Shown one piece after another: positions 1 to 64,000 of a stretch of DNA of 64,000 nucleotides (positions are counted from its first letter, which is position 1; the number at the start of each line of letters is the position of its first letter). Origin of the DNA: Bacteroidota bacterium (GTDB taxonomy: Bacteria; Bacteroidota; Bacteroidia; Cytophagales; Cyclobacteriaceae); NCBI GenBank assembly GCA_016178785.1, contig JACOSO010000043.1, positions 62,001 through 126,000 on the forward strand, given 5' to 3'. The position numbers were made by a program, and so were the translations under genes. The notes under the pieces were generated by a model that saw only the letters and a program-made list of their open reading frames with translations, was not told the DNA's origin and searched no databases.

Positions 1-110
1 ATTTTAACTGGCGATGGTGAGCAAAACACCAAAGCCTCAATATGATTTTGTAAAAAGTCCAATGTTAAGTTCTGTTTATTCTTTCAATTCTTCAGTCTTG
101 GAAATCATGA

Positions 111-788
111 TTAGTCCTGCTTCATCATCTTTGCCTCGATCGACTGGGTAGTGTGGGGCACAGCAATCAATCTTTCCTTAGAAATTAACTTCCCGGTAAC
201 GGAGCAGATGCCGTATGTTCTGTTTTTAATTCGAACCAAAGCATTCTCTAAGTTAGTGATGTACTTCAACTGACGAGCAGCAAGCTGGCTCATATTTTCT
301 TTTTCGGCTGTTTCGGCTCCGTCTTCTAAAACTTTTGTGTTACCGCCAGAAGTAGAATCGGTTCCTTCATCGTTGTTACGATTCAAAGTCTCTTTCAAGA
401 TTTTAAATTCTTCGCGCGCCTTGTCAAGCTTACCGATGATGAGTATTTCAAACTCTTTCAATTCTTCGTCACTGTAACGCGTTTTGTCATTTGGCATGAG
501 CGATGACTTGGCGGGCTTGTGCGCTATTGGCCGCTGATTGAGAATAGGAAAAATGTTCAATTGTGCTGGGGCCGGCTTTACAGCTACTACTGACTTGGTT
601 TCTTTTTTCTTCGCAACAGGCTTAGCTGCTTTCTTGTCCACCTTTTTAGCTAGCTTTTTGGGAGCCGCCTTTTTAGCAACTACTTTTTTACTCGCTTTTT
701 TTGCCTTAACAGGCTTTTTAGCAGACGCTTTTTTCACTGCTTTCTTCTTTGCAGGTTTGGCGGCTTTCTTCTTAGCTGATTTTGCCAT
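111..788 (-). CDS. TraR/DksA-family protein with histone H1-like tail
   Basis: A 225-residue protein in two parts. Residues 1 to about 65 are a Lys/Ala/Pro tail with KKAAK and AKKP repeats like bacterial histone H1 proteins. After a linker, residues 105-215 hold a predicted coiled coil and a DksA/TraR C-terminal domain (RTYGIC...TGKLI...RLIAVPH). The family's four-Cys zinc site keeps only one Cys here, as is usual for Bacteroidota members. DksA-like proteins bind the RNA polymerase secondary channel; the basic tail could hold the protein on DNA (inference). ATG at 788 was chosen over upstream codons because a consensus promoter lies between. Family is fairly sure; function is not. Confidence 0.85.
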   Translation of the reverse strand: MAKSAKKKAAKPAKKKAVKKASAKKPVKAKKASKKVVAKKAAPKKLAKKVDKKAAKPVAKKKETKSVVAVKPAPAQLNIFPILNQRPIAHKPAKSSLMPNDKTRYSDEELKEFEILIIGKLDKAREEFKILKETLNRNNDEGTDSTSGGNTKVLEDGAETAEKENMSQLAARQLKYITNLENALVRIKNRTYGICSVTGKLISKERLIAVPHTTQSIEAKMMKQD

Positions 789-827
789 AAAACTGTTCCT
801 TAAAATGAGGTTTTGAAAAAGTAGCCG

Positions 828-856
828 CAAAAATACGGTACTATGCACGAAACAAA
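828..856 (-). promoter_or_regulatory. Bacteroidota-type promoter for the TraR/DksA-like gene
   Basis: On the minus strand TTTG (853-856) is followed after 17 bases by TATTTTTG (828-835), matching the Bacteroidota -33/-7 pattern TTG-N17-23-TAnnTTTG. It lies about 40 bases upstream of the ATG at 788. Confidence 0.55.
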
Positions 857-918
857 AAATTTGAAATAAAGTTTGGGACTAGGCTAGCAGCGCCTTAAAT
901 CCTTACAAAGCGAAGGAC

Positions 919-1308
919 TCAGTTATCAAAATCGGGATCGTAACTCGCCTCCCGGTTGCTTTTGCCTTCGCCTTCATCATCATCGCTACCTCCATATTCG
1001 TTATCACCTTCAAAATCTTCGCTGTTGCTGAAATCTTCTCCTCCGCCTTCGGCTGCTTCTTCAAATTCTTGACGCTTTCCAGACTCAACATCATAGCCCC
1101 CGTCACTGTTTTTTGTTGCGGGTACTTTAACCAGGTAAACTGAATCTTCAGTTTCCAGGGGGAAAACGAAAATCGGTTCGTTCTTTGCGTTGTTGATTCG
1201 CGTAATACTTGCTTCGTAGCCATTCGGATACTGATCGCGCATCAGATCACGCAAATCTTCTGATAAATTTTCGAGACTTTTAATAACTCTCTTTTTCGCA
1301 GCTGCCAT
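919..1308 (-). CDS. Conserved Bacteroidota hypothetical protein with acidic tail
   Basis: A 129-residue soluble protein. The N-terminal half has a basic start (MAAAKKRVIKSL) and a compact alpha/beta-looking segment ending in VFPLETEDSVYLVKVP. The C-terminal third is disordered and very acidic (Asp/Glu/Gly/Ser). The layout resembles a family conserved in Bacteroidota that has no established role and is sometimes mislabelled DNA primase. ATG at 1308 fits this family; the frame runs upstream to 1365 without family-like sequence. It lies on the strand opposite to the sigma-factor gene, with about 180 bases between their starts that hold both promoters. No function is claimed. Confidence 0.7.
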   Translation of the reverse strand: MAAAKKRVIKSLENLSEDLRDLMRDQYPNGYEASITRINNAKNEPIFVFPLETEDSVYLVKVPATKNSDGGYDVESGKRQEFEEAAEGGGEDFSNSEDFEGDNEYGGSDDDEGEGKSNREASYDPDFDN

Positions 1309-1486
1309 CTTTTGGGGTACAATAAAAAAACGGCTCAAATAGCGAAGGTTTGACAGAGTAGGCAAGATTTTTCAATTTTTTTTTTGGTGTTCACTGAAAT
1401 ATTCCTACTTTTCATTTCCAAATCAAACAAAAACCAACCCAAAAGCTTATCGATCAGAACTTCTACGTTACCTAAACACGAATAGA

Positions 1487-2143
1487 ATGATCGATAAACA
1501 GTGCAGCGACAGTCAGTTGGTGTTGCTCTATCAAACCGGAAGTGAAGAGGCGTTTGAACTGCTGCTTCATAGGCATAAATCGCGGATTTATACTGCTATT
1601 TATTTAATTGTAAAAGATCGTTACGTAGCCGAAGATTTACTGCAAGATACTTTTATCAAAGCTGTGAATGTTATTAAAGGCGGCCGATACAACGAAGAAG
1701 GCAAATTCTTGCCCTGGCTAAGTCGAATTGCGCACAATCTGGCCATCGATCACTTTAGAAGTAATAAACGTCATCCTGAAATCACTTTGGAAGATGGAAG
1801 CCATGTGTTTGACTCCCTTCAATTTTCTGAGGATTCTTTTGAAACAATTCAGCTAAAACAGGATACTAAGGTCAGACTGCGCGCGTTGATCAAGGAGTTG
1901 CCCGAAGAACAAAAAGAAGTACTGATCATGAGAAACTACCTGCAAATGAGCTTTCAGGAAATTGCCGAGCGCACAGGTGTGAGCATCAATACCGCTTTGG
2001 GACGGATGCGCTATGCGCTAATCAACCTTCGCAAAAAAATGGTTACTGCAAACTATAATGCCTATGACAAAAATTTTTACTCAACACGATCTGATGAGGC
2101 GCCTTTACCTCGAGACCTCTCCCGAGGAGACGAGGGAAATTGA
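1487..2143 (+). CDS. ECF-type RNA polymerase sigma factor
   Basis: A 218-residue sigma-70 family protein. Region 2 covers roughly residues 10-85 (FELLLHRHKSRIY, DRYVAEDLLQDTFIKA), the part that binds core polymerase and the -10 element. Region 4 covers about 125-180 (LPEEQKEVLIMRNYLQMSFQEIAERTG), a helix-turn-helix for the -35 element. No region 3 is present, so it is ECF type. The last ~30 codons (after KKM) do not look like sigma sequence and overlap out of frame with the next gene, which is probably its regulator. Target genes cannot be told from sequence. Confidence 0.92.
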   Translation: MIDKQCSDSQLVLLYQTGSEEAFELLLHRHKSRIYTAIYLIVKDRYVAEDLLQDTFIKAVNVIKGGRYNEEGKFLPWLSRIAHNLAIDHFRSNKRHPEITLEDGSHVFDSLQFSEDSFETIQLKQDTKVRLRALIKELPEEQKEVLIMRNYLQMSFQEIAERTGVSINTALGRMRYALINLRKKMVTANYNAYDKNFYSTRSDEAPLPRDLSRGDEGN

Positions 2144-2294
2144 CAAGGCCCTTCTTTGCGATAGCGAGCTGCAACGCCAGTATAATGAAATGGCAGCTAT
2201 CAAAAAGGAACTGGATAATGTACAAATGCAACCTCCCGATTCGGTTGTAAAGAACATTCTTCACTACGCACAAGGTCTGCAGGAGCACAGCTAA
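2058..2294 (+). CDS. Small putative anti-sigma-type regulator
   Basis: A 78-residue acidic helical protein with no membrane segment and no Cys/His zinc motif. It starts inside the sigma gene, overlapping by 86 bases in another frame; ATG codons at 2058 and 2064 are both usable. Small proteins of this shape (FTQHDLMRRLYLETSPEE, then IDKALLCDSELQ) recur after ECF sigma genes in Bacteroidota and resemble the N-terminal helical part of anti-sigma factors. Overlap implies translational coupling. The anti-sigma role is inference from position and shape; a terminator follows at 2312. Confidence 0.75.
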   Translation: MPMTKIFTQHDLMRRLYLETSPEETREIDKALLCDSELQRQYNEMAAIKKELDNVQMQPPDSVVKNILHYAQGLQEHS

Positions 2295-2311
2295 AGCTAC
2301 CTCACCTAAAT

Positions 2312-2342
2312 AGCCCCAGTACCCCTTTTTCGGGGCTTTTTT
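2312..2342 (+). terminator. Intrinsic terminator after the sigma-factor pair
   Basis: AGCCCC (2312-2317) pairs with GGGGCT (2332-2337), followed by a T run. It lies 18 bases after the stop of the small regulator gene. Confidence 0.7.
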
Positions 2343-2451
2343 AGGAAATTGAAAGAAATATTACTTGCCTGTTGTTTTTGCGTTAATTCCATCATTAGCG
2401 CTTGAACCACAGGCATTTGTTTTCCGTTATTTGTAGTAACCACTACGAAAA

Positions 2452-2652
2452 ATGAAACATTCACCTAAACTGGCCATTCTCCAGAGCTTGGATACGATGG
2501 ATCAGGTGCAGATGGAAAACGTCCTTCAATACATCAAGGGTGTTTTGCATCAACCTGCCACTGATTATTCTAGCTTCAAGAAGGAGGCCATGAAAGAAAT
2601 CCGCAAGGCGCTGCGGCAAAATAGAAGTTCAGAGAACTTGCAGATTGCCTAA
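2452..2652 (+). CDS. Small hypothetical protein
   Basis: A 66-residue, mostly helical, basic protein (LDTMDQVQMENVLQYIKG, then a Lys/Arg-rich second half). It has no signal peptide or membrane segment. The first half resembles the short helical N-terminus seen in some small Bacteroidota regulators and antitoxins, but no partner gene follows. A small palindrome, GTAGT-N4-ACTAC (2433-2446), lies just before the ATG. It sits alone between a terminator and a convergent gene. Unrecognised; it is called a gene because of its clean start and position in a gap. Confidence 0.5.
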   Translation: MKHSPKLAILQSLDTMDQVQMENVLQYIKGVLHQPATDYSSFKKEAMKEIRKALRQNRSSENLQIA

Positions 2653-2710
2653 GTGTTAAGTCCAATTGAATGGGCGGGCGTTTTACTTCGCCTGAGAAAA
2701 GTATACTCTT

Positions 2711-2743
2711 AAAAATTCAGATTTGAATAATTCTTTATCTGAA
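2711..2743 (-). terminator. Intrinsic terminator for the PorE-like gene
   Basis: On the minus strand TTCAGAT and ATCTGAA (7-bp stem, 14-base loop) are followed by five T, 22 bases after the stop at 2766. Confidence 0.5.
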
Positions 2744-2765
2744 GGTTAATTCCTTCAACAAAAAA

Positions 2766-4769
2766 CTAATTGTCCTTGTCTTTATTGTCCTTGAAGTATT
2801 TCTCTTCGTCAAACTCCTCCGTCTTTTTCACGTTTGGCCCAATTTCCAAAATCCTGAATTCTGTACGCCTGTTTTTGTCACGACCACGAGGGTTATCGCT
2901 TCCATCTGGGTTAGTGTTTCTTGCAATTGGCTTGCTTTCACCGTAGCCCTTTGCTTCTAATCGTTTGGGGTCGATCCCTCTTCGGATGAGATAATTCACA
3001 GTACTTTCTGCTCTACGCTGCGAGAGCTCAAGGTTGTAAGCATCTGAAGCCACGCTATCTGTGTGAGAACCCATTTCAATCTTTATTTCCGGGTTATCGT
3101 TTAACAATTCAACCAACTTGTCCAATTCGTGGGCGGCATCGGGGTTGATGTCTGCCTTGTCGTATTCAAAATAGATATTATTAAGTCTGAAGGTTAGGCC
3201 TTTCGCTTTACGATCGAGGATGAGGAGGGTATCCAAAGTAATATTGGTCACTAATTCCTTAAGAGATTCTAATGGAACGGATTTTCCTTTGGTAGTGAAT
3301 GTCTGTCGTTTTGTGATGTAGCCATCCCGTTCACCCAACAAGAAATAATTTTCATTTTCAAACACACGAAATAAAAACTTGCCATCATTGCCCGTGGTAA
3401 AATCCTGCATCACATCACCATTTTCGGCAAGCAGTGAAATTTTCGTATCCGGCAAAATCTCTCGAGCACTATCTTTTCTTAACGAATAAGTTATTCCTTC
3501 TAACGTATAATTGACCACCCTTAAATTGGGGTCGTCATTCTTGAATGTATAAATATCATCATCACCCTTTCCTCCTTCACGATTGGAGGTAAAAAATCCA
3601 CGATCGGGTTTGAATAAAAACATCCCGAAATCATCGCCCGTAGAATTCATGGTTGGACCAAGATTGGCAATCGAGTTTTTGCCATTGGCCCGATTCACAA
3701 CAAATAAATCCAACATGCCATACCCCGGATGACCATCGGAAGAAAAATAGAGTTTGCCGTTTTCGGCTATGTAAGGGAAGAGCTCATCTCCTGCTGTATT
3801 TATATCAGGCCCAAGGTTTTTTACCTTACCAAAGCGCCCCCGGCTGTCCATTAGCGCAGAATATAAATCGAGTCCGCCATATCCATTCTTTCTATTCGAT
3901 GAAAAATAAAGCGTGCGACCGTCAGGACTCAGCGATGGGGTTGACTCCCAGTAATCGGGAGTATTAATGTTGATTGGTGTAGCGGGCAACCACGCTCCAT
4001 TTCTAAACCGAGACAAAAAGAGATCCACATCTTTTGCTCCTTTTTTCTTACCCGTATTTCCGCGAGCAAAAATCATCAATTTGCCATCCGCTGAAAATGT
4101 AATAGAACCGGTATTTACATCACTTGCATTGATACCCTCGGGCAACGCCTTCAGCGTGCTAATGTCAACATTAGCACCTTTTGTATCGGCTTGAAAGAGA
4201 TCAGTGAATGGGGTGCCGGAGGCTTCGTAGATTTTTGAATTGGCGCGCGATGAGGCAAAGTATAAGACGTTATTGGAGTAGGCAGGGCCATAATCTGCAA
4301 GTGGCGTATTGATTGCGTCAAGATTTTTTACCTGGTAATAATTCTTTTTGTCAGCGAGCTGGGATAGGTATTCAAGCCCTTGAATTTCTTTTTGAGCGCG
4401 ATCTTTTAATTTTTCATTGTCAATTGCAGAGGCTGCAAGTTCTTCCAACTCCTTTTTTTCCAAGTCATATTTACCATTGGCTTGCAATGATTTTGCATAA
4501 TACAAACCAGCCGAGTCTTTTTTCGACCCCCGGCCTTTTGCCTTGGCATAAAATGGCTCCGCTTCTTTAATCCGGTTAGAAAGTCTGTATGACTCAGCGA
4601 CAAAATAATTTGCTTTAGGATTGTTAGGCTGCTTGCTGAGCACACCTTTATAATACTTAATGACCCGCTCATACTTGGCATACTTAAAATCTTTTTGAGC
4701 TTTCTTCTCAGGACTGCACGACAAGGTCCATAGAGCGAACGAGACAATAAATAACGATTTGAATGACAT
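2766..4769 (-). CDS. PorE-like OmpA/TPR/beta-propeller lipoprotein
   Basis: About 667 residues. A lipoprotein signal peptide ends at LSC. Then come TPR-like repeats (about 20-120), PD40/WD40-type propeller repeats (about 160-400, with SADGKLMIFAR, SPDGRTLYFSSNR and YFSSDGHPG), a carboxypeptidase-regulatory-like domain (about 420-510), and an OmpA C-terminal peptidoglycan-binding domain (about 540-655, with GSHTDSVASDAYNLELSQRRA). This order matches PorE (PG1058 of Porphyromonas gingivalis), which is thought to anchor the type IX secretion machine to peptidoglycan. Bacteroidota carry several paralogues with this layout, so the PorE role is likely but not proven. ATG at 4781 is an alternative start. 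Confidence 0.85.
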   Translation of the reverse strand: MSFKSLFIVSFALWTLSCSPEKKAQKDFKYAKYERVIKYYKGVLSKQPNNPKANYFVAESYRLSNRIKEAEPFYAKAKGRGSKKDSAGLYYAKSLQANGKYDLEKKELEELAASAIDNEKLKDRAQKEIQGLEYLSQLADKKNYYQVKNLDAINTPLADYGPAYSNNVLYFASSRANSKIYEASGTPFTDLFQADTKGANVDISTLKALPEGINASDVNTGSITFSADGKLMIFARGNTGKKKGAKDVDLFLSRFRNGAWLPATPININTPDYWESTPSLSPDGRTLYFSSNRKNGYGGLDLYSALMDSRGRFGKVKNLGPDINTAGDELFPYIAENGKLYFSSDGHPGYGMLDLFVVNRANGKNSIANLGPTMNSTGDDFGMFLFKPDRGFFTSNREGGKGDDDIYTFKNDDPNLRVVNYTLEGITYSLRKDSAREILPDTKISLLAENGDVMQDFTTGNDGKFLFRVFENENYFLLGERDGYITKRQTFTTKGKSVPLESLKELVTNITLDTLLILDRKAKGLTFRLNNIYFEYDKADINPDAAHELDKLVELLNDNPEIKIEMGSHTDSVASDAYNLELSQRRAESTVNYLIRRGIDPKRLEAKGYGESKPIARNTNPDGSDNPRGRDKNRRTEFRILEIGPNVKKTEEFDEEKYFKDNKDKDN

Positions 4770-4813
4770 AAAATGCAGCATCACGATTGTGGTAAAACTA
4801 CAAAATAAAAGCG

Positions 4814-5317
4814 CTAAACAGATAACGCGCTTTTAGGCAAATATTTTGCAAGCCACGATTTTTCCGCAGAAATCTTCCAGCTTTTTTCAAAACCGATTTT
4901 ATCCGCCACTAAATTATTAAACGTGATTGACGAACCGGAAAGTGTACCCGATTTGAAAAGCATAGAAAGATCCTGAATTGAATAAAGTTTGATTTCTCCT
5001 TCGCTCAGAAATGCAATTTTAGTTCGATCGAAAAAATCGATGCTGAGCTGCTGACCAAGTTCTTTCAAAACTCTAACGGAACCATCGATAGAGCAACCCG
5101 ATGCACCGGCAGCATTTTCATTTACAGAAAGAACAATAAACTGATTGTGCTTAATGGCAAAAGAGGTTTCTAAAGGATTTCCATGTGCTGACCATTGCGT
5201 ACAAAAAAGCTCCAAAGAATTGGAAATGATTTTTTCTTCGGCATCAGAAAACGACCGATCAGCCTGATTAATCCAAACTCTTGAATCGGGTGGCAGTTGA
5301 TAGAATGGGATGTACAT
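4814..5317 (-). CDS. Conserved Bacteroidota hypothetical protein
   Basis: A 167-residue soluble protein starting MYIPFYQLPPDSRVWI, which marks a Bacteroidota family often wrongly named ABC transporter ATPase; no Walker motif is present here. The middle holds GCSIDGSVRVLKELG, typical of the family, with a conserved Cys. ATG at 5317 is the family start; the frame extends to 5347 without support. It follows the CCG-domain Fe-S gene by 66 bases that include a hairpin, and precedes the PorE-like gene by about 45 bases. Function unknown. Confidence 0.75.
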   Translation of the reverse strand: MYIPFYQLPPDSRVWINQADRSFSDAEEKIISNSLELFCTQWSAHGNPLETSFAIKHNQFIVLSVNENAAGASGCSIDGSVRVLKELGQQLSIDFFDRTKIAFLSEGEIKLYSIQDLSMLFKSGTLSGSSITFNNLVADKIGFEKSWKISAEKSWLAKYLPKSALSV

Positions 5318-5353
5318 CTTGGTTTGAAACGATGATTTAGAATTCAAAGTTCA

Positions 5354-5371
5354 TCCCGATAAATATCGGGA
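5354..5371. repeat. TCCCGAT palindromic hairpin
   Basis: TCCCGAT and ATCGGGA form a perfect 7-bp stem with loop AAAT in the gap between two minus-strand genes. Hairpins of this CCCGAT-N4-ATCGGG type are common between Bacteroidota genes. There is no T run, so it is more likely an mRNA-processing or stability site than a terminator. Confidence 0.5.
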
Positions 5372-5383
5372 CAAAACTTGAAA

Positions 5384-6160
5384 TCAAATCGATTCTGCAA
5401 TCAACTCGGCCAAGTCTTTCACCTTCACTTCGGCTTCTTTCTCTTTGTTTTTCACGCCATCGGTCATCATGGTCATGCAAAATGGGCAAGCCACAGCAAT
5501 AGTAGACGCGCCTGTTGCCAGAGCTTCTTCTGAACGTGAAACATTGATGTCTTTTTTTCCTTTCTCGGGCTCTTTAAACATCTGCGCGCCTCCTGCTCCG
5601 CAGCACAGCCCCGTAGTGCGGCAGCGTTTCATCTCTACTAAATCGGCATCGAGTGACTGGAGTACTTCGCGAGGTGCTTCGTAAATATTATTGGCACGTC
5701 CGAGATAACAGGAATCGTGATAAGTGATTTTTTTTCCCTTGAATGTGCCACCTCCGTTCAATTTTATTTTTCCATCGTTAATTAACTGCTGTAAAAAAGT
5801 GGAATGATGGATCACTTCATAATTTCCTCCTAACTCAGGATATTCATTTTTCAAAGTATTAAAACAATGGGGACAGGCCGTTACAATCTTTTTCACACCA
5901 TAGCCATTCAACACTTGAATGTTATTCATGGCCTGCATCTGGAATAAAAATTCATTGCCAGCTCTGCGGGCAGGGTCTCCTGTGCAAGTTTCTTCAGTGC
6001 CGAGCACGGCAAATTTTGTTTGTGTGGCGTTCAGGATTTTTACGAAGGCTTTAGTCACTCGCTTGGCGCGATCATCGAACGAACCTGCACAGCCTACCCA
6101 AAACAAAACTTCGGGGCTTTCTCCTTTGGTGGCCAGTTCGGCCATGGTTGGTGTGGTCAT
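5384..6160 (-). CDS. CCG-domain (Fe-S)-binding oxidoreductase subunit
   Basis: A 258-residue protein with two cysteine-rich CCG domains as in HdrB, GlpC and LutA. Visible motifs are WVGCAGSFD, CPHCFNTLKNEYP, YHDSCYLGR, TGLCCGAGGA and ACPFCMTMM. CCG domains bind an unusual 4Fe-4S cluster and handle electrons in heterodisulfide-reductase-like complexes. ATG at 6160 begins the conserved part; the frame runs further into the upstream gene. It lies two genes downstream of a membrane 4Fe-4S protein that is its likely partner, forming an HdrDE/GlpC-like complex. The electron donor and acceptor cannot be told from sequence. Confidence 0.85.
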   Translation of the reverse strand: MTTPTMAELATKGESPEVLFWVGCAGSFDDRAKRVTKAFVKILNATQTKFAVLGTEETCTGDPARRAGNEFLFQMQAMNNIQVLNGYGVKKIVTACPHCFNTLKNEYPELGGNYEVIHHSTFLQQLINDGKIKLNGGGTFKGKKITYHDSCYLGRANNIYEAPREVLQSLDADLVEMKRCRTTGLCCGAGGAQMFKEPEKGKKDINVSRSEEALATGASTIAVACPFCMTMMTDGVKNKEKEAEVKVKDLAELIAESI

Positions 6161-6170
6161 AACAATTATT

Positions 6171-6620
6171 TTATGCTCCAAATTGACGAAGGTGATGATC
6201 GAGATGTTTGTACATGCCAATGCCCCACTCGTGTGGAGCCATTTTTCCAAAGAATGGGTGAGTAGGCTGCTTGGCAATAGCCTCGCCTCCTTCTGAAAAT
6301 TTTTTCACCAGTAAGATCAAACGATTTTTTTCAGCGTTGAAGTCCCGTTGGTCAGTCACTTTAATTTCTTCACTTGTCGGGCTTTCTCGATCAAATGGTT
6401 TATCGTCTATGTACTTACTTCTAAATAAAGGTCCGATTAGGCGGCCAATAAAGACTCTCTTGGGGTTTATAGTGCCCATGGCCATCTCCAACCCGTTGCC
6501 ACAATGAGCGAGCATCTGAGCTACGCCCATTTTGCCCCACTGTCTTGGTGATTGAGGTGAAATTTTTTCAATACGATCGATCATCGCTGTTGAAACACCT
6601 GATTCGAAAAGAGTTTTCAT
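6171..6620 (-). CDS. DUF1569 (DinB-like four-helix) protein
   Basis: A 149-residue protein matching the DUF1569 family: RQWGKMGVAQMLAHCGNGLEM near the start, THPFFGKMAPHEWGIGMYKHLDHHLRQF at the end (spans of conserved His). The conserved His residues suggest the metal site of the DinB/YfiT-like superfamily. It sits between the two Fe-S subunit genes with gaps of 6 and 10 bases, so it is almost surely co-transcribed. Catalytic role unknown. Confidence 0.85.
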   Translation of the reverse strand: MKTLFESGVSTAMIDRIEKISPQSPRQWGKMGVAQMLAHCGNGLEMAMGTINPKRVFIGRLIGPLFRSKYIDDKPFDRESPTSEEIKVTDQRDFNAEKNRLILLVKKFSEGGEAIAKQPTHPFFGKMAPHEWGIGMYKHLDHHLRQFGA

Positions 6621-6626
6621 TTTAAA

Positions 6627-7931
6627 TTAATCTTTTGCCCAATTGAACCTGTCGCTTGGAGAGAATTTCCAAGGCGCAAAACTCGTTTCTATATTTTGGA
6701 ACATCGAGTTCCATGAAGCAGGTGACCCACTTTCTTCCATCGCTACATATCTGCGCAACTCCAAAATAATTTCGAGTGGGTTGATCATTACGGGGCAAGC
6801 TTCCACACATGCATTGCAACTGGTGCAGGCATTGATCTCTTCTTTGGTAATGTAATCATTAAGCAAAGTTTTTCCGTCATTCAATCCTTGACCACCTTTT
6901 TCCAGGCTTCGCCCAATTTCTTCCATGCGATCACGAGTGTCCATCATGATCTTGCGAGGGGAAAGTTTTTTACCCGTAAGATTGGCAGGGCATTCGCTGG
7001 TGCAGCGGCCGCACTCTGTACATGAGTAGGCGGCAAGCAAATTATTCCAACTTAAATCATTAATATCCTTTGCCCCAAAGCGTCCGGGTTCAGCAGGTGC
7101 AGATGGTGCCGGTGCAAGACCTAACATCGATTTTACTTCATTGGTCACTACAGGCATGTTGTTGATATGGCCCTTGGCTTCCAGCTTGGCGTAATAAGTA
7201 TTAGGAAACGCCATGAAAATGTGCAGGTGCTTTGAGTAGGTTATGTAAATCGTAAAACCCAAAATACCAATGATGTGAAACCACCAACAGAAGCGCTCAA
7301 GAATAATAAGTGTTGACGTGTTGAGGTTTTGAAGGGTTGACGTTACGTTGGAACTGAAAAACAGAGCGCCTGTTGAAATGTAGTGATCGGTACGTGTTTG
7401 CAAAATCTGATCGCTCGCGTTCATCGTGAGGATGGCGATCATTAAAATAATTTCTGTACAGAGAATCAGGGTAGCATCCAGTCGAGGCCATGAGGTCATC
7501 TCGACTGACCAGAAGCGGGGTACTTTCAAAATATTTCTCCGAATAAGGAAACTCACACAGGCAATCAGCACTGCCATTGCGAGAAACTCAAAAACATTCA
7601 TAGCAACATTATACACCCTGCCCAAGTATGGAGCGAAAATTCGGTGTGTGCCGAACATGCCATCGATTACAAATTCAAGAACTTCAAGATTGATGACTAA
7701 AAACCCGATGTAAATAAAGAAATGAAGTATCGCGGGAATTGGACGTTTGAACATTTTCTTCTGGCCGAAGGCCACGAGAAGCATATTATTTAGACGCTCG
7801 TTTTTTCGGTCAATGATGTCATTCTTTTTTCCCAGGCGGATGTTATCGCGAATGCGCAGTACACGTTTTCTGATAAAATAGCCGGCTGCGCCAAGGGTAA
7901 TGATGAAGAGGATTTGCTGAAGAATAGCCAT
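6627..7931 (-). CDS. Membrane 4Fe-4S ferredoxin-type oxidoreductase
   Basis: A 434-residue protein. The first ~250 residues hold about six membrane segments with a NarI-like or QmoC-like look and several His residues that may bind haem. The last ~150 hold two ferredoxin motifs: CTECGRCTSECP and CTSCNACVEACP. Together with the CCG-domain protein two genes downstream it makes a module like HdrDE or QmoC, passing electrons between quinone and a soluble partner. In Bacteroidota such pairs often sit near electron-transfer flavoprotein genes, but none is in this window. ATG at 7931 is preferred over the TTG/ATG-less extension to 7952. Confidence 0.88.
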   Translation of the reverse strand: MAILQQILFIITLGAAGYFIRKRVLRIRDNIRLGKKNDIIDRKNERLNNMLLVAFGQKKMFKRPIPAILHFFIYIGFLVINLEVLEFVIDGMFGTHRIFAPYLGRVYNVAMNVFEFLAMAVLIACVSFLIRRNILKVPRFWSVEMTSWPRLDATLILCTEIILMIAILTMNASDQILQTRTDHYISTGALFFSSNVTSTLQNLNTSTLIILERFCWWFHIIGILGFTIYITYSKHLHIFMAFPNTYYAKLEAKGHINNMPVVTNEVKSMLGLAPAPSAPAEPGRFGAKDINDLSWNNLLAAYSCTECGRCTSECPANLTGKKLSPRKIMMDTRDRMEEIGRSLEKGGQGLNDGKTLLNDYITKEEINACTSCNACVEACPVMINPLEIILELRRYVAMEESGSPASWNSMFQNIETSFAPWKFSPSDRFNWAKD

Positions 7932-8024
7932 GCACCAAAAATAGGAATTCAAAGCGGAATTATTGATTTAGCCGAATCAGTTTGCCTATGAGATCAAAAA
8001 ATTTTCTATTTCTGCGAATTGTTT

Positions 8025-8032
8025 TACTTTTG
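8025..8032 (+). promoter_or_regulatory. -7 promoter element of tRNA-Phe
   Basis: TACTTTTG is a perfect TAnnTTTG, 35 bases before the tRNA 5' end. No clear TTG is seen 17-23 bases upstream. Confidence 0.5.
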
Positions 8033-8067
8033 CGTCCCGCTTTGATAAAAAGTGGCTGTTTTTCCCT

Positions 8068-8140
8068 GGTGACGTAGCTCAGTTGGTAGAGCAAAGGACT
8101 GAAAATCCTTGTGTCGGGGGTTCAATTCCCTCCGTCACCA
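8068..8140 (+). tRNA. tRNA-Phe (GAA)
   Basis: A 73-base cloverleaf. The acceptor stem GGTGACG pairs with CGTCACC, with discriminator A. D arm GCTC/GAGC, anticodon arm AAGGA/TCCTT with loop CTGAAAA giving anticodon GAA, and T arm with loop TTCAATT. The CCA end is not encoded (CTT follows). Confidence 0.97.
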
Positions 8141-8150
8141 CTTTAAAATC

Positions 8151-8183
8151 AAATGCTGACTTAAAAAGGTTGGCATTTTTTAT
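8151..8183 (+). terminator. Intrinsic terminator after tRNA-Phe
   Basis: A 10-bp stem with two G-T pairs, AAATGCTGAC (8151-8160) with GTTGGCATTT (8169-8178), followed by a T-rich tail. It starts 10 bases after the tRNA and separates it from the convergent dnaE gene. Confidence 0.65.
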
Positions 8184-8200
8184 TTGTTTCCATTTCAATT

Positions 8201-11200
8201 TTAAAATCTGCCCTCTTTAAAACTTTCCGCGGGCAATTGTTTTTTATTAATCAGCGATAGCTTGTCCATCCAGGCAACCTCAATCATCGCTACCCCAAAG
8301 TCTTCCACCACCCTTCCTTTGATTTCGTAAAAACCTCTCCCGCGAAAGGGGAATCTTGCAGTCACATCGGGGAAATGCACGGTATCAAAAACCTGCCCTT
8401 CACAGTCGTAAAATGTGCCAAAATGCATGGCCTGCCCACTTTTGGTGCGTGTGTCTTTCGTGGTGACTAAATAGCCTACAATGGTGACATTGTTTTTTAT
8501 TTTATCCATTAACTCAAGAGCTCGGCTATCGCCATAATCTTTGGTGGTCAGTAATTGAAAAGGATCGCACAGTGGGAAACCAAGCAATTCGATTTCGTCA
8601 AACGCATCTTCAATATCATTGCGTTCGAGTGCAGGCATCGGGTATTCTTTGGGCTCGGTGTCAAACAAATTAGCTGTAGTAGCCACCCGCACTTTCACTT
8701 CGCTGAAAAAAAGCATTGTCTCCCAAAGCAACCGCTGTTTGTTTTTTTCAGTGAATCGAAACGCACCGATGCGGATCAATATCCGCACTTGCTCCAAGCC
8801 AAGGGCAACACGTGTGAGAAAATTGTTCAGACTTCTGAATTCTCCATTTCGATTTCGCTCGATGGCAATCTGCTGCCCGACTTTTGTTTCCAAACTTTTC
8901 AAGTGAACGAAGCCGATGTAAATCTGATCTTCATAAATGGTGGTGAGGTATTCACTTTTATTGACACACGGCAACTCGATCTGCGCGCCATTCATGCGCG
9001 CTTCATGAAAATAAAATTCAGTGCGATAGAAGCCACCAAAATTGTTGATCACTCCTACCATAAATTCCAACGGGTAGTGCGCCTTCAAAAACAAACTTTG
9101 ATAACTTTCAACAGCATAGCTGGCCGAGTGACCCTTGGCAAAAGAATAGCCTGCAAAACTTTCAATTTCAAACCACACACGGTCAGTCACTTTTTGTTCA
9201 TAGCCTCGTTCTTGGCATCCCTCAAAGAACCTTTCCTTTACTCGCTGGAATTCTTCGCGCGAGCGATACTTGCCGCTCATGCCTCTCCGCAATACATCAG
9301 CTTCTGTGAGTGAGAGTCCCGCAAAATAATGGGCCACCCTGATTACATCCTCCTGATATACCATCACTCCATAAGTGTCATGCATGATCTCGTCCATCTT
9401 GGGATGGATGGATTCATAGGTTTTACCCTCGTGCACCGCATGAAATCGTTCAATGTATGTCTTCATCATCCCTGAACTCGCAACGCCCGGCCGAATGATT
9501 GAGCTCGCGGCTACCAAAGTCAGATAATCATCGCACCTTAATTTCCCCAATAGCATGCGCGTGGCAGGCGACTCCACGTAAAAGCAACCCATCGCCTTGC
9601 TGTGACGCATCAAATCTTTAATCTTCTCGTCTTCTTTGAATTTTTTGAACTGATAAACATCAACATCAACTCCTTTGTTTCTTTTGATATGCTTCACGGT
9701 TTCTTTGATATGACCGAGCCCGCGTTGGCTAAGAATATCAAACTTGTAAATGCCAAAGTCTTCGGCCGCATGCATTTCAAATTGCGACACAGGCAAACTC
9801 TTGGGGGGAAATTCAGTGGCTGTGTAATTGTAAATCGATTTTTCGGTGATGAGCACACCGCCTGCGTGAATGGAAATGTTGGCTGGCAATTCTTTTTTTA
9901 CGATGTAATCCGCATAGGCAATTACTTTTTGTGCAATGTGATCGCGCTCCATTTCCAAATGACGGTTGTCCACAAGAGAGTCAATTTCTTCTTTGGGCAA
10001 GCCAAAAACTTTTGCTAATTCTCGGAGGATCGATTTGCTCTGGTAAGTGACGTGTGTGCCCAGCAAACAAACGTGATCAGTGCCATATTTACTGAAGAGA
10101 TATTCATAGATCGCATCGCGATTATCCCATGAAAAATCGATGTCAAAATCGGGAGGGGAGACGCGCTCTTCGTTTAGGAATCGCTCAAAATATAAATCCA
10201 ATTCAATAGGGTCTACATTGGTGATACCTAAACAATAGGCCACTGTGCTGTTGGCTCCGCTGCCACGACCTACAAAATCAAACCCCTGACTTTTCGCGTG
10301 GTTGATGAGATCATAGGTGATGAGATAGTATGAAGTGAATTGTTTGTGAGCGATGATAGTGAGTTCTTTTTCGATACGTTCATTCCATATCTTTTTGTCA
10401 AGATCTTGTTTTTCATAAATTCGTTTGTAGCCTTCCTGTGTTCTTTCGCGGAGAATTTTCATGTCTTCCTCCACGCTCCCAAAAAAATGCTTCTTGTTTT
10501 TATCAACGCCCAATTCACATTCAATGGAACATTGATCTAAAAGTTTTTTAGCATTGACAAATAACTCAGGAAAATCCTCAAATCGTTTTTGCAACTCAGC
10601 TTCGGTAAGCATAAACTCCTCTCTGCGGGCCTGCTGCTGTTCTTGCAATTTGCTAAGCAATGTATTATTGGCAATGCAGCGCAAAAGCCGATGTGCATTG
10701 TGATCGCGGTAAACCAATTTTTCTTTTCCGGTCTTTGTGTCTTTGATTTTTTCCGGGGGCAAGAAAGTGACCGGATGAAGTGCTATGAGCTTGTGCATGT
10801 AACCTTTCCGCGAAGAATCAGCTGAGAAAAGATGGAGATCACCGCTGCGCACACCAACGTATTCGTTTGGCAAAAGCAGTTCGGGCTCAATTTTCTGATA
10901 AGGATAAACGACAAAAACATTTTCTATCTCAGGAGCGCGGGTTGGAAATTTTTCGTTCTTCTGATTGTGATAAGACAGAAAGCGGTTGAGTTTTTCGAAG
11001 CCGTCATTATTCTTTGCCAGAGCTATGTAGAGCAACTCATTTTCTTCCGACCTAAACTCAATACCTGCTGCAATGTTCAGATCATAAGGAATTTTTTCAA
11101 ATTTTGTTAATCCATTTGGGCGAGCTTTGTTTTCATCACAAATACGCAGCATCTCCAGATAGGAAGAGACATTGTTGATTTCGGTGATTGCAAGTTTATG

Positions 11201-11290
11201 AATGCCACAACGCTTGGCTTCGTTAAAAAGAATTTTGATCGGCAGGGTACCGTATTTGAAACTGAAGCCGGTGTGGCAGTTGAGATACAT
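8201..11290 (-). CDS. dnaE: DNA polymerase III alpha subunit, short DnaE type
   Basis: A 1029-residue C-family DNA polymerase, shorter than replicative DnaE (about 1160-1200 or more). The N-terminal PHP domain starts MYLNCHTGFSFKYGT; the usual HxH metal motif has Asn for its first His, so PHP nuclease activity is doubtful. The palm domain keeps all three catalytic Asp in PPDFDIDFSW (about residue 375) and GRGSGANSTVAYCLG. An OB-fold-like region ends the protein. Pol IV and RecQ lie within 7 kb. It is probably the second, repair-type DnaE (DnaE2-like) and not the replicase. This is inference from length and neighbours. Confidence 0.88.
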   Translation of the reverse strand: MYLNCHTGFSFKYGTLPIKILFNEAKRCGIHKLAITEINNVSSYLEMLRICDENKARPNGLTKFEKIPYDLNIAAGIEFRSEENELLYIALAKNNDGFEKLNRFLSYHNQKNEKFPTRAPEIENVFVVYPYQKIEPELLLPNEYVGVRSGDLHLFSADSSRKGYMHKLIALHPVTFLPPEKIKDTKTGKEKLVYRDHNAHRLLRCIANNTLLSKLQEQQQARREEFMLTEAELQKRFEDFPELFVNAKKLLDQCSIECELGVDKNKKHFFGSVEEDMKILRERTQEGYKRIYEKQDLDKKIWNERIEKELTIIAHKQFTSYYLITYDLINHAKSQGFDFVGRGSGANSTVAYCLGITNVDPIELDLYFERFLNEERVSPPDFDIDFSWDNRDAIYEYLFSKYGTDHVCLLGTHVTYQSKSILRELAKVFGLPKEEIDSLVDNRHLEMERDHIAQKVIAYADYIVKKELPANISIHAGGVLITEKSIYNYTATEFPPKSLPVSQFEMHAAEDFGIYKFDILSQRGLGHIKETVKHIKRNKGVDVDVYQFKKFKEDEKIKDLMRHSKAMGCFYVESPATRMLLGKLRCDDYLTLVAASSIIRPGVASSGMMKTYIERFHAVHEGKTYESIHPKMDEIMHDTYGVMVYQEDVIRVAHYFAGLSLTEADVLRRGMSGKYRSREEFQRVKERFFEGCQERGYEQKVTDRVWFEIESFAGYSFAKGHSASYAVESYQSLFLKAHYPLEFMVGVINNFGGFYRTEFYFHEARMNGAQIELPCVNKSEYLTTIYEDQIYIGFVHLKSLETKVGQQIAIERNRNGEFRSLNNFLTRVALGLEQVRILIRIGAFRFTEKNKQRLLWETMLFFSEVKVRVATTANLFDTEPKEYPMPALERNDIEDAFDEIELLGFPLCDPFQLLTTKDYGDSRALELMDKIKNNVTIVGYLVTTKDTRTKSGQAMHFGTFYDCEGQVFDTVHFPDVTARFPFRGRGFYEIKGRVVEDFGVAMIEVAWMDKLSLINKKQLPAESFKEGRF

Positions 11291-11307
11291 TTTTTTGTAC
11301 TTTTATC

Positions 11308-11315
11308 TACATTTG
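11308..11315 (+). promoter_or_regulatory. -7 promoter element before the antitoxin ATG
   Basis: TACATTTG is a perfect TAnnTTTG ending only 3 bases before the ATG at 11319, in the 28-base gap between divergent genes. If used, the transcript would be leaderless or nearly so. Confidence 0.4.
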
Positions 11316-11318
11316 AAT

Positions 11319-11483
11319 ATGGTTATTACGATAAAGAAAGGAGCCTCTCTCAACGAAATCAGGAAAGCGCTGGCCAAACTTGACAAGCAAAAGAAAAAGC
11401 ATTCTCTTAAAAAACACTTCGGAGCGTTGAAACGCGGACTTGATGGATTGACCTATCAAAAAGAAGCAAGGCGTGAATATTGA
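11319..11483 (+). CDS. Antitoxin of a PIN-type toxin-antitoxin pair
   Basis: A 54-residue Lys-rich protein. The start MVITIKKGASLNEIRKAL and the end GLDGLTYQKEARREY match the small Bacteroidota antitoxin family that precedes PIN toxins (family form: IKKG..., then ...QKxxRxEW). It overlaps the next frame by 11 bases, the normal antitoxin/toxin coupling. The toxin that follows is cut to 32 residues, so this antitoxin is orphaned. It could still act as a repressor or neutralise PIN toxins elsewhere. Divergent from dnaE. Family call is by eye. Confidence 0.65.
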   Translation: MVITIKKGASLNEIRKALAKLDKQKKKHSLKKHFGALKRGLDGLTYQKEARREY

Positions 11484-11571
11484 CTTTCTTGCGGATACAA
11501 ATATTTTAATCAATTTACTGGAAGGAGGTTTTTCAAGAATTGATGGCATCAATCTTCTGCTATTGGAGTGA
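11473..11571 (+). pseudogene. Truncated PIN-domain toxin remnant
   Basis: From GTG at 11473 the frame reads an N-terminus typical of a PIN ribonuclease, with the first catalytic Asp in DFLADTNILINLLEG. It then stops at 11569-11571 after 32 codons; intact PIN toxins are about 125-145 residues. The remaining three acidic residues are absent. The last 12 bases overlap the 3' end of recQ on the other strand, so the toxin was probably cut where this DNA joins recQ. A 32-residue PIN start cannot be active. Confidence 0.7.
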
Positions 11572-13686
11572 TCTCACCTTTTCTAGATGCGCCATCACCA
11601 TTCTTATTTCACCATAACTATAACTATCGCCCAGCAATTCTTTGATAGGGGCCAGAGCGTTACCTCCCGTTTTTTCAATGGCTTGTTGAATTGAACTGAT
11701 TTTTGAAGCATCGATTACTTCATTGAGGAGGAGTGTTCCTTGCTGCACATAAAATGCAAGATGACTTTCAATGGTGGATGAACTCAAGTTTCTACGTTCG
11801 GCTATTTCGGCAATGGAGTGTCCCAGCTTGAAAAACTCAAAACTCTTTTGTTTTGTATCGGTTTCTCTTTCAGGTCTTTCTCTTCTGATCCGCTTAGGTG
11901 TCTTCAGATTGATGCGAGATTTTAAATTATGCTCACGGCAGTAAGCAGCCACCACATCCCAAAATTGTTTTCCGTACTTCTCAATCTTTACCTGTCCGAA
12001 GCCGGAGATTTTCAGAAACTCTTCTTTGTTGTGGGGCAAGTAGGTAGCTAATTCTAAAAGTGTGGCATCGGATAATACAATGTAAGCAGGTACATTTTCT
12101 TCGTTGGCAATTTTCCTGCGTATATCTTTCAGTTGTTGGAGAAGTGTTTGCTCGTAATTTGCTTCCGGCTCGGCCACCTCTGTTATTTCTTTTGACTTGG
12201 TGATCATTACTTTTTCCAAACCCTTCAGCACAGCGGTACTCTTTTCTGTGAGTTGGAGGACAGGATACATCCCTTCTGATTTGACAAGATATCCCTGTGC
12301 CAACAAATCGCGGATGATGTTGTTCCATTCTTCCTTACTCACATCGGCACCGATGCCAAATGTTTTGAGTTGTTTGTGCTCCTCCTGGATCTTTGCAGAA
12401 TTGGATCCACGCAAAAAGTCGATTACATAACCGGCTCCAAATCGTTCTTGCAGGCGTGACACGGCAGATAAAACTTTTTGAGCGAGCAGTGTGCCATCAG
12501 TCAACTCGATGCGGGTGAGGCATACATCGCAATTGCCGCAATAATTCGTAGTTGCTTCATCGAAATAGTTCAACAAAAATTTTCTCCGACAAGTGGGGAG
12601 ATCGCCATACTCGGCCATCTGGTCCAGCTTCTTTAAGAAAACTTCCGTTTGCTCGGTGTTTCCATCCACCGTCACAAATCTTTTCATCTTCATCACATCG
12701 GCAAAAGAATAAAGTAGTAAAGCTTCGCTGTCCAGTCCATCGCGTCCTGCTCGTCCCGTTTCCTGATAATAACTTTCAATGTTTTTGGGTAAATCGGTAT
12801 GCACCACATATCGCACGTTTGATTTGTCGATGCCCATGCCAAAAGCGATCGTGGCCACCATGATTTTTACTTCATCGCGCAGAAATAATTCCTGATGCTT
12901 GGCGCGAATTTCTTTTTCTAATCCGGCATGGTAAGGAAGCGCATGAAAACCTTCATTTTTTAAATCTTCGGCAAGTCGTTCAGTAGATGCACGCGAGAGA
13001 CAATAGATGATTCCTGATTCATCTTTTCGTTTTTCGATAAAATCCAGAATTTTATCAAAACTGTTACGCTTGGGCACAACGGTGTAACGAATATTGCCAC
13101 GATTAAAACTTGAAATAAAGGTGGATGGATTATTCAACTCCAGCTTTTCAACAATGTCTTTTCTCGTGAGCTTGTCTGCCGTGGCGGTAAGTGCAATGAC
13201 GGGTACGCTTGGCAAGCTTTTTTTCAGATGAGCGAGATTCAAATACTCGGGCCTGAAATCATGACCCCAGTGAGAAATGCAATGCGCTTCGTCAATGGCG
13301 ATGAGACTTACATTGTATGATGAAAGCTGTTTGATGAAATTACTTTCTGGAGCGAGATAGAGCAGCTTCAATTCTTTGGCTTGTACCTTTTTCAGAATTT
13401 CATTTTGCTCTTGATAGCTCTGTGTAGAATTTAAAAACGCTGCGGCAATTCCATTCACGCGCAGTGCATCAACCTGATCTTTCATCAAAGCGATAAGAGG
13501 AGAGATCACCACTGTGAGTCCATCAAAAACCAAAGCAGGAATTTGGTAGCATAAGGATTTTCCCCCGCCTGTAGGCATGAGAGCAAACGTATCTTTTTTT
13601 TGCAGCACAGAATTAATGATCGCCTCTTGCTCTAAGCGAAAAGAACTGTAGCCAAATTTTTCTTTGAGGATGTGAAGGGGAGTCAT
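11560..13686 (-). CDS. recQ: ATP-dependent DNA helicase RecQ
   Basis: A 708-residue superfamily 2 helicase that unwinds DNA 3' to 5' in recombination repair. It has Walker A in MPTGGGKSLCYQ (about 38-48), the DEAH box in IAIDEAHCISHWGHDFR, and motif VI in QETGRAGRDG. A RecQ zinc-binding domain (CRRKFLLNYF, then CGNCDVC) and the RQC winged helix follow. An HRDC domain lies at about 505-590 and a C-terminal helix-turn-helix (LGHSIAEIAERRNLSSSTIESHL) at about 625-650, a layout common in Bacteroidota. ATG at 13686 fits the family; the extension to 13731 does not. Confidence 0.96.
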   Translation of the reverse strand: MTPLHILKEKFGYSSFRLEQEAIINSVLQKKDTFALMPTGGGKSLCYQIPALVFDGLTVVISPLIALMKDQVDALRVNGIAAAFLNSTQSYQEQNEILKKVQAKELKLLYLAPESNFIKQLSSYNVSLIAIDEAHCISHWGHDFRPEYLNLAHLKKSLPSVPVIALTATADKLTRKDIVEKLELNNPSTFISSFNRGNIRYTVVPKRNSFDKILDFIEKRKDESGIIYCLSRASTERLAEDLKNEGFHALPYHAGLEKEIRAKHQELFLRDEVKIMVATIAFGMGIDKSNVRYVVHTDLPKNIESYYQETGRAGRDGLDSEALLLYSFADVMKMKRFVTVDGNTEQTEVFLKKLDQMAEYGDLPTCRRKFLLNYFDEATTNYCGNCDVCLTRIELTDGTLLAQKVLSAVSRLQERFGAGYVIDFLRGSNSAKIQEEHKQLKTFGIGADVSKEEWNNIIRDLLAQGYLVKSEGMYPVLQLTEKSTAVLKGLEKVMITKSKEITEVAEPEANYEQTLLQQLKDIRRKIANEENVPAYIVLSDATLLELATYLPHNKEEFLKISGFGQVKIEKYGKQFWDVVAAYCREHNLKSRINLKTPKRIRRERPERETDTKQKSFEFFKLGHSIAEIAERRNLSSSTIESHLAFYVQQGTLLLNEVIDASKISSIQQAIEKTGGNALAPIKELLGDSYSYGEIRMVMAHLEKVRSLQ

Positions 13687-13697
13687 ATTGATTGTTA

Positions 13698-14183
13698 TTA
13701 TGCTAACGGAAGATCTAGATGAGGCTGCCATTTGTTATTAATTCTTTTCAAGACTGTGATGCAGTCACACTTGAAAGAATTACTATAGGATAAATTTTTT
13801 AAGACGCTCCAGGCGACATCGAAGTCAATGGGCTTAAGATTTCTCGCAATTGTGATGTGAGGCGTAATAGAATGACCCAGACTCCTCGTGAGTTCATCTA
13901 AATCTGGTGCGTAGGGTTTCAGAAAGATAGTGCCATTGTTTTTAAAGAAACCGAAGTCCTTGAGATTGATCATAAATGATTTGACTCGGGAAATAGCATC
14001 GTGATAAGTGTACAGGAGGCTTTCATTATGAAAATCTTTATATTGAAGAAGTGTCAAGTGAGCTTTTGAGTGGGCGCTTTGATAAGCATGTCCGATATAT
14101 TTCCAAACTTGGTTCTTGAAATAAGAAACATCTTCCAGTATGCTTGGCGGAGGGGACACCAAGAGGAAGAAAAAATTTGTCAT
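13698..14183 (-). CDS. 2H phosphoesterase (2'-5' RNA ligase-like)
   Basis: A 161-residue protein with the two HxT motifs of the 2H phosphoesterase superfamily: KAHLTLLQY and TPHITIAR, about 75 residues apart. Members (LigT/ThpR, cyclic phosphodiesterases) act on 2',3'-cyclic or 2'-5' phosphodiester bonds in RNA or nucleotides. It ends 11 bases before recQ begins and is probably co-transcribed with it. ATG at 14192 is an alternative start. Substrate unknown; the fold assignment rests on the two motifs and length. Confidence 0.75.
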   Translation of the reverse strand: MTNFFFLLVSPPPSILEDVSYFKNQVWKYIGHAYQSAHSKAHLTLLQYKDFHNESLLYTYHDAISRVKSFMINLKDFGFFKNNGTIFLKPYAPDLDELTRSLGHSITPHITIARNLKPIDFDVAWSVLKNLSYSNSFKCDCITVLKRINNKWQPHLDLPLA

Positions 14184-14272
14184 GGGTCGCATTTTTGTAG
14201 TGTATTTTGATTGATTGATCTACTTTTTCCTTTCTAAAATTCTATTTCCTGCCTCTTTGCCTTTGTATCCCC

Positions 14273-14296
14273 TCGGTCTGTGTCCTCACAGACCGA
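14273..14296. repeat. REP-like hairpin, 3' side of RAYT gene
   Basis: A perfect 10-bp stem, TCGGTCTGTG with CACAGACCGA, closed by loop TCCT. It lies just after the stop of the transposase gene and shares the core TGTCCTCACAG with two further copies on the other side. Confidence 0.75.
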
Positions 14297-14311
14297 ACCA
14301 GATACTAAATC

Positions 14312-14890
14312 CTAAAACCGATCCATATAATGTGTCATGATTTTAAACTCATCTTCACCTCTTTCATAAAATTTTGCAGACGACCATTTATAATCTTCAG
14401 GCCTACTGGCCAAGCTCCACTTCTCTTGAAGGGGATTAAGATGAATGTATTCTAATTTTTGTTCCATTATTCTACGAGAGCCCATCATCACCGCCAGCGG
14501 ATCTCGCTGCCAAAATCGATGCAAGCGCACAGGGCTGTCTTCTTCCTTATATTGCTCAATAATCGCAGGAGATTTCATTCGAAGATTTTCCAAAAACTGA
14601 TGGCTGGTGAATTTGTTGAAACTGGCATGCGGCATTTCCTTTCCGTTTTTCTCCAGCATCTCCCAAACTACGTGCAAGTGGTTTGGCATAATAACAAAAC
14701 CGTAGATCGCTATCTTCTTGCGACTCACCAACTCACGCCAGCACTCAATGATTATTCTCTTGAAATGATCTTCCGCAAGAAGATTTCTCCAATCTTTGAT
14801 AGTATCGGTCCAAAAATAAATTTCATTCAATAACATCCGTGATTTACGAATGCCGTACTTCATTTCATTTAACGTTGATGTATCGATCAT
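14312..14890 (-). CDS. REP-associated tyrosine transposase (RAYT)
   Basis: A 192-residue Y1/HUH transposase of the IS200-like RAYT group. The HUH motif is MPNHLHVVW (His71, His73), and the likely nucleophile is Tyr148 in KLEYIHLNPL. Length and the C-terminal DYKWSSAKFY fit RAYT proteins, which act on REP hairpins in single-stranded DNA and are normally domesticated single-copy genes. Hairpins with the shared core TGTCCTCACAG flank it at 14273, 14908 and 14963. The reading frame is intact and all catalytic residues are present. It sits between a 2H phosphoesterase gene and dinB. Confidence 0.9.
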   Translation of the reverse strand: MIDTSTLNEMKYGIRKSRMLLNEIYFWTDTIKDWRNLLAEDHFKRIIIECWRELVSRKKIAIYGFVIMPNHLHVVWEMLEKNGKEMPHASFNKFTSHQFLENLRMKSPAIIEQYKEEDSPVRLHRFWQRDPLAVMMGSRRIMEQKLEYIHLNPLQEKWSLASRPEDYKWSSAKFYERGEDEFKIMTHYMDRF

Positions 14891-14907
14891 ATCTCCAACT
14901 TGTCTTC

Positions 14908-14929
14908 AGGCCTGTGAGGACACAGGCCT
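14908..14929. repeat. REP-like hairpin, 5' side of RAYT gene
   Basis: A perfect 9-bp stem, AGGCCTGTG with CACAGGCCT, loop AGGA. It is the same element as the one at 14273 in inverted orientation (loop AGGA is the complement of TCCT), 18 bases upstream of the transposase start. Confidence 0.75.
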
Positions 14930-14962
14930 TGAGTTCAAAATCAAATTCATTTCAAATCCTCA

Positions 14963-14979
14963 GTCTTGTCCTCACAGAC
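14963..14979. repeat. Degenerate REP-like hairpin
   Basis: GTCTTGTCCTCACAGAC carries the core TGTCCTCACAG in the same orientation as the copy at 14273, with one base lost from the left arm. It ends 5 bases past the dinB stop. Confidence 0.6.
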
Positions 14980-14984
14980 GGACC

Positions 14985-16196
14985 CTAATAATTAATCAAA
15001 TCCTTCGCCACTTTGCCTTTGAACACATTCATTTCCATGCGCACGCGCTTACTCACGTCAATGGTGGTGGCACGCACCAATTTTTCAACTCCATGTTTGT
15101 GTTTAATAAAATCCATTGCTTCGTAGAGGTTGATATCTTCTTCAGTATCGTCAAACAAACTGATTTGGTGATTGCCCTGAACTAAATTGCTGAGGCGCAC
15201 GCCTACCAATCGAATCAGCATCCTGCGGTTGTAGAGTCTGTCAAATAACTCTTGGACGACTTTCAGAATGACGTGATCGGAGGAGGTGTATGGAATATGG
15301 ATTTGCTTTGTCTCCGTATCAAAATTGGAGTAACGGATTTTTACGGTGATGCATGAGGTAAGTTTTTTCTGATCGCGCAATTGAAAAGCAACTTTTTCCA
15401 CCATGGCAATGAGAATGGATTTTAATTTTTTCACATCGATGGTGTCGGCATCAAAGGTAGATTCTGTAGAGATGGATTTCTGTTCAGTGAAGGGAACTAT
15501 GGGACTATTGTCAATGCCATGAGCTTTGTTCAGCAAACTGATTCCATTCTTACCAAAGGCACTCACTAAAAATTTCAATGGCATCTCGCGTAGTGTCGCT
15601 ACCGTGCGCACGCCCATATCATGAAGGAAAGATGCTGTTTGCTTTCCGATCATCGGAATTTTTTCGATGGAGAGCGGAGCCAGAAAATCTTTTTCGTCTC
15701 CGGCAGGAATTTGTTTTTCTGCATTCGGTTTGAACTCTCCTGTGGCCACTTTCGACACTAATTTATTTACCGACATGGCCATAGAAATAGGCAAGCCGCT
15801 TTCTTTGATAATTTTCTTTCGCAGCTCAACGGCCCATTTGAAAGAGCCAAAGAATCTGTCCATGCCACTGGCATCGACATAAAATTCATCGATCGATGCT
15901 TTCTCAAATATCGGTGCGGAATGGGCAATGACTTCCGTGACCAGGTGTGAGTTCTGACTGTACGCTTCCATGTCGCCCGAAATTACTTTGGCATCGGGGC
16001 AGAGTTGCAAAGCCAGATACATGGGCATAGCGGAATGGACACCAAACTTTCGAGCTTCGTAACTGCAAGCGGCCACCACACCTCTGCGACTTTGGCCGCC
16101 AACAATGAGGGGCCTGCCCTTAAGTTTAGGGCTCAGTTTACATTCTACGGCTACAAAAAAAGCATCTAAATCAAGATGGATAATGGATTGATCCAT
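14985..16196 (-). CDS. dinB: DNA polymerase IV
   Basis: A 403-residue Y-family translesion polymerase. Catalytic motifs are IIHLDLDAFFVAVE (Asp9 region) and KASIDEFYVDASG (Asp/Glu pair near residue 105). VVAACSYEARKFGV is the conserved nucleotide-binding segment, with a helix-hairpin-helix thumb near 180 and a little-finger domain from about 245. It lacks an obvious beta-clamp peptide at the very C-terminus. ATG at 16196 is used; TTG at 16202 would sit inside a promoter-like motif. With the short DnaE and RecQ nearby it suggests a damage-tolerance cluster. Confidence 0.95.
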   Translation of the reverse strand: MDQSIIHLDLDAFFVAVECKLSPKLKGRPLIVGGQSRRGVVAACSYEARKFGVHSAMPMYLALQLCPDAKVISGDMEAYSQNSHLVTEVIAHSAPIFEKASIDEFYVDASGMDRFFGSFKWAVELRKKIIKESGLPISMAMSVNKLVSKVATGEFKPNAEKQIPAGDEKDFLAPLSIEKIPMIGKQTASFLHDMGVRTVATLREMPLKFLVSAFGKNGISLLNKAHGIDNSPIVPFTEQKSISTESTFDADTIDVKKLKSILIAMVEKVAFQLRDQKKLTSCITVKIRYSNFDTETKQIHIPYTSSDHVILKVVQELFDRLYNRRMLIRLVGVRLSNLVQGNHQISLFDDTEEDINLYEAMDFIKHKHGVEKLVRATTIDVSKRVRMEMNVFKGKVAKDLINY

Positions 16197-16199
16197 CTT

Positions 16200-16240
16200 C
16201 AAATATAGCTAATAAAATTAGTTTAATACTAAATGTATTA
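16200..16240 (-). promoter_or_regulatory. Possible dinB promoter and palindromic operator
   Basis: Minus-strand TATATTTG (16200-16207) is a perfect TAnnTTTG only 3 bases from the ATG at 16196, suggesting a leaderless message. A palindrome TAATAC-N5-GTATTA (16224-16240) lies about 17 bases further upstream and could bind a repressor. No match to a known LexA box is claimed. Confidence 0.3.
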
Positions 16241-16313
16241 GTAATAATTTAGTTGAAGAAATGACATTAAATGAATTGCTGATAAAGTTACCCAAAGAAG
16301 AAAAAGTAACTGG

Positions 16314-17258
16314 CTACGCAAACAATTTCGATGCTCTTTCTAAATCTACATTGCCACCCGAGAGAATGATTCCAACCCGTTTGCCTTTGAATTTTTCCTT
16401 CGATTTGAGAACGGAGGCAAGGGGCACAGCTGCCGATGGCTCCACTACAATTTTCATTCGCTCCCAAATCAAACGCATGGCAGAAATTATTTCTTCTTCG
16501 GTAACCGTGATCACCTCTTTCACCTGCTCTTGGATGATAGGAAAAGTTTTAACTCCTACTGTTGTAAGTAACCCGTCTGCAATAGTTTGTGATTGCGCCT
16601 GTTCTATTTTCCCGCTTTTAATTGAACGATAAGTATCATCCGAGCCGGCAGGTTCTCCGGCAATCACTACAGTAGAAGGTGAAAAATATTTTGCTGCCAG
16701 CGCAGTGCCACTCAATAAACCACCGCCTCCCACAGGCGCGAGGAGGAAATCAAGTTGAGGCACATCTTCAAAAAGTTCTTTAGCTGCGGTGGCCTGGCCG
16801 GTCATCACTTCGTAATTATTGAAAGGATGGATTTCAACTGCTCCCGTTTTCTTAATTACCTCAGCAAGCATTGTTTCGCGGGCAGCAATGTTGTTGTCGC
16901 ACTCAAAAATTTCTCCACCATAGGCAAGCACTCCCTTCTTTTTGATCTGCGCAGTGGTGTGTGGCATCACGATGTACGATTTGATGCCAAGGATTTGTGC
17001 AGCCCGGGCGATGGCTTGTGCGTGGTTTCCTGACGAGTGCGTTGCAATTCCTTTTTTTTTCTGATCGGGAGAAAGTTGGAGAGCAGCGTTCATTGCGCCC
17101 CTTGCTTTAAATGCGCCTACATTTTGCAGGTTTTCACATTTGAAAAAAACAGAACAGCCCGCAGCTTCATCAATGCTTTTGCTGGTCATCACAGGTGTGC
17201 GGTGAATATATTGTTTGATGCGCTGGTGAGCTTCTTCGATGGCTGCTTTTGTAATCAT
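16314..17258 (-). CDS. PLP-dependent threonine/serine dehydratase
   Basis: A 314-residue fold-type II PLP enzyme. The PLP lysine is Lys51 in GAFKARGAMN, the phosphate-binding loop is PVGGGGLLSG, and SSGNHAQAIA binds the substrate carboxylate. Length without a regulatory ACT domain fits catabolic threonine dehydratase or serine racemase, not biosynthetic IlvA (about 400-500 residues). ATG at 17258 overlaps the nitroreductase stop by 4 bases (ATGA), arguing for coupling; 17267 is possible. It is the last gene of the glyA-to-dehydratase run. Confidence 0.88.
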   Translation of the reverse strand: MITKAAIEEAHQRIKQYIHRTPVMTSKSIDEAAGCSVFFKCENLQNVGAFKARGAMNAALQLSPDQKKKGIATHSSGNHAQAIARAAQILGIKSYIVMPHTTAQIKKKGVLAYGGEIFECDNNIAARETMLAEVIKKTGAVEIHPFNNYEVMTGQATAAKELFEDVPQLDFLLAPVGGGGLLSGTALAAKYFSPSTVVIAGEPAGSDDTYRSIKSGKIEQAQSQTIADGLLTTVGVKTFPIIQEQVKEVITVTEEEIISAMRLIWERMKIVVEPSAAVPLASVLKSKEKFKGKRVGIILSGGNVDLERASKLFA

Positions 17259-17845
17259 GAAATCCATTTTACTTTTTCTTCGATTGGTTTCCTTTTGCCC
17301 TCAATGAATAAACTCTTTGGCATACCGATGTTCATGAAACCCAATAGCTTGTCTTCTTTACTTAACCCAAAAAATTCTTTGGCCTCTTCAAAGTTGGTGA
17401 CGCCACCTGTACTTAAATAACACCCCATGCCATAGGCTGTAGCCGTCAAGTACATGTTTTCAACGGCACAAAAGACGGCACCCATTTCTTCCCATTCGGG
17501 AACAGTTTTCTTTTCATCGCGCTTCATGCCGATGGCAATAACGTGCGAGCACCCTAAGGGTTTTGATTTCAGACCTTCGTATTTCTTTTCATCGAATGTG
17601 CCTTTGGCTTGCGTTACTTTCTTGTAGCATTCGCTTTGAAAGGCAGCTAGTTTTTTCAATCCATCTCCTGTGAAAACAACAAACCGCCATGGCTCGGTAA
17701 GTTTGTGTGTGGGCGCCCAGTTGGCATTGGCGAGCATTTGTTTGACGATTGCATCATCGACTTTTTCGCCCGTGTAGTCTTTCGGAAATACGGATCTGCG
17801 CGAGCGGATGAGTTCGTTGATTTTTTCTGGGTCGAATTTGTTCAT
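17255..17845 (-). CDS. Nitroreductase-family FMN oxidoreductase
   Basis: A 196-residue nitroreductase. RRSVFPKDYTGEKVDD near the N-terminus binds FMN phosphate, NWAPTHKLTEPWRFVVF follows, and GMGCYLSTGG holds the second FMN contact. It resembles the single-domain YdjA group more than NfsA/NfsB. It lies 16 bases downstream of rpiB and overlaps the dehydratase start. Substrate cannot be told. Confidence 0.9.
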   Translation of the reverse strand: MNKFDPEKINELIRSRRSVFPKDYTGEKVDDAIVKQMLANANWAPTHKLTEPWRFVVFTGDGLKKLAAFQSECYKKVTQAKGTFDEKKYEGLKSKPLGCSHVIAIGMKRDEKKTVPEWEEMGAVFCAVENMYLTATAYGMGCYLSTGGVTNFEEAKEFFGLSKEDKLLGFMNIGMPKSLFIEGKRKPIEEKVKWIS

Positions 17846-17861
17846 TCAGATGAGAAATGAT

Positions 17862-18293
17862 TCAGCAACTGATCTTCCCTACTCTGCGCTCGTGCCGCCC
17901 GCCTTCAAAAGATGATTGCAAAAATTTGTGAAGGATTTTTTCTGCCAACTCCGTATTCACAAAACGAGCAGGGATACAAAGAACATTGGCATCATTGTGT
18001 TGTCGGGCAAGTCCCGCTAAATCTTCTGTCCAGCAAATGGCAGCGCGTATACCCTGATGTTTATTGGCTGTCATCGCTACACCATTGGCACTCCCACATA
18101 CGAGTAAGCCCAGATCCAATTCCTTTTTCTCCACGGCATTAGAAACGGGGTGTGCAAAATCGGGATAGTCGGCTGACTCTAAACTATAAGTGCCAAAATC
18201 TTTCGTAGTGTAGCCTTCTTTCTCGAGCATTTTTTTCAGATGCTCTTTCATTTCATAACCTGCGTGGTCTGCTCCTATAGCAATTTTTTCCAT
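17862..18293 (-). CDS. rpiB: Ribose-5-phosphate isomerase B
   Basis: A 143-residue RpiB/LacAB family protein interconverting ribose 5-phosphate and ribulose 5-phosphate. Key segments are IGADHAGYEMKEHLK at the start, catalytic Cys66 in LVCGSANGVAM, and ARQHNDANVLCIPAR with the conserved His/Asn. Length is standard. Its ATG shares one base with the tatC stop (TGATG), so translation is probably coupled. Confidence 0.94.
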   Translation of the reverse strand: MEKIAIGADHAGYEMKEHLKKMLEKEGYTTKDFGTYSLESADYPDFAHPVSNAVEKKELDLGLLVCGSANGVAMTANKHQGIRAAICWTEDLAGLARQHNDANVLCIPARFVNTELAEKILHKFLQSSFEGGRHERRVGKISC

Positions 18294-19138
18294 CAGACTT
18301 GTTGTTGTTGATCTGCCTTGAGTTCGGCTTCTTCCTCTCGTTGTTTTTGCTTCACTACCATTGCCGATATGAAGATACTTATTTCAAATAACATGTAAAT
18401 CGGCAACGAGATCAGCAATTGACTGAACGGATCTGGCGAAGGAGTGATGATTGCACCTAAAATCAAAATAACCACGATGGCGTGCTTGCGAAACTTACGC
18501 ATGAACTGAGGAGTGAGCATTCCGATTTTAGTCAGAAAGTAAACCGCGACAGGAAACTGAAACAAGAGTCCGCAACCAAGCACCATACCGACCACTGTTG
18601 AAACATAAGAAGTGATGTCGAACTCATTTACAATTACGTCACTGATGGAGTAGGTTGACAAAAACCAAATCGTCATCGGTGAGAGGATGTAATAACCGAA
18701 CGCCACACCTAGCAAGAAAAGAAAGGATACTGCAAACACCGCTCCGCGTGATGAGTTTTTTTCTTTTTTGTAAAGAGCGGGTTTTACAAAGCGCCAGATC
18801 TCCCAAAATACATAAGGGAAAGCAATCACCAAGCCAATGACAAATGAAGCCGTGATCGACATCATGAACTGACCCGTCATGTTTCGGCTTTGTATTTTGA
18901 AGTGGAACGGCTTTGCGCAAAGTGATTCTTCAGCACCCACAAGTTCTCCGAACTTGCACATCCATTTGAATGTAGGAAAATTAATATTGGCGGGGGCAAA
19001 CACAATGTTGTCAAAAATCCATTTCTGAAAAATGAATCCTATGATCATACAAATAAAAATCGCAGCCACCGACCGCACCACGTGCCAGCGCAACTCCTCG
19101 AGATGATCGAGGAAAGCCATTTCTTTTTCTTCAGACAT
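18293..19138 (-). CDS. tatC: Sec-independent translocase subunit TatC
   Basis: A 281-residue membrane protein with six predicted helices. The N-terminal MAFLDHLEELRWHVVRS holds the Glu that reads the twin-arginine signal, and IITPSPDPFSQLLISLP is the conserved late motif. The first periplasmic loop has a longer insert with two Cys (about 60-90), as in other Bacteroidota TatC proteins. No tatA or tatB is in the window. Its start overlaps the PIN toxin stop by 8 bases. Confidence 0.95.
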   Translation of the reverse strand: MSEEKEMAFLDHLEELRWHVVRSVAAIFICMIIGFIFQKWIFDNIVFAPANINFPTFKWMCKFGELVGAEESLCAKPFHFKIQSRNMTGQFMMSITASFVIGLVIAFPYVFWEIWRFVKPALYKKEKNSSRGAVFAVSFLFLLGVAFGYYILSPMTIWFLSTYSISDVIVNEFDITSYVSTVVGMVLGCGLLFQFPVAVYFLTKIGMLTPQFMRKFRKHAIVVILILGAIITPSPDPFSQLLISLPIYMLFEISIFISAMVVKQKQREEEAELKADQQQQV

Positions 19139-19562
19139 TAGTTAAAGTAATAACTTTTAGACCTTTTACTCTGTCTAGTTCAAGATCGTTCGTTAGAAAA
19201 TAATCTACTCTTACTTCCATAGCTGTCGCAACGTGAACGGCATCCGGCAACTTGAAACCATATTCAGAACGAAACTTAGCTGCCAATTTAGCAATGGAAG
19301 GATTTACGTTTATCAGATTGATTGAAGGAGCCTTGAGCAAATAATGCTCGTATTGCTCAATTATTTTTTTGTTGCCTAATTTAAATGGAAGTGTCAGAAT
19401 TTCGGTAAGTGTGATTGAAGATGTGTAGAATGTGAAATCGCCATTTTCATTTTTTTGGAACAAAGTCTTCAGCACAGAAAAGTAAGCTGGATTTTCTTCC
19501 AAGTAATAAATTAAGGGGGCAGTGTCGAGATAGATCGCTTTGTTATCGAATTTTTCGATCAT
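19131..19562 (-). CDS. PIN-domain (VapC-like) toxin
   Basis: A 143-residue PIN ribonuclease. The acidic residues are all visible: Asp13 (YLDTAPLIYYLE), Glu54 (TLTEIL), Asp107 (LPDAVHVATA) and Asp126 with Asn125 (FLTNDLEL). VapC-type toxins cut tRNA or rRNA and block translation. Its start overlaps the antitoxin end by 20 bases and its stop overlaps the tatC start by 8, so the pair is embedded in a housekeeping run. It appears intact. Confidence 0.9.
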   Translation of the reverse strand: MIEKFDNKAIYLDTAPLIYYLEENPAYFSVLKTLFQKNENGDFTFYTSSITLTEILTLPFKLGNKKIIEQYEHYLLKAPSINLINVNPSIAKLAAKFRSEYGFKLPDAVHVATAMEVRVDYFLTNDLELDRVKGLKVITLTNV

Positions 19563-19779
19563 CCCATTCGCTCCTTAAATCTTTTAAATATTGATCGACA
19601 TCAATCCCTCTCCACATTTCTTTTCCGAGTCCGGCAAGTTCCGTTATCCTCACAGGATTTTTTGATTTAGCTTGGTCTTTCAATTTGGAAAGGGCATTCA
19701 GAATTATATCTCGTTCTGTTTCAGTTAACAAAGCGAGGTCTGAAATCATGTTCGCCAAATTTAGTTTACTTTTCCTCAT
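19543..19779 (-). CDS. Antitoxin partner of the PIN toxin
   Basis: A 78-residue protein. The C-terminal part (ITELAGLGKEMWRGIDVDQYLKDLRSEWD) has the Trp/Asp-rich toxin-binding tail seen in VapB-like partners of PIN proteins; the N-terminal part is helical (LTETERDIILNALSKL) and may bind DNA or dimerise. ATG at 19779 is used; ATG at 19749 and TTG at 19788 are alternatives. It starts 19 bases after the glyA stop. Confidence 0.8.
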   Translation of the reverse strand: MRKSKLNLANMISDLALLTETERDIILNALSKLKDQAKSKNPVRITELAGLGKEMWRGIDVDQYLKDLRSEWDDRKIR

Positions 19780-19798
19780 GAAGTCCAAAATTACCTTT

Positions 19799-21070
19799 TT
19801 ATACGAACAAAGGGAAACGCTTCATCATCGCGTTCACTTTCTTCTTCACGCCTTTCAAGTGTTTTTCGTCCTGAGGGTTATGAAGTGCTTCATCGATCAG
19901 TTCAACTACCCGAACAACATCTTTCTCTTTCATGCCGCGAGTAGTGACTGCCGGGGTCCCTATGCGCATGCCCGAAGTTATCATGGGCGATTGCGTATCA
20001 AACGGCACCATGTTTTTGTTGATGGTGATATCAGCTTTGATCAAGCCTTCTTCAGCAATTTTACCTGTCAGGTTTTTCGAACGAAGATCGATCAACATCA
20101 AATGATTATCGGTACTTCCTGAAATAATTTTGTAACCACGATCAACAAAGGCTTGGGCCATCGCTTTTGCGTTCTTGGCTACTTGCACGATGTATTCAAG
20201 ATATTCATCTGAGAGAGCTTCACCGAAGGCAACGGCTTTCGCAGCGATCACGTGTTCGAGTGGGCCGCCCTGCGTGCCGGGGAAAACCCCTGAATCGAGT
20301 ACCGAAGAAATTTTTCTCAATTCACCTTTGGGGGTTTTCAGTCCAAACGGATTGTCGAAGTTTTTGCCGATCATGATCAAGCCGCCACGCGGACCCCGCA
20401 AAGTTTTGTGAGTGGTAGTGGTAACAATGTGGCAATGCTCCATCGGGTCGTTCATTAAACCACGTGCGATCAGCCCGGCAGGATGCGAAATATCTGCAAG
20501 CAATAATGCGCCAACGCTGTCGGCAGCCTCGCGCAATTTTTTGTAGTCCCAATCGCGGCTGTATGCAGAAGCTCCGCAAATAACCAGTTTCGGTTTTTCT
20601 CGCTGAGCAATTTCGAGAACTTTGTCGAAGTCAATCAACCCTGTTTCTTGCTCGACCCCGTAAAAAGATGGCTGGTAAAGCTTTCCTGAAAAGTTCACGG
20701 ACGAGCCGTGAGTCAAATGTCCTCCATGAGAAAGATCAAACCCTAATATTTTATCACCAGGCTTCAGACATGCGAGCATCACGGCAGCATTGGCTTGTGC
20801 GCCAGAGTGCGGCTGCACGTTAGCCCACTCAGCACCAAATAATTCTTTGATTCTGTCAATAGCGAGTTGTTCTACTTCATCTACCACTTCACAGCCTCCA
20901 TAATATCGTTTACCCGGCAAGCCTTCGGCATATTTGTTGGTGAGTACCGAGCCTTGAGCTTTCATCACCTGAGGCGAGGTGAAATTCTCTGAGGCAATCA
21001 GTTCGATGCCATGCTCCTGGCGTTGTTTTTCTTTTTCAATGAGGTCGAAGATGATTTTATCTCTTTTCAT
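19799..21070 (-). CDS. glyA: Serine hydroxymethyltransferase
   Basis: A 423-residue PLP enzyme converting serine and tetrahydrofolate to glycine and methylene-tetrahydrofolate. The PLP lysine is Lys222 in [37 protein letters not shown] and [11 protein letters not shown] are family signatures. Length and start are standard. A promoter motif lies at 21126. The leader between promoter and ATG carries a heptad-repeat segment (21073-21100). It heads the run that includes the toxin pair and tatC. Confidence 0.97.
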
Positions 21071-21072
21071 AT

Positions 21073-21100
21073 CAGGGATCAGGATTTAAGGATTTTCGGG
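21073..21100. repeat. Short heptad-periodic repeat in glyA leader
   Basis: Four consecutive 7-base units, beginning CAGGGAT and CAGGATT and decaying after the third. Single arm only. Same period as the elements at 22453, 23970, 42773, 46213 and 63557. Confidence 0.5.
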
Positions 21101-21125
21101 ATCGATCAGAATTTTTTAGAAAGGC

Positions 21126-21133
21126 CAAAAATA
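21126..21133 (-). promoter_or_regulatory. -7 promoter element of glyA
   Basis: Minus-strand TATTTTTG is a perfect TAnnTTTG, 55 bases upstream of the glyA ATG. No clear -33 TTG is seen. Confidence 0.45.
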
Positions 21134-21162
21134 GGGAGTGGAGAAAGATTTTGCTAACGTGA

Positions 21163-21534
21163 TTATTCTGTTTTCGATTCTTTAACCGGATGAGTAAATA
21201 AGATATAGCCAAATGCAATCGCAAACACCGAATAAACTATAGTCCCTGTAATTATTCCGGGAGAGACATTGTTTTTAATTGAAATTTTAATGAGAGCAAG
21301 AGCAGCAATAAAGAAATGAGAAAAATTCCCAACAGCGAGAGGTCTATTATAAATACCTCCAATCAAATTCCCTTTTGACATCCAGTTGATTATGGCAAAA
21401 CCAAAATATATGGCACCTAAAATTTGAAGCACGATTGAACTACTTTTTCCCCATTGCATGTAAGCGGCTAATTCATTCGGAAGAAAGGAAAGAAGAATAC
21501 CGATCAATCCCATAAGGATTGCACTCGAAGCCAT
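21163..21534 (-). CDS. Small four-helix membrane protein
   Basis: A 123-residue protein with four predicted membrane helices (about 5-18, 32-50, 68-85, 92-112) and a short charged tail. Such small proteins are common in Bacteroidota without known function. It lies between the glyA promoter and the TPM-domain cluster on the same strand, with gaps of 92 and 45 bases. No motif identifies it. Confidence 0.7.
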   Translation of the reverse strand: MASSAILMGLIGILLSFLPNELAAYMQWGKSSSIVLQILGAIYFGFAIINWMSKGNLIGGIYNRPLAVGNFSHFFIAALALIKISIKNNVSPGIITGTIVYSVFAIAFGYILFTHPVKESKTE

Positions 21535-21579
21535 TATTAGTTTGGTATTCAGGTTTATTTTGATTTGAAATGAAAAAAA

Positions 21580-22545
21580 TTACCACCCCCCGCTGCTCCC
21601 ACCGCCACCAAAACTTCCTCCACCGCCAGAGAAACTGCTGCCTCCGCTGCTCCAACTTGAACTGCTGCCACTGCTCCATCCGCTCAACCAACTTGAACCC
21701 GATGACCCTCCACTAGACGTGCCCCATTTTTTCATTTTCTCCTTTCCCCAACCTGTACGGCCCAGAACAATTTTCAAAATCGGCATCCCGATGATGTAAA
21801 CAATTAGCAAGCCGATACCGGCAGTTGTGCCAATTACAATCCATGGGAAAAAAGCATAAAACGGAATAAGAAATGCGTATAACCCCCAACCTGCGCAACC
21901 TTGCGAGAAGACGGCAATCAATGTAAAGACGCCTAGAATGACGAAGAGGAAAAGGCCAACGAAAATTCGTTCAGTTATCGTTAAATCTTCCGATGAATCT
22001 ATATCATCGGCTTTATACTCCCCACCAATCGCCTTTATGATAGCATCTATTCCAGCGATTACGCCTGCATTATAATCGTTTCTGCGAAATGCGGGAGCAA
22101 GTTCATTGCGAATGATACGGCTGCTTTGGGCATCTGTTAGAACTCCTTCCAACCCTTGACCAACTTCAATGCGCATTTTGTGATCATCAACTGCGATGAG
22201 AAGTAATACGCCATTGTCTTTTTCTTTTTTCCCCAGCTTCCATTTTTCGACTACACGAATAGAGTAATTTTCAATCACGTCCCCACCCAAAGACTGAATA
22301 ATCAAAATTGCAATCTGATTGGATGTTGAATCTTCATAAGCCTTGAGATTTTTTTCGAGTTGATCAACCGTGGCTTGCTGAAGCACGTGTGCTTCGTCAT
22401 GCACGCGCTGGCCCCAGAGTTCGGGAACGGCTTTTTGAGCAGACAAGGGAATAGTCAGCAGTAAGCAGAATGCAGTAGGCAGAAAAATCTTCAATCGACT
22501 ACGTACTGCCTCCTGCCAACTGCCTACTTTGAAAAATATCATCAT
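21580..22545 (-). CDS. TPM-domain protein with Gly/Ser-rich tail (YgcG-like)
   Basis: About 321 residues: signal peptide ending at LSAQ, a TPM domain (VHDEAHVLQQATVDQLEKNL to about residue 175, with IRVVEKWKLGKKEKDNGVLLL and RIEVGQGLEGVLTD), two or three membrane helices, and a tail very rich in Gly, Ser and Trp. TPM proteins in this layout face the periplasm; a role in photosystem repair or phosphatase activity is known only for plant members. The signal-peptide region is encoded by a heptad-periodic repeat (22453-22531), so the N-terminus may have been rebuilt from it. ATG at 22545 or 22542; the frame's TTG at 22566 lies within the previous gene. Confidence 0.85.
   Translation of the reverse strand: MMIFFKVGSWQEAVRSRLKIFLPTAFCLLLTIPLSAQKAVPELWGQRVHDEAHVLQQATVDQLEKNLKAYEDSTSNQIAILIIQSLGGDVIENYSIRVVEKWKLGKKEKDNGVLLLIAVDDHKMRIEVGQGLEGVLTDAQSSRIIRNELAPAFRRNDYNAGVIAGIDAIIKAIGGEYKADDIDSSEDLTITERIFVGLFLFVILGVFTLIAVFSQGCAGWGLYAFLIPFYAFFPWIVIGTTAGIGLLIVYIIGMPILKIVLGRTGWGKEKMKKWGTSSGGSSGSSWLSGWSSGSSSSWSSGGSSFSGGGGSFGGGGSSGGW
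22453..22531. repeat. Heptad-periodic inverted-arm repeat inside TPM gene
   Basis: On the plus strand the left arm has 7-base units ending GC (such as AGTAAGC, AGTAGGC; 22453-22487). After about 16 bases the right arm has units ending GCC (TACTGCC, TCCTGCC, AACTGCC; 22504-22531). GTAGGCAG (22475-22482) and CTGCCTAC (22520-22527) are exact complements. The element encodes the n-region and hydrophobic core of the signal peptide. Confidence 0.65.
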
Positions 22546-22559
22546 AGAAAAATAAAAAA

Positions 22560-23297
22560 TCACCAAGAGTCACTCGATCCACCACCACCAAAACTACCGC
22601 CACCACCAAAGTCTGAACCCCCGGAAGAATCGCCTCCTCTGAAGCCTCCACCCAGCAAGGTTCCTGCCGCCCAATATCCGCCAATCCCGCCACCACGTCT
22701 GCGCGACATCACAATCAATAAGATAATAATGAAAATTACAGTAAGCCAGGGTGAACGACCGCCACGTTTGCGCTGCGGTGGTTCGGTATTTACATATTGA
22801 CCTTTAATCGTTTGAATAATGGCAAACACCCCTTCTTTCACTCCACCATCGTAATCGCCTTGACGGAAGCGCGGAGCAATTTCGTTGCGGTTAATTCGGC
22901 TCGACATGGCATCGGTCAATACTCCTTCTAATCCCTGGCCCACTTCGATGCGCACTTTTCGATCTTGAATGGCTACGATAAGAATAGCTCCATTGTCCTT
23001 TTCCTTCATCCCAACTTTCCATGCTTCAGCCACACGAATGCCATAGCTCTCGATGTCATCGCCATCCAATGATGGAATGATGAGTATTGCAATTTGATTA
23101 GATGTTGAATCGCGTTCTGCCTTTAACACAGACTCGAGCTGAGCTTTTGTTGAAGCCGACAGAACATTGGCTTCATCATGCACCCATACGCCTCCATGCT
23201 CGGGCACTGCGCGTTGTGCATATGAAAAAAGAGAGATTGAAAGAAAAAATGTAATTATTGCGAGACGAAACACAAACTTGATTTTAAAAGCCAACAC
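22560..23297 (-). CDS. TPM-domain protein, paralogue of its neighbour
   Basis: A 245-residue protein with a signal peptide ending SYAQ, a TPM domain (WVHDEANVLSASTKAQLESVL, IRVAEAWKVGMKEKDNGAILI, RIEVGQGLEGVLTD), one membrane helix (SPWLTVIFIIILLIVM) and a Gly/Ser-rich tail. The TPM domain is clearly homologous to the next gene, so the pair is a tandem duplication. The gap to that gene's ATG is about 14 bases. Bacteroidota usually have lemA upstream of such pairs; none is seen here. Confidence 0.88.
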   Translation of the reverse strand: MLAFKIKFVFRLAIITFFLSISLFSYAQRAVPEHGGVWVHDEANVLSASTKAQLESVLKAERDSTSNQIAILIIPSLDGDDIESYGIRVAEAWKVGMKEKDNGAILIVAIQDRKVRIEVGQGLEGVLTDAMSSRINRNEIAPRFRQGDYDGGVKEGVFAIIQTIKGQYVNTEPPQRKRGGRSPWLTVIFIIILLIVMSRRRGGGIGGYWAAGTLLGGGFRGGDSSGGSDFGGGGSFGGGGSSDSW

Positions 23298-23308
23298 GAA
23301 ATAAAAAA

Positions 23309-23959
23309 TTACTCAATTCGAAGGTCATCACGTAATTCATTGACATCATCGGCTGTTTTATGAAACCCTTTTTCCAGGAGAATTTCACCGCAACGAAGAA
23401 TTGCTCCTTCAATTCCTTCGATCACTTTATCCTTACGAATATTCTGAATGATGCCTTGCACAATTTTGTCCCATTCTTTCTGCTCCACTACTTTGCTGAT
23501 GCCACGATCGGCCATTACCATTACTTCGCGCTCAAAGAACGAAACAAAAATCATGATGCCTGTGCGATGGCGTGTGTTGAAGACCTCCTCTTGCATGAAG
23601 GCTGTTTCTGCACGCTGGCGAGTAGCCCTGTTGAGATGCTCTTGGCTTACAAACAATTTCTGCAAAGAATTAATGAAATGCGAGGCAAGGGCTCCTACAA
23701 TTCCGATCAGGGTTACACTCAAAAATATTATCAAAGGATCATAAATGGCCATTGGGGGATAATAGCGATCAAAAAAAATAATCATTATGAACGCCAAGGA
23801 ACCGAAGACCATGGCTGCGCGATAATTGGCGATCGAATAAAAGCCACTCTTTTCCACGAACACCGGAACAATTTCGCCTGAGATTTTATCTTCAGCCTTA
23901 CGCACGGCCGCTTTGATGCGCTCAAGTTCTGCTGTGCTAAATCGCGATTTAAGGGACAT
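23309..23959 (-). CDS. TPM-domain membrane protein, third of the cluster
   Basis: A 217-residue protein without signal peptide. A TPM-related N-terminal part (FSTAELERIKAAVRKAEDKISGEIVPVFVEKS) is split by two membrane helices (about 48-95) from the second half (VFNTRHRTGIMIFVSFFEREVMVMADRGI), which is the TPM core of the DUF2207-less, YgcG-partner type. ATG at 23959 is preferred to the TTG two codons upstream. It is the first gene of the three; the gap to rho is about 190 bases and holds the rho terminator and a repeat. Confidence 0.85.
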   Translation of the reverse strand: MSLKSRFSTAELERIKAAVRKAEDKISGEIVPVFVEKSGFYSIANYRAAMVFGSLAFIMIIFFDRYYPPMAIYDPLIIFLSVTLIGIVGALASHFINSLQKLFVSQEHLNRATRQRAETAFMQEEVFNTRHRTGIMIFVSFFEREVMVMADRGISKVVEQKEWDKIVQGIIQNIRKDKVIEGIEGAILRCGEILLEKGFHKTADDVNELRDDLRIE

Positions 23960-23969
23960 GATCAATGAA

Positions 23970-24027
23970 TTAGTCGAAGTGCAAATTAGTCAAACTAATG
24001 TGCAAATGCTCAATTAGCCAACATGCA
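23970..24027. repeat. Heptad-periodic repeat between rho and TPM genes
   Basis: Seven consecutive 7-base units at 23979-24027. GTGCAAA occurs twice 21 bases apart, and TTAGTCA/TTAGCCA 28 bases apart. The word ATTAGCCAA recurs in the rho terminator stem at 24089 and, inverted, at 24131 and 25912. Confidence 0.6.
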
Positions 24028-24083
24028 AATTTTTAATATTTCGATAATTGTGTCAAAGGCCGAAGAGTAACAACAAACCTCAT

Positions 24084-24118
24084 AAAAAAATTAGCCAACG
24101 ATCTCTCATTGGCTAATT
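24084..24118 (-). terminator. Intrinsic terminator of rho
   Basis: On the minus strand a perfect 10-bp stem (AATTAGCCAA with TTGGCTAATT, 10-base loop) is followed by a run of T, 28 bases after the rho stop. Confidence 0.75.
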
Positions 24119-24145
24119 CAATCATTGATAATTGGCTAATTATTT

Positions 24146-25726
24146 TTACCCGTTCATCGAAATCAAGAACTCTTCATTGTTGCGCGTACCTTTCATTCTG
24201 GATTGAAGAAATTCCATGGCTTCAACCGAATTCATATCGGCCATGAACTTTCGTAAGATCCATACGCGTTGCAGTTCCTCTTCTTTCATTAACAAATCTT
24301 CTCTTCGAGTACCAGATGCAGGCACATCGATGGCAGGATAAACCCTGCGGTTAGAAAGCTTGCGATCGAGTACCAATTCCATATTACCGGTTCCCTTGAA
24401 TTCTTCAAAGATTACTTCATCCATTTTCGAGCCTGTGTCGATCAATGCTGTTGCAATAATGGTAAGGGATCCCCCATTTTCAATTTTACGGGCTGCACCA
24501 AAGAAACGTTTCGGCTTATGCAATGCATTAGCATCAACACCACCCGAAAGAATTTTTCCGGACGAAGGAACAACTGTATTGTATGCACGAGCTAAACGTG
24601 TGATGGAGTCGAGAAGAATTACTACATCATGTCCGCACTCGGTCATACGCTTTGCTTTTTCCAAAACGATGCTTGCTACTTTCACATGGCGTTCGGCTTG
24701 CTCATCAAAAGTAGAGGCAATTACTTCGGCTTTTACACTACGCGCCATGTCTGTCACTTCCTCGGGACGTTCATCGATCAACAACACGATCAAATAAACT
24801 TCCGGGTGATTTTCAGCAATAGCGTTGGCAATATTTTTCAACAAAACAGTCTTACCTGTCTTGGGTTGCGCTACGATCATCCCACGTTGTCCTTTCCCGA
24901 TAGGAGAAAACAAATCAAGAATACGCATTGACATGTTATCGTGGGTAGTGCTCAATTTTAATTTCTGCTCAGGGAAAAGCGGAGTCAAATATTCAAAAGC
25001 AACGCGATCGCGGATTTCTTCTGTGGTTTTTCCATTGATGCTATCTACTTTCAAAAGCGCGAAATATTTTTCTCCTTCTTTTGGGGGACGAATTTGCCCT
25101 TTCACAGTATCGCCAACCTTCAAACCAAACAATTTTATCTGCGATGGGGATACGTAAATATCATCAGGGCTCGCGAGATAATTGTAATCCGATGAGCGAA
25201 GGAAGCCGTATCCATCTTGCATGATTTCCAATACCCCTTCATTGCTCACCACGCCATCAAAGTCGCGTACGTTGTTATCGCGTTTTTGCTGTTGAACGTT
25301 TTGTTGATTAGGGTTTTGATTTTGAAAAGGCTTTTCTTCGCGCTGTTCTATTTGTTCTATTTGAGGGGGTTGTTCATTAACAACAATGGGAGTTTCAGTG
25401 GGCTCATCAAAACTTGGAACACTTGGGGTAATCTCCATGTCGATGCTTTGCAACATCTCCTCGCTAGTGAGTTCTTTAGCGGCACTGGAAACAGCCGCTG
25501 ACACAGGAGGGGCCACGTTTTCACGCCTGCGGGGGCGCATTTTTCGTTCTGGTTGCCCTTCGTTTTTTGATGCAGGCACAGGCGCTCCAGACACAGCTTG
25601 TTGGTCAAGGATTTTATAAACAAGTTCTTCTTTGGTCAACTTCTTGGCATTTTTCACGCCCATGGCGTCAGCCATTTCTTTCAGCTCAGACAAGAGCTTT
25701 AAATTGAGTTCATCAATGGTTAGCAT
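24146..25726 (-). CDS. rho: Transcription termination factor Rho
   Basis: A 526-residue hexameric RNA helicase that ends transcription. Residues 1-45 are the Rho N-terminal helical domain and about 155-230 the cold-shock-like RNA-binding domain ([14 protein letters not shown]). Walker A is AQPKTGKT (286-293), followed by Walker B ([17 protein letters not shown]) and the Q/R loops. Residues about 45-155 are an insertion; 120-152 are rich in Gln, Asn and Glu and look disordered. Such insertions are typical of Bacteroidota Rho and have been linked to phase separation in Bacteroides. E. coli Rho (419 residues) lacks it. It is followed by its own intrinsic terminator. Confidence 0.97.
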
Positions 25727-25944
25727 TGGAAAAAAAATAGGTGGATTTTATTTTAAAACTTAAGAACAGACATCAAAACATTCAAACACGAAGCAACTCT
25801 TCAAAAACAAATTCAAATTAAGGGCTTTATATCGATGAAGGCCGGATTGGCCGCGATTGATGATGCAATGATAGGCCAATTTGAAATATTATCCAAACTC
25901 GGCAAAAAATTATTGGCTAATTTGGCGGCTTAATTTTTACGGAT

Positions 25945-27219
25945 ATGCTGCAGGTACAGGTTTTGCGAGATGACACAAAACGGGTGATCGAGGGGCTGGC
26001 CAAACGGAATCTTAAAGACGCTGAGGAGTTGGTCAATCAAGCCATTGAAAATGACAAGCAGCGTAGAAAAACCCAACTTGACTTAGATGAGCTCAAGGCA
26101 AAGTCTAATGCCAATTCCAAAAAAATAGGAGAGTTGATTAAGGATAAAAAAACCGATGAAGCAAACGATCTAAAAAATCAGGTAACACAGGCGAAAGATC
26201 AGATCAAAACATGGGAAGAGAACCTTTTGGCATTCGAGAAGAAATTGCAGGATATACTTTACAAAATTCCCAACGTACCTCATGAAAAGGTTCCTGCCGG
26301 AAAAAGCCCTGAGGACAACAAGAATGTGCACCAACACGGAACACCTCCAACATTATATGCAGGAGCCCTTCCGCATTGGGAGCTGATCAAAAAATATGAT
26401 ATCATCGATTTTGATTTGGGCGTAAAGATTTCAAGTGCAGGTTTTCCCGTTTACAAGGGTAAAGGAGCAAAACTTCAGCGCGCACTCATTAATTTCTTTT
26501 TGGCTGAAGCCGAGAAAGCAGAATATATTGAAATACAACCACCCATTGTCGTAAATGAAGCGAGTGGTTACGGCACAGGTCAACTTCCCGACAAGGAAGG
26601 GCAGATGTATTTTGTGAATGAAGATGGCCTGTACTTGATCCCTACGGCAGAAGTGCCCATCACCAATTTATATCGCGATGTGATTTTGAACGAAGAGAAC
26701 CTTCCTGTAAAAAATGCTGGATACACCCCTTGTTTTAGAAGAGAAGCAGGAAGTTGGGGCGCACACGTACGTGGACTGAATCGCCTTCATCAATTCGATA
26801 AAGTTGAAGTTGTACAAATCACTCAACCTGAAAATTCGTACCAGGTGCTTGACGAAATGTGCGATCATGTGCAAGGCCTTTTGGAAAAATTGGAATTGCC
26901 CTATCGGAAGCTTTTACTTTGTGGAGGCGACATGGGTTTCAATAGCGCCATGACTTACGATTTTGAAGTTTTCTCTGCCGCTCAGCAGCGTTGGCTTGAA
27001 GTAAGCTCAGTTAGTAATTTCGAAACCTTCCAGGCCAATCGATTAAAGCTTCGGTACAAAAACAGGGAAGGGAAAACTCAACTGTTGCATACGCTCAATG
27101 GAAGTGCACTTGCATTGCCACGAATTGTTGCTGCGATCTTAGAGAATAACCAAACTGAAGTCGGAATTAAAATCCCTGAGGCGCTAAGAAAGTACACGGG
27201 GTTTGATTGGATAAATTGA
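25945..27219 (+). CDS. serS: Seryl-tRNA synthetase
   Basis: A 424-residue class II synthetase charging tRNA-Ser. The first ~110 residues form the coiled-coil arm that grips the tRNA long variable arm. The catalytic domain has PTAEVPITNLYRD, motif 2 around PCFRREAGSWGAHVRGLNRLHQFDKVE, and motif 3 in TLNGSALALPRIVAAILE. Full length. It lies divergent from rho across a 218-base gap that holds both promoters and a copy of TTGGCTAATT (25913). Confidence 0.97.
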   Translation: MLQVQVLRDDTKRVIEGLAKRNLKDAEELVNQAIENDKQRRKTQLDLDELKAKSNANSKKIGELIKDKKTDEANDLKNQVTQAKDQIKTWEENLLAFEKKLQDILYKIPNVPHEKVPAGKSPEDNKNVHQHGTPPTLYAGALPHWELIKKYDIIDFDLGVKISSAGFPVYKGKGAKLQRALINFFLAEAEKAEYIEIQPPIVVNEASGYGTGQLPDKEGQMYFVNEDGLYLIPTAEVPITNLYRDVILNEENLPVKNAGYTPCFRREAGSWGAHVRGLNRLHQFDKVEVVQITQPENSYQVLDEMCDHVQGLLEKLELPYRKLLLCGGDMGFNSAMTYDFEVFSAAQQRWLEVSSVSNFETFQANRLKLRYKNREGKTQLLHTLNGSALALPRIVAAILENNQTEVGIKIPEALRKYTGFDWIN

Positions 27220-27242
27220 AAATACTCGGTCAGATAGAATAG

Positions 27243-29309
27243 ATGTTAAAAAGCAAAGCACTCATACGGCTCACGTTTCTTGGCGCGATGATCGCGTGGC
27301 TGGTGCTACTCTTTTCTGACATCACTATTTTGTTCAGCTCGCTCCAGGGTCTTCAACCCGATGTGCCCATGTGGCTACCGCGTGTAATGCTTGGAGTCTA
27401 CATCATTTCTCTATTCTATTATTACAAATTCCGTATTGAACATGACGACTCGCTCAACTTCACTGACCTGCTTTGGAAAGTTTTTGCGACCGGCCTGATC
27501 ACTACTGTAATCTCTCTGCTATTTCGTCTGTTGGTGCTTTTATTGGGTTCAACTGCGTTGGCAACCAACCTTGTATTCAGCGATTTCATTTACCAGATAA
27601 ACCTTGCTCTGCTTGTCAATTTTCTTTTAGCCGCATTGGCCTCATGGAAACGCCTCATTCTCTATCAAAAATCAAAGTGGCTTATTCGCACTTGGGCCAT
27701 CTTTGAAATTTCGCTTTTCGCAATGCTGATTTACGACAGTGCAGGCATCACCTTGTCGGAAACAGTAAGCACCACGTTTAAAATTCTTATTGCGATGCTG
27801 GTGCTTGCGCTCTCAGCCAATATGCGCTGGGTGGCATATCTCAACTTTAAGCAAAAGTGGACAAGCCTTTTATTATTACTGCTCACCTTTTTCTACCTTT
27901 TGTATTTTTCTTACACCGTAGAAGATTCTGCGCAGCAAATCAGCACGAAAACATTGGCTTTCCTGGACTTTCGCAATCAGCTGGTGGTGATTGTTCTATT
28001 GGTTTTTATAGTCACCTACGGTATTTTTTCTTTTCTGGTGATTCTTTTTAACCTGCCAACTTCATCTGTGTTTGAGCAAAAGTTGGAAGAGGTTGTGAAC
28101 TACCAGCGTATCAGTCAATCGATTCAAACTGAACAAGATGAGGAAAGCGTTTACAATATTTTACTAGAAAGCACCGTAAGTTCTGTCTTTGCCGATGCGG
28201 CATGGCTTGAGATCACAGGTGCGAACAATGTGAGAAGGATGTACACCTATCGTGTTACAGAAATAGAAAGTAAAAACATTTGCGATCACCTCGAAAAAAA
28301 TCATGTTAGGGGTATTCTTGATGCCGGAAGTGAGAAGACAAAAAATCTTTCCAAGCATTTAGCATCGATGAGAGGTTCACGATTCCGCTCTTTACTTGCT
28401 TTCCCGATTAAAGTAAAAGAAGAGAATATCGGTACACTCGCATTGCTTAAAGAATTACCTGATGGATTTAACAAAGAGATGACGCGCATTGTCTCTACGT
28501 TTGCCAACCAGGCGGGCATCTCCATTGAAAACTTCCGCTTGATGGAGGAGGCATTCCAAAACGAGCGTTATAAGGAAGAGTTAAAAATTGCGAAGACGGT
28601 TCAACAAAGTTTGCTTCCCAATAAGCTTGAGGAAGATCCTGATTTTGAAATCGAAGCTTTCTCTGCCTCTGCAGATGAAGTTGGTGGCGATTACTACGAC
28701 ACTTCACGCATCAACGATCACCTGATTGCACTGATCATTGCTGACGTTTCGGGCAAAGGAACGACTGCGGCATTTCACATGAGCCAAATGAAGGGAATCT
28801 TTCACAGCCTGGCTCAATCCCATCTTGAGCCTAAAGAATTTATGCAGCGCGCCAATCAGGCATTGGTTTATTGTTTAGAGCGCGGATCATTTATTTCCGC
28901 TTCGTATTTCATTATCGATACGCAAGCGAAAAAGATTCGATACTCGCGAGCTGGTCATTGCCCCGTTCTTTATTCCCGCGAAGGGGAAACACAAGCTTCA
29001 TTCCTTAAAGATAAAGGCGCTGCACTCGGTATGATTCGCAGTAAAGACTATTGCAATTTCATAGATACCAACGAAATAAAGTACTCAGCGGGTGATACTA
29101 TGGTGCTTTATACCGATGGCATCACCGAAGCAAAGAGCAGCAAAGGCGAAGAGTTTGGCAACGATCGGTTGGCTCACGCTTTGAACGAAAAAATCGGATC
29201 GACCGCAAAAGAAATTGAAGACAATATTATCAAGCGACTTTATGAGTTTTCAGGTTCCACGAGCCTGAATGACGACTATACCCTGATGACTGTAAAATTT
29301 AGAGGATAA
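27243..29309 (+). CDS. Membrane GAF-PP2C phosphatase (RsbU/SpoIIE type)
   Basis: A 688-residue protein: about eight membrane helices (1-290), a GAF domain (about 300-440) that may sense a small ligand, and a SpoIIE/PP2C phosphatase domain (about 460-685). Metal and core motifs are EVGGDYYD, IADVSGKG, YTDGITEA and NDDYTLM. Such proteins dephosphorylate a STAS antagonist and switch the partner kinase. The two genes after it are exactly those partners, so this is the input of a partner-switching module. Confidence 0.93.
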   Translation: MLKSKALIRLTFLGAMIAWLVLLFSDITILFSSLQGLQPDVPMWLPRVMLGVYIISLFYYYKFRIEHDDSLNFTDLLWKVFATGLITTVISLLFRLLVLLLGSTALATNLVFSDFIYQINLALLVNFLLAALASWKRLILYQKSKWLIRTWAIFEISLFAMLIYDSAGITLSETVSTTFKILIAMLVLALSANMRWVAYLNFKQKWTSLLLLLLTFFYLLYFSYTVEDSAQQISTKTLAFLDFRNQLVVIVLLVFIVTYGIFSFLVILFNLPTSSVFEQKLEEVVNYQRISQSIQTEQDEESVYNILLESTVSSVFADAAWLEITGANNVRRMYTYRVTEIESKNICDHLEKNHVRGILDAGSEKTKNLSKHLASMRGSRFRSLLAFPIKVKEENIGTLALLKELPDGFNKEMTRIVSTFANQAGISIENFRLMEEAFQNERYKEELKIAKTVQQSLLPNKLEEDPDFEIEAFSASADEVGGDYYDTSRINDHLIALIIADVSGKGTTAAFHMSQMKGIFHSLAQSHLEPKEFMQRANQALVYCLERGSFISASYFIIDTQAKKIRYSRAGHCPVLYSREGETQASFLKDKGAALGMIRSKDYCNFIDTNEIKYSAGDTMVLYTDGITEAKSSKGEEFGNDRLAHALNEKIGSTAKEIEDNIIKRLYEFSGSTSLNDDYTLMTVKFRG

Positions 29310-29339
29310 CTTAATTCGTTAATAAACCGTTAAAAAAAT

Positions 29340-29690
29340 ATGGTAAGCATCAAACGATTGCAGGAGAGCGGGGCAGACATCATCGCGGTGATAGGCGAGA
29401 TCGATGCAAGCTCTTCCATTGAATTGGACCTGGCTATCGCCAAAAGCGTGGGAGAGGGATTCAAAAGAATTTTGGTCGACTGCCATGCATTAGAATACAT
29501 CTCTTCGGCCGGCTTGGGTGTCTTTATGTCGTACATCGAAGAACTGCGTGAGAAGAAAATACAAATGGTGTTGTACGGGCTCAAAGAAAAAGTGGCGAAT
29601 ACATTCGAAATCCTTGGATTGGCAGATTTACTGCACATCCGCGAAAACAAAAGTGAGGCTTTGAAATTGGCAAATGAATTATCGGTATAA
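29340..29690 (+). CDS. STAS-domain anti-sigma factor antagonist (RsbV-like)
   Basis: A 116-residue STAS protein. The phosphorylation site is in the loop YISSAGLGVFMSYIEE, with tandem Ser; the first strand is DIIAVIGEIDASSSIEL. In partner switching the dephosphorylated form binds the kinase and frees its target. It follows the phosphatase gene by 30 bases and overlaps the kinase gene by 17. Confidence 0.92.
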   Translation: MVSIKRLQESGADIIAVIGEIDASSSIELDLAIAKSVGEGFKRILVDCHALEYISSAGLGVFMSYIEELREKKIQMVLYGLKEKVANTFEILGLADLLHIRENKSEALKLANELSV

Positions 29691-30084
29691 CATAGGATGT
29701 AGTCTTACAAACCTGAAGGGCATACGCGATTTTGTGCGCAAAACCCTGATCGAAAATAATGTGCCCGAAATTCAAGTGAGCTCCATTGTGCTCGCCCTGG
29801 ACGAAATGTGCTCGAATGTGATGATACATGCGCACCATTGCAATCCGGATGATTCGCTTGAACTTCAGATTAAACATCCCCAAACACATACCTTCATCTT
29901 TGAAATCATCGATGATGGATCTGTGTTCGACATTAATGAATTTGCCGAACCTAACATGGACAGTTTAGTGCACGACAAACGCAAGGGCGGTCTCGGTATT
30001 CGCCTGGTGAAATCGATCATGGACAAAATAGAATACACAAAAGAAGAAGGCAAAAACATCTGCCGCCTCACCAAGAAAGTTTAA
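29674..30084 (+). CDS. Anti-sigma serine kinase (RsbW-like HATPase)
   Basis: A 136-residue GHKL ATPase. N-box is VLALDEMCSNVMIHAHH, G1 is EIIDDGSVFD, and G2 is KGGLGIRLVKSIMD. It should phosphorylate the STAS protein and bind its output partner. No sigma-B-type factor is next to it. Bacteroidota lack SigB, so the target is unknown and may be another regulator or an enzyme. Confidence 0.92.
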   Translation: MNYRYNIGCSLTNLKGIRDFVRKTLIENNVPEIQVSSIVLALDEMCSNVMIHAHHCNPDDSLELQIKHPQTHTFIFEIIDDGSVFDINEFAEPNMDSLVHDKRKGGLGIRLVKSIMDKIEYTKEEGKNICRLTKKV

Positions 30085-30105
30085 AAGTACTTTCTTCTAA
30101 AAAAC

Positions 30106-30113
30106 TATCTTTG
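30106..30113 (+). promoter_or_regulatory. -7 promoter element of the SurA-like operon
   Basis: TATCTTTG (followed by CA) is the most typical Bacteroidota -7 sequence, 25 bases before the ATG at 30139 and 22 after the previous stop. It suggests that the chaperone operon is separate from the partner-switching module. Confidence 0.6.
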
Positions 30114-30138
30114 CACCCTATAAAAATTCTACGTTTCG

Positions 30139-32073
30139 ATGAAGAAGTATTTTTTGGCTTTTTGCCTCTTGTTACATGGAATTTGGGCGCTTGCCCAAGC
30201 TAAACAATCAATTCTTTTCACCGTTGACAAAAGCCCTACATTCAGTGAGGAGTTTATTTACATCTTCAAAAAGAATCACTCGGGCAAGCAAGATTTTACA
30301 GAAGCTAAGGTGAATGAGTACTTAGACTTGTTCGTTAATTTCAAATTGAAAATTACTGAAGCGCACAATCGGGGCTATGACACCACCGCTAAGTTCGCCA
30401 AAGAACTGAAAACCTACGGTGATGAATTGAAGAAGCCTTATCGGGCTGAGAAAGATTTGCTTGATAAACTCACTAAAGAAGCTTACGATCACCTCAAACA
30501 AGAAGTAAAAGCATCTCACATTCTTGTTGGGTTAAAGCCCGAAGCCACTCCAGACGACACCCTTAAGGCATTCAATAAAATTTCAGACATAGAAAAAAGA
30601 ATTTCCAATGGAGAAGACTTTGAAAAACTGGCGCGCGAGTTAAGTGAAGATCCATCGGCAAAATATAATGGAGGCAACCTTGGTTATTTCACTGCTATGC
30701 AGATGGTTTATCCATTTGAAGAAGCTGCCTATAAAACTAAAGTTGGCGAAATCTCGCCAATTGTTCACACGCGTTTTGGTTATCACCTTATCAAGGTGCT
30801 GGACAAAACAAATTCTCGCGGTGAGGTGGAAGTATCGCATATTTTGTTGCGCACTTCAAAAGAGAGTGAGGCCAAAACCAAAAACCAGATTTTTGAAATT
30901 TATGATCAACTGAAAAATGGCCGAAGCTGGGATGATCTCTGCAAAGAATTTTCTGAAGATTCCAACACTAAAAATGCGGGTGGCCGCCTTCGCCCGTTTG
31001 GTGTTGGTGCACTCGCCTCTGTGCCTGAGTTTGAAGCAACCTCATTTGCCCTGCAGAAGCCTGGTGAAATCTCTGATCCTTTTCAATCAGGTATAGGTTG
31101 GCACATTATCCGGTTGGAAAAGAAAATTCCTGTTCCGCCTTACTCGGAAGTTGAAGCATCTTTGAAAAAAAGAGTGGCTCGTGACGAGCGCCTGAAAATC
31201 TCCGAACAAGCAGCCGCTGTCAAGCGCAAAATTGATTTAGGGTTTAGCGAAAATGCAGTCAACAAAAGTAAGGTCTTAGCCTCGGCAGATTCAAGTTTAT
31301 TGAAAGGGCAATGGAAGTTCAAAGGAGGCGATGATTTGAAAAAGGGCTCATTGTTTTCCGTGGGTAATAAAAATTTCACCGTTGGAGATTTCATTAATTG
31401 GGTTGAAAAGAAACAAATATCAAATAAACTTTCTCCTTCAAATTACATAAACCAACTGTTCAATTCTTTTTCAGACGAAAAGATCAATGAAGCCGAGGAA
31501 GAAAAAATAATAAGAGAAAACCCCGACTTTCAGCATTTGATGACCGAATACCGCGAGGGTATTTTGCTTTTCGAGATCATGGAAAAAGAAATCTGGAACA
31601 AGGCATCTGAAGATTCAATTGGGCAGAAAAAATTTTATAACGAAAACGTAGACAAGTACAAGGCTGGCCCGCGAGTCGAAGCAAGAATTTTCTCTACCAC
31701 CGATAAGTCGTTTTTAGAAGAAATGAAAAAGAAAATTTCCAAGGGAGACACACTCAAGGCCGCTGACATGAAAAAATTTAAGTCTGTACAGCACTTTCGC
31801 AATTATGAAAAAGGAGAGAGCAAAGTGATCGACAAAATCAATTGGGTGCCCGGTTTACAGGAAACTGAAATGGATGGCACTTATTACCTGGTAGAAGTTT
31901 CACACTTGGTAGAAGCGGGTACAAAAAAATTCACGGAATCGCGCGCACAAGTCATTTCGAGTTATCAGGATTCGCTCGAAAAAAGCTGGGTAGCTTCACT
32001 GAAAAAGAAATACCCTGTGAAGGTGAATAACAAAGGCAAAAATGCCGTTATGGAGGAGTTGCTCAAAAAATGA
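30139..32073 (+). CDS. SurA-like periplasmic prolyl isomerase, two parvulin domains
   Basis: A 644-residue protein with a signal peptide ending LAQA. A SurA N-terminal-like helical part is followed by two parvulin domains (about 125-235, beginning KASHILVG, with SEDPSAKYNGGNLGYF; and about 235-340, beginning EVSHILLR, with SEDSNTKNAGGRLRPFG). A long helical C-terminal half has no clear family. Such proteins escort outer-membrane proteins across the periplasm. It heads a three-gene run whose members overlap. Confidence 0.9.
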   Translation: MKKYFLAFCLLLHGIWALAQAKQSILFTVDKSPTFSEEFIYIFKKNHSGKQDFTEAKVNEYLDLFVNFKLKITEAHNRGYDTTAKFAKELKTYGDELKKPYRAEKDLLDKLTKEAYDHLKQEVKASHILVGLKPEATPDDTLKAFNKISDIEKRISNGEDFEKLARELSEDPSAKYNGGNLGYFTAMQMVYPFEEAAYKTKVGEISPIVHTRFGYHLIKVLDKTNSRGEVEVSHILLRTSKESEAKTKNQIFEIYDQLKNGRSWDDLCKEFSEDSNTKNAGGRLRPFGVGALASVPEFEATSFALQKPGEISDPFQSGIGWHIIRLEKKIPVPPYSEVEASLKKRVARDERLKISEQAAAVKRKIDLGFSENAVNKSKVLASADSSLLKGQWKFKGGDDLKKGSLFSVGNKNFTVGDFINWVEKKQISNKLSPSNYINQLFNSFSDEKINEAEEEKIIRENPDFQHLMTEYREGILLFEIMEKEIWNKASEDSIGQKKFYNENVDKYKAGPRVEARIFSTTDKSFLEEMKKKISKGDTLKAADMKKFKSVQHFRNYEKGESKVIDKINWVPGLQETEMDGTYYLVEVSHLVEAGTKKFTESRAQVISSYQDSLEKSWVASLKKKYPVKVNNKGKNAVMEELLKK

Positions 32074-32963
32074 AATTGCAAACCACATATCGCTCGCTGA
32101 TTTTCTTTACTGCATTGATCTTGCTTCTTCAAAGTTGCGACCTGATCAAGCGAAAGAAGGATGAGGTCAGTAACAGCAACAAGCGCAAAGCCATTGCCCG
32201 GGTTACTAACACACTTCTTTATGAGGATGAACTAAAAGGCATCGTCCCGGAAAAAACAACTAAAGACGACAGTGCGGCTCGCATCAATGCATACGTAAAC
32301 AGCTGGGTGCGCAAACAATTGCTTATGCAAGAGGCGCTGAAAACGATCAGCATTGATGAAGCTGAAGTTGAAAGAAAAGTCCTTGATTACCGCTATAGCC
32401 TCATTGGTTATGAGTTTCAGAATTACTACATACAACAACACCTCAATGACAGTGTGAGCGATGTTGAGATAGGGGCTTACTACCAGCAGCACCTTGACAA
32501 CTTTATTCTCAAACAAAACATCATCAGGGGTACCTATATTAAAGTGGCAAAAGACGCTCCACGCACAAAACGGATAAAAGATCTGATGTTCTCTGCCAAA
32601 GAAAAAGAGAAGCATGAATTGAAATCCTATTGCCTGAGTTTTTCGGCCGCTTACCATATTGCAGATTCATCCTGGATTGAGTTTGATAAGCTTACAGTCA
32701 ATTCACCTTTGGCAGATTTTCCTAACAAAATTCAATTTTTGAAAACCTACCCATACTACGAGACCAGCGATCAGGGTTTTTTGTACTTTCTGAAAGTAGA
32801 TGGCTACAAGATTAGCGACAACATATCTCCCCTTGAGTTTGTAAGGCAGGATATCAAAAACATTATTTTAAATAAAAGAAAAGTAGAACTTGCGAAAAAA
32901 TTGGAAGACGAGGTTTATGAAAATGCAGCGAAACGGAAAGATTTTGAAGTTTTTGGTAAGTAA
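32070..32963 (+). CDS. SurA-like lipoprotein without parvulin domain
   Basis: A 297-residue lipoprotein (LLLQSC). RVTNTLLYEDELKGIVP and INAYVNSWVRKQLLMQEAL resemble the SurA N-terminal chaperone domain, and the C-terminal helix resembles SurA's closing helix. The region between shows no parvulin motif. It overlaps the previous gene by 4 bases and the next by about 47. It is probably a chaperone-only paralogue tethered to a membrane. Role is inference from neighbours. Confidence 0.8.
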   Translation: MKLQTTYRSLIFFTALILLLQSCDLIKRKKDEVSNSNKRKAIARVTNTLLYEDELKGIVPEKTTKDDSAARINAYVNSWVRKQLLMQEALKTISIDEAEVERKVLDYRYSLIGYEFQNYYIQQHLNDSVSDVEIGAYYQQHLDNFILKQNIIRGTYIKVAKDAPRTKRIKDLMFSAKEKEKHELKSYCLSFSAAYHIADSSWIEFDKLTVNSPLADFPNKIQFLKTYPYYETSDQGFLYFLKVDGYKISDNISPLEFVRQDIKNIILNKRKVELAKKLEDEVYENAAKRKDFEVFGK

Positions 32964-34290
32964 TGCGATTGCTCTTGCATTATTTTCTGCGCCATCTCTT
33001 GCGCAGGAGCAGAAGGAAGACAACAGCTTTGTGCTTGATAAGATCATCGTAAAAGTGGATAACCACATTGTGTTGAAATCCGAATTGGAGAGCGCGTATC
33101 AGAGCTATTTAACCGAAGGCAATGTGGGGTCAGATGAAGCAAAATGTGGGCTACTGAACAGACTTATCATGAACAAACTCATGGTAGCCAAGGCTGAGAT
33201 TGACTCCGTAATTGTTACCGATTTGGAAGTGGATCAAAACACCACCCAGCGCATGGGCATGATCATGCAAAACTACGGCAACTCGGCAGAAGAATTGGAG
33301 AAGCAGTTTGGAAAAACATTGGATCAAATAAAAATTGAATTACGCGATCAAGTGCGTGAACAATTACTGTCAAATGAAATGACCCAGCGCATCACAAAAA
33401 AAATTGACATCACTCCCTCAGACGTAAAAAAGTTTTACAATAAAATCCCGAAAGACAGTTTGTTCTATTATTCGGCCGATGCCGTGATCGGTCAAATAGT
33501 GAGAGTGGCCAAAGTGAGCCCACAGCAAGAAGAAGAAGCCAAGGCAAGGCTTGAAGCAATCCGAGACCGGATATTGAAAGGTGAAAATTTCAATGAGCTG
33601 GCAAAAAAATATTCTGAAGACCCAACTGCGCAATCCAATGGCGGTGAGATGGGATATTTTGGCCGCGGAGCGATGGTGCCTGAGTTTGAGGCGATGGCAT
33701 TCAAACTTCGAAAGGGAGAACTCTCTCAGCCCTTCAAATCACAATACGGATTTCACATTATGCAATTGATCGACCGAAGGGGTAATGAATATAACTCGCG
33801 GCATATTTTGATAGCAGCCGCGCCAAGCCAAAGTGATATTGACCGTGCCACGCACTTTCTTGACAGCCTTCGCAGAAAATTAGTCAAGGACAGCATCAAA
33901 TTTGAAGTGGCTGCTAAATTGTTTTCGGATGACGCCACCACAAAAGGCACCAACGGTTACTTTACCGACCGCGAAGGTGGGATGAAAGTGGCCATTGATA
34001 AAACGCTTGATCCTGCGGTTTACTTTGTGATTGACACGATGAAGGTGGGGCATTACTCTAAGCCTTTGCGGTACCGCACGAGTGAGCAAAAGGAGGCCGT
34101 GAGGATTATTTATTTCAAAGAGAAACTTCCGCCTCACGCGGCCAACCTCAATGATGACTGGCATCGGATTCAGTCGGCAGCACTTGCCGAAAAGAAAGAT
34201 AAAGCTATCACTAAATGGTTTTTGAAAGCGCGTCAAGACGTGTTTATCAACATCGACCCAACTTATAATGGCTGCAAGATTTTAGAATAG
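32917..34290 (+). CDS. surA: SurA-type periplasmic chaperone/prolyl isomerase
   Basis: About 457 residues: signal peptide ending SLAQ, SurA N-terminal domain (VDNHIVLKSELESAYQSYL, then LLNRLIMNKLMVAKAEID), a clear parvulin domain (about 175-275, with SEDPTAQSNGGEMGYFGRGAMVPEFEAMAF) and a second, more divergent one (from NSRHILIAAAPSQ). It is the closest of the three to SurA. It starts within the previous gene (ATG 32917 or 32923), an out-of-frame overlap of 41-47 bases. About 110 bases separate it from moxR. Confidence 0.9.
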   Translation: MKMQRNGKILKFLVSNAIALALFSAPSLAQEQKEDNSFVLDKIIVKVDNHIVLKSELESAYQSYLTEGNVGSDEAKCGLLNRLIMNKLMVAKAEIDSVIVTDLEVDQNTTQRMGMIMQNYGNSAEELEKQFGKTLDQIKIELRDQVREQLLSNEMTQRITKKIDITPSDVKKFYNKIPKDSLFYYSADAVIGQIVRVAKVSPQQEEEAKARLEAIRDRILKGENFNELAKKYSEDPTAQSNGGEMGYFGRGAMVPEFEAMAFKLRKGELSQPFKSQYGFHIMQLIDRRGNEYNSRHILIAAAPSQSDIDRATHFLDSLRRKLVKDSIKFEVAAKLFSDDATTKGTNGYFTDREGGMKVAIDKTLDPAVYFVIDTMKVGHYSKPLRYRTSEQKEAVRIIYFKEKLPPHAANLNDDWHRIQSAALAEKKDKAITKWFLKARQDVFINIDPTYNGCKILE

Positions 34291-34399
34291 CTCCTCCTTT
34301 CATAAGGATAGCGCAAGACAGGGGATATTTTCAATCGAACAGATTACCTTGTACCACCATTAATAAAAAGTTATTTTCACAGCCAAAGAATTCAAGAGC

Positions 34400-35377
34400 A
34401 TGACAAAGAATTTTGCGAATGACGTAGAGGCTGCAGATGCTCTCGCGCAAGCATACAAAAACCTAAAGACTGAGATTGCTAAGGTAATCGTGGGGCAAGA
34501 TGATGTGGTGCGACTCACACTCACAGCAATTTTTTGCCACAGTCACGCATTACTGATAGGAGTTCCTGGACTTGCGAAGACATTATTAGTACAAACTATA
34601 TCTCAGGCTCTTGATTTGCAGTTCAAGCGCATTCAGTTCACGCCAGATCTTATGCCATCCGATATTGTTGGCGCTGAAACGTTAGATAAAGAAAGGAATT
34701 TTCAATTTGTGAAAGGTCCGGTCTTTGCCAACATTGTACTTGCCGATGAGATTAACCGAACCCCACCCAAGACCCAAGCAGCCCTGCTCGAGGCCATGCA
34801 GGAAAATGCAGTGACCATTGCGGGGAATCGGTATGGGTTGCCTCAGCCTTTTTTTGTTTTGGCGACACAGAATCCAATAGAGCAGGAGGGAACATATCCA
34901 TTGCCGGAAGCACAGCTTGATCGGTTTATGTTCAATATTTTTCTGGATTACCCCACGTATGAACAAGAACTGAAAATTGTGAAAGGCACCACGGCTGATG
35001 ATGTGGTGACTGTAAATAAAATTTTGAGCGCAGAAGACATTATCACCTTTCAACACTTAGTACGTAGAGTTCCGATTGCCGATAATGTTGTGGAGTATGC
35101 AGTGAAACTTGCTACTGCCACGCGCCCGGGAAATTCTTCTGTATTGGCAAATAACTTTTTAGAATGGGGTGCAGGTCCGCGGGCCTCACAGTATATGGTA
35201 TTGGGTGCAAAATGCAATGCACTCATTCAAGGAAAATACTCGCCCGATATAGAAGATGTTCAGGCCGTAGCCAAGTCTGTTTTGCGTCATCGAATCGTTC
35301 GTAATTTCAAAGCCGAGGCCGAAGGCGAATCTGTAGATCAACTGGTTTCGAAACTGATGGAACAATTGAAATATTGA
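34400..35377 (+). CDS. MoxR-family AAA ATPase
   Basis: A 325-residue MoxR ATPase. Walker A is GVPGLAKTLLV, Walker B is VLADEINRTPPKTQAALLEAMQE, and sensor 1 is FVLATQNPIEQEGTYPLPEAQLDRF. MoxR proteins act as chaperones that insert metals or mature complexes, usually with a DUF58/von Willebrand protein encoded next door. Here no such partner follows; instead an M20 hydrolase gene begins 2 bases after the stop. Confidence 0.93.
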   Translation: MTKNFANDVEAADALAQAYKNLKTEIAKVIVGQDDVVRLTLTAIFCHSHALLIGVPGLAKTLLVQTISQALDLQFKRIQFTPDLMPSDIVGAETLDKERNFQFVKGPVFANIVLADEINRTPPKTQAALLEAMQENAVTIAGNRYGLPQPFFVLATQNPIEQEGTYPLPEAQLDRFMFNIFLDYPTYEQELKIVKGTTADDVVTVNKILSAEDIITFQHLVRRVPIADNVVEYAVKLATATRPGNSSVLANNFLEWGAGPRASQYMVLGAKCNALIQGKYSPDIEDVQAVAKSVLRHRIVRNFKAEAEGESVDQLVSKLMEQLKY

Positions 35378-35379
35378 TA

Positions 35380-36570
35380 ATGCTTCTCGATAAAATCAGA
35401 AAACTCTCACAGCAATATGCGCCAGAGGTTATCGGTTGGCGAAGGCATCTTCATTCTAATCCTGAATTATCCTACAAAGAATTCAATACAGCTAAGCTTG
35501 TTGCTGAAAGATTAAAAAACTTTGGGTTGAATCCCGTTGAAGGCGTGGCAGGCACGGGAGTCGTGGTTGTGATCGAAGGAAAAAGCCCAAGGAAAAAAAC
35601 GGTTGCACTTCGTGCTGACATGGATGCACTTCCTATTCAGGAAACAAATTCAGTAGAGTATAAGTCGCAGAATGCCGGAGTGATGCACGCCTGTGGTCAT
35701 GACGTTCATACTTCGTCTTTGTTGGGCACAGCGAAAATATTGAGTGAATTAAAAAACGAATTTGAAGGCTCTGCAAAATTGATTTTCCAACCGGGCGAAG
35801 AAAAAAATCCAGGCGGTGCATCAATGATGATAGCCGAGGGTGTTTTGGAAAACCCAAAGCCATCCGCTATCATTGGACAGCACGTGATGCCGCTGGTTCC
35901 TGTAGGCAAAGTAGGCTTTCGCGAAGGGATGTACATGGCCAGCAGCGATGAAATTTACTTACGCGTGATTGGTAAAGGTGGTCACGGTGCAGCACCCGAA
36001 TTGGCGATTGACCCCGTTGTGATCGCGTCTCACATCATCATTGCTTTGCAACAAATTATCAGCCGTAATGCGAGTCCGAAGCAACCAACCGTTTTGACTT
36101 TCGGAAAAATCGCAGCTGAAGGTGCAACCAATATCATTCCTGATGAAGTAAAGATTTCAGGCACTTTCCGTGCGCTGAATGAAGTGTGGCGCGAAGAAGG
36201 CTTGCAAAAAATAAAAAAGATGGCTGAAGGCCTTGCTGAAAGCATGGGCGGGAAATGCGAAGTGAAAATTTCCCGTGGCTATCCTTATTTGGAAAACAAT
36301 CCGGAGCTCACGCAAAGGATTCGCCAGGCTGCCGAAGAATATCTCGGAAAAGAAAATGTAGTTGATATTGAGTTGACGTTAGGCTCCGAAGATTTTGCGT
36401 ATTATTCTCATCAGGTTCCTGCATCATTTTACAGACTCGGTACTAGAAATGAAGCCAAAGGAATTACATCTTACGTGCACACACCCACCTTCGACATTGA
36501 CGAAGATGCCCTGCGCATCAGCACAGGTTTGATGGCGTGGATGGCGGTGAAAGAATTAATGGAAAAATAA
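35380..36570 (+). CDS. M20-family metallopeptidase / N-acyl-amino-acid amidohydrolase
   Basis: A 396-residue zinc amidohydrolase of the M20D group. Metal ligands are in MHACGHDVHTSSLLG, the catalytic Glu region is FQPGEEKNPGGASMMI, and a later His lies in YVHTPTFDIDED. The dimerisation domain carries GGHGAAPELAIDPV. It lacks a signal peptide, so it is cytoplasmic. Members hydrolyse N-acyl amino acids, hippurate or IAA conjugates; the exact substrate is unknown. ATG at 35380 is preferred over TTG 35374. Confidence 0.92.
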   Translation: MLLDKIRKLSQQYAPEVIGWRRHLHSNPELSYKEFNTAKLVAERLKNFGLNPVEGVAGTGVVVVIEGKSPRKKTVALRADMDALPIQETNSVEYKSQNAGVMHACGHDVHTSSLLGTAKILSELKNEFEGSAKLIFQPGEEKNPGGASMMIAEGVLENPKPSAIIGQHVMPLVPVGKVGFREGMYMASSDEIYLRVIGKGGHGAAPELAIDPVVIASHIIIALQQIISRNASPKQPTVLTFGKIAAEGATNIIPDEVKISGTFRALNEVWREEGLQKIKKMAEGLAESMGGKCEVKISRGYPYLENNPELTQRIRQAAEEYLGKENVVDIELTLGSEDFAYYSHQVPASFYRLGTRNEAKGITSYVHTPTFDIDEDALRISTGLMAWMAVKELMEK

Positions 36571-36629
36571 TTTTATCCCCTCTCTTAGTTTCCGTCCTTC
36601 GCAAAGAGCTGCTTATATTTACAATAAGC

Positions 36630-37763
36630 ATGGAAGCAACTCCCGATTTGCAAACTATTCCTCAAGACAGATTTAATTGGCGAAATTATTTTCGTAACGC
36701 AATTTATTTTTTGCTTGGACTGCTCGTGTTTTTGTTTTCTCTTGATTTAATGATCTCATCGATCTTGCAATTGGGAACCACGTTTACGGATGCCATTCTG
36801 CTTGCCACATCGAATCCGTTCACTGGCCTTTTCATTGGGTTGCTTGCTACCGCAATTATTCAAAGCAGCTCGGCAACTACATCAATTACAGTGGCGCTGG
36901 TCGCTTCAGGGTCGCTTTCATTGCAGAGTGCAGTGCCTATTATTATGGGAGCAAACATTGGTACTACTATAACGAGCACAATTGTTTCCTTAAGTTTTAT
37001 CAGTCACAAAAAAGAATTTCGGAGGGCGGTTGCCGCAGGTACCTATCACGATTTTTTTAACATCCTCACTGCACTGATTCTGTTTCCATTGGAATATAAT
37101 TTTCAGTTAATGTCTGGATTGGCCCAATACATCGCTACCAATTTTTTTCACGAGCCGACCGCGCAAATAACTACGAATTTCAAAATGCTTGGACCTGGTT
37201 TGAGTTGGCCTGTTAAATTCATTACCGATAATATTACTAATGGTTATTTACTGGCGGCTCTTTCATTGATCATGCTCTTCGGTTCGATTCTTTTTTTTAG
37301 AAAAGTGATTTCTAATGTTTTGGGTTTTGGTTCGCAGACAAAATTCAGAAGGTTCTTTTTCAAAAACCCGTTCAAGTCGTTTGGTTGGGGATTGCTCACT
37401 ACGGCCGCAATCAGATCAAGCACTGTAACTACTTCGCTTGTCGTTCCGTTGGTTGCGAAAAAAGTAATTAGGCTTCGGCAAGCGGGTGCATTTATTTTAG
37501 GCGCAAACATTGGCACCACAATCACCGCTTTTCTTGCAAGTACATTCAATTCAAATGCAGCCATCAGTATCGCCATCACGCATTTTCTCTTCAATTTTAT
37601 TGGTGTACTGTTTTTTTTCCGAACGCCTTTTTTGAAAGAGATTCCTTTTAAGCTCGCGATGGGAATTGGCAGGCTCACACTGCGTAACAGGATCATTGGC
37701 TTTCTTTATTTATTGCTGACTTTTTTCTTGATTCCGTTTTCACTCATTTTTCTTAGTCAGTAA
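36630..37763 (+). CDS. Na+/phosphate symporter-family protein
   Basis: A 377-residue membrane protein of the PNaS (NptA/SLC34-like) family with two inverted-repeat halves. Each half has the signature pair: QSSSATTSITVALVASG with GANIGTTITS, and RSSTVTTSLVVPLVA with GANIGTTITAF. About nine membrane helices. It lacks the PhoU-like tail of the YjbB type. It probably imports phosphate with Na+. ATG 36630 was chosen; the open frame upstream is not family-like. Confidence 0.92.
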   Translation: MEATPDLQTIPQDRFNWRNYFRNAIYFLLGLLVFLFSLDLMISSILQLGTTFTDAILLATSNPFTGLFIGLLATAIIQSSSATTSITVALVASGSLSLQSAVPIIMGANIGTTITSTIVSLSFISHKKEFRRAVAAGTYHDFFNILTALILFPLEYNFQLMSGLAQYIATNFFHEPTAQITTNFKMLGPGLSWPVKFITDNITNGYLLAALSLIMLFGSILFFRKVISNVLGFGSQTKFRRFFFKNPFKSFGWGLLTTAAIRSSTVTTSLVVPLVAKKVIRLRQAGAFILGANIGTTITAFLASTFNSNAAISIAITHFLFNFIGVLFFFRTPFLKEIPFKLAMGIGRLTLRNRIIGFLYLLLTFFLIPFSLIFLSQ

Positions 37764-37820
37764 GCGGGATTCTCCCTCTTTTCAACTGGTTTTCAAATCA
37801 CTATATTGCCATATCGATCC

Positions 37821-38183
37821 ATGGATATAAAAGATTCTATATTCAAATTCTTACGCCTCGATAACCTGATCAAAAGTTTATCCGGCTATGTTGAGACGCG
37901 AGTTGAATTGTTCAAGATTGAAGTTCGGGAGGAAACCATCAAAGTAGTTTCTTACGGGCTGATGATCGGTATTTGCTTTTTACTCGGGCTGCTTTTCTTA
38001 ATCTTTCTTAGCATCGGATTTGCCAACTACATTAGTACTTATTACGGCACAACATTCACTGGTTACTGGATCGTGGCGGGCACGTACGGATTGATCTTCT
38101 TGATAGTAATTTTACTTCGAAAAAACATCGGACATTTTATTGAACAACATTTGAAAGAACAGGCAAAACAAAAAGGGAAGTAG
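37821..38183 (+). CDS. Holin-superfamily (Phage_holin_3_6-like) membrane protein
   Basis: A 120-residue protein with an amphipathic N-terminal part (GYVETRVELFKIEVREE), two membrane helices (about 45-68 and 80-102) and a basic tail. This is the shape of the Phage_holin_3_6/DUF1469 family, a chromosomal protein family despite its name. No phage genes are nearby. The next gene begins 1 base after the stop and is probably its partner. Confidence 0.8.
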   Translation: MDIKDSIFKFLRLDNLIKSLSGYVETRVELFKIEVREETIKVVSYGLMIGICFLLGLLFLIFLSIGFANYISTYYGTTFTGYWIVAGTYGLIFLIVILLRKNIGHFIEQHLKEQAKQKGK

Positions 38184-38184
38184 T

Positions 38185-38568
38185 ATGGAACTGCTCGAGA
38201 CACAAGACCCCGAAAAAAAGAAACTGATCGAATCTTCGCTTCGACACAAACAGGAAATGGAACGGGAAGTGAAAGACATTTCTGATCGCTCTGAAAAAAT
38301 GTTGAAGAACGCGTTGATCATTGGTGGGGCGCTAGCTTTAACCTATGTGGTAGTAAGCCAACTTTCATCGAGTAAAACGAAGAAGAAAAAAGCAAAGCGT
38401 TCGAAGAATGTAAGCGTTGAAGATGATGAAGAAGATGAAACCCCGTCAGTATTTTCACAAATGGGAGATAAGTTGGTAAGCACGGCCACCGTTTTTTTGC
38501 TTGACTTGGCCAAAGAAAAGCTTTCTGACTATTTGCAAAACAAGAAAACGAAAGATGAAAATTCTTGA
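38185..38568 (+). CDS. Small membrane-anchored hypothetical protein
   Basis: A 127-residue protein with a charged helical N-terminus, one membrane helix (about 45-62), a Lys-rich then Glu/Asp-rich linker, and a C-terminal amphipathic segment (MGDKLVSTATVFLLDLAKEKLSDYL). Such proteins commonly follow holin_3_6 family genes in Bacteroidota. It overlaps the start of the GGGP synthase gene by 14 bases. Function unknown. Confidence 0.75.
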   Translation: MELLETQDPEKKKLIESSLRHKQEMEREVKDISDRSEKMLKNALIIGGALALTYVVVSQLSSSKTKKKKAKRSKNVSVEDDEEDETPSVFSQMGDKLVSTATVFLLDLAKEKLSDYLQNKKTKDENS

Positions 38569-39316
38569 TTCACTGCAAACAAAAAGTAAGCAAGGAAAAA
38601 AATCTATTGCTGTCCTGATCGATCCGGATAAGATCAACAACACAGCTCAGCTGGAGCCTCTTTTACGGTTGGCCGCAGAAGATTGTGTGGACTATATTTT
38701 TGTTGGCGGAAGTCTCGTCACAACTACCAATATTGGCGATGTCATCCGAACGATCAAAGAAAATGTTTCAATGCCGGTGGTGCTATTTCCAGGCAGTGCT
38801 TTACAGATTGAGCCAACGGCAGATGCCATATTATTTTTGTCGTTGATCTCGGGCCGCAATCCCGATTTGCTTATTGGTCAGCATGTGGTGGCCGCTCCGA
38901 TTTTGAAGAACAACAAACTTGAAGTGCTGCCCACGGGTTATATTTTGATCAACTCAGGCAAGACAACTTCGGTGGCGTATATCAGCAATACTACACCCAT
39001 CCCTGAGGACAAATACGCTTTAGCTGCCTGCACAGCGATGGCGGGTGAAATGCTGGGGCTGAAATTGATCTATCTGGATGCAGGGAGTGGAGCTGAACGA
39101 GAAGTGAATCAAAAAATGATCACTACTGTAAAAAAATCTGTAGATGTCCCTCTCATTGTTGGTGGTGGGATCAACACGCCACAAAAGGCATTTAATGCGC
39201 TTCAAGCCGGAGCAGATTTGATTGTAATTGGAAACGTACTTGAAAAAACTCCTGATTTGCTTACCGAAATCTCCGACAAAGTCTACGACTGGAATCAGAC
39301 GATTAACGTGAAGTAA
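38555..39316 (+). CDS. Geranylgeranylglyceryl phosphate synthase (GGGPS/PcrB family)
   Basis: A 253-residue TIM-barrel prenyltransferase. Family signatures are VGGSLVTTTNIGDVI, VLFPGSALQIEPTADA, GYILINSGKTTSVAY, YLDAGSGAE and the phosphate-binding VGGGINTPQKA. It joins sn-glycerol-1-phosphate to a polyprenyl diphosphate with an ether bond, the first step of archaeal-type lipids. Bacteroidota are known to carry group II members; the product's fate there is not well known. Translation is coupled to the upstream membrane-protein gene by overlap. Confidence 0.92.
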   Translation: MKILDSLQTKSKQGKKSIAVLIDPDKINNTAQLEPLLRLAAEDCVDYIFVGGSLVTTTNIGDVIRTIKENVSMPVVLFPGSALQIEPTADAILFLSLISGRNPDLLIGQHVVAAPILKNNKLEVLPTGYILINSGKTTSVAYISNTTPIPEDKYALAACTAMAGEMLGLKLIYLDAGSGAEREVNQKMITTVKKSVDVPLIVGGGINTPQKAFNALQAGADLIVIGNVLEKTPDLLTEISDKVYDWNQTINVK

Positions 39317-39416
39317 TTTAAGAGTGGGAAAATGTACTTACTCCTAAAAAGAAGACACTACTCATCCAAATTTCTTGGACTAAAAAATAAATGTTAGCCA
39401 CGTCATAAATCTGTCT

Positions 39417-40061
39417 ATGGACATTCTAGTCGTTGATGACCAACAAATTTTCAGAAAGGCTTTTGTTCGTCTGTTGAAAGAGGCTGTTGACCAAGGCATT
39501 AATTGTGATGAAGCGCAAAATGGTTATGAGGCAATCGAAAAAATGCAAAAGATTAAATTTGATTTGGTGTTTCTCGATGTAAGCATGCCTCGAATGGATG
39601 GCCTTGAAGCCTGTAGACACATCAGGACTGAACATCCGAAAGTACCCATCATTATTTTAACTCAATTCGACAATGAAACCCTGATATTTCACTTCTTTAA
39701 TATTGGCGTTCATTCTTTTCTATCAAAAGACGCAAATATCGATGAGCTCACGGCAGCGATTGACAGTGCTCGCAGGGAAGAAAAATATTTTCCGCCATGG
39801 ATTGACCTGATAATTCAAAAGAAAAGACATGAACTTAGCAATAACTCCTGGCAAAAAATTGAATTGTCATGTCAAGAAAAGCGGCTCCTTCAACTACTTC
39901 AAGAAGGGCACACCAGTAAAGAAATCGCTCTTGAGATGAATTTGGCCGTTAACACGATACATACTTACCGAGATAGACTTCTGGAAAAAACTAGAACTCG
40001 CAATGTTGCTCAACTAATATCCTTTGGATTCAGGATTGGGTTGCTAAAACTAGGGCAATAA
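39417..40061 (+). CDS. NarL/LuxR-type response regulator
   Basis: A 214-residue two-component regulator. The receiver domain has the acidic pair Asp7/Asp8 (LVVDDQQIF), phospho-acceptor Asp54 (LVFLDVSMPRMDG), Thr in IIILTQFD and Lys in SFLSKDAN. The C-terminal LuxR helix-turn-helix is SCQEKRLLQLLQEGHTSKEIA followed by NTIHTYRDRLLEKT. No histidine kinase gene is adjacent, so it is an orphan here. The C10 protease gene follows by about 80 bases. Confidence 0.94.
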   Translation: MDILVVDDQQIFRKAFVRLLKEAVDQGINCDEAQNGYEAIEKMQKIKFDLVFLDVSMPRMDGLEACRHIRTEHPKVPIIILTQFDNETLIFHFFNIGVHSFLSKDANIDELTAAIDSARREEKYFPPWIDLIIQKKRHELSNNSWQKIELSCQEKRLLQLLQEGHTSKEIALEMNLAVNTIHTYRDRLLEKTRTRNVAQLISFGFRIGLLKLGQ

Positions 40062-40143
40062 GTGTACGTCTGAAAAATGAGACGTTGATCAAATCATGTG
40101 AATGCTCTTATTTGCTGACTTGTTCAAATGCTCTCAACCCCCA

Positions 40144-41676
40144 ATGATCATGAAAAGTAACCTACTCCTCTCCATCTTTACCTTCTTATTTTTGTTCATC
40201 ATCTTCCAAAGCTGCCAAGACAACGGAGTGACTTCTTCAAAAAATAAGGTTGAACTTACAAACGAGGAAATGACTAGGCTTGTGTTACTCGATACAAGTT
40301 ATGTTTATCCTGAAGCAGATGGTCACGAGCTAGCACTGAACATATCCTCCAAGTTCCTCAACAACAAAGATGGAATCATGCGGACGATATCAAATTTCAT
40401 ATCAGTTCCGTCTCTCTACCGCACAACAGGTAAAACGCTTATCAAAACTGATTTTGCCGTTTCTAAACCTAACACACCCTCGCTTTATATAGCAAATTTT
40501 AAAGACGAGAAAGGTTACGTTGTTATTTCGGCAGATAAGCGTGCTCACGAAGTTTTGGCGGTTGTAGGCGGAGGAACAATCGATCAAACAGCCCATATTG
40601 GTCTGCGTATTTTCTTAGAAAATGCAGTAAAGCATGTTGATGAGAAGGTGGCACAACTTGAGTCCTTGAGGGGAGATAAAATTTTTAACAGCATGGTTGC
40701 TAAACTTGAGGCTTCTTTAAATTCCAAACAGGGAGACTCGAAACCAGTCAAAGACGGAAGAGTAGCAAATGTCCCATGTCAACAGCAGCAAAAACTTCAT
40801 GTGCCCGGTCAGGTATTATCATGTGATCCGGGCTGCACGGCTTACACTACAACAACACCTATTGCCACGATGAATGTTACAAACTACGTTACTGCGCCTT
40901 TACTTACAACTCTTTGGCATCAAGGTCCACCATATAATAATGGACAGCCTGATGCTGGTTGCACTTCAGGATACGTCTGTGGCGTAAATCAAAAATACTT
41001 GGCAGGCTGTGTCGCTATTGCAGAAGGGCAAGTTGTGGCATATTTCAATGCAAAAAAGTATGCAAATTGGCAGACGATTGTGGGAAAAAGTTGCTCAAGT
41101 TATACAACTGACGAGTCAAATACAGTCGCTGATTTAGCCCATTCTATTTACCTGGATTATGGCATCTATGTAAAAAGGAATTGTGATGAAACAGGAGCAG
41201 GTTTTAATATTGGCGATTTCCAATTTACAAACCCGCGTGGCATTTCGGGGAGATATGGATTGGTTCAAGGTGAGTGGAGAAGCTGGAATACCGGGGATAT
41301 CCGCAATTCTCTTGCAAACGGCAGCCCAGTTGTAATTCAAGGTACGTTGAACCTTTGTTGTTTCATTTGGTGCTGGGGATGTGGGGGTGGGCACGAGTGG
41401 GTAATTGATGGCATGCGCGACCTTGGAGTGCAAACGACCTATAGGGTTATCACAACGTACACAGGCACAGGCTGTCCTCCAGATTGGAATTCAACGTATA
41501 CCAGCACTTCTACCACTGCAACACAGATACACCAAAACTGGGGATGGGGCCCCGGTCGCGGCAGCGGCCCATCTGATTGGTATGCTCAAGACTGCTTTCA
41601 ATCTAATGTACCAGTTGGCAGAGATATTAATTTTAATCATGCCAACTACATCGTGGCTTATATTACACCACTTTAA
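40144..41676 (+). CDS. C10 (streptopain-like) cysteine protease lipoprotein
   Basis: A 510-residue lipoprotein: signal peptide with Cys24 (IIFQSC), a Spi-type propeptide (about 40-175, KGYVVISADKRAHEVLAVVG), then a peptidase C10 domain. Cys289 (LAGCVAIAEGQVVAYF) and His417 (GGGHEWVIDGM) form the dyad, with WGW in HQNWGWGPG; PLLTTLWHQGPPYNN is the typical domain start. The C-terminal part is unusually rich in Cys, Trp and Gly (CCFIWCWGCGGGHE). It is probably a surface-exposed or periplasmic secreted protease. No type IX C-terminal domain is seen. Confidence 0.9.
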   Translation: MIMKSNLLLSIFTFLFLFIIFQSCQDNGVTSSKNKVELTNEEMTRLVLLDTSYVYPEADGHELALNISSKFLNNKDGIMRTISNFISVPSLYRTTGKTLIKTDFAVSKPNTPSLYIANFKDEKGYVVISADKRAHEVLAVVGGGTIDQTAHIGLRIFLENAVKHVDEKVAQLESLRGDKIFNSMVAKLEASLNSKQGDSKPVKDGRVANVPCQQQQKLHVPGQVLSCDPGCTAYTTTTPIATMNVTNYVTAPLLTTLWHQGPPYNNGQPDAGCTSGYVCGVNQKYLAGCVAIAEGQVVAYFNAKKYANWQTIVGKSCSSYTTDESNTVADLAHSIYLDYGIYVKRNCDETGAGFNIGDFQFTNPRGISGRYGLVQGEWRSWNTGDIRNSLANGSPVVIQGTLNLCCFIWCWGCGGGHEWVIDGMRDLGVQTTYRVITTYTGTGCPPDWNSTYTSTSTTATQIHQNWGWGPGRGSGPSDWYAQDCFQSNVPVGRDINFNHANYIVAYITPL

Positions 41677-41710
41677 CTTATTTAATAAACTCCTTAACTT
41701 TGTATCCAAC

Positions 41711-42235
41711 ATGAGATACCATCCAGCAAGCCAATTTATTGGATGCATCACCTTAATAATGGTTGGCTGGATTTTATTGTTGTCTTCTTGTGCAAACCGG
41801 CCCATCCCCCAGCCCCCCCCTGCTTATATATTAATAAGCATTTTTTATAAAACATCAGGCGGTGTAGATTTATTAAACCCCAGCTCACAAAATTCCTTTA
41901 AAAAAAAGGACCTGAATGTGATAAGTAAAATTAATATCAATGGTGAAGTGAAGGAAATGCAATTCAACGGCAATGAGAATGGCATCGATATTGGTGTGGA
42001 TGGCACCACTAGTTTCAATTATTTCGAGCTTGCAGTTCCCACGAATGCCGGGGTAACCCCAATCGCAACGTACATTCGACTCAGCCCTTCAATAACAGAT
42101 ACTGTCACCTACTCATTTTCCAGTCCAAAGTATCCCTATTTTCCCGATAAGATTTATTACAATAAGTCATTAGTCTGGGAAATTATTAATACTAAACCTA
42201 ATGGTTTTTGGCCATCGATAACCATAATCAAATAG
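41711..42235 (+). CDS. Hypothetical lipoprotein with poly-C tract
   Basis: A 174-residue lipoprotein (LLLSSC) starting 34 bases after the protease stop. After the lipid Cys comes a Pro-rich stretch (RPIPQPPPA) encoded partly by eight C in a row, then a beta-rich domain (about 50-174) with no recognised motif. It may be linked to the protease upstream, since C10 proteases are often followed by inhibitor genes, but no Spi-like motif is seen. A slip in the C run would shift the frame. Unrecognised family. Confidence 0.65.
   Translation: MRYHPASQFIGCITLIMVGWILLLSSCANRPIPQPPPAYILISIFYKTSGGVDLLNPSSQNSFKKKDLNVISKININGEVKEMQFNGNENGIDIGVDGTTSFNYFELAVPTNAGVTPIATYIRLSPSITDTVTYSFSSPKYPYFPDKIYYNKSLVWEIINTKPNGFWPSITIIK
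41813..41820 (+). repeat. Poly-C tract (8 C) inside lipoprotein gene
   Basis: Eight C in a row, with five more C just before (41806-41810), 34 codons after the ATG. A run of this length in a moderate-GC genome is a candidate slippage site. Confidence 0.6.
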
Positions 42236-42315
42236 AACGCTGCGATCCTTTATACTTTTCAGCTAGCCAGGAGAGAATTAAAACTTAGCTTCGTTCATGA
42301 AGGCATTTCGTACTT

Positions 42316-42858
42316 TCACTTTATCGAGATTTTTTCAGGAACCAAACTTGCCGTTGAGAATTTCCTCTTCAAGAGGAGTAAATCGCTCTGTGCCTCGAGC
42401 CTCGTAAAATACCTGCCAACAATCACCCGAAATTTAGGCTGTTCGTATTTAACACTTGCAGTTAACTCTGGCACTTCTTCTTTCATTTTCTTCATTGCGT
42501 TCATCGCATCTTCTTTCTTCTGTCCTGAATAAATTTGAATGGTAAACCCATCCAGGAACTTGCGTGTAAGATTAAATCGATCGATGCTGTCAAGCACGAC
42601 ATCTACTTTCGCATTGATATTTTTTGTGGGGCTAACCTCATGCTTAATTTCTTTAACCGTATCATTTTTTTTGGATTCGACAGGCAATTCCACTTTTGGT
42701 CTTAGCTTCGAAAGATCTTCGTAATAAGGCTTACCGTTTTTTTGAGCAACGGATGAGCAGCTTGTAACGATAAAGAATACAGGAGTCAGAATGAAGAATT
42801 TAGAATAGCGCTGGAGCCATTCTGTATTCTGTATTCTGATTTCTGACTTCTTTTCCAT
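42316..42858 (-). CDS. SPOR-domain lipoprotein
   Basis: About 180 residues. A long basic N-terminus and a hydrophobic core end at VTSC, a lipobox. A linker rich in Lys/Glu/Val is followed by a SPOR domain (about 105-180: GFTIQIYSGQKKEDAMNAM, then FRVIVGRYFTRLEAQ), which binds denuded septal peptidoglycan. The N-terminal region through the signal core is encoded by a heptad repeat (42773-42852). Its ATG shares bases with the secA stop (42858), with a second ATG at 42861. Confidence 0.85.
   Translation of the reverse strand: MEKKSEIRIQNTEWLQRYSKFFILTPVFFIVTSCSSVAQKNGKPYYEDLSKLRPKVELPVESKKNDTVKEIKHEVSPTKNINAKVDVVLDSIDRFNLTRKFLDGFTIQIYSGQKKEDAMNAMKKMKEEVPELTASVKYEQPKFRVIVGRYFTRLEAQSDLLLLKRKFSTASLVPEKISIK
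42773..42852. repeat. Heptad-periodic inverted-arm repeat inside SPOR gene
   Basis: On the plus strand the left arm has five 7-base units around AGAAT (such as CAGAATG, TAGAATA; 42773-42807). A 10-base spacer is followed by five units around ATTCTG (CATTCTG, TATTCTG twice; 42818-42852). The arms are reverse complements as words. It covers most of the signal-peptide code. Confidence 0.7.
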
Positions 42859-45800
42859 CATCCTTCAATCACAATACAACGACCATTCTTAATATCTTCT
42901 TCAACTTTCTTGTACTTCACGTCTTTCATCACGCGGCCATCGGGGTATTGCACACTTACTTTATCATTGCGATTAGCAATTTTTTCAGATCGCACAGGCA
43001 TTACTTTTTCCTGAACGTGCTGCTCCGCTTGCTGCGCGTGTCCTCCCCCTTGCAAAAGTGACCTCGATTCATCTTTTTGCTCGCGCAGTTTCTGACGTTT
43101 CTGTGCCTGGGCTTCGTGTACTTCATCTGGTTCTTGCACAGGAATTTCTGCTTTCATCAGGAAAGAAACGGTTTCCTCATTCACCTTTGAAATGAACCTT
43201 TTAAAGGCTTCGAAGCCTTCAAACTTATAAATCAGCAATGGATCTTTCTGTTCATACACCGCATTTTGCACTGATTGTTTTAAATCGTCCATGTCGCGTA
43301 GGTGTTCTTTCCAATTTTGGTCAATGATTGAGAGTGTAATCATCTTCTCCATTGATTTGATCAACTCTTCATTGTTGGTGCTGACACATTTTTTCAAATC
43401 GGCAGCTACACCAATTTGCTTTGATCCTTCAGAGAACGGTACTAGCACTTCATGTATTGTGGCACCTCGTGTTTTGTAGATATCATTGATGATCGGCATC
43501 GCCTTTTGTGCGATGAGTTTATTTTTGTGTTCGTAGTGCTTCAGTGTTTCATCATACAAGCGCTCAGCCAGTACATTCTGCTCAGCTTTGCTAAATTCTT
43601 CCGTAGTAATGTGAAAATCAATCCCCAACGTGCTTAGTACATTCAATTTAAAGTTTTCAAAATTCTCACCTGCCTTTGCATTCGCCACAATGTCATCACA
43701 AGTGTCGAAGAGCATGGTAAGAATGTCGAGCTGTAACCGTTCACCAAACAATGCATTTTTTCTTCGCTTGTAAATCACCTCGCGCTGGGAGTTCATCACG
43801 TTATCATATTCCAACAAACGCTTACGAATGCCGAAGTTATTTTCTTCCACTTTTTTCTGAGCGCGCTCAATTGAATTCGTGACCATCGAATGCTGGATCA
43901 CTTCGCCCTCTTTGAGACCAAGTCTGTCCATGATCCGCGCAATGCGCTCAGGCATGAACAAACGCATCAGGTTGTCTTCCAGAGAAACATAAAAACTCGA
44001 AGTACCCGGATCGCCCTGACGACCGCTTCGTCCCCGCAACTGTCGATCAACTCTTCGCGATTCGTGACGCTCCGTACCAATGATGGCAAGTCCACCTGCA
44101 GCCCGAGATTCTGGCGTAAGTTTAATATCGGTACCACGACCTGCCATGTTTGTGGCAATTGTTACCGTGCTCGGCTTACCTGCTTCGGCAACGATCTCGG
44201 CCTCGCGCTGGTGTTGCTTCGCGTTAAGTACATTGTGCTTAATCTTTTTCATCTGGAGCATGCGGCTCACTAATTCTGAAATTTCCACTGAAGTAGTACC
44301 AACAAGTACAGGTCTTCCTTCCTGTGTAAGCCTAACAATTTCTTCAATTACAGCAGTGAATTTTTCACGAACAGTTTTGTAAACCATATCATCGTGATCT
44401 TTTCGGGTAACTGGCCTGTTTGTTGGGATTACAACCACATCGAGTTTGTAGATGTCCCAAAGTTCACCGGCTTCTGTTTCTGCTGTACCTGTCATGCCCG
44501 CAAGCTTGTGGTACATCCGGAAATAATTTTGCAGCGTGATTGTGGCATATGTCTGTGTAGCATCTTCCACTTTCACATTTTCCTTCGCTTCAATCGCTTG
44601 GTGCAAACCGTCTGAATACCTGCGACCATCCAGCACACGGCCTGTCTGCTCATCGACAATTTTTACTTTTCCATCAACAATGATGTACTCCGTATCTTTT
44701 TCAAATAGCGTGTAGGCTTTCAATAATTGATTTACGCTATGAATACGCTGTGACTTAGTGTTGTAGTCGCGAATCAATTCATCCTTCTTGTGAAGTTTGA
44801 TGTCATCTGCTAGTGTCGGGTCTTTTTCAATTTTGCTTAGCTCAGTACCGATCTCGGGAAGAATAAAGAACTTCGGATCTTCCCCTTCACCCGTGATTAG
44901 GTCAATTCCCTTTTCCGTTAACTCAACGCTGTTGTCTTTTTCATCAATGACGAAATAGAGCGGAGCATCGGCATTGGGCATTTCTTTTTTATTGTCTTGC
45001 AAATAAAAATTCTCTGTCTTCTGAAGTACTGCCTTGTTACCCGTTTCGCTAAGTGCCTTAATCAATGGCTTGTATTTTGGCATCGCCCGGAAAGCACGGA
45101 ATAAAGGAAGGCCACCTTCTTTGTCGTTGCCATCGCTTAATAATTTCTTCGCATCATTGAGGTATTGGTTTACCAGCTTCTTTTGAGCTTCAACCACTTT
45201 ATTGATGCGTGGTTTCAAATCGTAAAACTCATGTTCATCTCCACGGGGAATTGGGCCGGAAATAATCAATGGAGTTCGTGCCTCATCAATCAAAACACTA
45301 TCTACCTCATCGACCATGGCGTAATGATGGCCGCGTTGCACCAGCTCTTGAGGATCGCGAGCCATGTTGTCGCGCAGGTAATCGAAGCCAAATTCGTTGT
45401 TGGTTCCGTAAACGATATCGGCACGGTATGCTTTTTTTCTCTCGTCTGAGTTCGGTTCATGTTTGTCGATGCAGTCAACATTCAATCCATGAAACTGGAA
45501 GATAGGCCCCATCCATTCGCTATCACGTCTGGCGAGGTAATCGTTGACGGTTACGATATGAACTCCGCGTTTAGCAAGAGCATTTAAAAATGCGGGGAAC
45601 GTAGCCACCAAAGTTTTTCCTTCACCCGTAGCCATCTCTGCTACTTTACCTTCGTGCAACGCAATGCCACCGATGATCTGCACATCGTAATGAACCATGT
45701 CCCAGGTCATCAAATTGCCTGCAGCCATCCATTGTCTGCTCCATTGGGCTTTATCGCCTGCAATTTTTACGTTCGAGTGTGTGGCAGCCATCTCGCGATC

Positions 45801-46205
45801 AAACTCCGTTGCTGTTACTTCAAGGTATTCATTTTCCTTAAAGCGTTTTGCTGTTTCGCGAATGATCGCAAAAGCCAACGGCAAAACTTCAACCAAAACT
45901 TTTTCAAGTTCCTTATTGCGCTCAAGTTCGGCTTTATCAATTTGAGAAAAGACAAATTCCTTTTCGTTGATGTGAAGTTCAGGTTGGTCGGCTATGCGCT
46001 GATGAAAGCTTGCGATTTGCTCATCGATCAGTTTCAATTTGGAGTTGATATAGTCTTGAATTTCGATGGTTTTGTTTCGCAATTCATCGTTGGAAATTGA
46101 AACTAAATTCTCCCCTTCTTTTTTGGTTTGTTCAACCAGCGGAGTCATCCGCTTGATGTCTTTTTCCGACTTCGATCCGAAGATTTTTGCGATCAGTTTG
46201 AGCAT
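42858..46205 (-). CDS. secA: Preprotein translocase ATPase SecA
   Basis: A 1115-residue SecA, about 215 longer than E. coli SecA, with extra helical insertions (about 320-400 and others) as in other Bacteroidota. Walker A is EMATGEGKTLVA, the DEAD-like motif is VDEVDSVLIDEARTPLIISG, and GTERHESRRVDRQLRGRSGRQGDPG covers motifs V-VI. The C-terminus (NRNDKVSVQYPDGRVMKDVKYKKV, ending VIEG) lacks the four-ligand zinc tail that binds SecB. The 5' leader holds an 11-unit heptad repeat. Confidence 0.97.
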   Translation of the reverse strand: MLKLIAKIFGSKSEKDIKRMTPLVEQTKKEGENLVSISNDELRNKTIEIQDYINSKLKLIDEQIASFHQRIADQPELHINEKEFVFSQIDKAELERNKELEKVLVEVLPLAFAIIRETAKRFKENEYLEVTATEFDREMAATHSNVKIAGDKAQWSRQWMAAGNLMTWDMVHYDVQIIGGIALHEGKVAEMATGEGKTLVATFPAFLNALAKRGVHIVTVNDYLARRDSEWMGPIFQFHGLNVDCIDKHEPNSDERKKAYRADIVYGTNNEFGFDYLRDNMARDPQELVQRGHHYAMVDEVDSVLIDEARTPLIISGPIPRGDEHEFYDLKPRINKVVEAQKKLVNQYLNDAKKLLSDGNDKEGGLPLFRAFRAMPKYKPLIKALSETGNKAVLQKTENFYLQDNKKEMPNADAPLYFVIDEKDNSVELTEKGIDLITGEGEDPKFFILPEIGTELSKIEKDPTLADDIKLHKKDELIRDYNTKSQRIHSVNQLLKAYTLFEKDTEYIIVDGKVKIVDEQTGRVLDGRRYSDGLHQAIEAKENVKVEDATQTYATITLQNYFRMYHKLAGMTGTAETEAGELWDIYKLDVVVIPTNRPVTRKDHDDMVYKTVREKFTAVIEEIVRLTQEGRPVLVGTTSVEISELVSRMLQMKKIKHNVLNAKQHQREAEIVAEAGKPSTVTIATNMAGRGTDIKLTPESRAAGGLAIIGTERHESRRVDRQLRGRSGRQGDPGTSSFYVSLEDNLMRLFMPERIARIMDRLGLKEGEVIQHSMVTNSIERAQKKVEENNFGIRKRLLEYDNVMNSQREVIYKRRKNALFGERLQLDILTMLFDTCDDIVANAKAGENFENFKLNVLSTLGIDFHITTEEFSKAEQNVLAERLYDETLKHYEHKNKLIAQKAMPIINDIYKTRGATIHEVLVPFSEGSKQIGVAADLKKCVSTNNEELIKSMEKMITLSIIDQNWKEHLRDMDDLKQSVQNAVYEQKDPLLIYKFEGFEAFKRFISKVNEETVSFLMKAEIPVQEPDEVHEAQAQKRQKLREQKDESRSLLQGGGHAQQAEQHVQEKVMPVRSEKIANRNDKVSVQYPDGRVMKDVKYKKVEEDIKNGRCIVIEG

Positions 46206-46212
46206 TGGGTAC

Positions 46213-46289
46213 GTTAATCGTTATTGGTTACTTATTAGTCGTTTTGCGTGCCCATTAACGGATAACGCTTAACGCTTAACTTTTAACAG
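46213..46289. repeat. Eleven-unit heptad repeat with inverted arms
   Basis: A run of exactly 11 consecutive 7-base units (77 bases) without phase break. The left four or five fit GTTAnnn (GTTAATC, GTTATTG, GTTACTT), the right five fit TTAACnn (ATAACGC, TTAACGC, TTAACTT). The arms are reverse-complement words around two spacer units. It fills most of the gap between dapF and secA and would lie in the secA leader. Confidence 0.75.
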
Positions 46290-46316
46290 GTAAAATTAAG
46301 TTTTTTAAAGAAGCAA

Positions 46317-47090
46317 TTATAACTCCAGAACACCCTCGAATACCATTTTGGCCGGACCGATCAGGAAAATATCGGTAAATGAGCCATCATGTCGCAAATT
46401 GAATTCGACAGATAGTTCTCCGCCCAGTGTTTTGACAGTTACAGGAGAGGAATATTGATGGAATGAAGAGGCTAAAGCAGCCGCAGTTACGCCCGTTCCG
46501 CATGAAAGTGTTTCGTCTTCAACACCTCGTTCATATGTGCGAACAAAAATAGAATTGTTGCCAAGCAGTTCTATGAAATTAGCATTCGTGCCCTTAGGTT
46601 TGAAGTTTTCGCTATGGCGGATTTTTTTCCCTTCTTCAAAAACAGGAAAGATTTTCACTTCATTAACGAATTGAACGAAGTGGGGTGAACCTGTATTGAT
46701 GAAAAAATTCTTGTCCAGTTTTTTCACTTCTTTAACATCGTTCATTTTCAACCTCACATTTCCGTTTTGAAGCAAGTCGGCTTCATGCAAGCCATCATAC
46801 GCGTTGAATTTTGCTTTACCGTTGACCAGGCCCAGCGAAGAAGCCACCCTCACGGCCGCACGACTGCCATTGCCACAAAGGCTTGCCGAACCATCGGCAT
46901 TGTAATAAACCAAATTAAAATCAAGTGAGGGATGTTTTTCGATCAGCATAATGCCATCTGCACCAACGCCAAATTTGCGATCACAGATTTTTTTTATTTG
47001 ATCGACTGAGAAAGAATATTTCGCATCTCGATTGTCAACGATGACAAAATCGTTGCCCGTGGCTTGATATTTTTGGAAAGAGAATTTCAT
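46317..47090 (-). CDS. dapF: Diaminopimelate epimerase
   Basis: A 257-residue enzyme converting LL- to meso-diaminopimelate for peptidoglycan and lysine. Both catalytic Cys are present, in SLCGNGSRAAV and ETLSCGTGVTAAA. MKFSFQKYQATGNDFVIVDN is the standard start, so ATG at 47090 was chosen over the extension to 47105. It lies 18 bases after the stop of the caspase-TPR gene. Confidence 0.95.
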   Translation of the reverse strand: MKFSFQKYQATGNDFVIVDNRDAKYSFSVDQIKKICDRKFGVGADGIMLIEKHPSLDFNLVYYNADGSASLCGNGSRAAVRVASSLGLVNGKAKFNAYDGLHEADLLQNGNVRLKMNDVKEVKKLDKNFFINTGSPHFVQFVNEVKIFPVFEEGKKIRHSENFKPKGTNANFIELLGNNSIFVRTYERGVEDETLSCGTGVTAAALASSFHQYSSPVTVKTLGGELSVEFNLRHDGSFTDIFLIGPAKMVFEGVLEL

Positions 47091-47108
47091 GTAGAAAAAA
47101 AACAAATA

Positions 47109-49361
47109 TTACTTGAAGTTGGTTGCTTTGAATTCAGTGTATTTGGTGTTTTTAGGATCTAACTCGATGGCTTTATTGATGTCGGCAAGTGCAAGATCGT
47201 TTTGCCCAGTATAAAAATAGGAGTTGCATCGATAATAATATGCCTCTGAAAAATCAGACTTTAGTGCGATCACTTGCGAATAATCCTTTATTGCATTCGG
47301 ATCCAGCTTCAGGGCATAATAGGAATTGCCTCTCCAATAATAATAATTGTGCGCATTCGACCCCGATGGATCTAATCCAATTGATTTGGTAAAATCAGGA
47401 ATTGCCTCCGCATATATTTTAAGATTGTAGTATGATTTACCGCGATAATAATAATAGTTAGCCGCGTAAGTACTAGTCTGATCTAATTCAATTGATTTTG
47501 TCAAATCAGTTATAGCCTCAGCATAGTTTTGTAAGTTATACTTGCAAAGTCCTCGCCAATAATACGTATCTGCAGCAGGCATCAGCGCTATGCTTTGATC
47601 AAAATCGAGGATTGCTTCCTCGTCCTTTGCTAAACCATACTTTGCGTTACCTCGATAATAAAATGCGTCCGCATGCTGCGGATTAATATTAATTGTTTTA
47701 GAGAAAAGCGTTATTGCCGTTTCATAATTTTTTTGAACAAAAGCTACCATGCCTTGCCAGTAATACGCATCGGAATAACTGGGTTTTAGGTCACTGGTCT
47801 TTGTAAAATCGTTGATTGCTTCATCGTATCGCTCTAGGTTGTATTTTACCTTGCCTCGATAAAAATAAGCATCAGCATAATCGGGTTTTTGGAGAATTGC
47901 TGCGTCAAAATTCTTAATAGCATCAGAATACTTCTTTAATGAGAAATAGGCATTGGCTTTCCAATACATTGCTTCTGCATCATTGGGCCTTGCTAATAGA
48001 GTTTTGTTATAGTCAGCAATTGCTTCATCATATTTTTTTTGACTGTAATAGGCTTGTCCGCGCCAGAAAATAGCATCCGGATAATCAGGTTTTATCTGTA
48101 AAGCCTTGTTGTAATTCTCAATGGCTTTGTCATCTTGTGCAAGGTCGTATTGAGTCTTTGCCTTCCAATAGTAAGCCTCTGCATAATCCGGCTTTAACGA
48201 AATAGCATTACTATAATCGGACAGCGCTTTATCATCTTGACGGACTGCGTAATAGGCATTACCTCGCCAATAAAAAGATTCATGAGCTTTTGGATTTATT
48301 TGAATGGCAGTGCTATAATCTTCGATTGCTTTTTCGTAGTCAGGAATAGAATAATAAGAGTTTCCTCGCCAATGGTAAGCGTCAACATACACTGGATTGA
48401 GTTGAATGGCTTTGGAAAATTCCTGAATTGCTTTTTCATTTTTATAAGCGTCATATGAAATCTTGCCCTGCGCAAAAAATATTTCTGCTTGAGTCTTGTC
48501 CCCCTCAGACACCTTGATATTCTTTAAATCAACATGACCCCTTGAAAGGGCATCCTGCTTTTGCGAAGTTTCATTTGAAGCAATTATTGTGGTTGATGCA
48601 TCAGCCTTTGAACCTTTGCCCAAATAAAAATCTTCACCTGTAAGTGACGTGGTCTCCCATGGAATCTGAGCCCCCCCCGACTTGTCGCTCACTTCATTTC
48701 GCACTTGCTTGAAGACCTGCTCAATGGTGAGCGAAGGATTTCGCATGAACTTAAGGAGGGCACTGGTATAAAGTCCATTGGAAGATTCGCCATCAGAGGC
48801 AGTGCGGCCGGGAGAAGTAGCGTAAGCGATCAGGGAACCTTTAGGTGCATCCATCATGGCCAAACCTCCACCACCTGTGCTTCTTTGCCAACTGCGTGCA
48901 AAAGGGTTGTTGCGACAAGCATCAAGAACAATCAAGTTTATTTTAGTAGAAGCTGCGTCCATGAATGCAAGCACCCGATCGGCCGCCACGCAATCGAATT
49001 CAATTTCTTCTTCGGCTTTAAGGTCTGCTTCAACAGGTACCATGTAGTTCACACCTTTCGATTGAACACCATGACCAGCGTAGTAGAACAAGCCCACATC
49101 ATAATCTTTCAGTTTAAGCCCAAAAGCATTAATAGCCTGTTTCATTTGAGCTTGATTGACATCTTCACTCTCCATCACCTCAAATCCCAGACCGCGAAGC
49201 GAGCTTGCAATTGCACGAGCATCGTTAACGGGGTTTTTGAGCGCATTTACACTTTGGTAATGTGCGTTTCCAATGACCAGCGCAAGTCTTTTTTGGTTAG
49301 TCTGGGCTGATCCATAAAACGAAATAAGCGCAACAGAGCTTATGAGAAAAAACTTTTTCAT
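47109..49361 (-). CDS. Secreted caspase-like (C14) protease with 13 TPR repeats
   Basis: A 750-residue protein. The signal peptide ends GSAQ (about residue 20). A caspase p20-like domain (about 23-255) has catalytic His97 in LFYYAGHGVQ and Cys149 in IVLDACRNNPFAR. From about 290 to the end run 13 TPR units of about 34 residues with the Tyr/Trp-rich pattern YYWRGNxYYxxxxYxxAIxDY. Caspase-type domains of this kind (with MVPVEADL, TSPGRTASDG) occur in many bacteria and may be proteases with Arg/Lys specificity. Periplasmic location and the very long repeat arm suggest protein-protein docking; the target is unknown. Confidence 0.88.
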   Translation of the reverse strand: MKKFFLISSVALISFYGSAQTNQKRLALVIGNAHYQSVNALKNPVNDARAIASSLRGLGFEVMESEDVNQAQMKQAINAFGLKLKDYDVGLFYYAGHGVQSKGVNYMVPVEADLKAEEEIEFDCVAADRVLAFMDAASTKINLIVLDACRNNPFARSWQRSTGGGGLAMMDAPKGSLIAYATSPGRTASDGESSNGLYTSALLKFMRNPSLTIEQVFKQVRNEVSDKSGGAQIPWETTSLTGEDFYLGKGSKADASTTIIASNETSQKQDALSRGHVDLKNIKVSEGDKTQAEIFFAQGKISYDAYKNEKAIQEFSKAIQLNPVYVDAYHWRGNSYYSIPDYEKAIEDYSTAIQINPKAHESFYWRGNAYYAVRQDDKALSDYSNAISLKPDYAEAYYWKAKTQYDLAQDDKAIENYNKALQIKPDYPDAIFWRGQAYYSQKKYDEAIADYNKTLLARPNDAEAMYWKANAYFSLKKYSDAIKNFDAAILQKPDYADAYFYRGKVKYNLERYDEAINDFTKTSDLKPSYSDAYYWQGMVAFVQKNYETAITLFSKTININPQHADAFYYRGNAKYGLAKDEEAILDFDQSIALMPAADTYYWRGLCKYNLQNYAEAITDLTKSIELDQTSTYAANYYYYRGKSYYNLKIYAEAIPDFTKSIGLDPSGSNAHNYYYWRGNSYYALKLDPNAIKDYSQVIALKSDFSEAYYYRCNSYFYTGQNDLALADINKAIELDPKNTKYTEFKATNFK

Positions 49362-49411
49362 AGACCATTTTTTTAAAAAAGAAAGTTACGGATAAGGAAA
49401 TAGAAAATGAA

Positions 49412-49624
49412 TTACTTCACTTCTTCATAATCCACGTAATCACCACCCTTGATGTTGCCGCGTTTTTCCTTTTTAGGGGCAGAGTCAACGTGGATACTAC
49501 CTTCCGGCTTCCGCTGCTGAAAATTCTTATTTCGTTGCGAAGCCGTGCCTGCTCGAAAGAAAAAGCCACTCAGTTTTGACAAGATGTAAACAATGAGGGC
49601 AAGAATTATAAGTAACCTGATCAT
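49412..49624 (-). CDS. DUF4834 small membrane protein
   Basis: A 70-residue protein: one N-terminal membrane helix (MIRLLIILALIVYILSKL), a basic linker, and the C-terminal signature GDYVDYEEVK that defines DUF4834, a Bacteroidota family of unknown role. ATG at 49624 begins the family; the TTG at 49645 lies inside the promoter motif. It lies upstream of the caspase gene by about 50 bases. Confidence 0.85.
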   Translation of the reverse strand: MIRLLIILALIVYILSKLSGFFFRAGTASQRNKNFQQRKPEGSIHVDSAPKKEKRGNIKGGDYVDYEEVK

Positions 49625-49642
49625 ATCAATCCAACTGTAACG

Positions 49643-49650
49643 CAAAGGTA
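49643..49650 (-). promoter_or_regulatory. -7 promoter element of the DUF4834 gene
   Basis: Minus-strand TACCTTTG followed by C is a perfect TAnnTTTG, 18 bases before the ATG at 49624. Confidence 0.5.
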
Positions 49651-49761
49651 TTAGTTTCAGACAACTTTTTAATTTGTAAAGCGTCCGTTATCGGATAATC
49701 GTTGTCCTATTCCGCTCGTAGATGCGCTGAAATATGGTCGAAACAGAAGAAATCAGGAAAT

Positions 49762-49782
49762 GGCATTAGCATTGATAATGCC
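49762..49782. promoter_or_regulatory. Palindrome upstream of the ABC permease
   Basis: GGCATTA and TAATGCC (7-bp arms, 7-base gap) lie 19 bases before the ATG at 49802. It could be an operator or a leader hairpin; nothing identifies the binder. Confidence 0.3.
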
Positions 49783-49801
49783 TTATTCATAATTTAAGAG
49801 T

Positions 49802-52261
49802 ATGCTACGCAATTATTTCAAAACAGCCATCCGCAGCTTGATCAAGCAGAAAGTTTACACAGCCATCAATGTTATAGGTCTCGCTGTGAGCATCACTGCT
49901 TGTTTACTCATTGTGCTTTATGTGAAGCATGAATTGTCGTACGACAATTTTTTCTCCAATGCAGACCGAATCTACAAAATGGCTTTGGAAAGAAAGTATC
50001 CCAATCATGCTACATTCTACTCTGTTATACCGCATTCTTACGCCAAAGCAATGAAGCAAGATTTTCCGGAGGTGGAAAAAACGCTGCATCTCTTTGGGCC
50101 CAATCAAAATGTTGTCGTTACCTATAAAGTCAAAGAAGGGGAGGTCAAATTGTTTGAGGAGGATTACTTCTTGCAAGCTGATTCCTCCTTCTTTGATTTT
50201 TTTGATTTAGAATTAACTAAGGGCGATAAAAAAACTGCCCTGTTGATGCCTGCCCAGGTTATTATTTCTGAGGGTACGGCTCAAAAATATTTTGGCAAAG
50301 ACGATCCAATTGGGAAAGTATTGGGAGGCGACTTTGGCGACATGAAAGTGACAGCTGTTTTCAAAAACCTTCCGGACAATTCGCACCTGAGATTCGATTT
50401 CGTTGCATCCGTTGGAGGTGAACGATTTCAGCAGTTTATCAACCGTGAAAATTATACGGGTTTTGATTCACACACTTATGTTAAACTAAAATCTGGCGCA
50501 GATTATAAGGCCCTTGAAGCCAAGTTTCCCAAGATGGTGGACACTTATGCTGCGGCTCAAATCGAACGCAATCTTGGCAAATCGTGGGAAGACTATAAAA
50601 AAGCAGGCAATGGTTACCGTTATTTCCTGCAGCCACTTCCATCTATTCACCTCGATCCCACAAATATTGAATCTACGATCACACCCGGAGGAAACCTCAA
50701 ATATGTGTATATCCTATCATTTATCGCGCTGCTGATTCTGGTGATTGCCTGCATCAATTTTATGAACCTTGCTACAGCACGTTCGGCAGAACGTGCACGC
50801 GAAGTGGGTGTGCGCAAAGTGATGGGATCTTTTAAAAGTCAATTGGTCCTTCAATTTTTAGTTGAAGCCATCTTGCTTTCAGTGGTCAGTACACTGATCG
50901 CTTTGACATTTGTGTTTTTGCTGCTCCCCTATTTCAACAATTTGGTAGAGAAGCAACTTCATTTTGTTTTTTCGATAGATGTGATTTTAGGATTGGTAGG
51001 GTTTGCCCTTTTCGTGGGAGTGCTCGCGGGCTTATACCCGGCCTTCGCACTGAGCAGCTTTAGCCCTGTGGTTGTTATGAAAGGCAATTTTTCCGGGGGA
51101 ACAAGAAACTCGTGGCTACGCAATGGTCTCGTTGTATTTCAATTTGTTATTTCGATGGTTCTGATTGTGGGTACGATTGTGATCGGGCGTCAGATGAAAT
51201 ACATGCAAAACAAAGATCTCGGTTTTGATAAAGAACAAGTTTTGATGATTAAACGAGCATTTGCGCTCGACAAAAAATCAGAAACGTTCATAGAGGAAAT
51301 CAAGCGAATGAGTGAAGTGCAAGATGCCGCCTCAGCAGGCAGCATGTTGGGCAGTCGAAATGAATTTTTCGGCCAGTTTTTTCAAACTGATGCTTCGAGC
51401 GAAATTCTCACCGTGAAGTCAATGGTCAGCGATGATGAGTTCACCAATCTGATCGGCTTTCAATTGAAGGAGGGAAAGACCTTTGCTAAAGAGACTAACG
51501 ATTCGCTGAATATTTTGCTCAATGAAACTGCCATTAAAACCATGGGATTGACTGATCCTGTAGGTAAAAAACTTTGGCAAGTCGATAACAACAACAATGG
51601 AAAGCAAGTTAACATTCAAGTTACCATCATTGGAGTGGTTAGAGATTTTCATTTTCAACCACTGCGCGATGAGATCACACCTTTGGTTATTTTCAACTCG
51701 GAGCAGTTCGGGAGGCGGACCGCGGGTGTCTATGTGGCGGTTCGTTTAAAAGCAGGCCAGTTTCAACAGGCGATACCAAAGATTGAAAGTAAATGGAAGG
51801 AATTTGTTCCGGATCAGCCATTCAAGTATCAATTCGTCGATGACAATTTGAATCGAGGTTATGCGGATGAACAGCGTTCGGGTAAATTGTTTGCCATCTT
51901 TTCAGGACTCGCTATTATCATCGCTTGCGTTGGTTTGTTTGGTCTGTCGGCATATACCGCGAGCTTGCGCACCAAAGAGATTGGCATACGCAAAGTACTC
52001 GGTTCCTCAGTCGGTGAAGTTGTGGTATTACTCTCAAAGAACTTTACGAAGTTAGTAGTAATCGCTTTTGCTATAGCTGTGCCACTTTCGTGGTGGATGA
52101 TGGATAGCTGGCTCAAAGGTTTTGCCTATCGGGTTAATGTCGACTTACTCTCTTTTGTAGTCGCTGGTTTGCTCGCGTTTGGCATTGCATTGATCACCGT
52201 AAGTTATCAGTCGATTAAAGCGGCAATAGTAAATCCCTCGAGGTCATTAAAGAGCGAATAA
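49802..52261 (+). CDS. FtsX/MacB-like ABC transporter permease
   Basis: An 819-residue permease with two MacB-periplasmic-core plus FtsX units, the layout of Bacteroidota orphan permeases. An N-terminal helix (VYTAINVIGLAVSITACLLIV) and large periplasmic domain are followed by three helices containing FMNLATARSAERAREVGVRKVMG. A second periplasmic part and three more helices with TASLRTKEIGIRKVLGSSV complete it. No ATPase gene is next to it. Such proteins export small molecules or transmit signals. It ends at a shared bidirectional terminator. Confidence 0.92.
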   Translation: MLRNYFKTAIRSLIKQKVYTAINVIGLAVSITACLLIVLYVKHELSYDNFFSNADRIYKMALERKYPNHATFYSVIPHSYAKAMKQDFPEVEKTLHLFGPNQNVVVTYKVKEGEVKLFEEDYFLQADSSFFDFFDLELTKGDKKTALLMPAQVIISEGTAQKYFGKDDPIGKVLGGDFGDMKVTAVFKNLPDNSHLRFDFVASVGGERFQQFINRENYTGFDSHTYVKLKSGADYKALEAKFPKMVDTYAAAQIERNLGKSWEDYKKAGNGYRYFLQPLPSIHLDPTNIESTITPGGNLKYVYILSFIALLILVIACINFMNLATARSAERAREVGVRKVMGSFKSQLVLQFLVEAILLSVVSTLIALTFVFLLLPYFNNLVEKQLHFVFSIDVILGLVGFALFVGVLAGLYPAFALSSFSPVVVMKGNFSGGTRNSWLRNGLVVFQFVISMVLIVGTIVIGRQMKYMQNKDLGFDKEQVLMIKRAFALDKKSETFIEEIKRMSEVQDAASAGSMLGSRNEFFGQFFQTDASSEILTVKSMVSDDEFTNLIGFQLKEGKTFAKETNDSLNILLNETAIKTMGLTDPVGKKLWQVDNNNNGKQVNIQVTIIGVVRDFHFQPLRDEITPLVIFNSEQFGRRTAGVYVAVRLKAGQFQQAIPKIESKWKEFVPDQPFKYQFVDDNLNRGYADEQRSGKLFAIFSGLAIIIACVGLFGLSAYTASLRTKEIGIRKVLGSSVGEVVVLLSKNFTKLVVIAFAIAVPLSWWMMDSWLKGFAYRVNVDLLSFVVAGLLAFGIALITVSYQSIKAAIVNPSRSLKSE

Positions 52262-52286
52262 TTTTTTAGCTAATTCACACAAACAA

Positions 52287-52318
52287 AAAAGCCGCCCCGA
52301 TTTCTCGGGGCGGCTTTT
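52287..52318. terminator. Bidirectional terminator
   Basis: A perfect 14-bp stem, AAAAGCCGCCCCGA with TCGGGGCGGCTTTT, loop TTTC. A run on one side and T run on the other serve both the permease gene and the convergent ompH gene. Confidence 0.9.
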
Positions 52319-52353
52319 CAATGTCCTTTAACTTAACGGCATTGAATGTTATA

Positions 52354-52905
52354 TTAATTCGATTTTGGAGGCGTTGTAGTTTGAGCTACCGGGGTAACCC
52401 CCAACTTTTTCAATACGAGATCAGAGATGTTGAATTTATCATCGCTGTACAAAAGAATATCTCCGCCATTGGCCACCTGAGGGTTGATGATAAAAGAGAA
52501 TCCATTTTCTTTAGCTACTTCTTCAATTGCCTTTCCGATTTTCTTGTAGATCGGATCCATCAGATCGGCTTGCTTCTTCTGGAAGGAAGAATTCGCATCT
52601 TGTTGAAACTTTTGCATGTTCTCTTGCAGGGCAGCAAGTTCTCTTTCTTTATCAGCTTTGATGGCATCGGGGGTTGTTGCTGGCATCCCTTGATAGGCTT
52701 TCAACTTCGCTTGGTAGTCATCGTATTTAGCCTTCATCTGGTTTTCAAGTTGAGCGCCATGGGTTTTCAATTCGCTTTCAATTTTTTTGAATTCTGGCAA
52801 CTGGCTCAAAATATAATCTGATTCAGCATAACCGATTTTTTGTGTGGTTTGCGCATTCGCTGTAAAAATCAATCCGCAGAAAAGCGCGACTAACAGTGTT
52901 CTCAT
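52354..52905 (-). CDS. OmpH/Skp-family periplasmic chaperone
   Basis: A 183-residue protein with a signal peptide ending NAQT, the Skp strand start (KIGYAESDYILSQLPEFKKIESEL), long helices forming the coiled-coil arms, and a final strand region (GGDILLYSDDKFNISDLVLKKLG). Skp holds unfolded outer-membrane proteins. It is the last gene of the bamA operon and a paralogue of the gene 14 bases upstream. Confidence 0.92.
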   Translation of the reverse strand: MRTLLVALFCGLIFTANAQTTQKIGYAESDYILSQLPEFKKIESELKTHGAQLENQMKAKYDDYQAKLKAYQGMPATTPDAIKADKERELAALQENMQKFQQDANSSFQKKQADLMDPIYKKIGKAIEEVAKENGFSFIINPQVANGGDILLYSDDKFNISDLVLKKLGVTPVAQTTTPPKSN

Positions 52906-52919
52906 TTTAGTTTGGTTTA

Positions 52920-53456
52920 TTATTTTACTTTATCGTTGGGATCACCTAACCCCAGTTCTTCTAATACAAAATCGGTGTAATCATGTATTGGGTCTGTATA
53001 AATCATTACTAACTCAGCCGACTTATCAAACACAATCGCTAATCGTTTGGCTTTTGACACTTTACTTACCGCATCAAATACTTTATCCTGCAAAGGTTTA
53101 ATCAATTCTTGTTTTTTCAAAAAAAATAGACCTCCAAATCCAAAAACCTTTTTTTGATACTCTTTTAGCTCCGTTTCTTTCTTTTTTATCTCATCTTGTT
53201 TCTCCTGCCTCATCTCTTCAGTTAGGAGTACCTGTTCGGCTTGATACATGGCGTAAAGCGCAGTTACTTTTTGTTGCATCTCCTCAATTTCCTTTTGCCA
53301 GGCAGCAGAATACTGCTCTATTTCATTCTGAGCCTTGGCATATTCTGGCATCTTGCTCAAGATAAACTCTGAGTCGATGTACCCGAACTTCTGTGCTGAG
53401 ACAAAATTCAAGCCGAAAAGGATCAAGATTCCGGAAACAACTAATGATCTCATCAT
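52920..53456 (-). CDS. OmpH/Skp-family periplasmic chaperone
   Basis: A 178-residue Skp-like protein with signal peptide (ending VSAQ), FGYIDSEFILSKMPEYAKAQNEIEQY at the mature start, long charged helices and a C-terminal strand (AELVMIYTDPIHDYTDFVLEELG). Tandem OmpH genes after bamA are typical for Bacteroidota. It lies 2 bases after the bamA stop. Confidence 0.93.
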   Translation of the reverse strand: MMRSLVVSGILILFGLNFVSAQKFGYIDSEFILSKMPEYAKAQNEIEQYSAAWQKEIEEMQQKVTALYAMYQAEQVLLTEEMRQEKQDEIKKKETELKEYQKKVFGFGGLFFLKKQELIKPLQDKVFDAVSKVSKAKRLAIVFDKSAELVMIYTDPIHDYTDFVLEELGLGDPNDKVK

Positions 53457-53458
53457 TT

Positions 53459-56194
53459 TTATCGGATTTGCTGCCCGATGGTAAAGTGGAATTGTGATCC
53501 GCTCTTTGCATTGGTATTTGGCAAGGTATCAAACCCATAAGCCCAGTTGAGCCCGATCAAACCAAACGCTGGCATGAAAATCCTTGCGCCAAAACCTGCA
53601 GAGCGATACAAGTTAAACGGATTGACCTCCTGATAATTATTCCAATTGTTGCCGGCTTCGGTGAAAATGAATGAATAAACGGTAGCTGCCTGGCTGGTGA
53701 CTACTGGATAGCGTAATTCCATTCCGAACTTATTGTAAATGATACCGCCCTCAATGCCATTCGCTGCCTGCGATCCTCGAAGAGAATAAAGCGGAGGCGT
53801 CACCTGATTATCAGGGTAGCCGCGCAAACCAATAATATCTTGCCCTAACACGAAAGAGTTGAACCCGCCCGTAAGGCCGGCACCGCCCATCAGGAATCTT
53901 TCAAAGGGACCCGGGCCACCAATTTTATTATTGTAGGTTCCGATATAACCAAAATGCGCTTTGGTCTCGATTACTAAACTGCGTCCGTCTGGCTTTTTGC
54001 TTCCGAGTACTTTGATGTAGAACTTCGAATCGAACATCCACTTGTGCAATTCAAGCCAGTGGTAACGGTTGTTAACATCACTATAGTAATCTTTCGAACG
54101 GAACAATGAGTAGGGAGGCGTCAGATCCAAACCAAGTGAGATTGATGATCCAGACGTTGGAAACATAGGATTGTCAATACTGTTTCGCGAAAGCGTAGTG
54201 TTGAGCTTGAAACTATTGGTAGTTCCTACAGGAGGCAGTATGCTATTTACTGTTCCGAAGTAGTTGTGATAGTTATATACTAAAAATGAAAGAGAATTAG
54301 TGAGCACAAAATAATTGTCAGGCCATTCCAATCTTCGGCCAAAACCAATGGTAATACCACTCTGCTTCAGGAAGGCGCTGTTGGCATCATAGCTGAATGA
54401 AATACCGCTTCGTCCACTCGGAATTCTGGAGATGGAGTGATTCAGGCTAACAGTAAAGGAGTTTGGTTTACGACCGCCCAACCAAGGTTCCGTAAACGAC
54501 ATGTTATAGCTCTGAAACGATTTGCCATTGGCTTGCACACTAAGAGACAAACGCTGGCCATCGCCTACAGGAAGAGGCCTCCATTTTTTGAAATGCGGAA
54601 CATTGCGCATTGAAAAATTATTGAAGGTAAGACCAACAGTTCCCACGAAACCGTAATAGCCACCCCAGCCACCCGACAACTGCACTTGGTCATTAGATTG
54701 TTCTTCAAGCTTCCATCCAACATTAACTGTTCCATTGGCAGGATTTGGTCTAATTTCCGGCTCTATTTTCTGGGGGTTGAAGTAGCCCATTTGCGAAAGT
54801 TGTTGCTGCGTGCGTATGATATCAGCCCTGCGGAATTTTTGTCCTGGAATGGTGGTGAGTTCTCTGCGAACAACGTGCTCGCTTGTGCGTTCATTGCCCG
54901 TGATTGAAACCTGATCAATTATTGCCTGATCACCTTCAAATATTCTCATCTCCACATCAATCGAATCGCCCTCCACAGCAACCTCAATATGGTTGACCCT
55001 GAAGAAAAGATAACCGTCATCCATGTACAGCCCGCTAATGTCAGCTCCGCCTTTAGGATTGAACGTTGTTTTTTTATCGAGTGCTTCCTCGCTGTACACA
55101 TCGCCTTTCTTGATGTCGAGCACCTTGCTTAAGGTTGCCGAGGTATAGAGGTAATTTCCTGTCCAGATAATGTTGCGGAAGTAATACTTTCGACCTTCGT
55201 TGAGTTTGAGTTTAAGATCGATGGTAGAGTAGCCGTGTCGTGAAATCGAGTCTGAAAGAATGTCAGCATCCCGGAAGCCTTGAGCGTTGAGATAACTTAT
55301 AAGCTTCTTCTTATCTTCTTCGTAATCAGCTTGGATATACTTTGATCCCCTCAGAAAATTTAATTTGACATTGTCATTGAAAAATTCTTTCACTTCACGC
55401 CAGCTGGTTGCTTTGCTTGAGCCAACGAACTCTTTTGCGTAGCGAGGTTTAAATCCAAAAATGCTTGACAATACTGTTCGATGCAAGGTGACCCGCGCTC
55501 GCTCGTGGGTCTTTTTCATTTTTTTCTTTAGCGTGCCCCCAGAAACTTTGTCGTTGCCTTCAAACGAAATCTTGTTGATCTTAACTTTTGACTGCTCATC
55601 GACCTCGATGCGCAACCGCACACCTCCACGATTGAGCGTGTCTTTTTCGCGCACGATTTTTACTTGCGTATTTAAGAAGCCTTTTTTCACAAAATGTTTT
55701 TTTACAGAGCTTTCGGCATTTCGCACCATGGCTTCTGTAACAATTTTCCCTCGTATTAAACGCATATCCTCTTTCAGGGAGGATTGTTTGCTTTGCGAAA
55801 GACCGCGAAAATAAAAATCAGTGAGACGAGGTCGCTCTGTCAACTGAATGGTGAGGTAAACATTGTTGCCCTCGATGCGATCGGCCTTGATAGAAACATC
55901 ACCAACAAGACCATGCTTCCACAGTTTACGCACTGCTGTTGAGGTGGCTGCGCTAGGTATTCTTATTTTGTCCCCGATCTTCAGACCAGTAAGCGAGACC
56001 ATTGCATTTTTGTCGAGCACATTTAACCCAACCACATCTATTCCTGCGATTGTGTATTCGATCGGATTGGCAAAGTTTAATCCTGAGGGCTGCTGAGGAA
56101 TTTGGGTACCAGTTCTTGTTCTACTACGAAATTGGGCTTGTGCACCAGAAAAAAATAATGAAACACAAAATGAAATCAGTAAAATCCTCTTCAT
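53459..56194 (-). CDS. bamA: Outer-membrane protein assembly factor BamA
   Basis: A 911-residue Omp85 protein. Signal peptide (SGAQA), five POTRA domains (about 45-470, starting YTIAGIDVVGLNVLDKNAMV) and a 16-strand barrel (about 480-911). The loop-6 motif is seen as VLGQDIIGLRGYP, the Bacteroidota form of VRGF. It inserts barrel proteins into the outer membrane. POTRA 4-5 carry a longer linker than in E. coli. Flanked by uppS and two ompH genes with gaps of 2-6 bases. Confidence 0.96.
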   Translation of the reverse strand: MKRILLISFCVSLFFSGAQAQFRSRTRTGTQIPQQPSGLNFANPIEYTIAGIDVVGLNVLDKNAMVSLTGLKIGDKIRIPSAATSTAVRKLWKHGLVGDVSIKADRIEGNNVYLTIQLTERPRLTDFYFRGLSQSKQSSLKEDMRLIRGKIVTEAMVRNAESSVKKHFVKKGFLNTQVKIVREKDTLNRGGVRLRIEVDEQSKVKINKISFEGNDKVSGGTLKKKMKKTHERARVTLHRTVLSSIFGFKPRYAKEFVGSSKATSWREVKEFFNDNVKLNFLRGSKYIQADYEEDKKKLISYLNAQGFRDADILSDSISRHGYSTIDLKLKLNEGRKYYFRNIIWTGNYLYTSATLSKVLDIKKGDVYSEEALDKKTTFNPKGGADISGLYMDDGYLFFRVNHIEVAVEGDSIDVEMRIFEGDQAIIDQVSITGNERTSEHVVRRELTTIPGQKFRRADIIRTQQQLSQMGYFNPQKIEPEIRPNPANGTVNVGWKLEEQSNDQVQLSGGWGGYYGFVGTVGLTFNNFSMRNVPHFKKWRPLPVGDGQRLSLSVQANGKSFQSYNMSFTEPWLGGRKPNSFTVSLNHSISRIPSGRSGISFSYDANSAFLKQSGITIGFGRRLEWPDNYFVLTNSLSFLVYNYHNYFGTVNSILPPVGTTNSFKLNTTLSRNSIDNPMFPTSGSSISLGLDLTPPYSLFRSKDYYSDVNNRYHWLELHKWMFDSKFYIKVLGSKKPDGRSLVIETKAHFGYIGTYNNKIGGPGPFERFLMGGAGLTGGFNSFVLGQDIIGLRGYPDNQVTPPLYSLRGSQAANGIEGGIIYNKFGMELRYPVVTSQAATVYSFIFTEAGNNWNNYQEVNPFNLYRSAGFGARIFMPAFGLIGLNWAYGFDTLPNTNAKSGSQFHFTIGQQIR

Positions 56195-56200
56195 GAAATT

Positions 56201-56974
56201 TCAGGCAATTGGGGTCAACACTTTTCCAAATCTTCTTTCTCTTTTTTGATAGGCGCAAATGGCTTCATATAAATCTTCCTTGCGGAAATCGGGCCAAAGC
56301 GTGGGGGTTACATATAGCTCAGTGTAGGCAACTTGCCACAACAAAAAATTACTGATTCGCATTTCACCGCTGGTGCGAATGAGCAACTCTGGATCCGGTA
56401 CACCGCTTGTTTCAAGATAATCTTCCATCAATTGTTCATTCACTTCTTCCGGCTGAATCACTCCTTGCCGCACCTTCTCCGCAATTTTTTTTACCGCCTT
56501 TACAATTTCTGAGCGGCCGCTATAGCTCAGCGCAAGCTGTAACGTTAGGCCGGTATTATTTTTAGCAGCTTCCATTGCTTGCACCAAGTTGGCTTGACAA
56601 ACTTTAGGAAGGCTATACATATCTCCAATGATCTTCAACTTCACTTGGTTATCGAGAAGTGTTTTTATTTCTTTTTGAAGCGTATTCACCAATAGCTCCA
56701 TTAAACCATCTACCTCTTCTTTTGGCCTCCCCCAGTTTTCAGTACTGAAGGCATAAAGTGTCAAAAACTTTACACCCAGCTCAGCGCATCCTTCTGTAAT
56801 TTCTCTTACGGACTGTACCGCATTTCGATGACCGAAAATCCGGGCTGCACCCTTTTGTTTTGCCCATCGGCCATTACCATCCATGATAACGGCAATATGC
56901 TTAGGCAGATTACTGAAGTCTATATTTTCCTTTAAACTGGCCACAAGGGTGCAAAAGTAGCCATTTTTATTCAT
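56201..56974 (-). CDS. uppS: Isoprenyl transferase (undecaprenyl diphosphate synthase)
   Basis: A 257-residue cis-prenyltransferase making the C55 lipid carrier for peptidoglycan and O-antigen. The catalytic Asp32 lies in AVIMDGNGRWAKQ; LYAFSTENWGRP and DPELLIRTSGEMRISNFLLWQ are family signatures. The first ~18 residues (MNKNGYFCTLVASLKENI) are longer than usual; no better ATG is in frame. It lies 6 bases before bamA. Confidence 0.95.
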   Translation of the reverse strand: MNKNGYFCTLVASLKENIDFSNLPKHIAVIMDGNGRWAKQKGAARIFGHRNAVQSVREITEGCAELGVKFLTLYAFSTENWGRPKEEVDGLMELLVNTLQKEIKTLLDNQVKLKIIGDMYSLPKVCQANLVQAMEAAKNNTGLTLQLALSYSGRSEIVKAVKKIAEKVRQGVIQPEEVNEQLMEDYLETSGVPDPELLIRTSGEMRISNFLLWQVAYTELYVTPTLWPDFRKEDLYEAICAYQKRERRFGKVLTPIA

Positions 56975-57019
56975 TCGCTTCGGGGATTTTAAGCCCTGTG
57001 AATGAAGATGTTTCTGAGC

Positions 57020-57727
57020 CTAAAAAAGTTTCTTATAAGGATTGGTTGGACAGGGAATATCGTAAAAAGTGTAGGTGAGCGTAATCCCGGTGAAGAAATA
57101 ATTATCGTAGTCGTTGGGGTTGCCGTATTGATAATTCTTGTTAGAAGTGCTTCCATTAGAGATATTATCCAAATAATCAAAGAACGTTTTGCGCATCCCA
57201 ATTTCAAAGGAGATGTAATATTTTGGATTGAGTACATATTTTACGCCTGCACCAAATGGAATAGACAATTGAACGTTACTGTACTGTGCAGTCTTCTTAG
57301 CATTTCCGGAAATTCCGAAAAGAGCAGCTCCCGCAAAAAGATAAGGTGTGAACCGCAGCCTCCGGGTGTTATTCCGCCAATCAAGAAAATGATACTCGAA
57401 CGTGCCTGATAGCTCCATTAGAAAAATGTCAAATGAAGCGTTTCGTTTAATGGAAAATGAATCGATCGGGTTGTGATGATCGCTTGCCGCTAATTGACCA
57501 GCTGTTAATGCCGTTCGAAAGCTGATCACATGGCTGATATTAGACCGATAAAAAACTGTGGCTGCCGGTTTTGATGTGGTGAGGTCATACGTTCGCACCA
57601 AGTCTCCGGTATAATTAAAAACCCCAAGGCCAAAGCCAATTTCACTGCGTTGCAAAATTTGGGCTTGCGTAAGGGCTGAAGTTAAAACGAAAGCTCCCGC
57701 CATCAAAAAAATCAGCTGACGGGCCAT
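57020..57727 (-). CDS. PorG-like (DUF6089) outer-membrane barrel protein
   Basis: A 235-residue protein with signal peptide (ending TQAQ) and an eight-strand beta-barrel pattern: EIGFGLGVFNYTGDL at the start and YFFTGITLTYTFYDIPCP at the end. DUF6089 includes PorG of Porphyromonas gingivalis, an outer-membrane part of the type IX secretion system whose gene lies in the same uppS-bamA-ompH neighbourhood. The position here strongly supports PorG. It lies 45 bases before uppS. Confidence 0.85.
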   Translation of the reverse strand: MARQLIFLMAGAFVLTSALTQAQILQRSEIGFGLGVFNYTGDLVRTYDLTTSKPAATVFYRSNISHVISFRTALTAGQLAASDHHNPIDSFSIKRNASFDIFLMELSGTFEYHFLDWRNNTRRLRFTPYLFAGAALFGISGNAKKTAQYSNVQLSIPFGAGVKYVLNPKYYISFEIGMRKTFFDYLDNISNGSTSNKNYQYGNPNDYDNYFFTGITLTYTFYDIPCPTNPYKKLF

Positions 57728-57733
57728 GAGTTG

Positions 57734-58777
57734 TTATCTGAATTTTGCCCTGTGAAAAGTGGCGCCCAGAATGTATGTAATTTTAACGGAGGTGACCATG
57801 TAGATGTCGCGACTGCTTTTGTGCCCTCTCCAGTTGTCTCTAAACTCACTACCGTAGCCATTAACAACATTATATGTTTTGCCATCGCGACCCACGTATG
57901 TGGCTGTAGATGTGGCAACTTCATTAGAGCGATATGACATTGCTTGGGCCAATGGGTCTGTGAAAACGCCCAGGTCAACGTAATTTTGACTAACGTCATC
58001 GAGGTAATCAGTGAATGTGTAACGAAACCCGATATCCGCCCATAAATCAAGTACTTCATTTAATCTGAAACGCCCTCCAACACCAAATGGTATTGCAACT
58101 TGTAATAAACTGTAGGGCTTTATCCCATAATTCGCATCGCCCGGTTGCAGGGTTGAATGCTGTCCCTCCGTTCCGAGGGACTGCAGGTCTACCCATTTGC
58201 CTGCATCTTTATTCACAGTGCCATCTAAGAATTTGGCTGGCTCTTGGGCTTGTGGGCTATGGAGAAAAGCAGCGAAACCAACAAAAGCATACGGAGTCCA
58301 CTTTACCCTGCTGATGTAGGTTCCGTTATTTTCAAATAGATCAAATACGAAATTAATGGACAATTCTTTTATTCTATTTCGAAACGATAGATTTCTAACT
58401 TTGCGAAAATCTCCATCGCTTCCTTTTGCAGATTCAGCATCTGCGCCTTTCAGAGAGCCATACATGAACTGGCCAACTAGGGTATAGCGGGGACCAAATC
58501 GGTGAAATAAAGAAATACCGAATGCGGGTTTTGTAAAAGAGATATCTGTACTGAATTTGCTGGGAAGAGGTGAGAGGTCACCATAATAATTCAAAGCATT
58601 TAATGAGAAGCCCACACCTGAGTACACGTGCTCGCGGCTAAACTTTTTCTTGCCTGTGAAAGAGGCAATCCGCTTATTGTTCTTCTTAATGGTCCTTCGA
58701 TTGAATTGACCAACCGAATCGGGCGTGATTGACAGCACCAACAGCAACGAGAAGAACCCCAAAAACAACTTCTTCAT
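57734..58777 (-). CDS. PorG-like (DUF6089) barrel protein, larger paralogue
   Basis: A 347-residue protein: signal peptide (ending DSVGQ), a basic segment (RRTIKKNNKRIASFTGKKK), then a barrel starting SGVGFSLNALNYYGDL and ending SVKITYILGATFHRAKFR. Shares the YGDL/YTGDL start, the PFGVGGRF/PFGAGVKY strand and the TFTDYLDDVS/TFFDYLDNIS motif with the next gene, so the two are a tandem duplication. The gap between them is 6 bases. Either could be the functional PorG. Confidence 0.85.
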   Translation of the reverse strand: MKKLFLGFFSLLLVLSITPDSVGQFNRRTIKKNNKRIASFTGKKKFSREHVYSGVGFSLNALNYYGDLSPLPSKFSTDISFTKPAFGISLFHRFGPRYTLVGQFMYGSLKGADAESAKGSDGDFRKVRNLSFRNRIKELSINFVFDLFENNGTYISRVKWTPYAFVGFAAFLHSPQAQEPAKFLDGTVNKDAGKWVDLQSLGTEGQHSTLQPGDANYGIKPYSLLQVAIPFGVGGRFRLNEVLDLWADIGFRYTFTDYLDDVSQNYVDLGVFTDPLAQAMSYRSNEVATSTATYVGRDGKTYNVVNGYGSEFRDNWRGHKSSRDIYMVTSVKITYILGATFHRAKFR

Positions 58778-58881
58778 AGAAATCAAGTAATGCTAGCCGG
58801 CAAAGATACTAAAGTAAATAAGATCTTTTTAATCCACCATCTTGACTGATCGTAACCTTGCGCGCTTTTCAAAGACGTAAA

Positions 58882-59757
58882 CTAATTTCGAATATCGAGT
58901 CCCCAGTTCAGTTTTTGGCGTAATGTTTTGAAATAATGCTGCCCATGGAGTTGAATGAGTTTAACATGAAACCGTTCTTTCTTAATTTTGATCTTTACCG
59001 ATTCATCGATTGTTTCAAACCGAGAGTCCAAAGAAACGATGTATTTTTTGCTGCGGCCTTCAATCTGAAAAGTGATTTCAGATTTATCAGACAAAACGAT
59101 TGGCCTTGTGCCCAGATTATGCGGGCTAACAGGAGTAATAATGAAACTTTCGGATTCAGGATAGACAAGTGGGCCGCCACAACTCAATGAATAACCGGTT
59201 GACCCTGTAGGCGTTGAAACGATCACCCCATCTGCCCAATACGAATTGAGCAATTGACCGTCTACGAAAACGTGAACGGTGATCATGGCAGAAGTATCCT
59301 TCTTGATGATGGTAAAATCATTCAGTGCAAAATTAAGTTTACCAAAGAGTACAGGTGATGAAATCAATTTTAGAAGAGAACGCGTGTTGATTGTGTAATT
59401 TCCTTTTACCAAAGCTTGGATCGCGGCTTCAGAATCTTCACGGCTGTTGATTGCCAGAAATCCAAGCCGGCCAGTGTTGATACCGAGAATTGGAATTTCT
59501 GTCTTACCAATGTAGGTGACGGACTCCAACAATGTGCCATCGCCCCCGAGTGAAAGAAAAAAATCGAGGTTGCGAAGGTTTACGCTATGATCGAAGATCT
59601 TGAGTTTGAAATCATTGATGTGAGGAGTTTTTACCTGCTTCAGAAATTTGTCAGACACCCAAGTTTCTATTTTATGCTCTTGAAGGGCACTCAAAATCTT
59701 AAGCACAAATCTGGGAGATTTATTCTGGAAATCTTTGCCGTGTATACCTATTCGCAT
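58882..59757 (-). CDS. nadK: NAD kinase
   Basis: A 291-residue enzyme phosphorylating NAD+ to NADP+. GGDGT is at 71-75, GINTGRLGFLA follows, and TPTGSTGYSLSCGGPLV is the NE/D-type substrate motif. Standard length. It lies 14 bases after the CBS-protein stop. About 100 bases separate it from the PorG-like gene downstream, where a new promoter may sit. Confidence 0.96.
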   Translation of the reverse strand: MRIGIHGKDFQNKSPRFVLKILSALQEHKIETWVSDKFLKQVKTPHINDFKLKIFDHSVNLRNLDFFLSLGGDGTLLESVTYIGKTEIPILGINTGRLGFLAINSREDSEAAIQALVKGNYTINTRSLLKLISSPVLFGKLNFALNDFTIIKKDTSAMITVHVFVDGQLLNSYWADGVIVSTPTGSTGYSLSCGGPLVYPESESFIITPVSPHNLGTRPIVLSDKSEITFQIEGRSKKYIVSLDSRFETIDESVKIKIKKERFHVKLIQLHGQHYFKTLRQKLNWGLDIRN

Positions 59758-59771
59758 GCGTTGCTTTTAGG

Positions 59772-60440
59772 TTACATGTCTAAATATTTCAACAACATGT
59801 CCAGTCGTTCTTGTTCGCCTGTGGAGGAAGAAATGTTTTCTTGATAACGCCCAATGACACGATAGCCGAACCGCTCGAGTGTAGCAACGATACGTGATAA
59901 GTCCAGCTGATTTATTTTTAACGTGATTTTTACTTTTCCCTTATCCAACGGATCTTCGAACATAATGCTGCTGATCACTTTGGCATTGTTCTCTTCCACA
60001 TAGCGACAAATTTCCGCCAGCGAATAATCTATCAAATCCATCGACAGCACAAGAATTCCGCCTTGCATTTGCACAGCAGCAGTTTGAGCAAACGAAGTCA
60101 TGATGTCTTGCACCGTAATTACTCCTGCATATTTTCGGTTCTCATCCACCACACAAACCATTTGAAGTTTATGATGTGCCGCTGTTTTTAAAATATCATA
60201 AAAATGAGAATCGAGAGAGACAACACAATCCTTACCAACCAAATCAAAATGAGAAAGGTTTTGCTCAATCTCATTTGACTCGAGAATGATTTCCTCAGAG
60301 ATAAATCCTTTCAGCTCACCCTGATCAACCACGGGGAGATAATTGCAACGAAATTCTTCCATCCACACAATGGCTTTGTGCGCATCGTCCGTCACTTTCA
60401 GTGGCGGTATCATGTGGTTGATGAGTTCCTCAGCAATCAT
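59772..60440 (-). CDS. CBS-pair and ACT-like domain protein
   Basis: A 222-residue cytoplasmic protein. Two CBS domains (about 1-60 and 70-135) that may bind adenosine nucleotides are followed by an ACT-like region (about 140-205: GGILVLSMDLIDYSLAEICRYVEENNAKV). The order next to nadK suggests a nucleotide sensor for that step, but this is inference. It overlaps nothing; the gap to the hydrolase gene stop is 1 base. Confidence 0.9.
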   Translation of the reverse strand: MIAEELINHMIPPLKVTDDAHKAIVWMEEFRCNYLPVVDQGELKGFISEEIILESNEIEQNLSHFDLVGKDCVVSLDSHFYDILKTAAHHKLQMVCVVDENRKYAGVITVQDIMTSFAQTAAVQMQGGILVLSMDLIDYSLAEICRYVEENNAKVISSIMFEDPLDKGKVKITLKINQLDLSRIVATLERFGYRVIGRYQENISSSTGEQERLDMLLKYLDM

Positions 60441-60441
60441 T

Positions 60442-61203
60442 TCAGTTTTTTCTTACTAAAAAATCTTCCACTATTTGATTGAATTTAACCGGGTGCTCCA
60501 TCATCGGGGCATGGCAGCATTTATCAATAAACTTTAATTCCGAATTTGGAATCAATCTGTTGAATTCATGGCCAACCATCGGAGGAGTAATTGTATCGTT
60601 TAATCCCCAAATCAGCAATGTGGGAACCTTAATATTGGGTAATTCCATCGCTAAATTATTTCGCTGGGCTGATTTTGCTATCGCCACGATGCGCATGCAT
60701 TTCGGAATGCTCTTCGTGGTTTCAAAAACTTCATCTACCAGTTCTTTGGAAGCAACATCTGGATCGTAAAAAGTATAGGCCACTCGCTCCCGAATGTAAT
60801 CGTAACTTCCTCTGCGTGGATAAGATCCACCCATTGTATTCTCAAACAATCCTGAGCTACCAGTGAGAACGAGTTTGGCAACTTTATTGGGGTTATTCAA
60901 GGTGTAAAGAATGCCCACATGCCCTCCCAACGAATTACCCATGATGATCATGTTGTCGAGATGCATGGTGTCAACAAATCTTTCGGTGAATTCGCGCAAG
61001 CCTACAAGGCCCGCTTCTTTAATCGGCATTTCATATATAGGAAGCATTGGGATGACCACACGAAGATGACTAGTATAATGCTTGACCACTTCTTCCCAAT
61101 TGCTAAGCGCACCAAACAGTCCGTGAAGCAACATGAGCACTTGGCCCTCACCTTCATCCACATATTTAAACCCTTCTTTTTCTCTCATGCGCAGTGCCAT
61201 CAT
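60442..61203 (-). CDS. Alpha/beta hydrolase
   Basis: A 253-residue hydrolase. The nucleophile Ser is in IIMGNSLGGHVGIL, the oxyanion HG motif is LMLLHGLFGALSNW, Asp lies in LLIWGLNDTITPP and His in DKCCHAPMMEHPVKF. The start at 61203 (MMALRM) was chosen because the longer frame runs into cvpA; 61200 or 61188 are possible. Position in the nadK-pdxJ cluster is conserved in many Bacteroidota. Substrate unknown. Confidence 0.9.
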   Translation of the reverse strand: MMALRMREKEGFKYVDEGEGQVLMLLHGLFGALSNWEEVVKHYTSHLRVVIPMLPIYEMPIKEAGLVGLREFTERFVDTMHLDNMIIMGNSLGGHVGILYTLNNPNKVAKLVLTGSSGLFENTMGGSYPRRGSYDYIRERVAYTFYDPDVASKELVDEVFETTKSIPKCMRIVAIAKSAQRNNLAMELPNIKVPTLLIWGLNDTITPPMVGHEFNRLIPNSELKFIDKCCHAPMMEHPVKFNQIVEDFLVRKN

Positions 61204-61243
61204 CTTCAAAATTTCTGATAAGTAAGTAAAAAAAAAGCGAACC

Positions 61244-61750
61244 TTAGAACCGCCTGAAAGTTTCTTTGAAAAATGGCAAAAATCGGGCAAAAAATTCTGA
61301 AACAGATTTTGCAAAGCCCAACGTTTTTGGATAAAGCCACGAGCCTTGCGTCCAGTGGTCTGGAAATCTTAATTCTATTTTTTCAGCAAGCCACAATAAT
61401 ACGCTAGCGCAAAAAGCATATTTCACCAATCCTAAAACTGCGCCAGCGATTGCATCCACTCTGCCAAGAAATGTATCGTCCATCAAATGTTTGATTCGAT
61501 TACCGATAAAAATTACTGTGACTACTACTAAGATAAAAATGATAAGGAACGAAAGATAAGGTAGGAATGCAGTGTCGGCATTGAATTGTTTGTGAAGATA
61601 CTCCATGCCCCAGCCCATCAACTTAAATCCAACAAGTACCCCGAGGATCATTGCTACTACAAAAAAAAGTTCTGACAGAAACCCGCGTTTATAACCAAGG
61701 TAGGCACCAAGTATAAGCAACAGGGAAATTACAATATCTATTTTGCTCAA
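61244..61750 (-). CDS. CvpA-family membrane protein
   Basis: A 168-residue protein with four membrane helices (about 2-20, 27-47, 63-85, 102-122). The start KIDIVISLLLILGAYLGYKRGFLSELF matches the CvpA family, which is linked to colicin V production and to envelope stress tolerance. It overlaps yqeY by 4 bases (ATGA) and lies about 40 bases before the hydrolase start. Confidence 0.9.
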   Translation of the reverse strand: MSKIDIVISLLLILGAYLGYKRGFLSELFFVVAMILGVLVGFKLMGWGMEYLHKQFNADTAFLPYLSFLIIFILVVVTVIFIGNRIKHLMDDTFLGRVDAIAGAVLGLVKYAFCASVLLWLAEKIELRFPDHWTQGSWLYPKTLGFAKSVSEFFARFLPFFKETFRRF

Positions 61751-62199
61751 AGCGAAAGAAGTTTTTTGGTCAGCTCAGAAATTATTTTTCCATCAGCTTG
61801 ACCCGCCAGTTGCTTTGTCGCAGTTCCCATTACTTTGCCCATGTCTTGTGGACCTTTGGCGCCAACTTGAGCGATAATACTTTTCAAAATAGTTTCTATT
61901 TCTTCGCTCGTAAGTTGCTTCGGCAAGTAACGACTGATGATTTCGAGTTGAAGCAATTCGCGCTTAGCTAAGTCTTCGCGATTTTCTTTTTGAAAGATCT
62001 CAGCCGATTCTTTGCGTTGCTTAGCTGCTTTCATCAGCAATTTGTTTTCGGCTTCTGAAGATATTTCTGCAGTCACCCCCTTTTCAGTTTCGGCCAGTAA
62101 GATCATCGACTTAATACTGCGCAAAGCATCGAGTTCTTCTTTATTCTTGGCCAGCATTGCACTTTTAATGTCACTATCGATTTTTTGTTTCAGGCTCAT
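61747..62199 (-). CDS. GatB/YqeY-domain protein
   Basis: A 150-residue YqeY protein, related to the tail of the GatB amidotransferase subunit that contacts tRNA. MSLKQKIDSDIKSAMLAKNKEEL is the standard start, and PQDMGKVMGTATKQLAGQADG is the conserved end. ATG at 62199 was chosen; the frame upstream runs into the divergent pdxJ. Function is unclear, with a tRNA-linked role likely. Confidence 0.92.
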   Translation of the reverse strand: MSLKQKIDSDIKSAMLAKNKEELDALRSIKSMILLAETEKGVTAEISSEAENKLLMKAAKQRKESAEIFQKENREDLAKRELLQLEIISRYLPKQLTSEEIETILKSIIAQVGAKGPQDMGKVMGTATKQLAGQADGKIISELTKKLLSL

Positions 62200-62269
62200 A
62201 GTGTTTTGTAAATTTGTTGTCGCGAAATTAATCTTAATGACTTCGTAGGACAAGGACAAACAAAAATTA

Positions 62270-62983
62270 ATGACACGTCTTTCTGTAAACATCAACAAGA
62301 TCGCCACGCTGCGCAATGCACGTGGAGGCAACAATCCCAATGTGATTCAAGCAGCAATTGATTGCGAGCGATTTGGCGCACAGGGAATTACCGTTCACCC
62401 AAGGCCTGACGAAAGACACATTCGTTACAGCGATGTGATTGAGCTAAAGAAAGTAGTTACAACAGAATTTAATATTGAAGGGTATCCCGATGATCGCTAC
62501 ATCAAGCTTATAAAAGAGGTCAAGCCTGCTCAAGCCACACTTGTACCAGATAAGCCGGATGCAATCACATCCAATGCTGGTTGGGATACCGTTAAAAATG
62601 AAAAATTTCTTCAGGAAATAATTGCAGAAATAAAAAAATCAGGAGCACGGGTTTCTGTTTTTGTTGATCCGGAAATAAAGATGGTGAAGGGGGCGAAAAA
62701 TGCAGGCGCAGATCGTATTGAATTTTATACCGAGCCATATGCTTCCCATTTTCATTTGGATAAGGTAAAAGCAATCAGACCTTATATTGAAGCAGGAAAA
62801 ATGGCACATGAAATTGGCTTAGGGATTAATGCAGGCCACGATCTTGATTTACACAACCTTAAATTTTTGAAAGATTCTATTTCTCACTTGGATGAAGTCT
62901 CGATCGGTCACGCTTTGATATGCGATGCATTGTATTTAGGTCTGGAAAACACAATCCAACTTTACCTGCGAGAATTGATGTGA
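62270..62983 (+). CDS. pdxJ: Pyridoxine 5'-phosphate synthase
   Basis: A 237-residue TIM-barrel enzyme for the last step of the DXP-dependent vitamin B6 pathway. The start [20 protein letters not shown] binds phosphate, [18 protein letters not shown] holds the catalytic His, and IEFYTEPYA and [13 protein letters not shown] are family motifs. Divergent from yqeY, with 70 bases between. The window's PLP enzymes (glyA, the dehydratase) use its product. Confidence 0.96.
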
Positions 62984-63079
62984 TTGTTAATTTTTGTCAA
63001 ACAGCGGACGTAATTGAAATAAGCATCACCTTATTTTAACTGCTCTTCGTTATTTTAGCGCTTTCATAAATCTCAAATC

Positions 63080-64000
63080 ATGCGTTTACGATTTCTTTTT
63101 AATGCCATTTTACTTTTTGTTCCGACAACATTCTCATTCGCGCAAATACTGAAACCAGCCAAGTGGACTCACGAGGTTTCGACTAAAGAAGCAAAGGCAG
63201 GCGATGAAATCACGCTGATATTTAAAGCCACGATTGATCAGAACTGGTATTTGTATTCATCAGAATTTCCGTGCGAAGACCCGATTAAAATGACGCTTAG
63301 TTTTCAACCGGATAAAAGTTATTCACTGGTTGGAGGCATCGAGGCGATCAATCCTATTGACAAACACGACAAGATCTTTGAATGTGATGTAAAGATTTTT
63401 AAAGACAAAGCTGAGTTCCGCCAAAAAATAAAAGTGCTCAGTTCTCCTCTCAAAATTTCAGGCAACTATGAATATCAAGTCTGCACTGAACTCACAGGGC
63501 AGTGTGTGCCAGGAGAGGGAGAGTTTTCTTTTGGCAATATTAAAGTGGAGGGAGACACAAAGTTCAAAGTTCAAAATTCAAAGTTGGACGACCCGAAGGC
63601 CCAATCCCTAATGCCTAAGTTACAAGACTTGCGCACAAAGGTTGATTCAGCAAAGGCTCAAAGTTCTAAGAGCATGACGTACGGTGAAGTAAAAGGCCCG
63701 CAACTCGACCCTTCGCTTATTAAAACGGATGGAAAACAAAATTCATTCTTTGGATTTTTTCTGCTGGCTTTCTTAGCCGGGCTTGCAGCGCTGCTTACAC
63801 CTTGTGTTTTCCCTATGATCCCGATGACAGTAAGTTTCTTCACGGGTCGTGGCACTAAATTTCAAGCGTTGATATATGGTGTTTCGATCATTGTCATTTA
63901 CACAGTCATTGGCGCGGTGCTCGCCCCACTCATGGGGCCGGAAACAGCCAATCATCTTTCAACGGAATGGCTGCCTAATCTGATTTTCTTTTCCGTGTTC
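63080..64000 (+). CDS. dsbD: Thiol:disulfide interchange protein DsbD, 5' part
   Basis: The first 307 codons of a gene that runs off the window. Signal peptide (ending SFAQ), then an alpha-type thiol domain with Cys pair CTELTGQC, a linker, and the start of the membrane domain (LAGLAALLTPCVFPMIPMTVSFF), whose Cys carries electrons from cytoplasmic thioredoxin. More helices and a C-terminal thioredoxin domain are expected beyond 64000. The linker contains four 7-base units (63557-63584), coding KFKVQNSK. It lies 97 bases after pdxJ. Confidence 0.93.
   Translation, partial: MRLRFLFNAILLFVPTTFSFAQILKPAKWTHEVSTKEAKAGDEITLIFKATIDQNWYLYSSEFPCEDPIKMTLSFQPDKSYSLVGGIEAINPIDKHDKIFECDVKIFKDKAEFRQKIKVLSSPLKISGNYEYQVCTELTGQCVPGEGEFSFGNIKVEGDTKFKVQNSKLDDPKAQSLMPKLQDLRTKVDSAKAQSSKSMTYGEVKGPQLDPSLIKTDGKQNSFFGFFLLAFLAGLAALLTPCVFPMIPMTVSFFTGRGTKFQALIYGVSIIVIYTVIGAVLAPLMGPETANHLSTEWLPNLIFFSVF
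63557..63584 (+). repeat. Four-unit heptad repeat in the dsbD linker
   Basis: Four exact-phase 7-base units fitting nCAAAnT (ACAAAGT, TCAAAGT, TCAAAAT, TCAAAGT), translated in frame within a flexible linker. No inverted arm is seen. Confidence 0.6.

Follow-up and report, generated by a model that had tools for sequence, protein, structure and literature searches.

Intergenic two-armed degenerate heptad elements in a Cyclobacteriaceae genome and in other Bacteroidota

The 77 bp at positions 46213–46289 of the window, the 64,000-nucleotide stretch of DNA that we analyzed, belong to a family of degenerate heptad elements that have two arms and lie between genes. The segment reads GTTAATC GTTATTG GTTACTT ATTAGTC GTTTTGC GTGCCCA TTAACGG ATAACGC TTAACGC TTAACTT TTAACAG. 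Its identity at lag 7 is 0.60, as compared to 0.15–0.31 at the other lags between 2 and 13, and it reaches 0.51 at lag 14 and 0.50 at lag 21; TRF picks up part of the right arm (46255–46280) with a period of 7. The initial annotation described eleven consecutive units of exactly 7 bases, with left units fitting GTTAnnn and right units fitting TTAACnn. We found that the division and the period hold for this segment, while the word is carried by 8 of the 11 units, namely units 1–3 and units 7–11, one of which is ATAACGC. The left arm (46213–46230, minus strand) consists of three GTTANNN units, which are minus-strand TAAC cores, and the right arm (46256–46289, plus strand) of five TAACNNN units with plus-strand cores at 46256, 46263, 46270, 46277, and 46284. 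A spacer of 25 bp (46231–46255), with two or three degenerate units inside, separates the innermost cores. Because units 4–6 are largely spacer, the unbroken phase over eleven units is partly luck, and the exact division is not a rule of the family: across 30 elements, the arms lay 14–76 bp apart, by eye, in no fixed phase.

The element is flanked by secA (42858–46205, minus strand), which starts 7 bp off the left arm, and by its upstream neighbor dapF (46317–47105, minus strand), both gene names being those of the initial annotation. A TTATAATTGC block (46313–46322, minus strand) is common to most relatives at this gap, as judged by eye, and is probably the secA promoter; the element sits between this block and the start of secA. 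Orthologues of secA were present in 36 of the 36 same-genus genomes searched. A search of Rfam with 42000–48000 gave no match at E ≤ 1.

We evaluated the abundance of such arrays in the genome. The query TTAACNNTTAACNNTTAAC, a triple TTAAC heptad with at most one mismatch allowed, had 57 + 56 matches in 4.47 Mb, as compared to 2 + 2 for the reversed control. A lag scan of 464 kb (the window and 20 grid stretches) detected 27 lag-7 places with at least 26 of 42 matches against 1 in one third-order Markov sequence; the other lags from 4 to 16 gave 0–5 places each, save lag 14 with 13. A strong lag-7 stretch was found in 38 of the 260 gaps that measured 45 bp or more, while the other lags scored in 0–6, with lag 8 as the runner-up (6/260), and shuffled gaps in none. 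When only the grid stretches were counted, leaving out the window and the stretches fetched for TAAC, the figure was 35 of 232 gaps, with 0–6 for lags 5, 6, and 8–11. The reading of the initial annotation is supported in so far as there is a dispersed class of elements with a 7-bp step, inverted arms, and a variable third in each unit, far commoner than in shuffled sequence.

The class is not confined to one word, as the lag-7 gaps contained TAAC, TTGAA, CTGCC, CCTAAT, TTCTGA, GGTAAC, GACTAT, and other heptads. The window alone holds four elements, and secA is flanked by one on each side. The second element, across secA (42774–42853), has AGAATNN on the left and ATTCTGN on the right, and the third (22454–22528) has GCAGTAN and CTGCCNN. 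The fourth (63557–63620) has unlike arms, CAAAGTT four times on the left and CCCAATC CCTAATG CCTAAG on the right. Elsewhere in the same genome, a TAAC element carries a TTTCAGN array in its spacer and looks nested (C85:30361–30473). Gaps with inverted arms in 8-base steps, e.g., TGTTGAAG TGTTGATG and so on, were seen by eye after batA in two relatives (L208 of G031 and L226 of G005) and in the genome itself (C96:18547–18758).

The anatomy was analyzed on TAAC arms collected from 723 kb in 49 merged stretches, some of which had been fetched for holding TAAC matches; arms with fewer than three perfect cores were left out. We found 74 arms, 37 per strand, while a reversed-core control gave 1 array. 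Four units were present in 39 arms, three in 22, and five to seven in 13, so that 52 of the 74 had at least four. Fourteen arms were single. Each of the 30 pairs of arms no more than 150 bp apart ran minus then plus, with GTTANNN at the left and TAACNNN at the right. The three variable positions lean to G/T, A, and T/A, with GAT, TAT, GAA, TAA, and GGA as the commonest triplets. In a word-blind analysis of 17 gaps, the word of one arm recurred inverted in the other: the mean Hamming distance between arms was 1.82 in inverted orientation, as compared to 3.18 for permuted partners and 2.59 in direct orientation.

The variable bases are independent between units and between arms. Neighboring units shared 1.25 of the 3 variable bases against 1.46 for random pairs, and full identity was likewise slightly rarer (0.096 versus 0.123). 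Neighbors are therefore not copies of each other, and the initial annotation was right that a plain tandem repeat does not explain the segment; its suggestion of maintenance in 7-base steps fails in so far as slippage is meant, and the same test led us to reject slippage for TAAC arrays. Left and right variants were not mirrored in TAAC elements (1.44 shared bases of 3 against 1.42; p = 0.55 at the best register) nor, beyond the word itself, across all words (mean z of 0.16; p < 0.05 in 1 of 25 gaps), and we therefore rejected the idea that one arm is copied from the other through a hairpin. The exceptions are a CTGCC gap of this genome (C85:14479) and, by eye, another genome of the phylum (G047), in which left and right variants are equal. 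The numbers of units in the two arms were uncorrelated (Spearman 0.13, p = 0.49), and the spacers compared across the elements of this genome were unrelated, with no whole-element copying seen among them.

The arms also showed a compositional bias. Read toward the gene, C exceeded G in 53 of 78 arms and fell below it in 17 (53 of the 70 unequal arms), so that the outward strand is the G-richer one. Counted by word cluster, the skew was found in 10 of 13 (two-sided p = 0.09); the largest cluster, with 24 TTGAA-like arms, lacked it and had slightly more G.

Next to the genes, the elements leave little room. With open reading frames (ORFs) of at least 90 amino acids called by a simple script, both arms lay within 15 bp of the neighboring ORFs in 19 of 30 elements and at least one arm in 27 of 30, and a heptad element often fills the whole gap. 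Of the 26 strong lag-7 places, 22 were intergenic and 4 within ORFs. Occupancy was similar in divergent (8/56), convergent (3/31), and tandem gaps (27/173; chi-square p = 0.72), on which basis we rejected a promoter and an intrinsic terminator, the latter being expected to favor the ends of genes and to be scarce in divergent gaps. In the gap after sdhB (C85, L011), a TAAC element and a tRNA-Gln(ttg) gene stand together.

Comparison with relatives demonstrated that elements come, go, and change in orthologous gaps. The distance between secA and dapF could be measured in 20 relatives of the same genus, and 18 of them lacked a strong array there (best 28-base score ≤15). In the closest relative at SecA (G031, 93%), the gap is 65 bp long, while a Chryseolinea metagenome-assembled genome (L082, SecA 80%) has a TAAC element there with several units per arm, by eye. 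Near secA in the 20 relatives, lag 7 was found in 2 of 141 gaps and the other lags in none. Pieces of eleven housekeeping genes were then sought in five relatives. The sdhA–sdhB gap contains arrays of 92–108 bp in this genome, G003, and G005, and is 34 bp with no element in G031 and G001. The accC element has a clear homologue in G003, and the uvrB right arm is recognizable in four relatives. In the pyk gap, four relatives with the conserved neighbor scored 13, 18, 20, and 15 at lag 7; other words were present in G001 (TTGAACC) and, by eye, in G003 and G012, and a TAAC-like word in G005. Overall, 11 of 29 orthologous gaps scored at least 16, as compared to 0 of 26 background gaps (p = 3.5e-4), and 7 of 22 did so without G003, which had no background stretch (p = 0.002). 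A unique and conserved protein-binding array, the case against which the initial annotation had set its reading, is contradicted by this comparison.

Where homologous elements could be aligned (of 20 alignments, 11 passed the threshold of z > 4, covering 7 of 12 loci), core identity was 295/342 (0.863) and variable identity 139/217 (0.641), i.e., divergences of 0.14 and 0.36. We dropped purifying selection on the core as an explanation, since the picking of intact cores in one genome predicts a core divergence of about half that of the variable bases. Because the observed ratio is close to that produced by such picking alone, we argue that the variants were present from the birth of an element.

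The elements extend beyond this genome. Within the genus, TAAC match counts ranged from 0 to 128 and were patchy among relatives. In 12 genomes picked for high counts or kinship, matches to the GTTA..TAAC pattern, several of which may belong to one element, numbered 61, 41, 20, 18, 18, 17, 12, 11, 4, 2, 1, and 0; the opposite arrangement gave 0 in 11 genomes and 3 in one. The control equaled or exceeded the two-arm count in G052 and G047, and reversed control words were plentiful also in the relatives G037, G054, and G027; we read these high control counts as probably reflecting other heptad words. Exact fourfold TAAC heptads were present in 47 of 148 genomes of the phylum and in 29 of 82 genera. 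At 80 named Bacteroidota dapF loci, lag-7 stretches were detected in 22 of 455 gaps, as compared to 1–5 for other lags. Heptads other than TAAC, among them TTGAANN, CTGCCNN, and CCTAATN, make up gaps of this kind in many Bacteroidota. Long perfect arrays of TAACCGC, TAACTGA, TAACTCA, GCTCCAT, and TTCCGAC were also found elsewhere, and two single gaps held long near-perfect runs (L099 4857–5076, GCTCCAA turning to GCTCCAT; L139 1442–1569, CTTCCGA). Amid DapF hits from Bacteroidota, one with 51% identity to the query came from a record titled as an Actinomyces viscosus metagenome-assembled genome (L138), which is probably a mislabeled bin.

A scan of viral contigs found 24 stretches on 23 contigs with 3 + 3 units, and 6 in the opposite direction, of which five were near-perfect GTTAACC arrays that match both directions. 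One viral contig had five elements, four of them between consecutive ORFs of the head block (terminase, head-tail connector, capsid). The capsid relatives belong mostly to Vibrio and Pelagibacter phages for contig L269 and mostly to Streptococcus and other Gram-positive phages for L277; hosts outside Bacteroidota are therefore likely for these phages, judging from capsid sequence. On L269, two TAAC elements (6529–6583 and 7396–7450) have an identical 34-bp center and different outer units, and two ORFs (7469–8953 and 9135–12671) contain many copies of a repeat like SPDGSLLAIAHTTSPYVTIYNTSDWSKVTDPGTLPTG.

Several described systems resemble parts of this anatomy. The short tandemly repeated repetitive (STRR) sequences of cyanobacteria are intergenic heptanucleotide repeats of several words, as are the arrays here, but they are near-perfect tandems and, to our knowledge, have no inverted arms; the signature of slippage expected of STRR-like repeats, neighbors more alike than random, was the reverse of what we found. 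REP and REPIN elements with their RAYT transposases are, like the present elements, short intergenic inverted repeats with many copies per genome. We know of no 7-bp step in REPs, and the Y1_Tnp family is missing from the TAAC-rich genome G015.

Heptad repeats have been published for Bacteroidota, where the initial annotation knew of no inverted-arm heptad element. In the accessible part of the report of MacGregor (2015), TAACTGA direct repeats are described from Beggiatoaceae, Cyanobacteria, and five Bacteroidetes; most of those in F. litoralis stand in forward orientation ahead of a start codon, with one reversed case directly behind a stop codon, and that text gives no mechanism for the spread between phyla (PMC4679880). 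These repeats share with ours a TAAC-containing heptad, the intergenic location next to start codons, a reversed set after a stop codon, and a patchy distribution, and the TAAC arrays here are likewise forward before and reversed after the gene, in 30 of 30 pairs. In contrast, they are described as one-word direct repeats, with one indirect repeat in one genome, while our elements are degenerate, paired in inverted arms, and of many words; TGA appears once among the 25 commonest variable triplets. The P6b stem of the Nostoc trnL (UAA) group I intron also has two degenerate-heptad arms, with alternative classes (TDNGATT and NNTGAGT) at one place and repeated shifts between them, as far as the accessible texts describe it (PMC4476775, PMC3488679). 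That stem lies within one intron and pairs in structured RNA, whereas the present elements are intergenic, genome-wide, and found in all gene orientations; they have the complementary degenerate arms and lack the pairing kept unit by unit, with unmirrored variants and no match in Rfam. The omega2/parS sites of pSM19035 are contiguous 7-bp units with variable ends in direct and inverted orientation, four being needed for full function, yet the accessible text describes a few plasmid sites, overlapping promoters and bound by a known RHH protein (PMC9499535), while our elements are genome-wide. A search of the literature, with subscription papers mostly outside its reach, found no two-armed degenerate heptad elements in Bacteroidota gaps. 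Thus, the nearest known systems (the P6b stem, the TAACTGA arrays, and omega2/parS) each match one part of the anatomy and fail another.

As to the origin of the elements, we tentatively favor, as a possibility short of probable, that each 3′ end of an intergenic break was extended with the same degenerate heptad before the ends were joined. An intergenic gap would be broken or resected, leaving two 3′ ends; both would be lengthened 5′ to 3′ with one heptad of loose specification that leans to G/T, GTTANNN in this case, and the lengthened ends would be joined. The left arm would then show the added strand and the right arm the complementary one. The element would afterward be inherited, decay, and be replaceable by one of another word. 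A candidate for the extender is a polymerase with re-priming on the 4–5 constant bases at each 7-nt step, using its own short template or other arrays. The reading of the two arms would follow from the outward course of the added strand from each gene. The geometry of such extension would by itself yield a shared inverted word, a fixed direction, and independent variants and arm lengths, and it would also cover unrelated spacers, the lost ancestral gap, the freedom of gene orientation, and the many words. The fixed direction speaks for it, as do the signs of independent arm synthesis (unmirrored variants, uncorrelated unit numbers, unrelated spacers), the less-alike neighbors, the presence of the variants from the birth of an element, the G-richer outward strand, and the sdhA–sdhB gap, where arrays stand in place of the 34 bp of two relatives.

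Counted against end extension are the absence of the C>G skew in the TTGAA-like cluster, together with its p value by cluster, the unlike arms of some gaps, and the recurrence in orthologous gaps, which needs recurring breaks or a change of word in place. The 34-bp center shared on the phage contig, the one case of its kind, looks like whole-element copying and not new synthesis. No break, extension, or enzyme behind the arms was observed among the sequences analyzed. As makers, a PF00078 reverse transcriptase and a Y1 transposase were each rejected, since neither tracks the arrays. Among genomes that look complete, G005 (97% complete, 27 TAAC matches) has no PF00078, and G015 (99% complete, 47 TAAC matches) has no Y1_Tnp (PF01797), which is present in the genome studied here and is also absent from G003 (77% complete), another genome with many TAAC arrays. 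Their rank correlations with TAAC counts were weakly positive (0.38 and 0.32), but genome size correlates with all three quantities (0.32, 0.50, and 0.42). The added strand may resemble irregular telomere repeats. In a more specific form of end extension, which we regard as speculative and rather improbable, a telomere-like activity in Bacteroidota and in the bacterial hosts of some phages of other groups would add degenerate heptads that lean to G/T at each 3′ end of an intergenic break, with the word set by the template of the lineage, and genomes would therefore carry layered, differently worded scars at gene borders.

An unlikely alternative to end extension, though one with several points in its favor, is that an arm consists of some four adjoining 7-bp binding sites of a protein that polymerizes on DNA, as omega2, the ParB of pSM19035, does on WATCACW heptads, with paralogues for the other words. 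A constant core with degenerate positions, independent units, and a fixed direction would suit such arrays, and the peak at four units per arm recalls the at least four contiguous heptads required for full ParA activation by omega2, according to the accessible text (PMC9499535). Occupancy independent of gene orientation is expected of a site acting at the level of DNA, and cores diverge less than variable bases; however, the latter difference is about what the picking of intact cores gives without selection, and alignment of array to array inflates core identity. The many words per genome, the different words in the pyk gap of related species, and the high turnover at housekeeping gaps argue against binding sites. 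No binding protein was found, and the control of the search for Omega_Repress (PF07764) matched nowhere.

It is also rather unlikely that the elements are hairpins under selection for their structure, with any word allowed. Since two arms of one word pair in any 7-nt register, RNA or single-stranded DNA would fold back whatever the variants. In the predicted folds of 25 of the 30 TAAC elements, more than half of the arms was paired, and the 30 elements folded far better than dinucleotide shuffles (mean z of −4.63, with 28 of 30 below −2; plus strand only). The P6b stem, with its two word classes and repeated class shifts, is a precedent in the accessible texts (PMC4476775, PMC3488679), and the different words of orthologous gaps and the position of phage elements beside capsid genes would fit. 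However, given the word, the unmirrored variants add nothing to folding (z of −0.17, SE of 0.13), and the initial annotation was right that a hairpin, in the sense of a maintained one, does not explain the segment. No fixed direction is required for a hairpin, and divergent gaps, in which outgoing transcripts need not hold both arms, are as occupied as the rest (8/56 versus 30/204).

That the arrays are neutral satellite DNA, made by polymerase slippage, spread by recombination, and tolerated only between genes, we consider quite doubtful. The patchy counts in the genus, the long perfect arrays found elsewhere, and the largely intergenic location agree with it, as does the report that heptanucleotides are the commonest 5–11 nt repeats in most surveyed genomes (Mrazek 2007, as quoted in the accessible part of PMC4679880), but slippage is not expected to give less-alike neighbors, a fixed direction, or arms of one word with unmirrored variants. 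All-frame stop codons (7 = 1 mod 3) fit TAAC and fail for the other words, with 2.42 inward against 2.34 outward stops per arm in 64 non-TAAC arms.

A lag-7 array is present in roughly every seventh gap of this genome (35/232 in the grid stretches), including gaps in housekeeping operons, and similar gaps are present across Bacteroidota and in phage contigs. Should the arms be products of synthesis at DNA ends, they would represent an unrecognized bacterial end-extension activity whose signature is readable in sequence; if they are bound by protein, a genome-wide binding system not previously known. Phage contigs with complete TAAC elements may be a vehicle for the spread of TAACTGA-type repeats between phyla.
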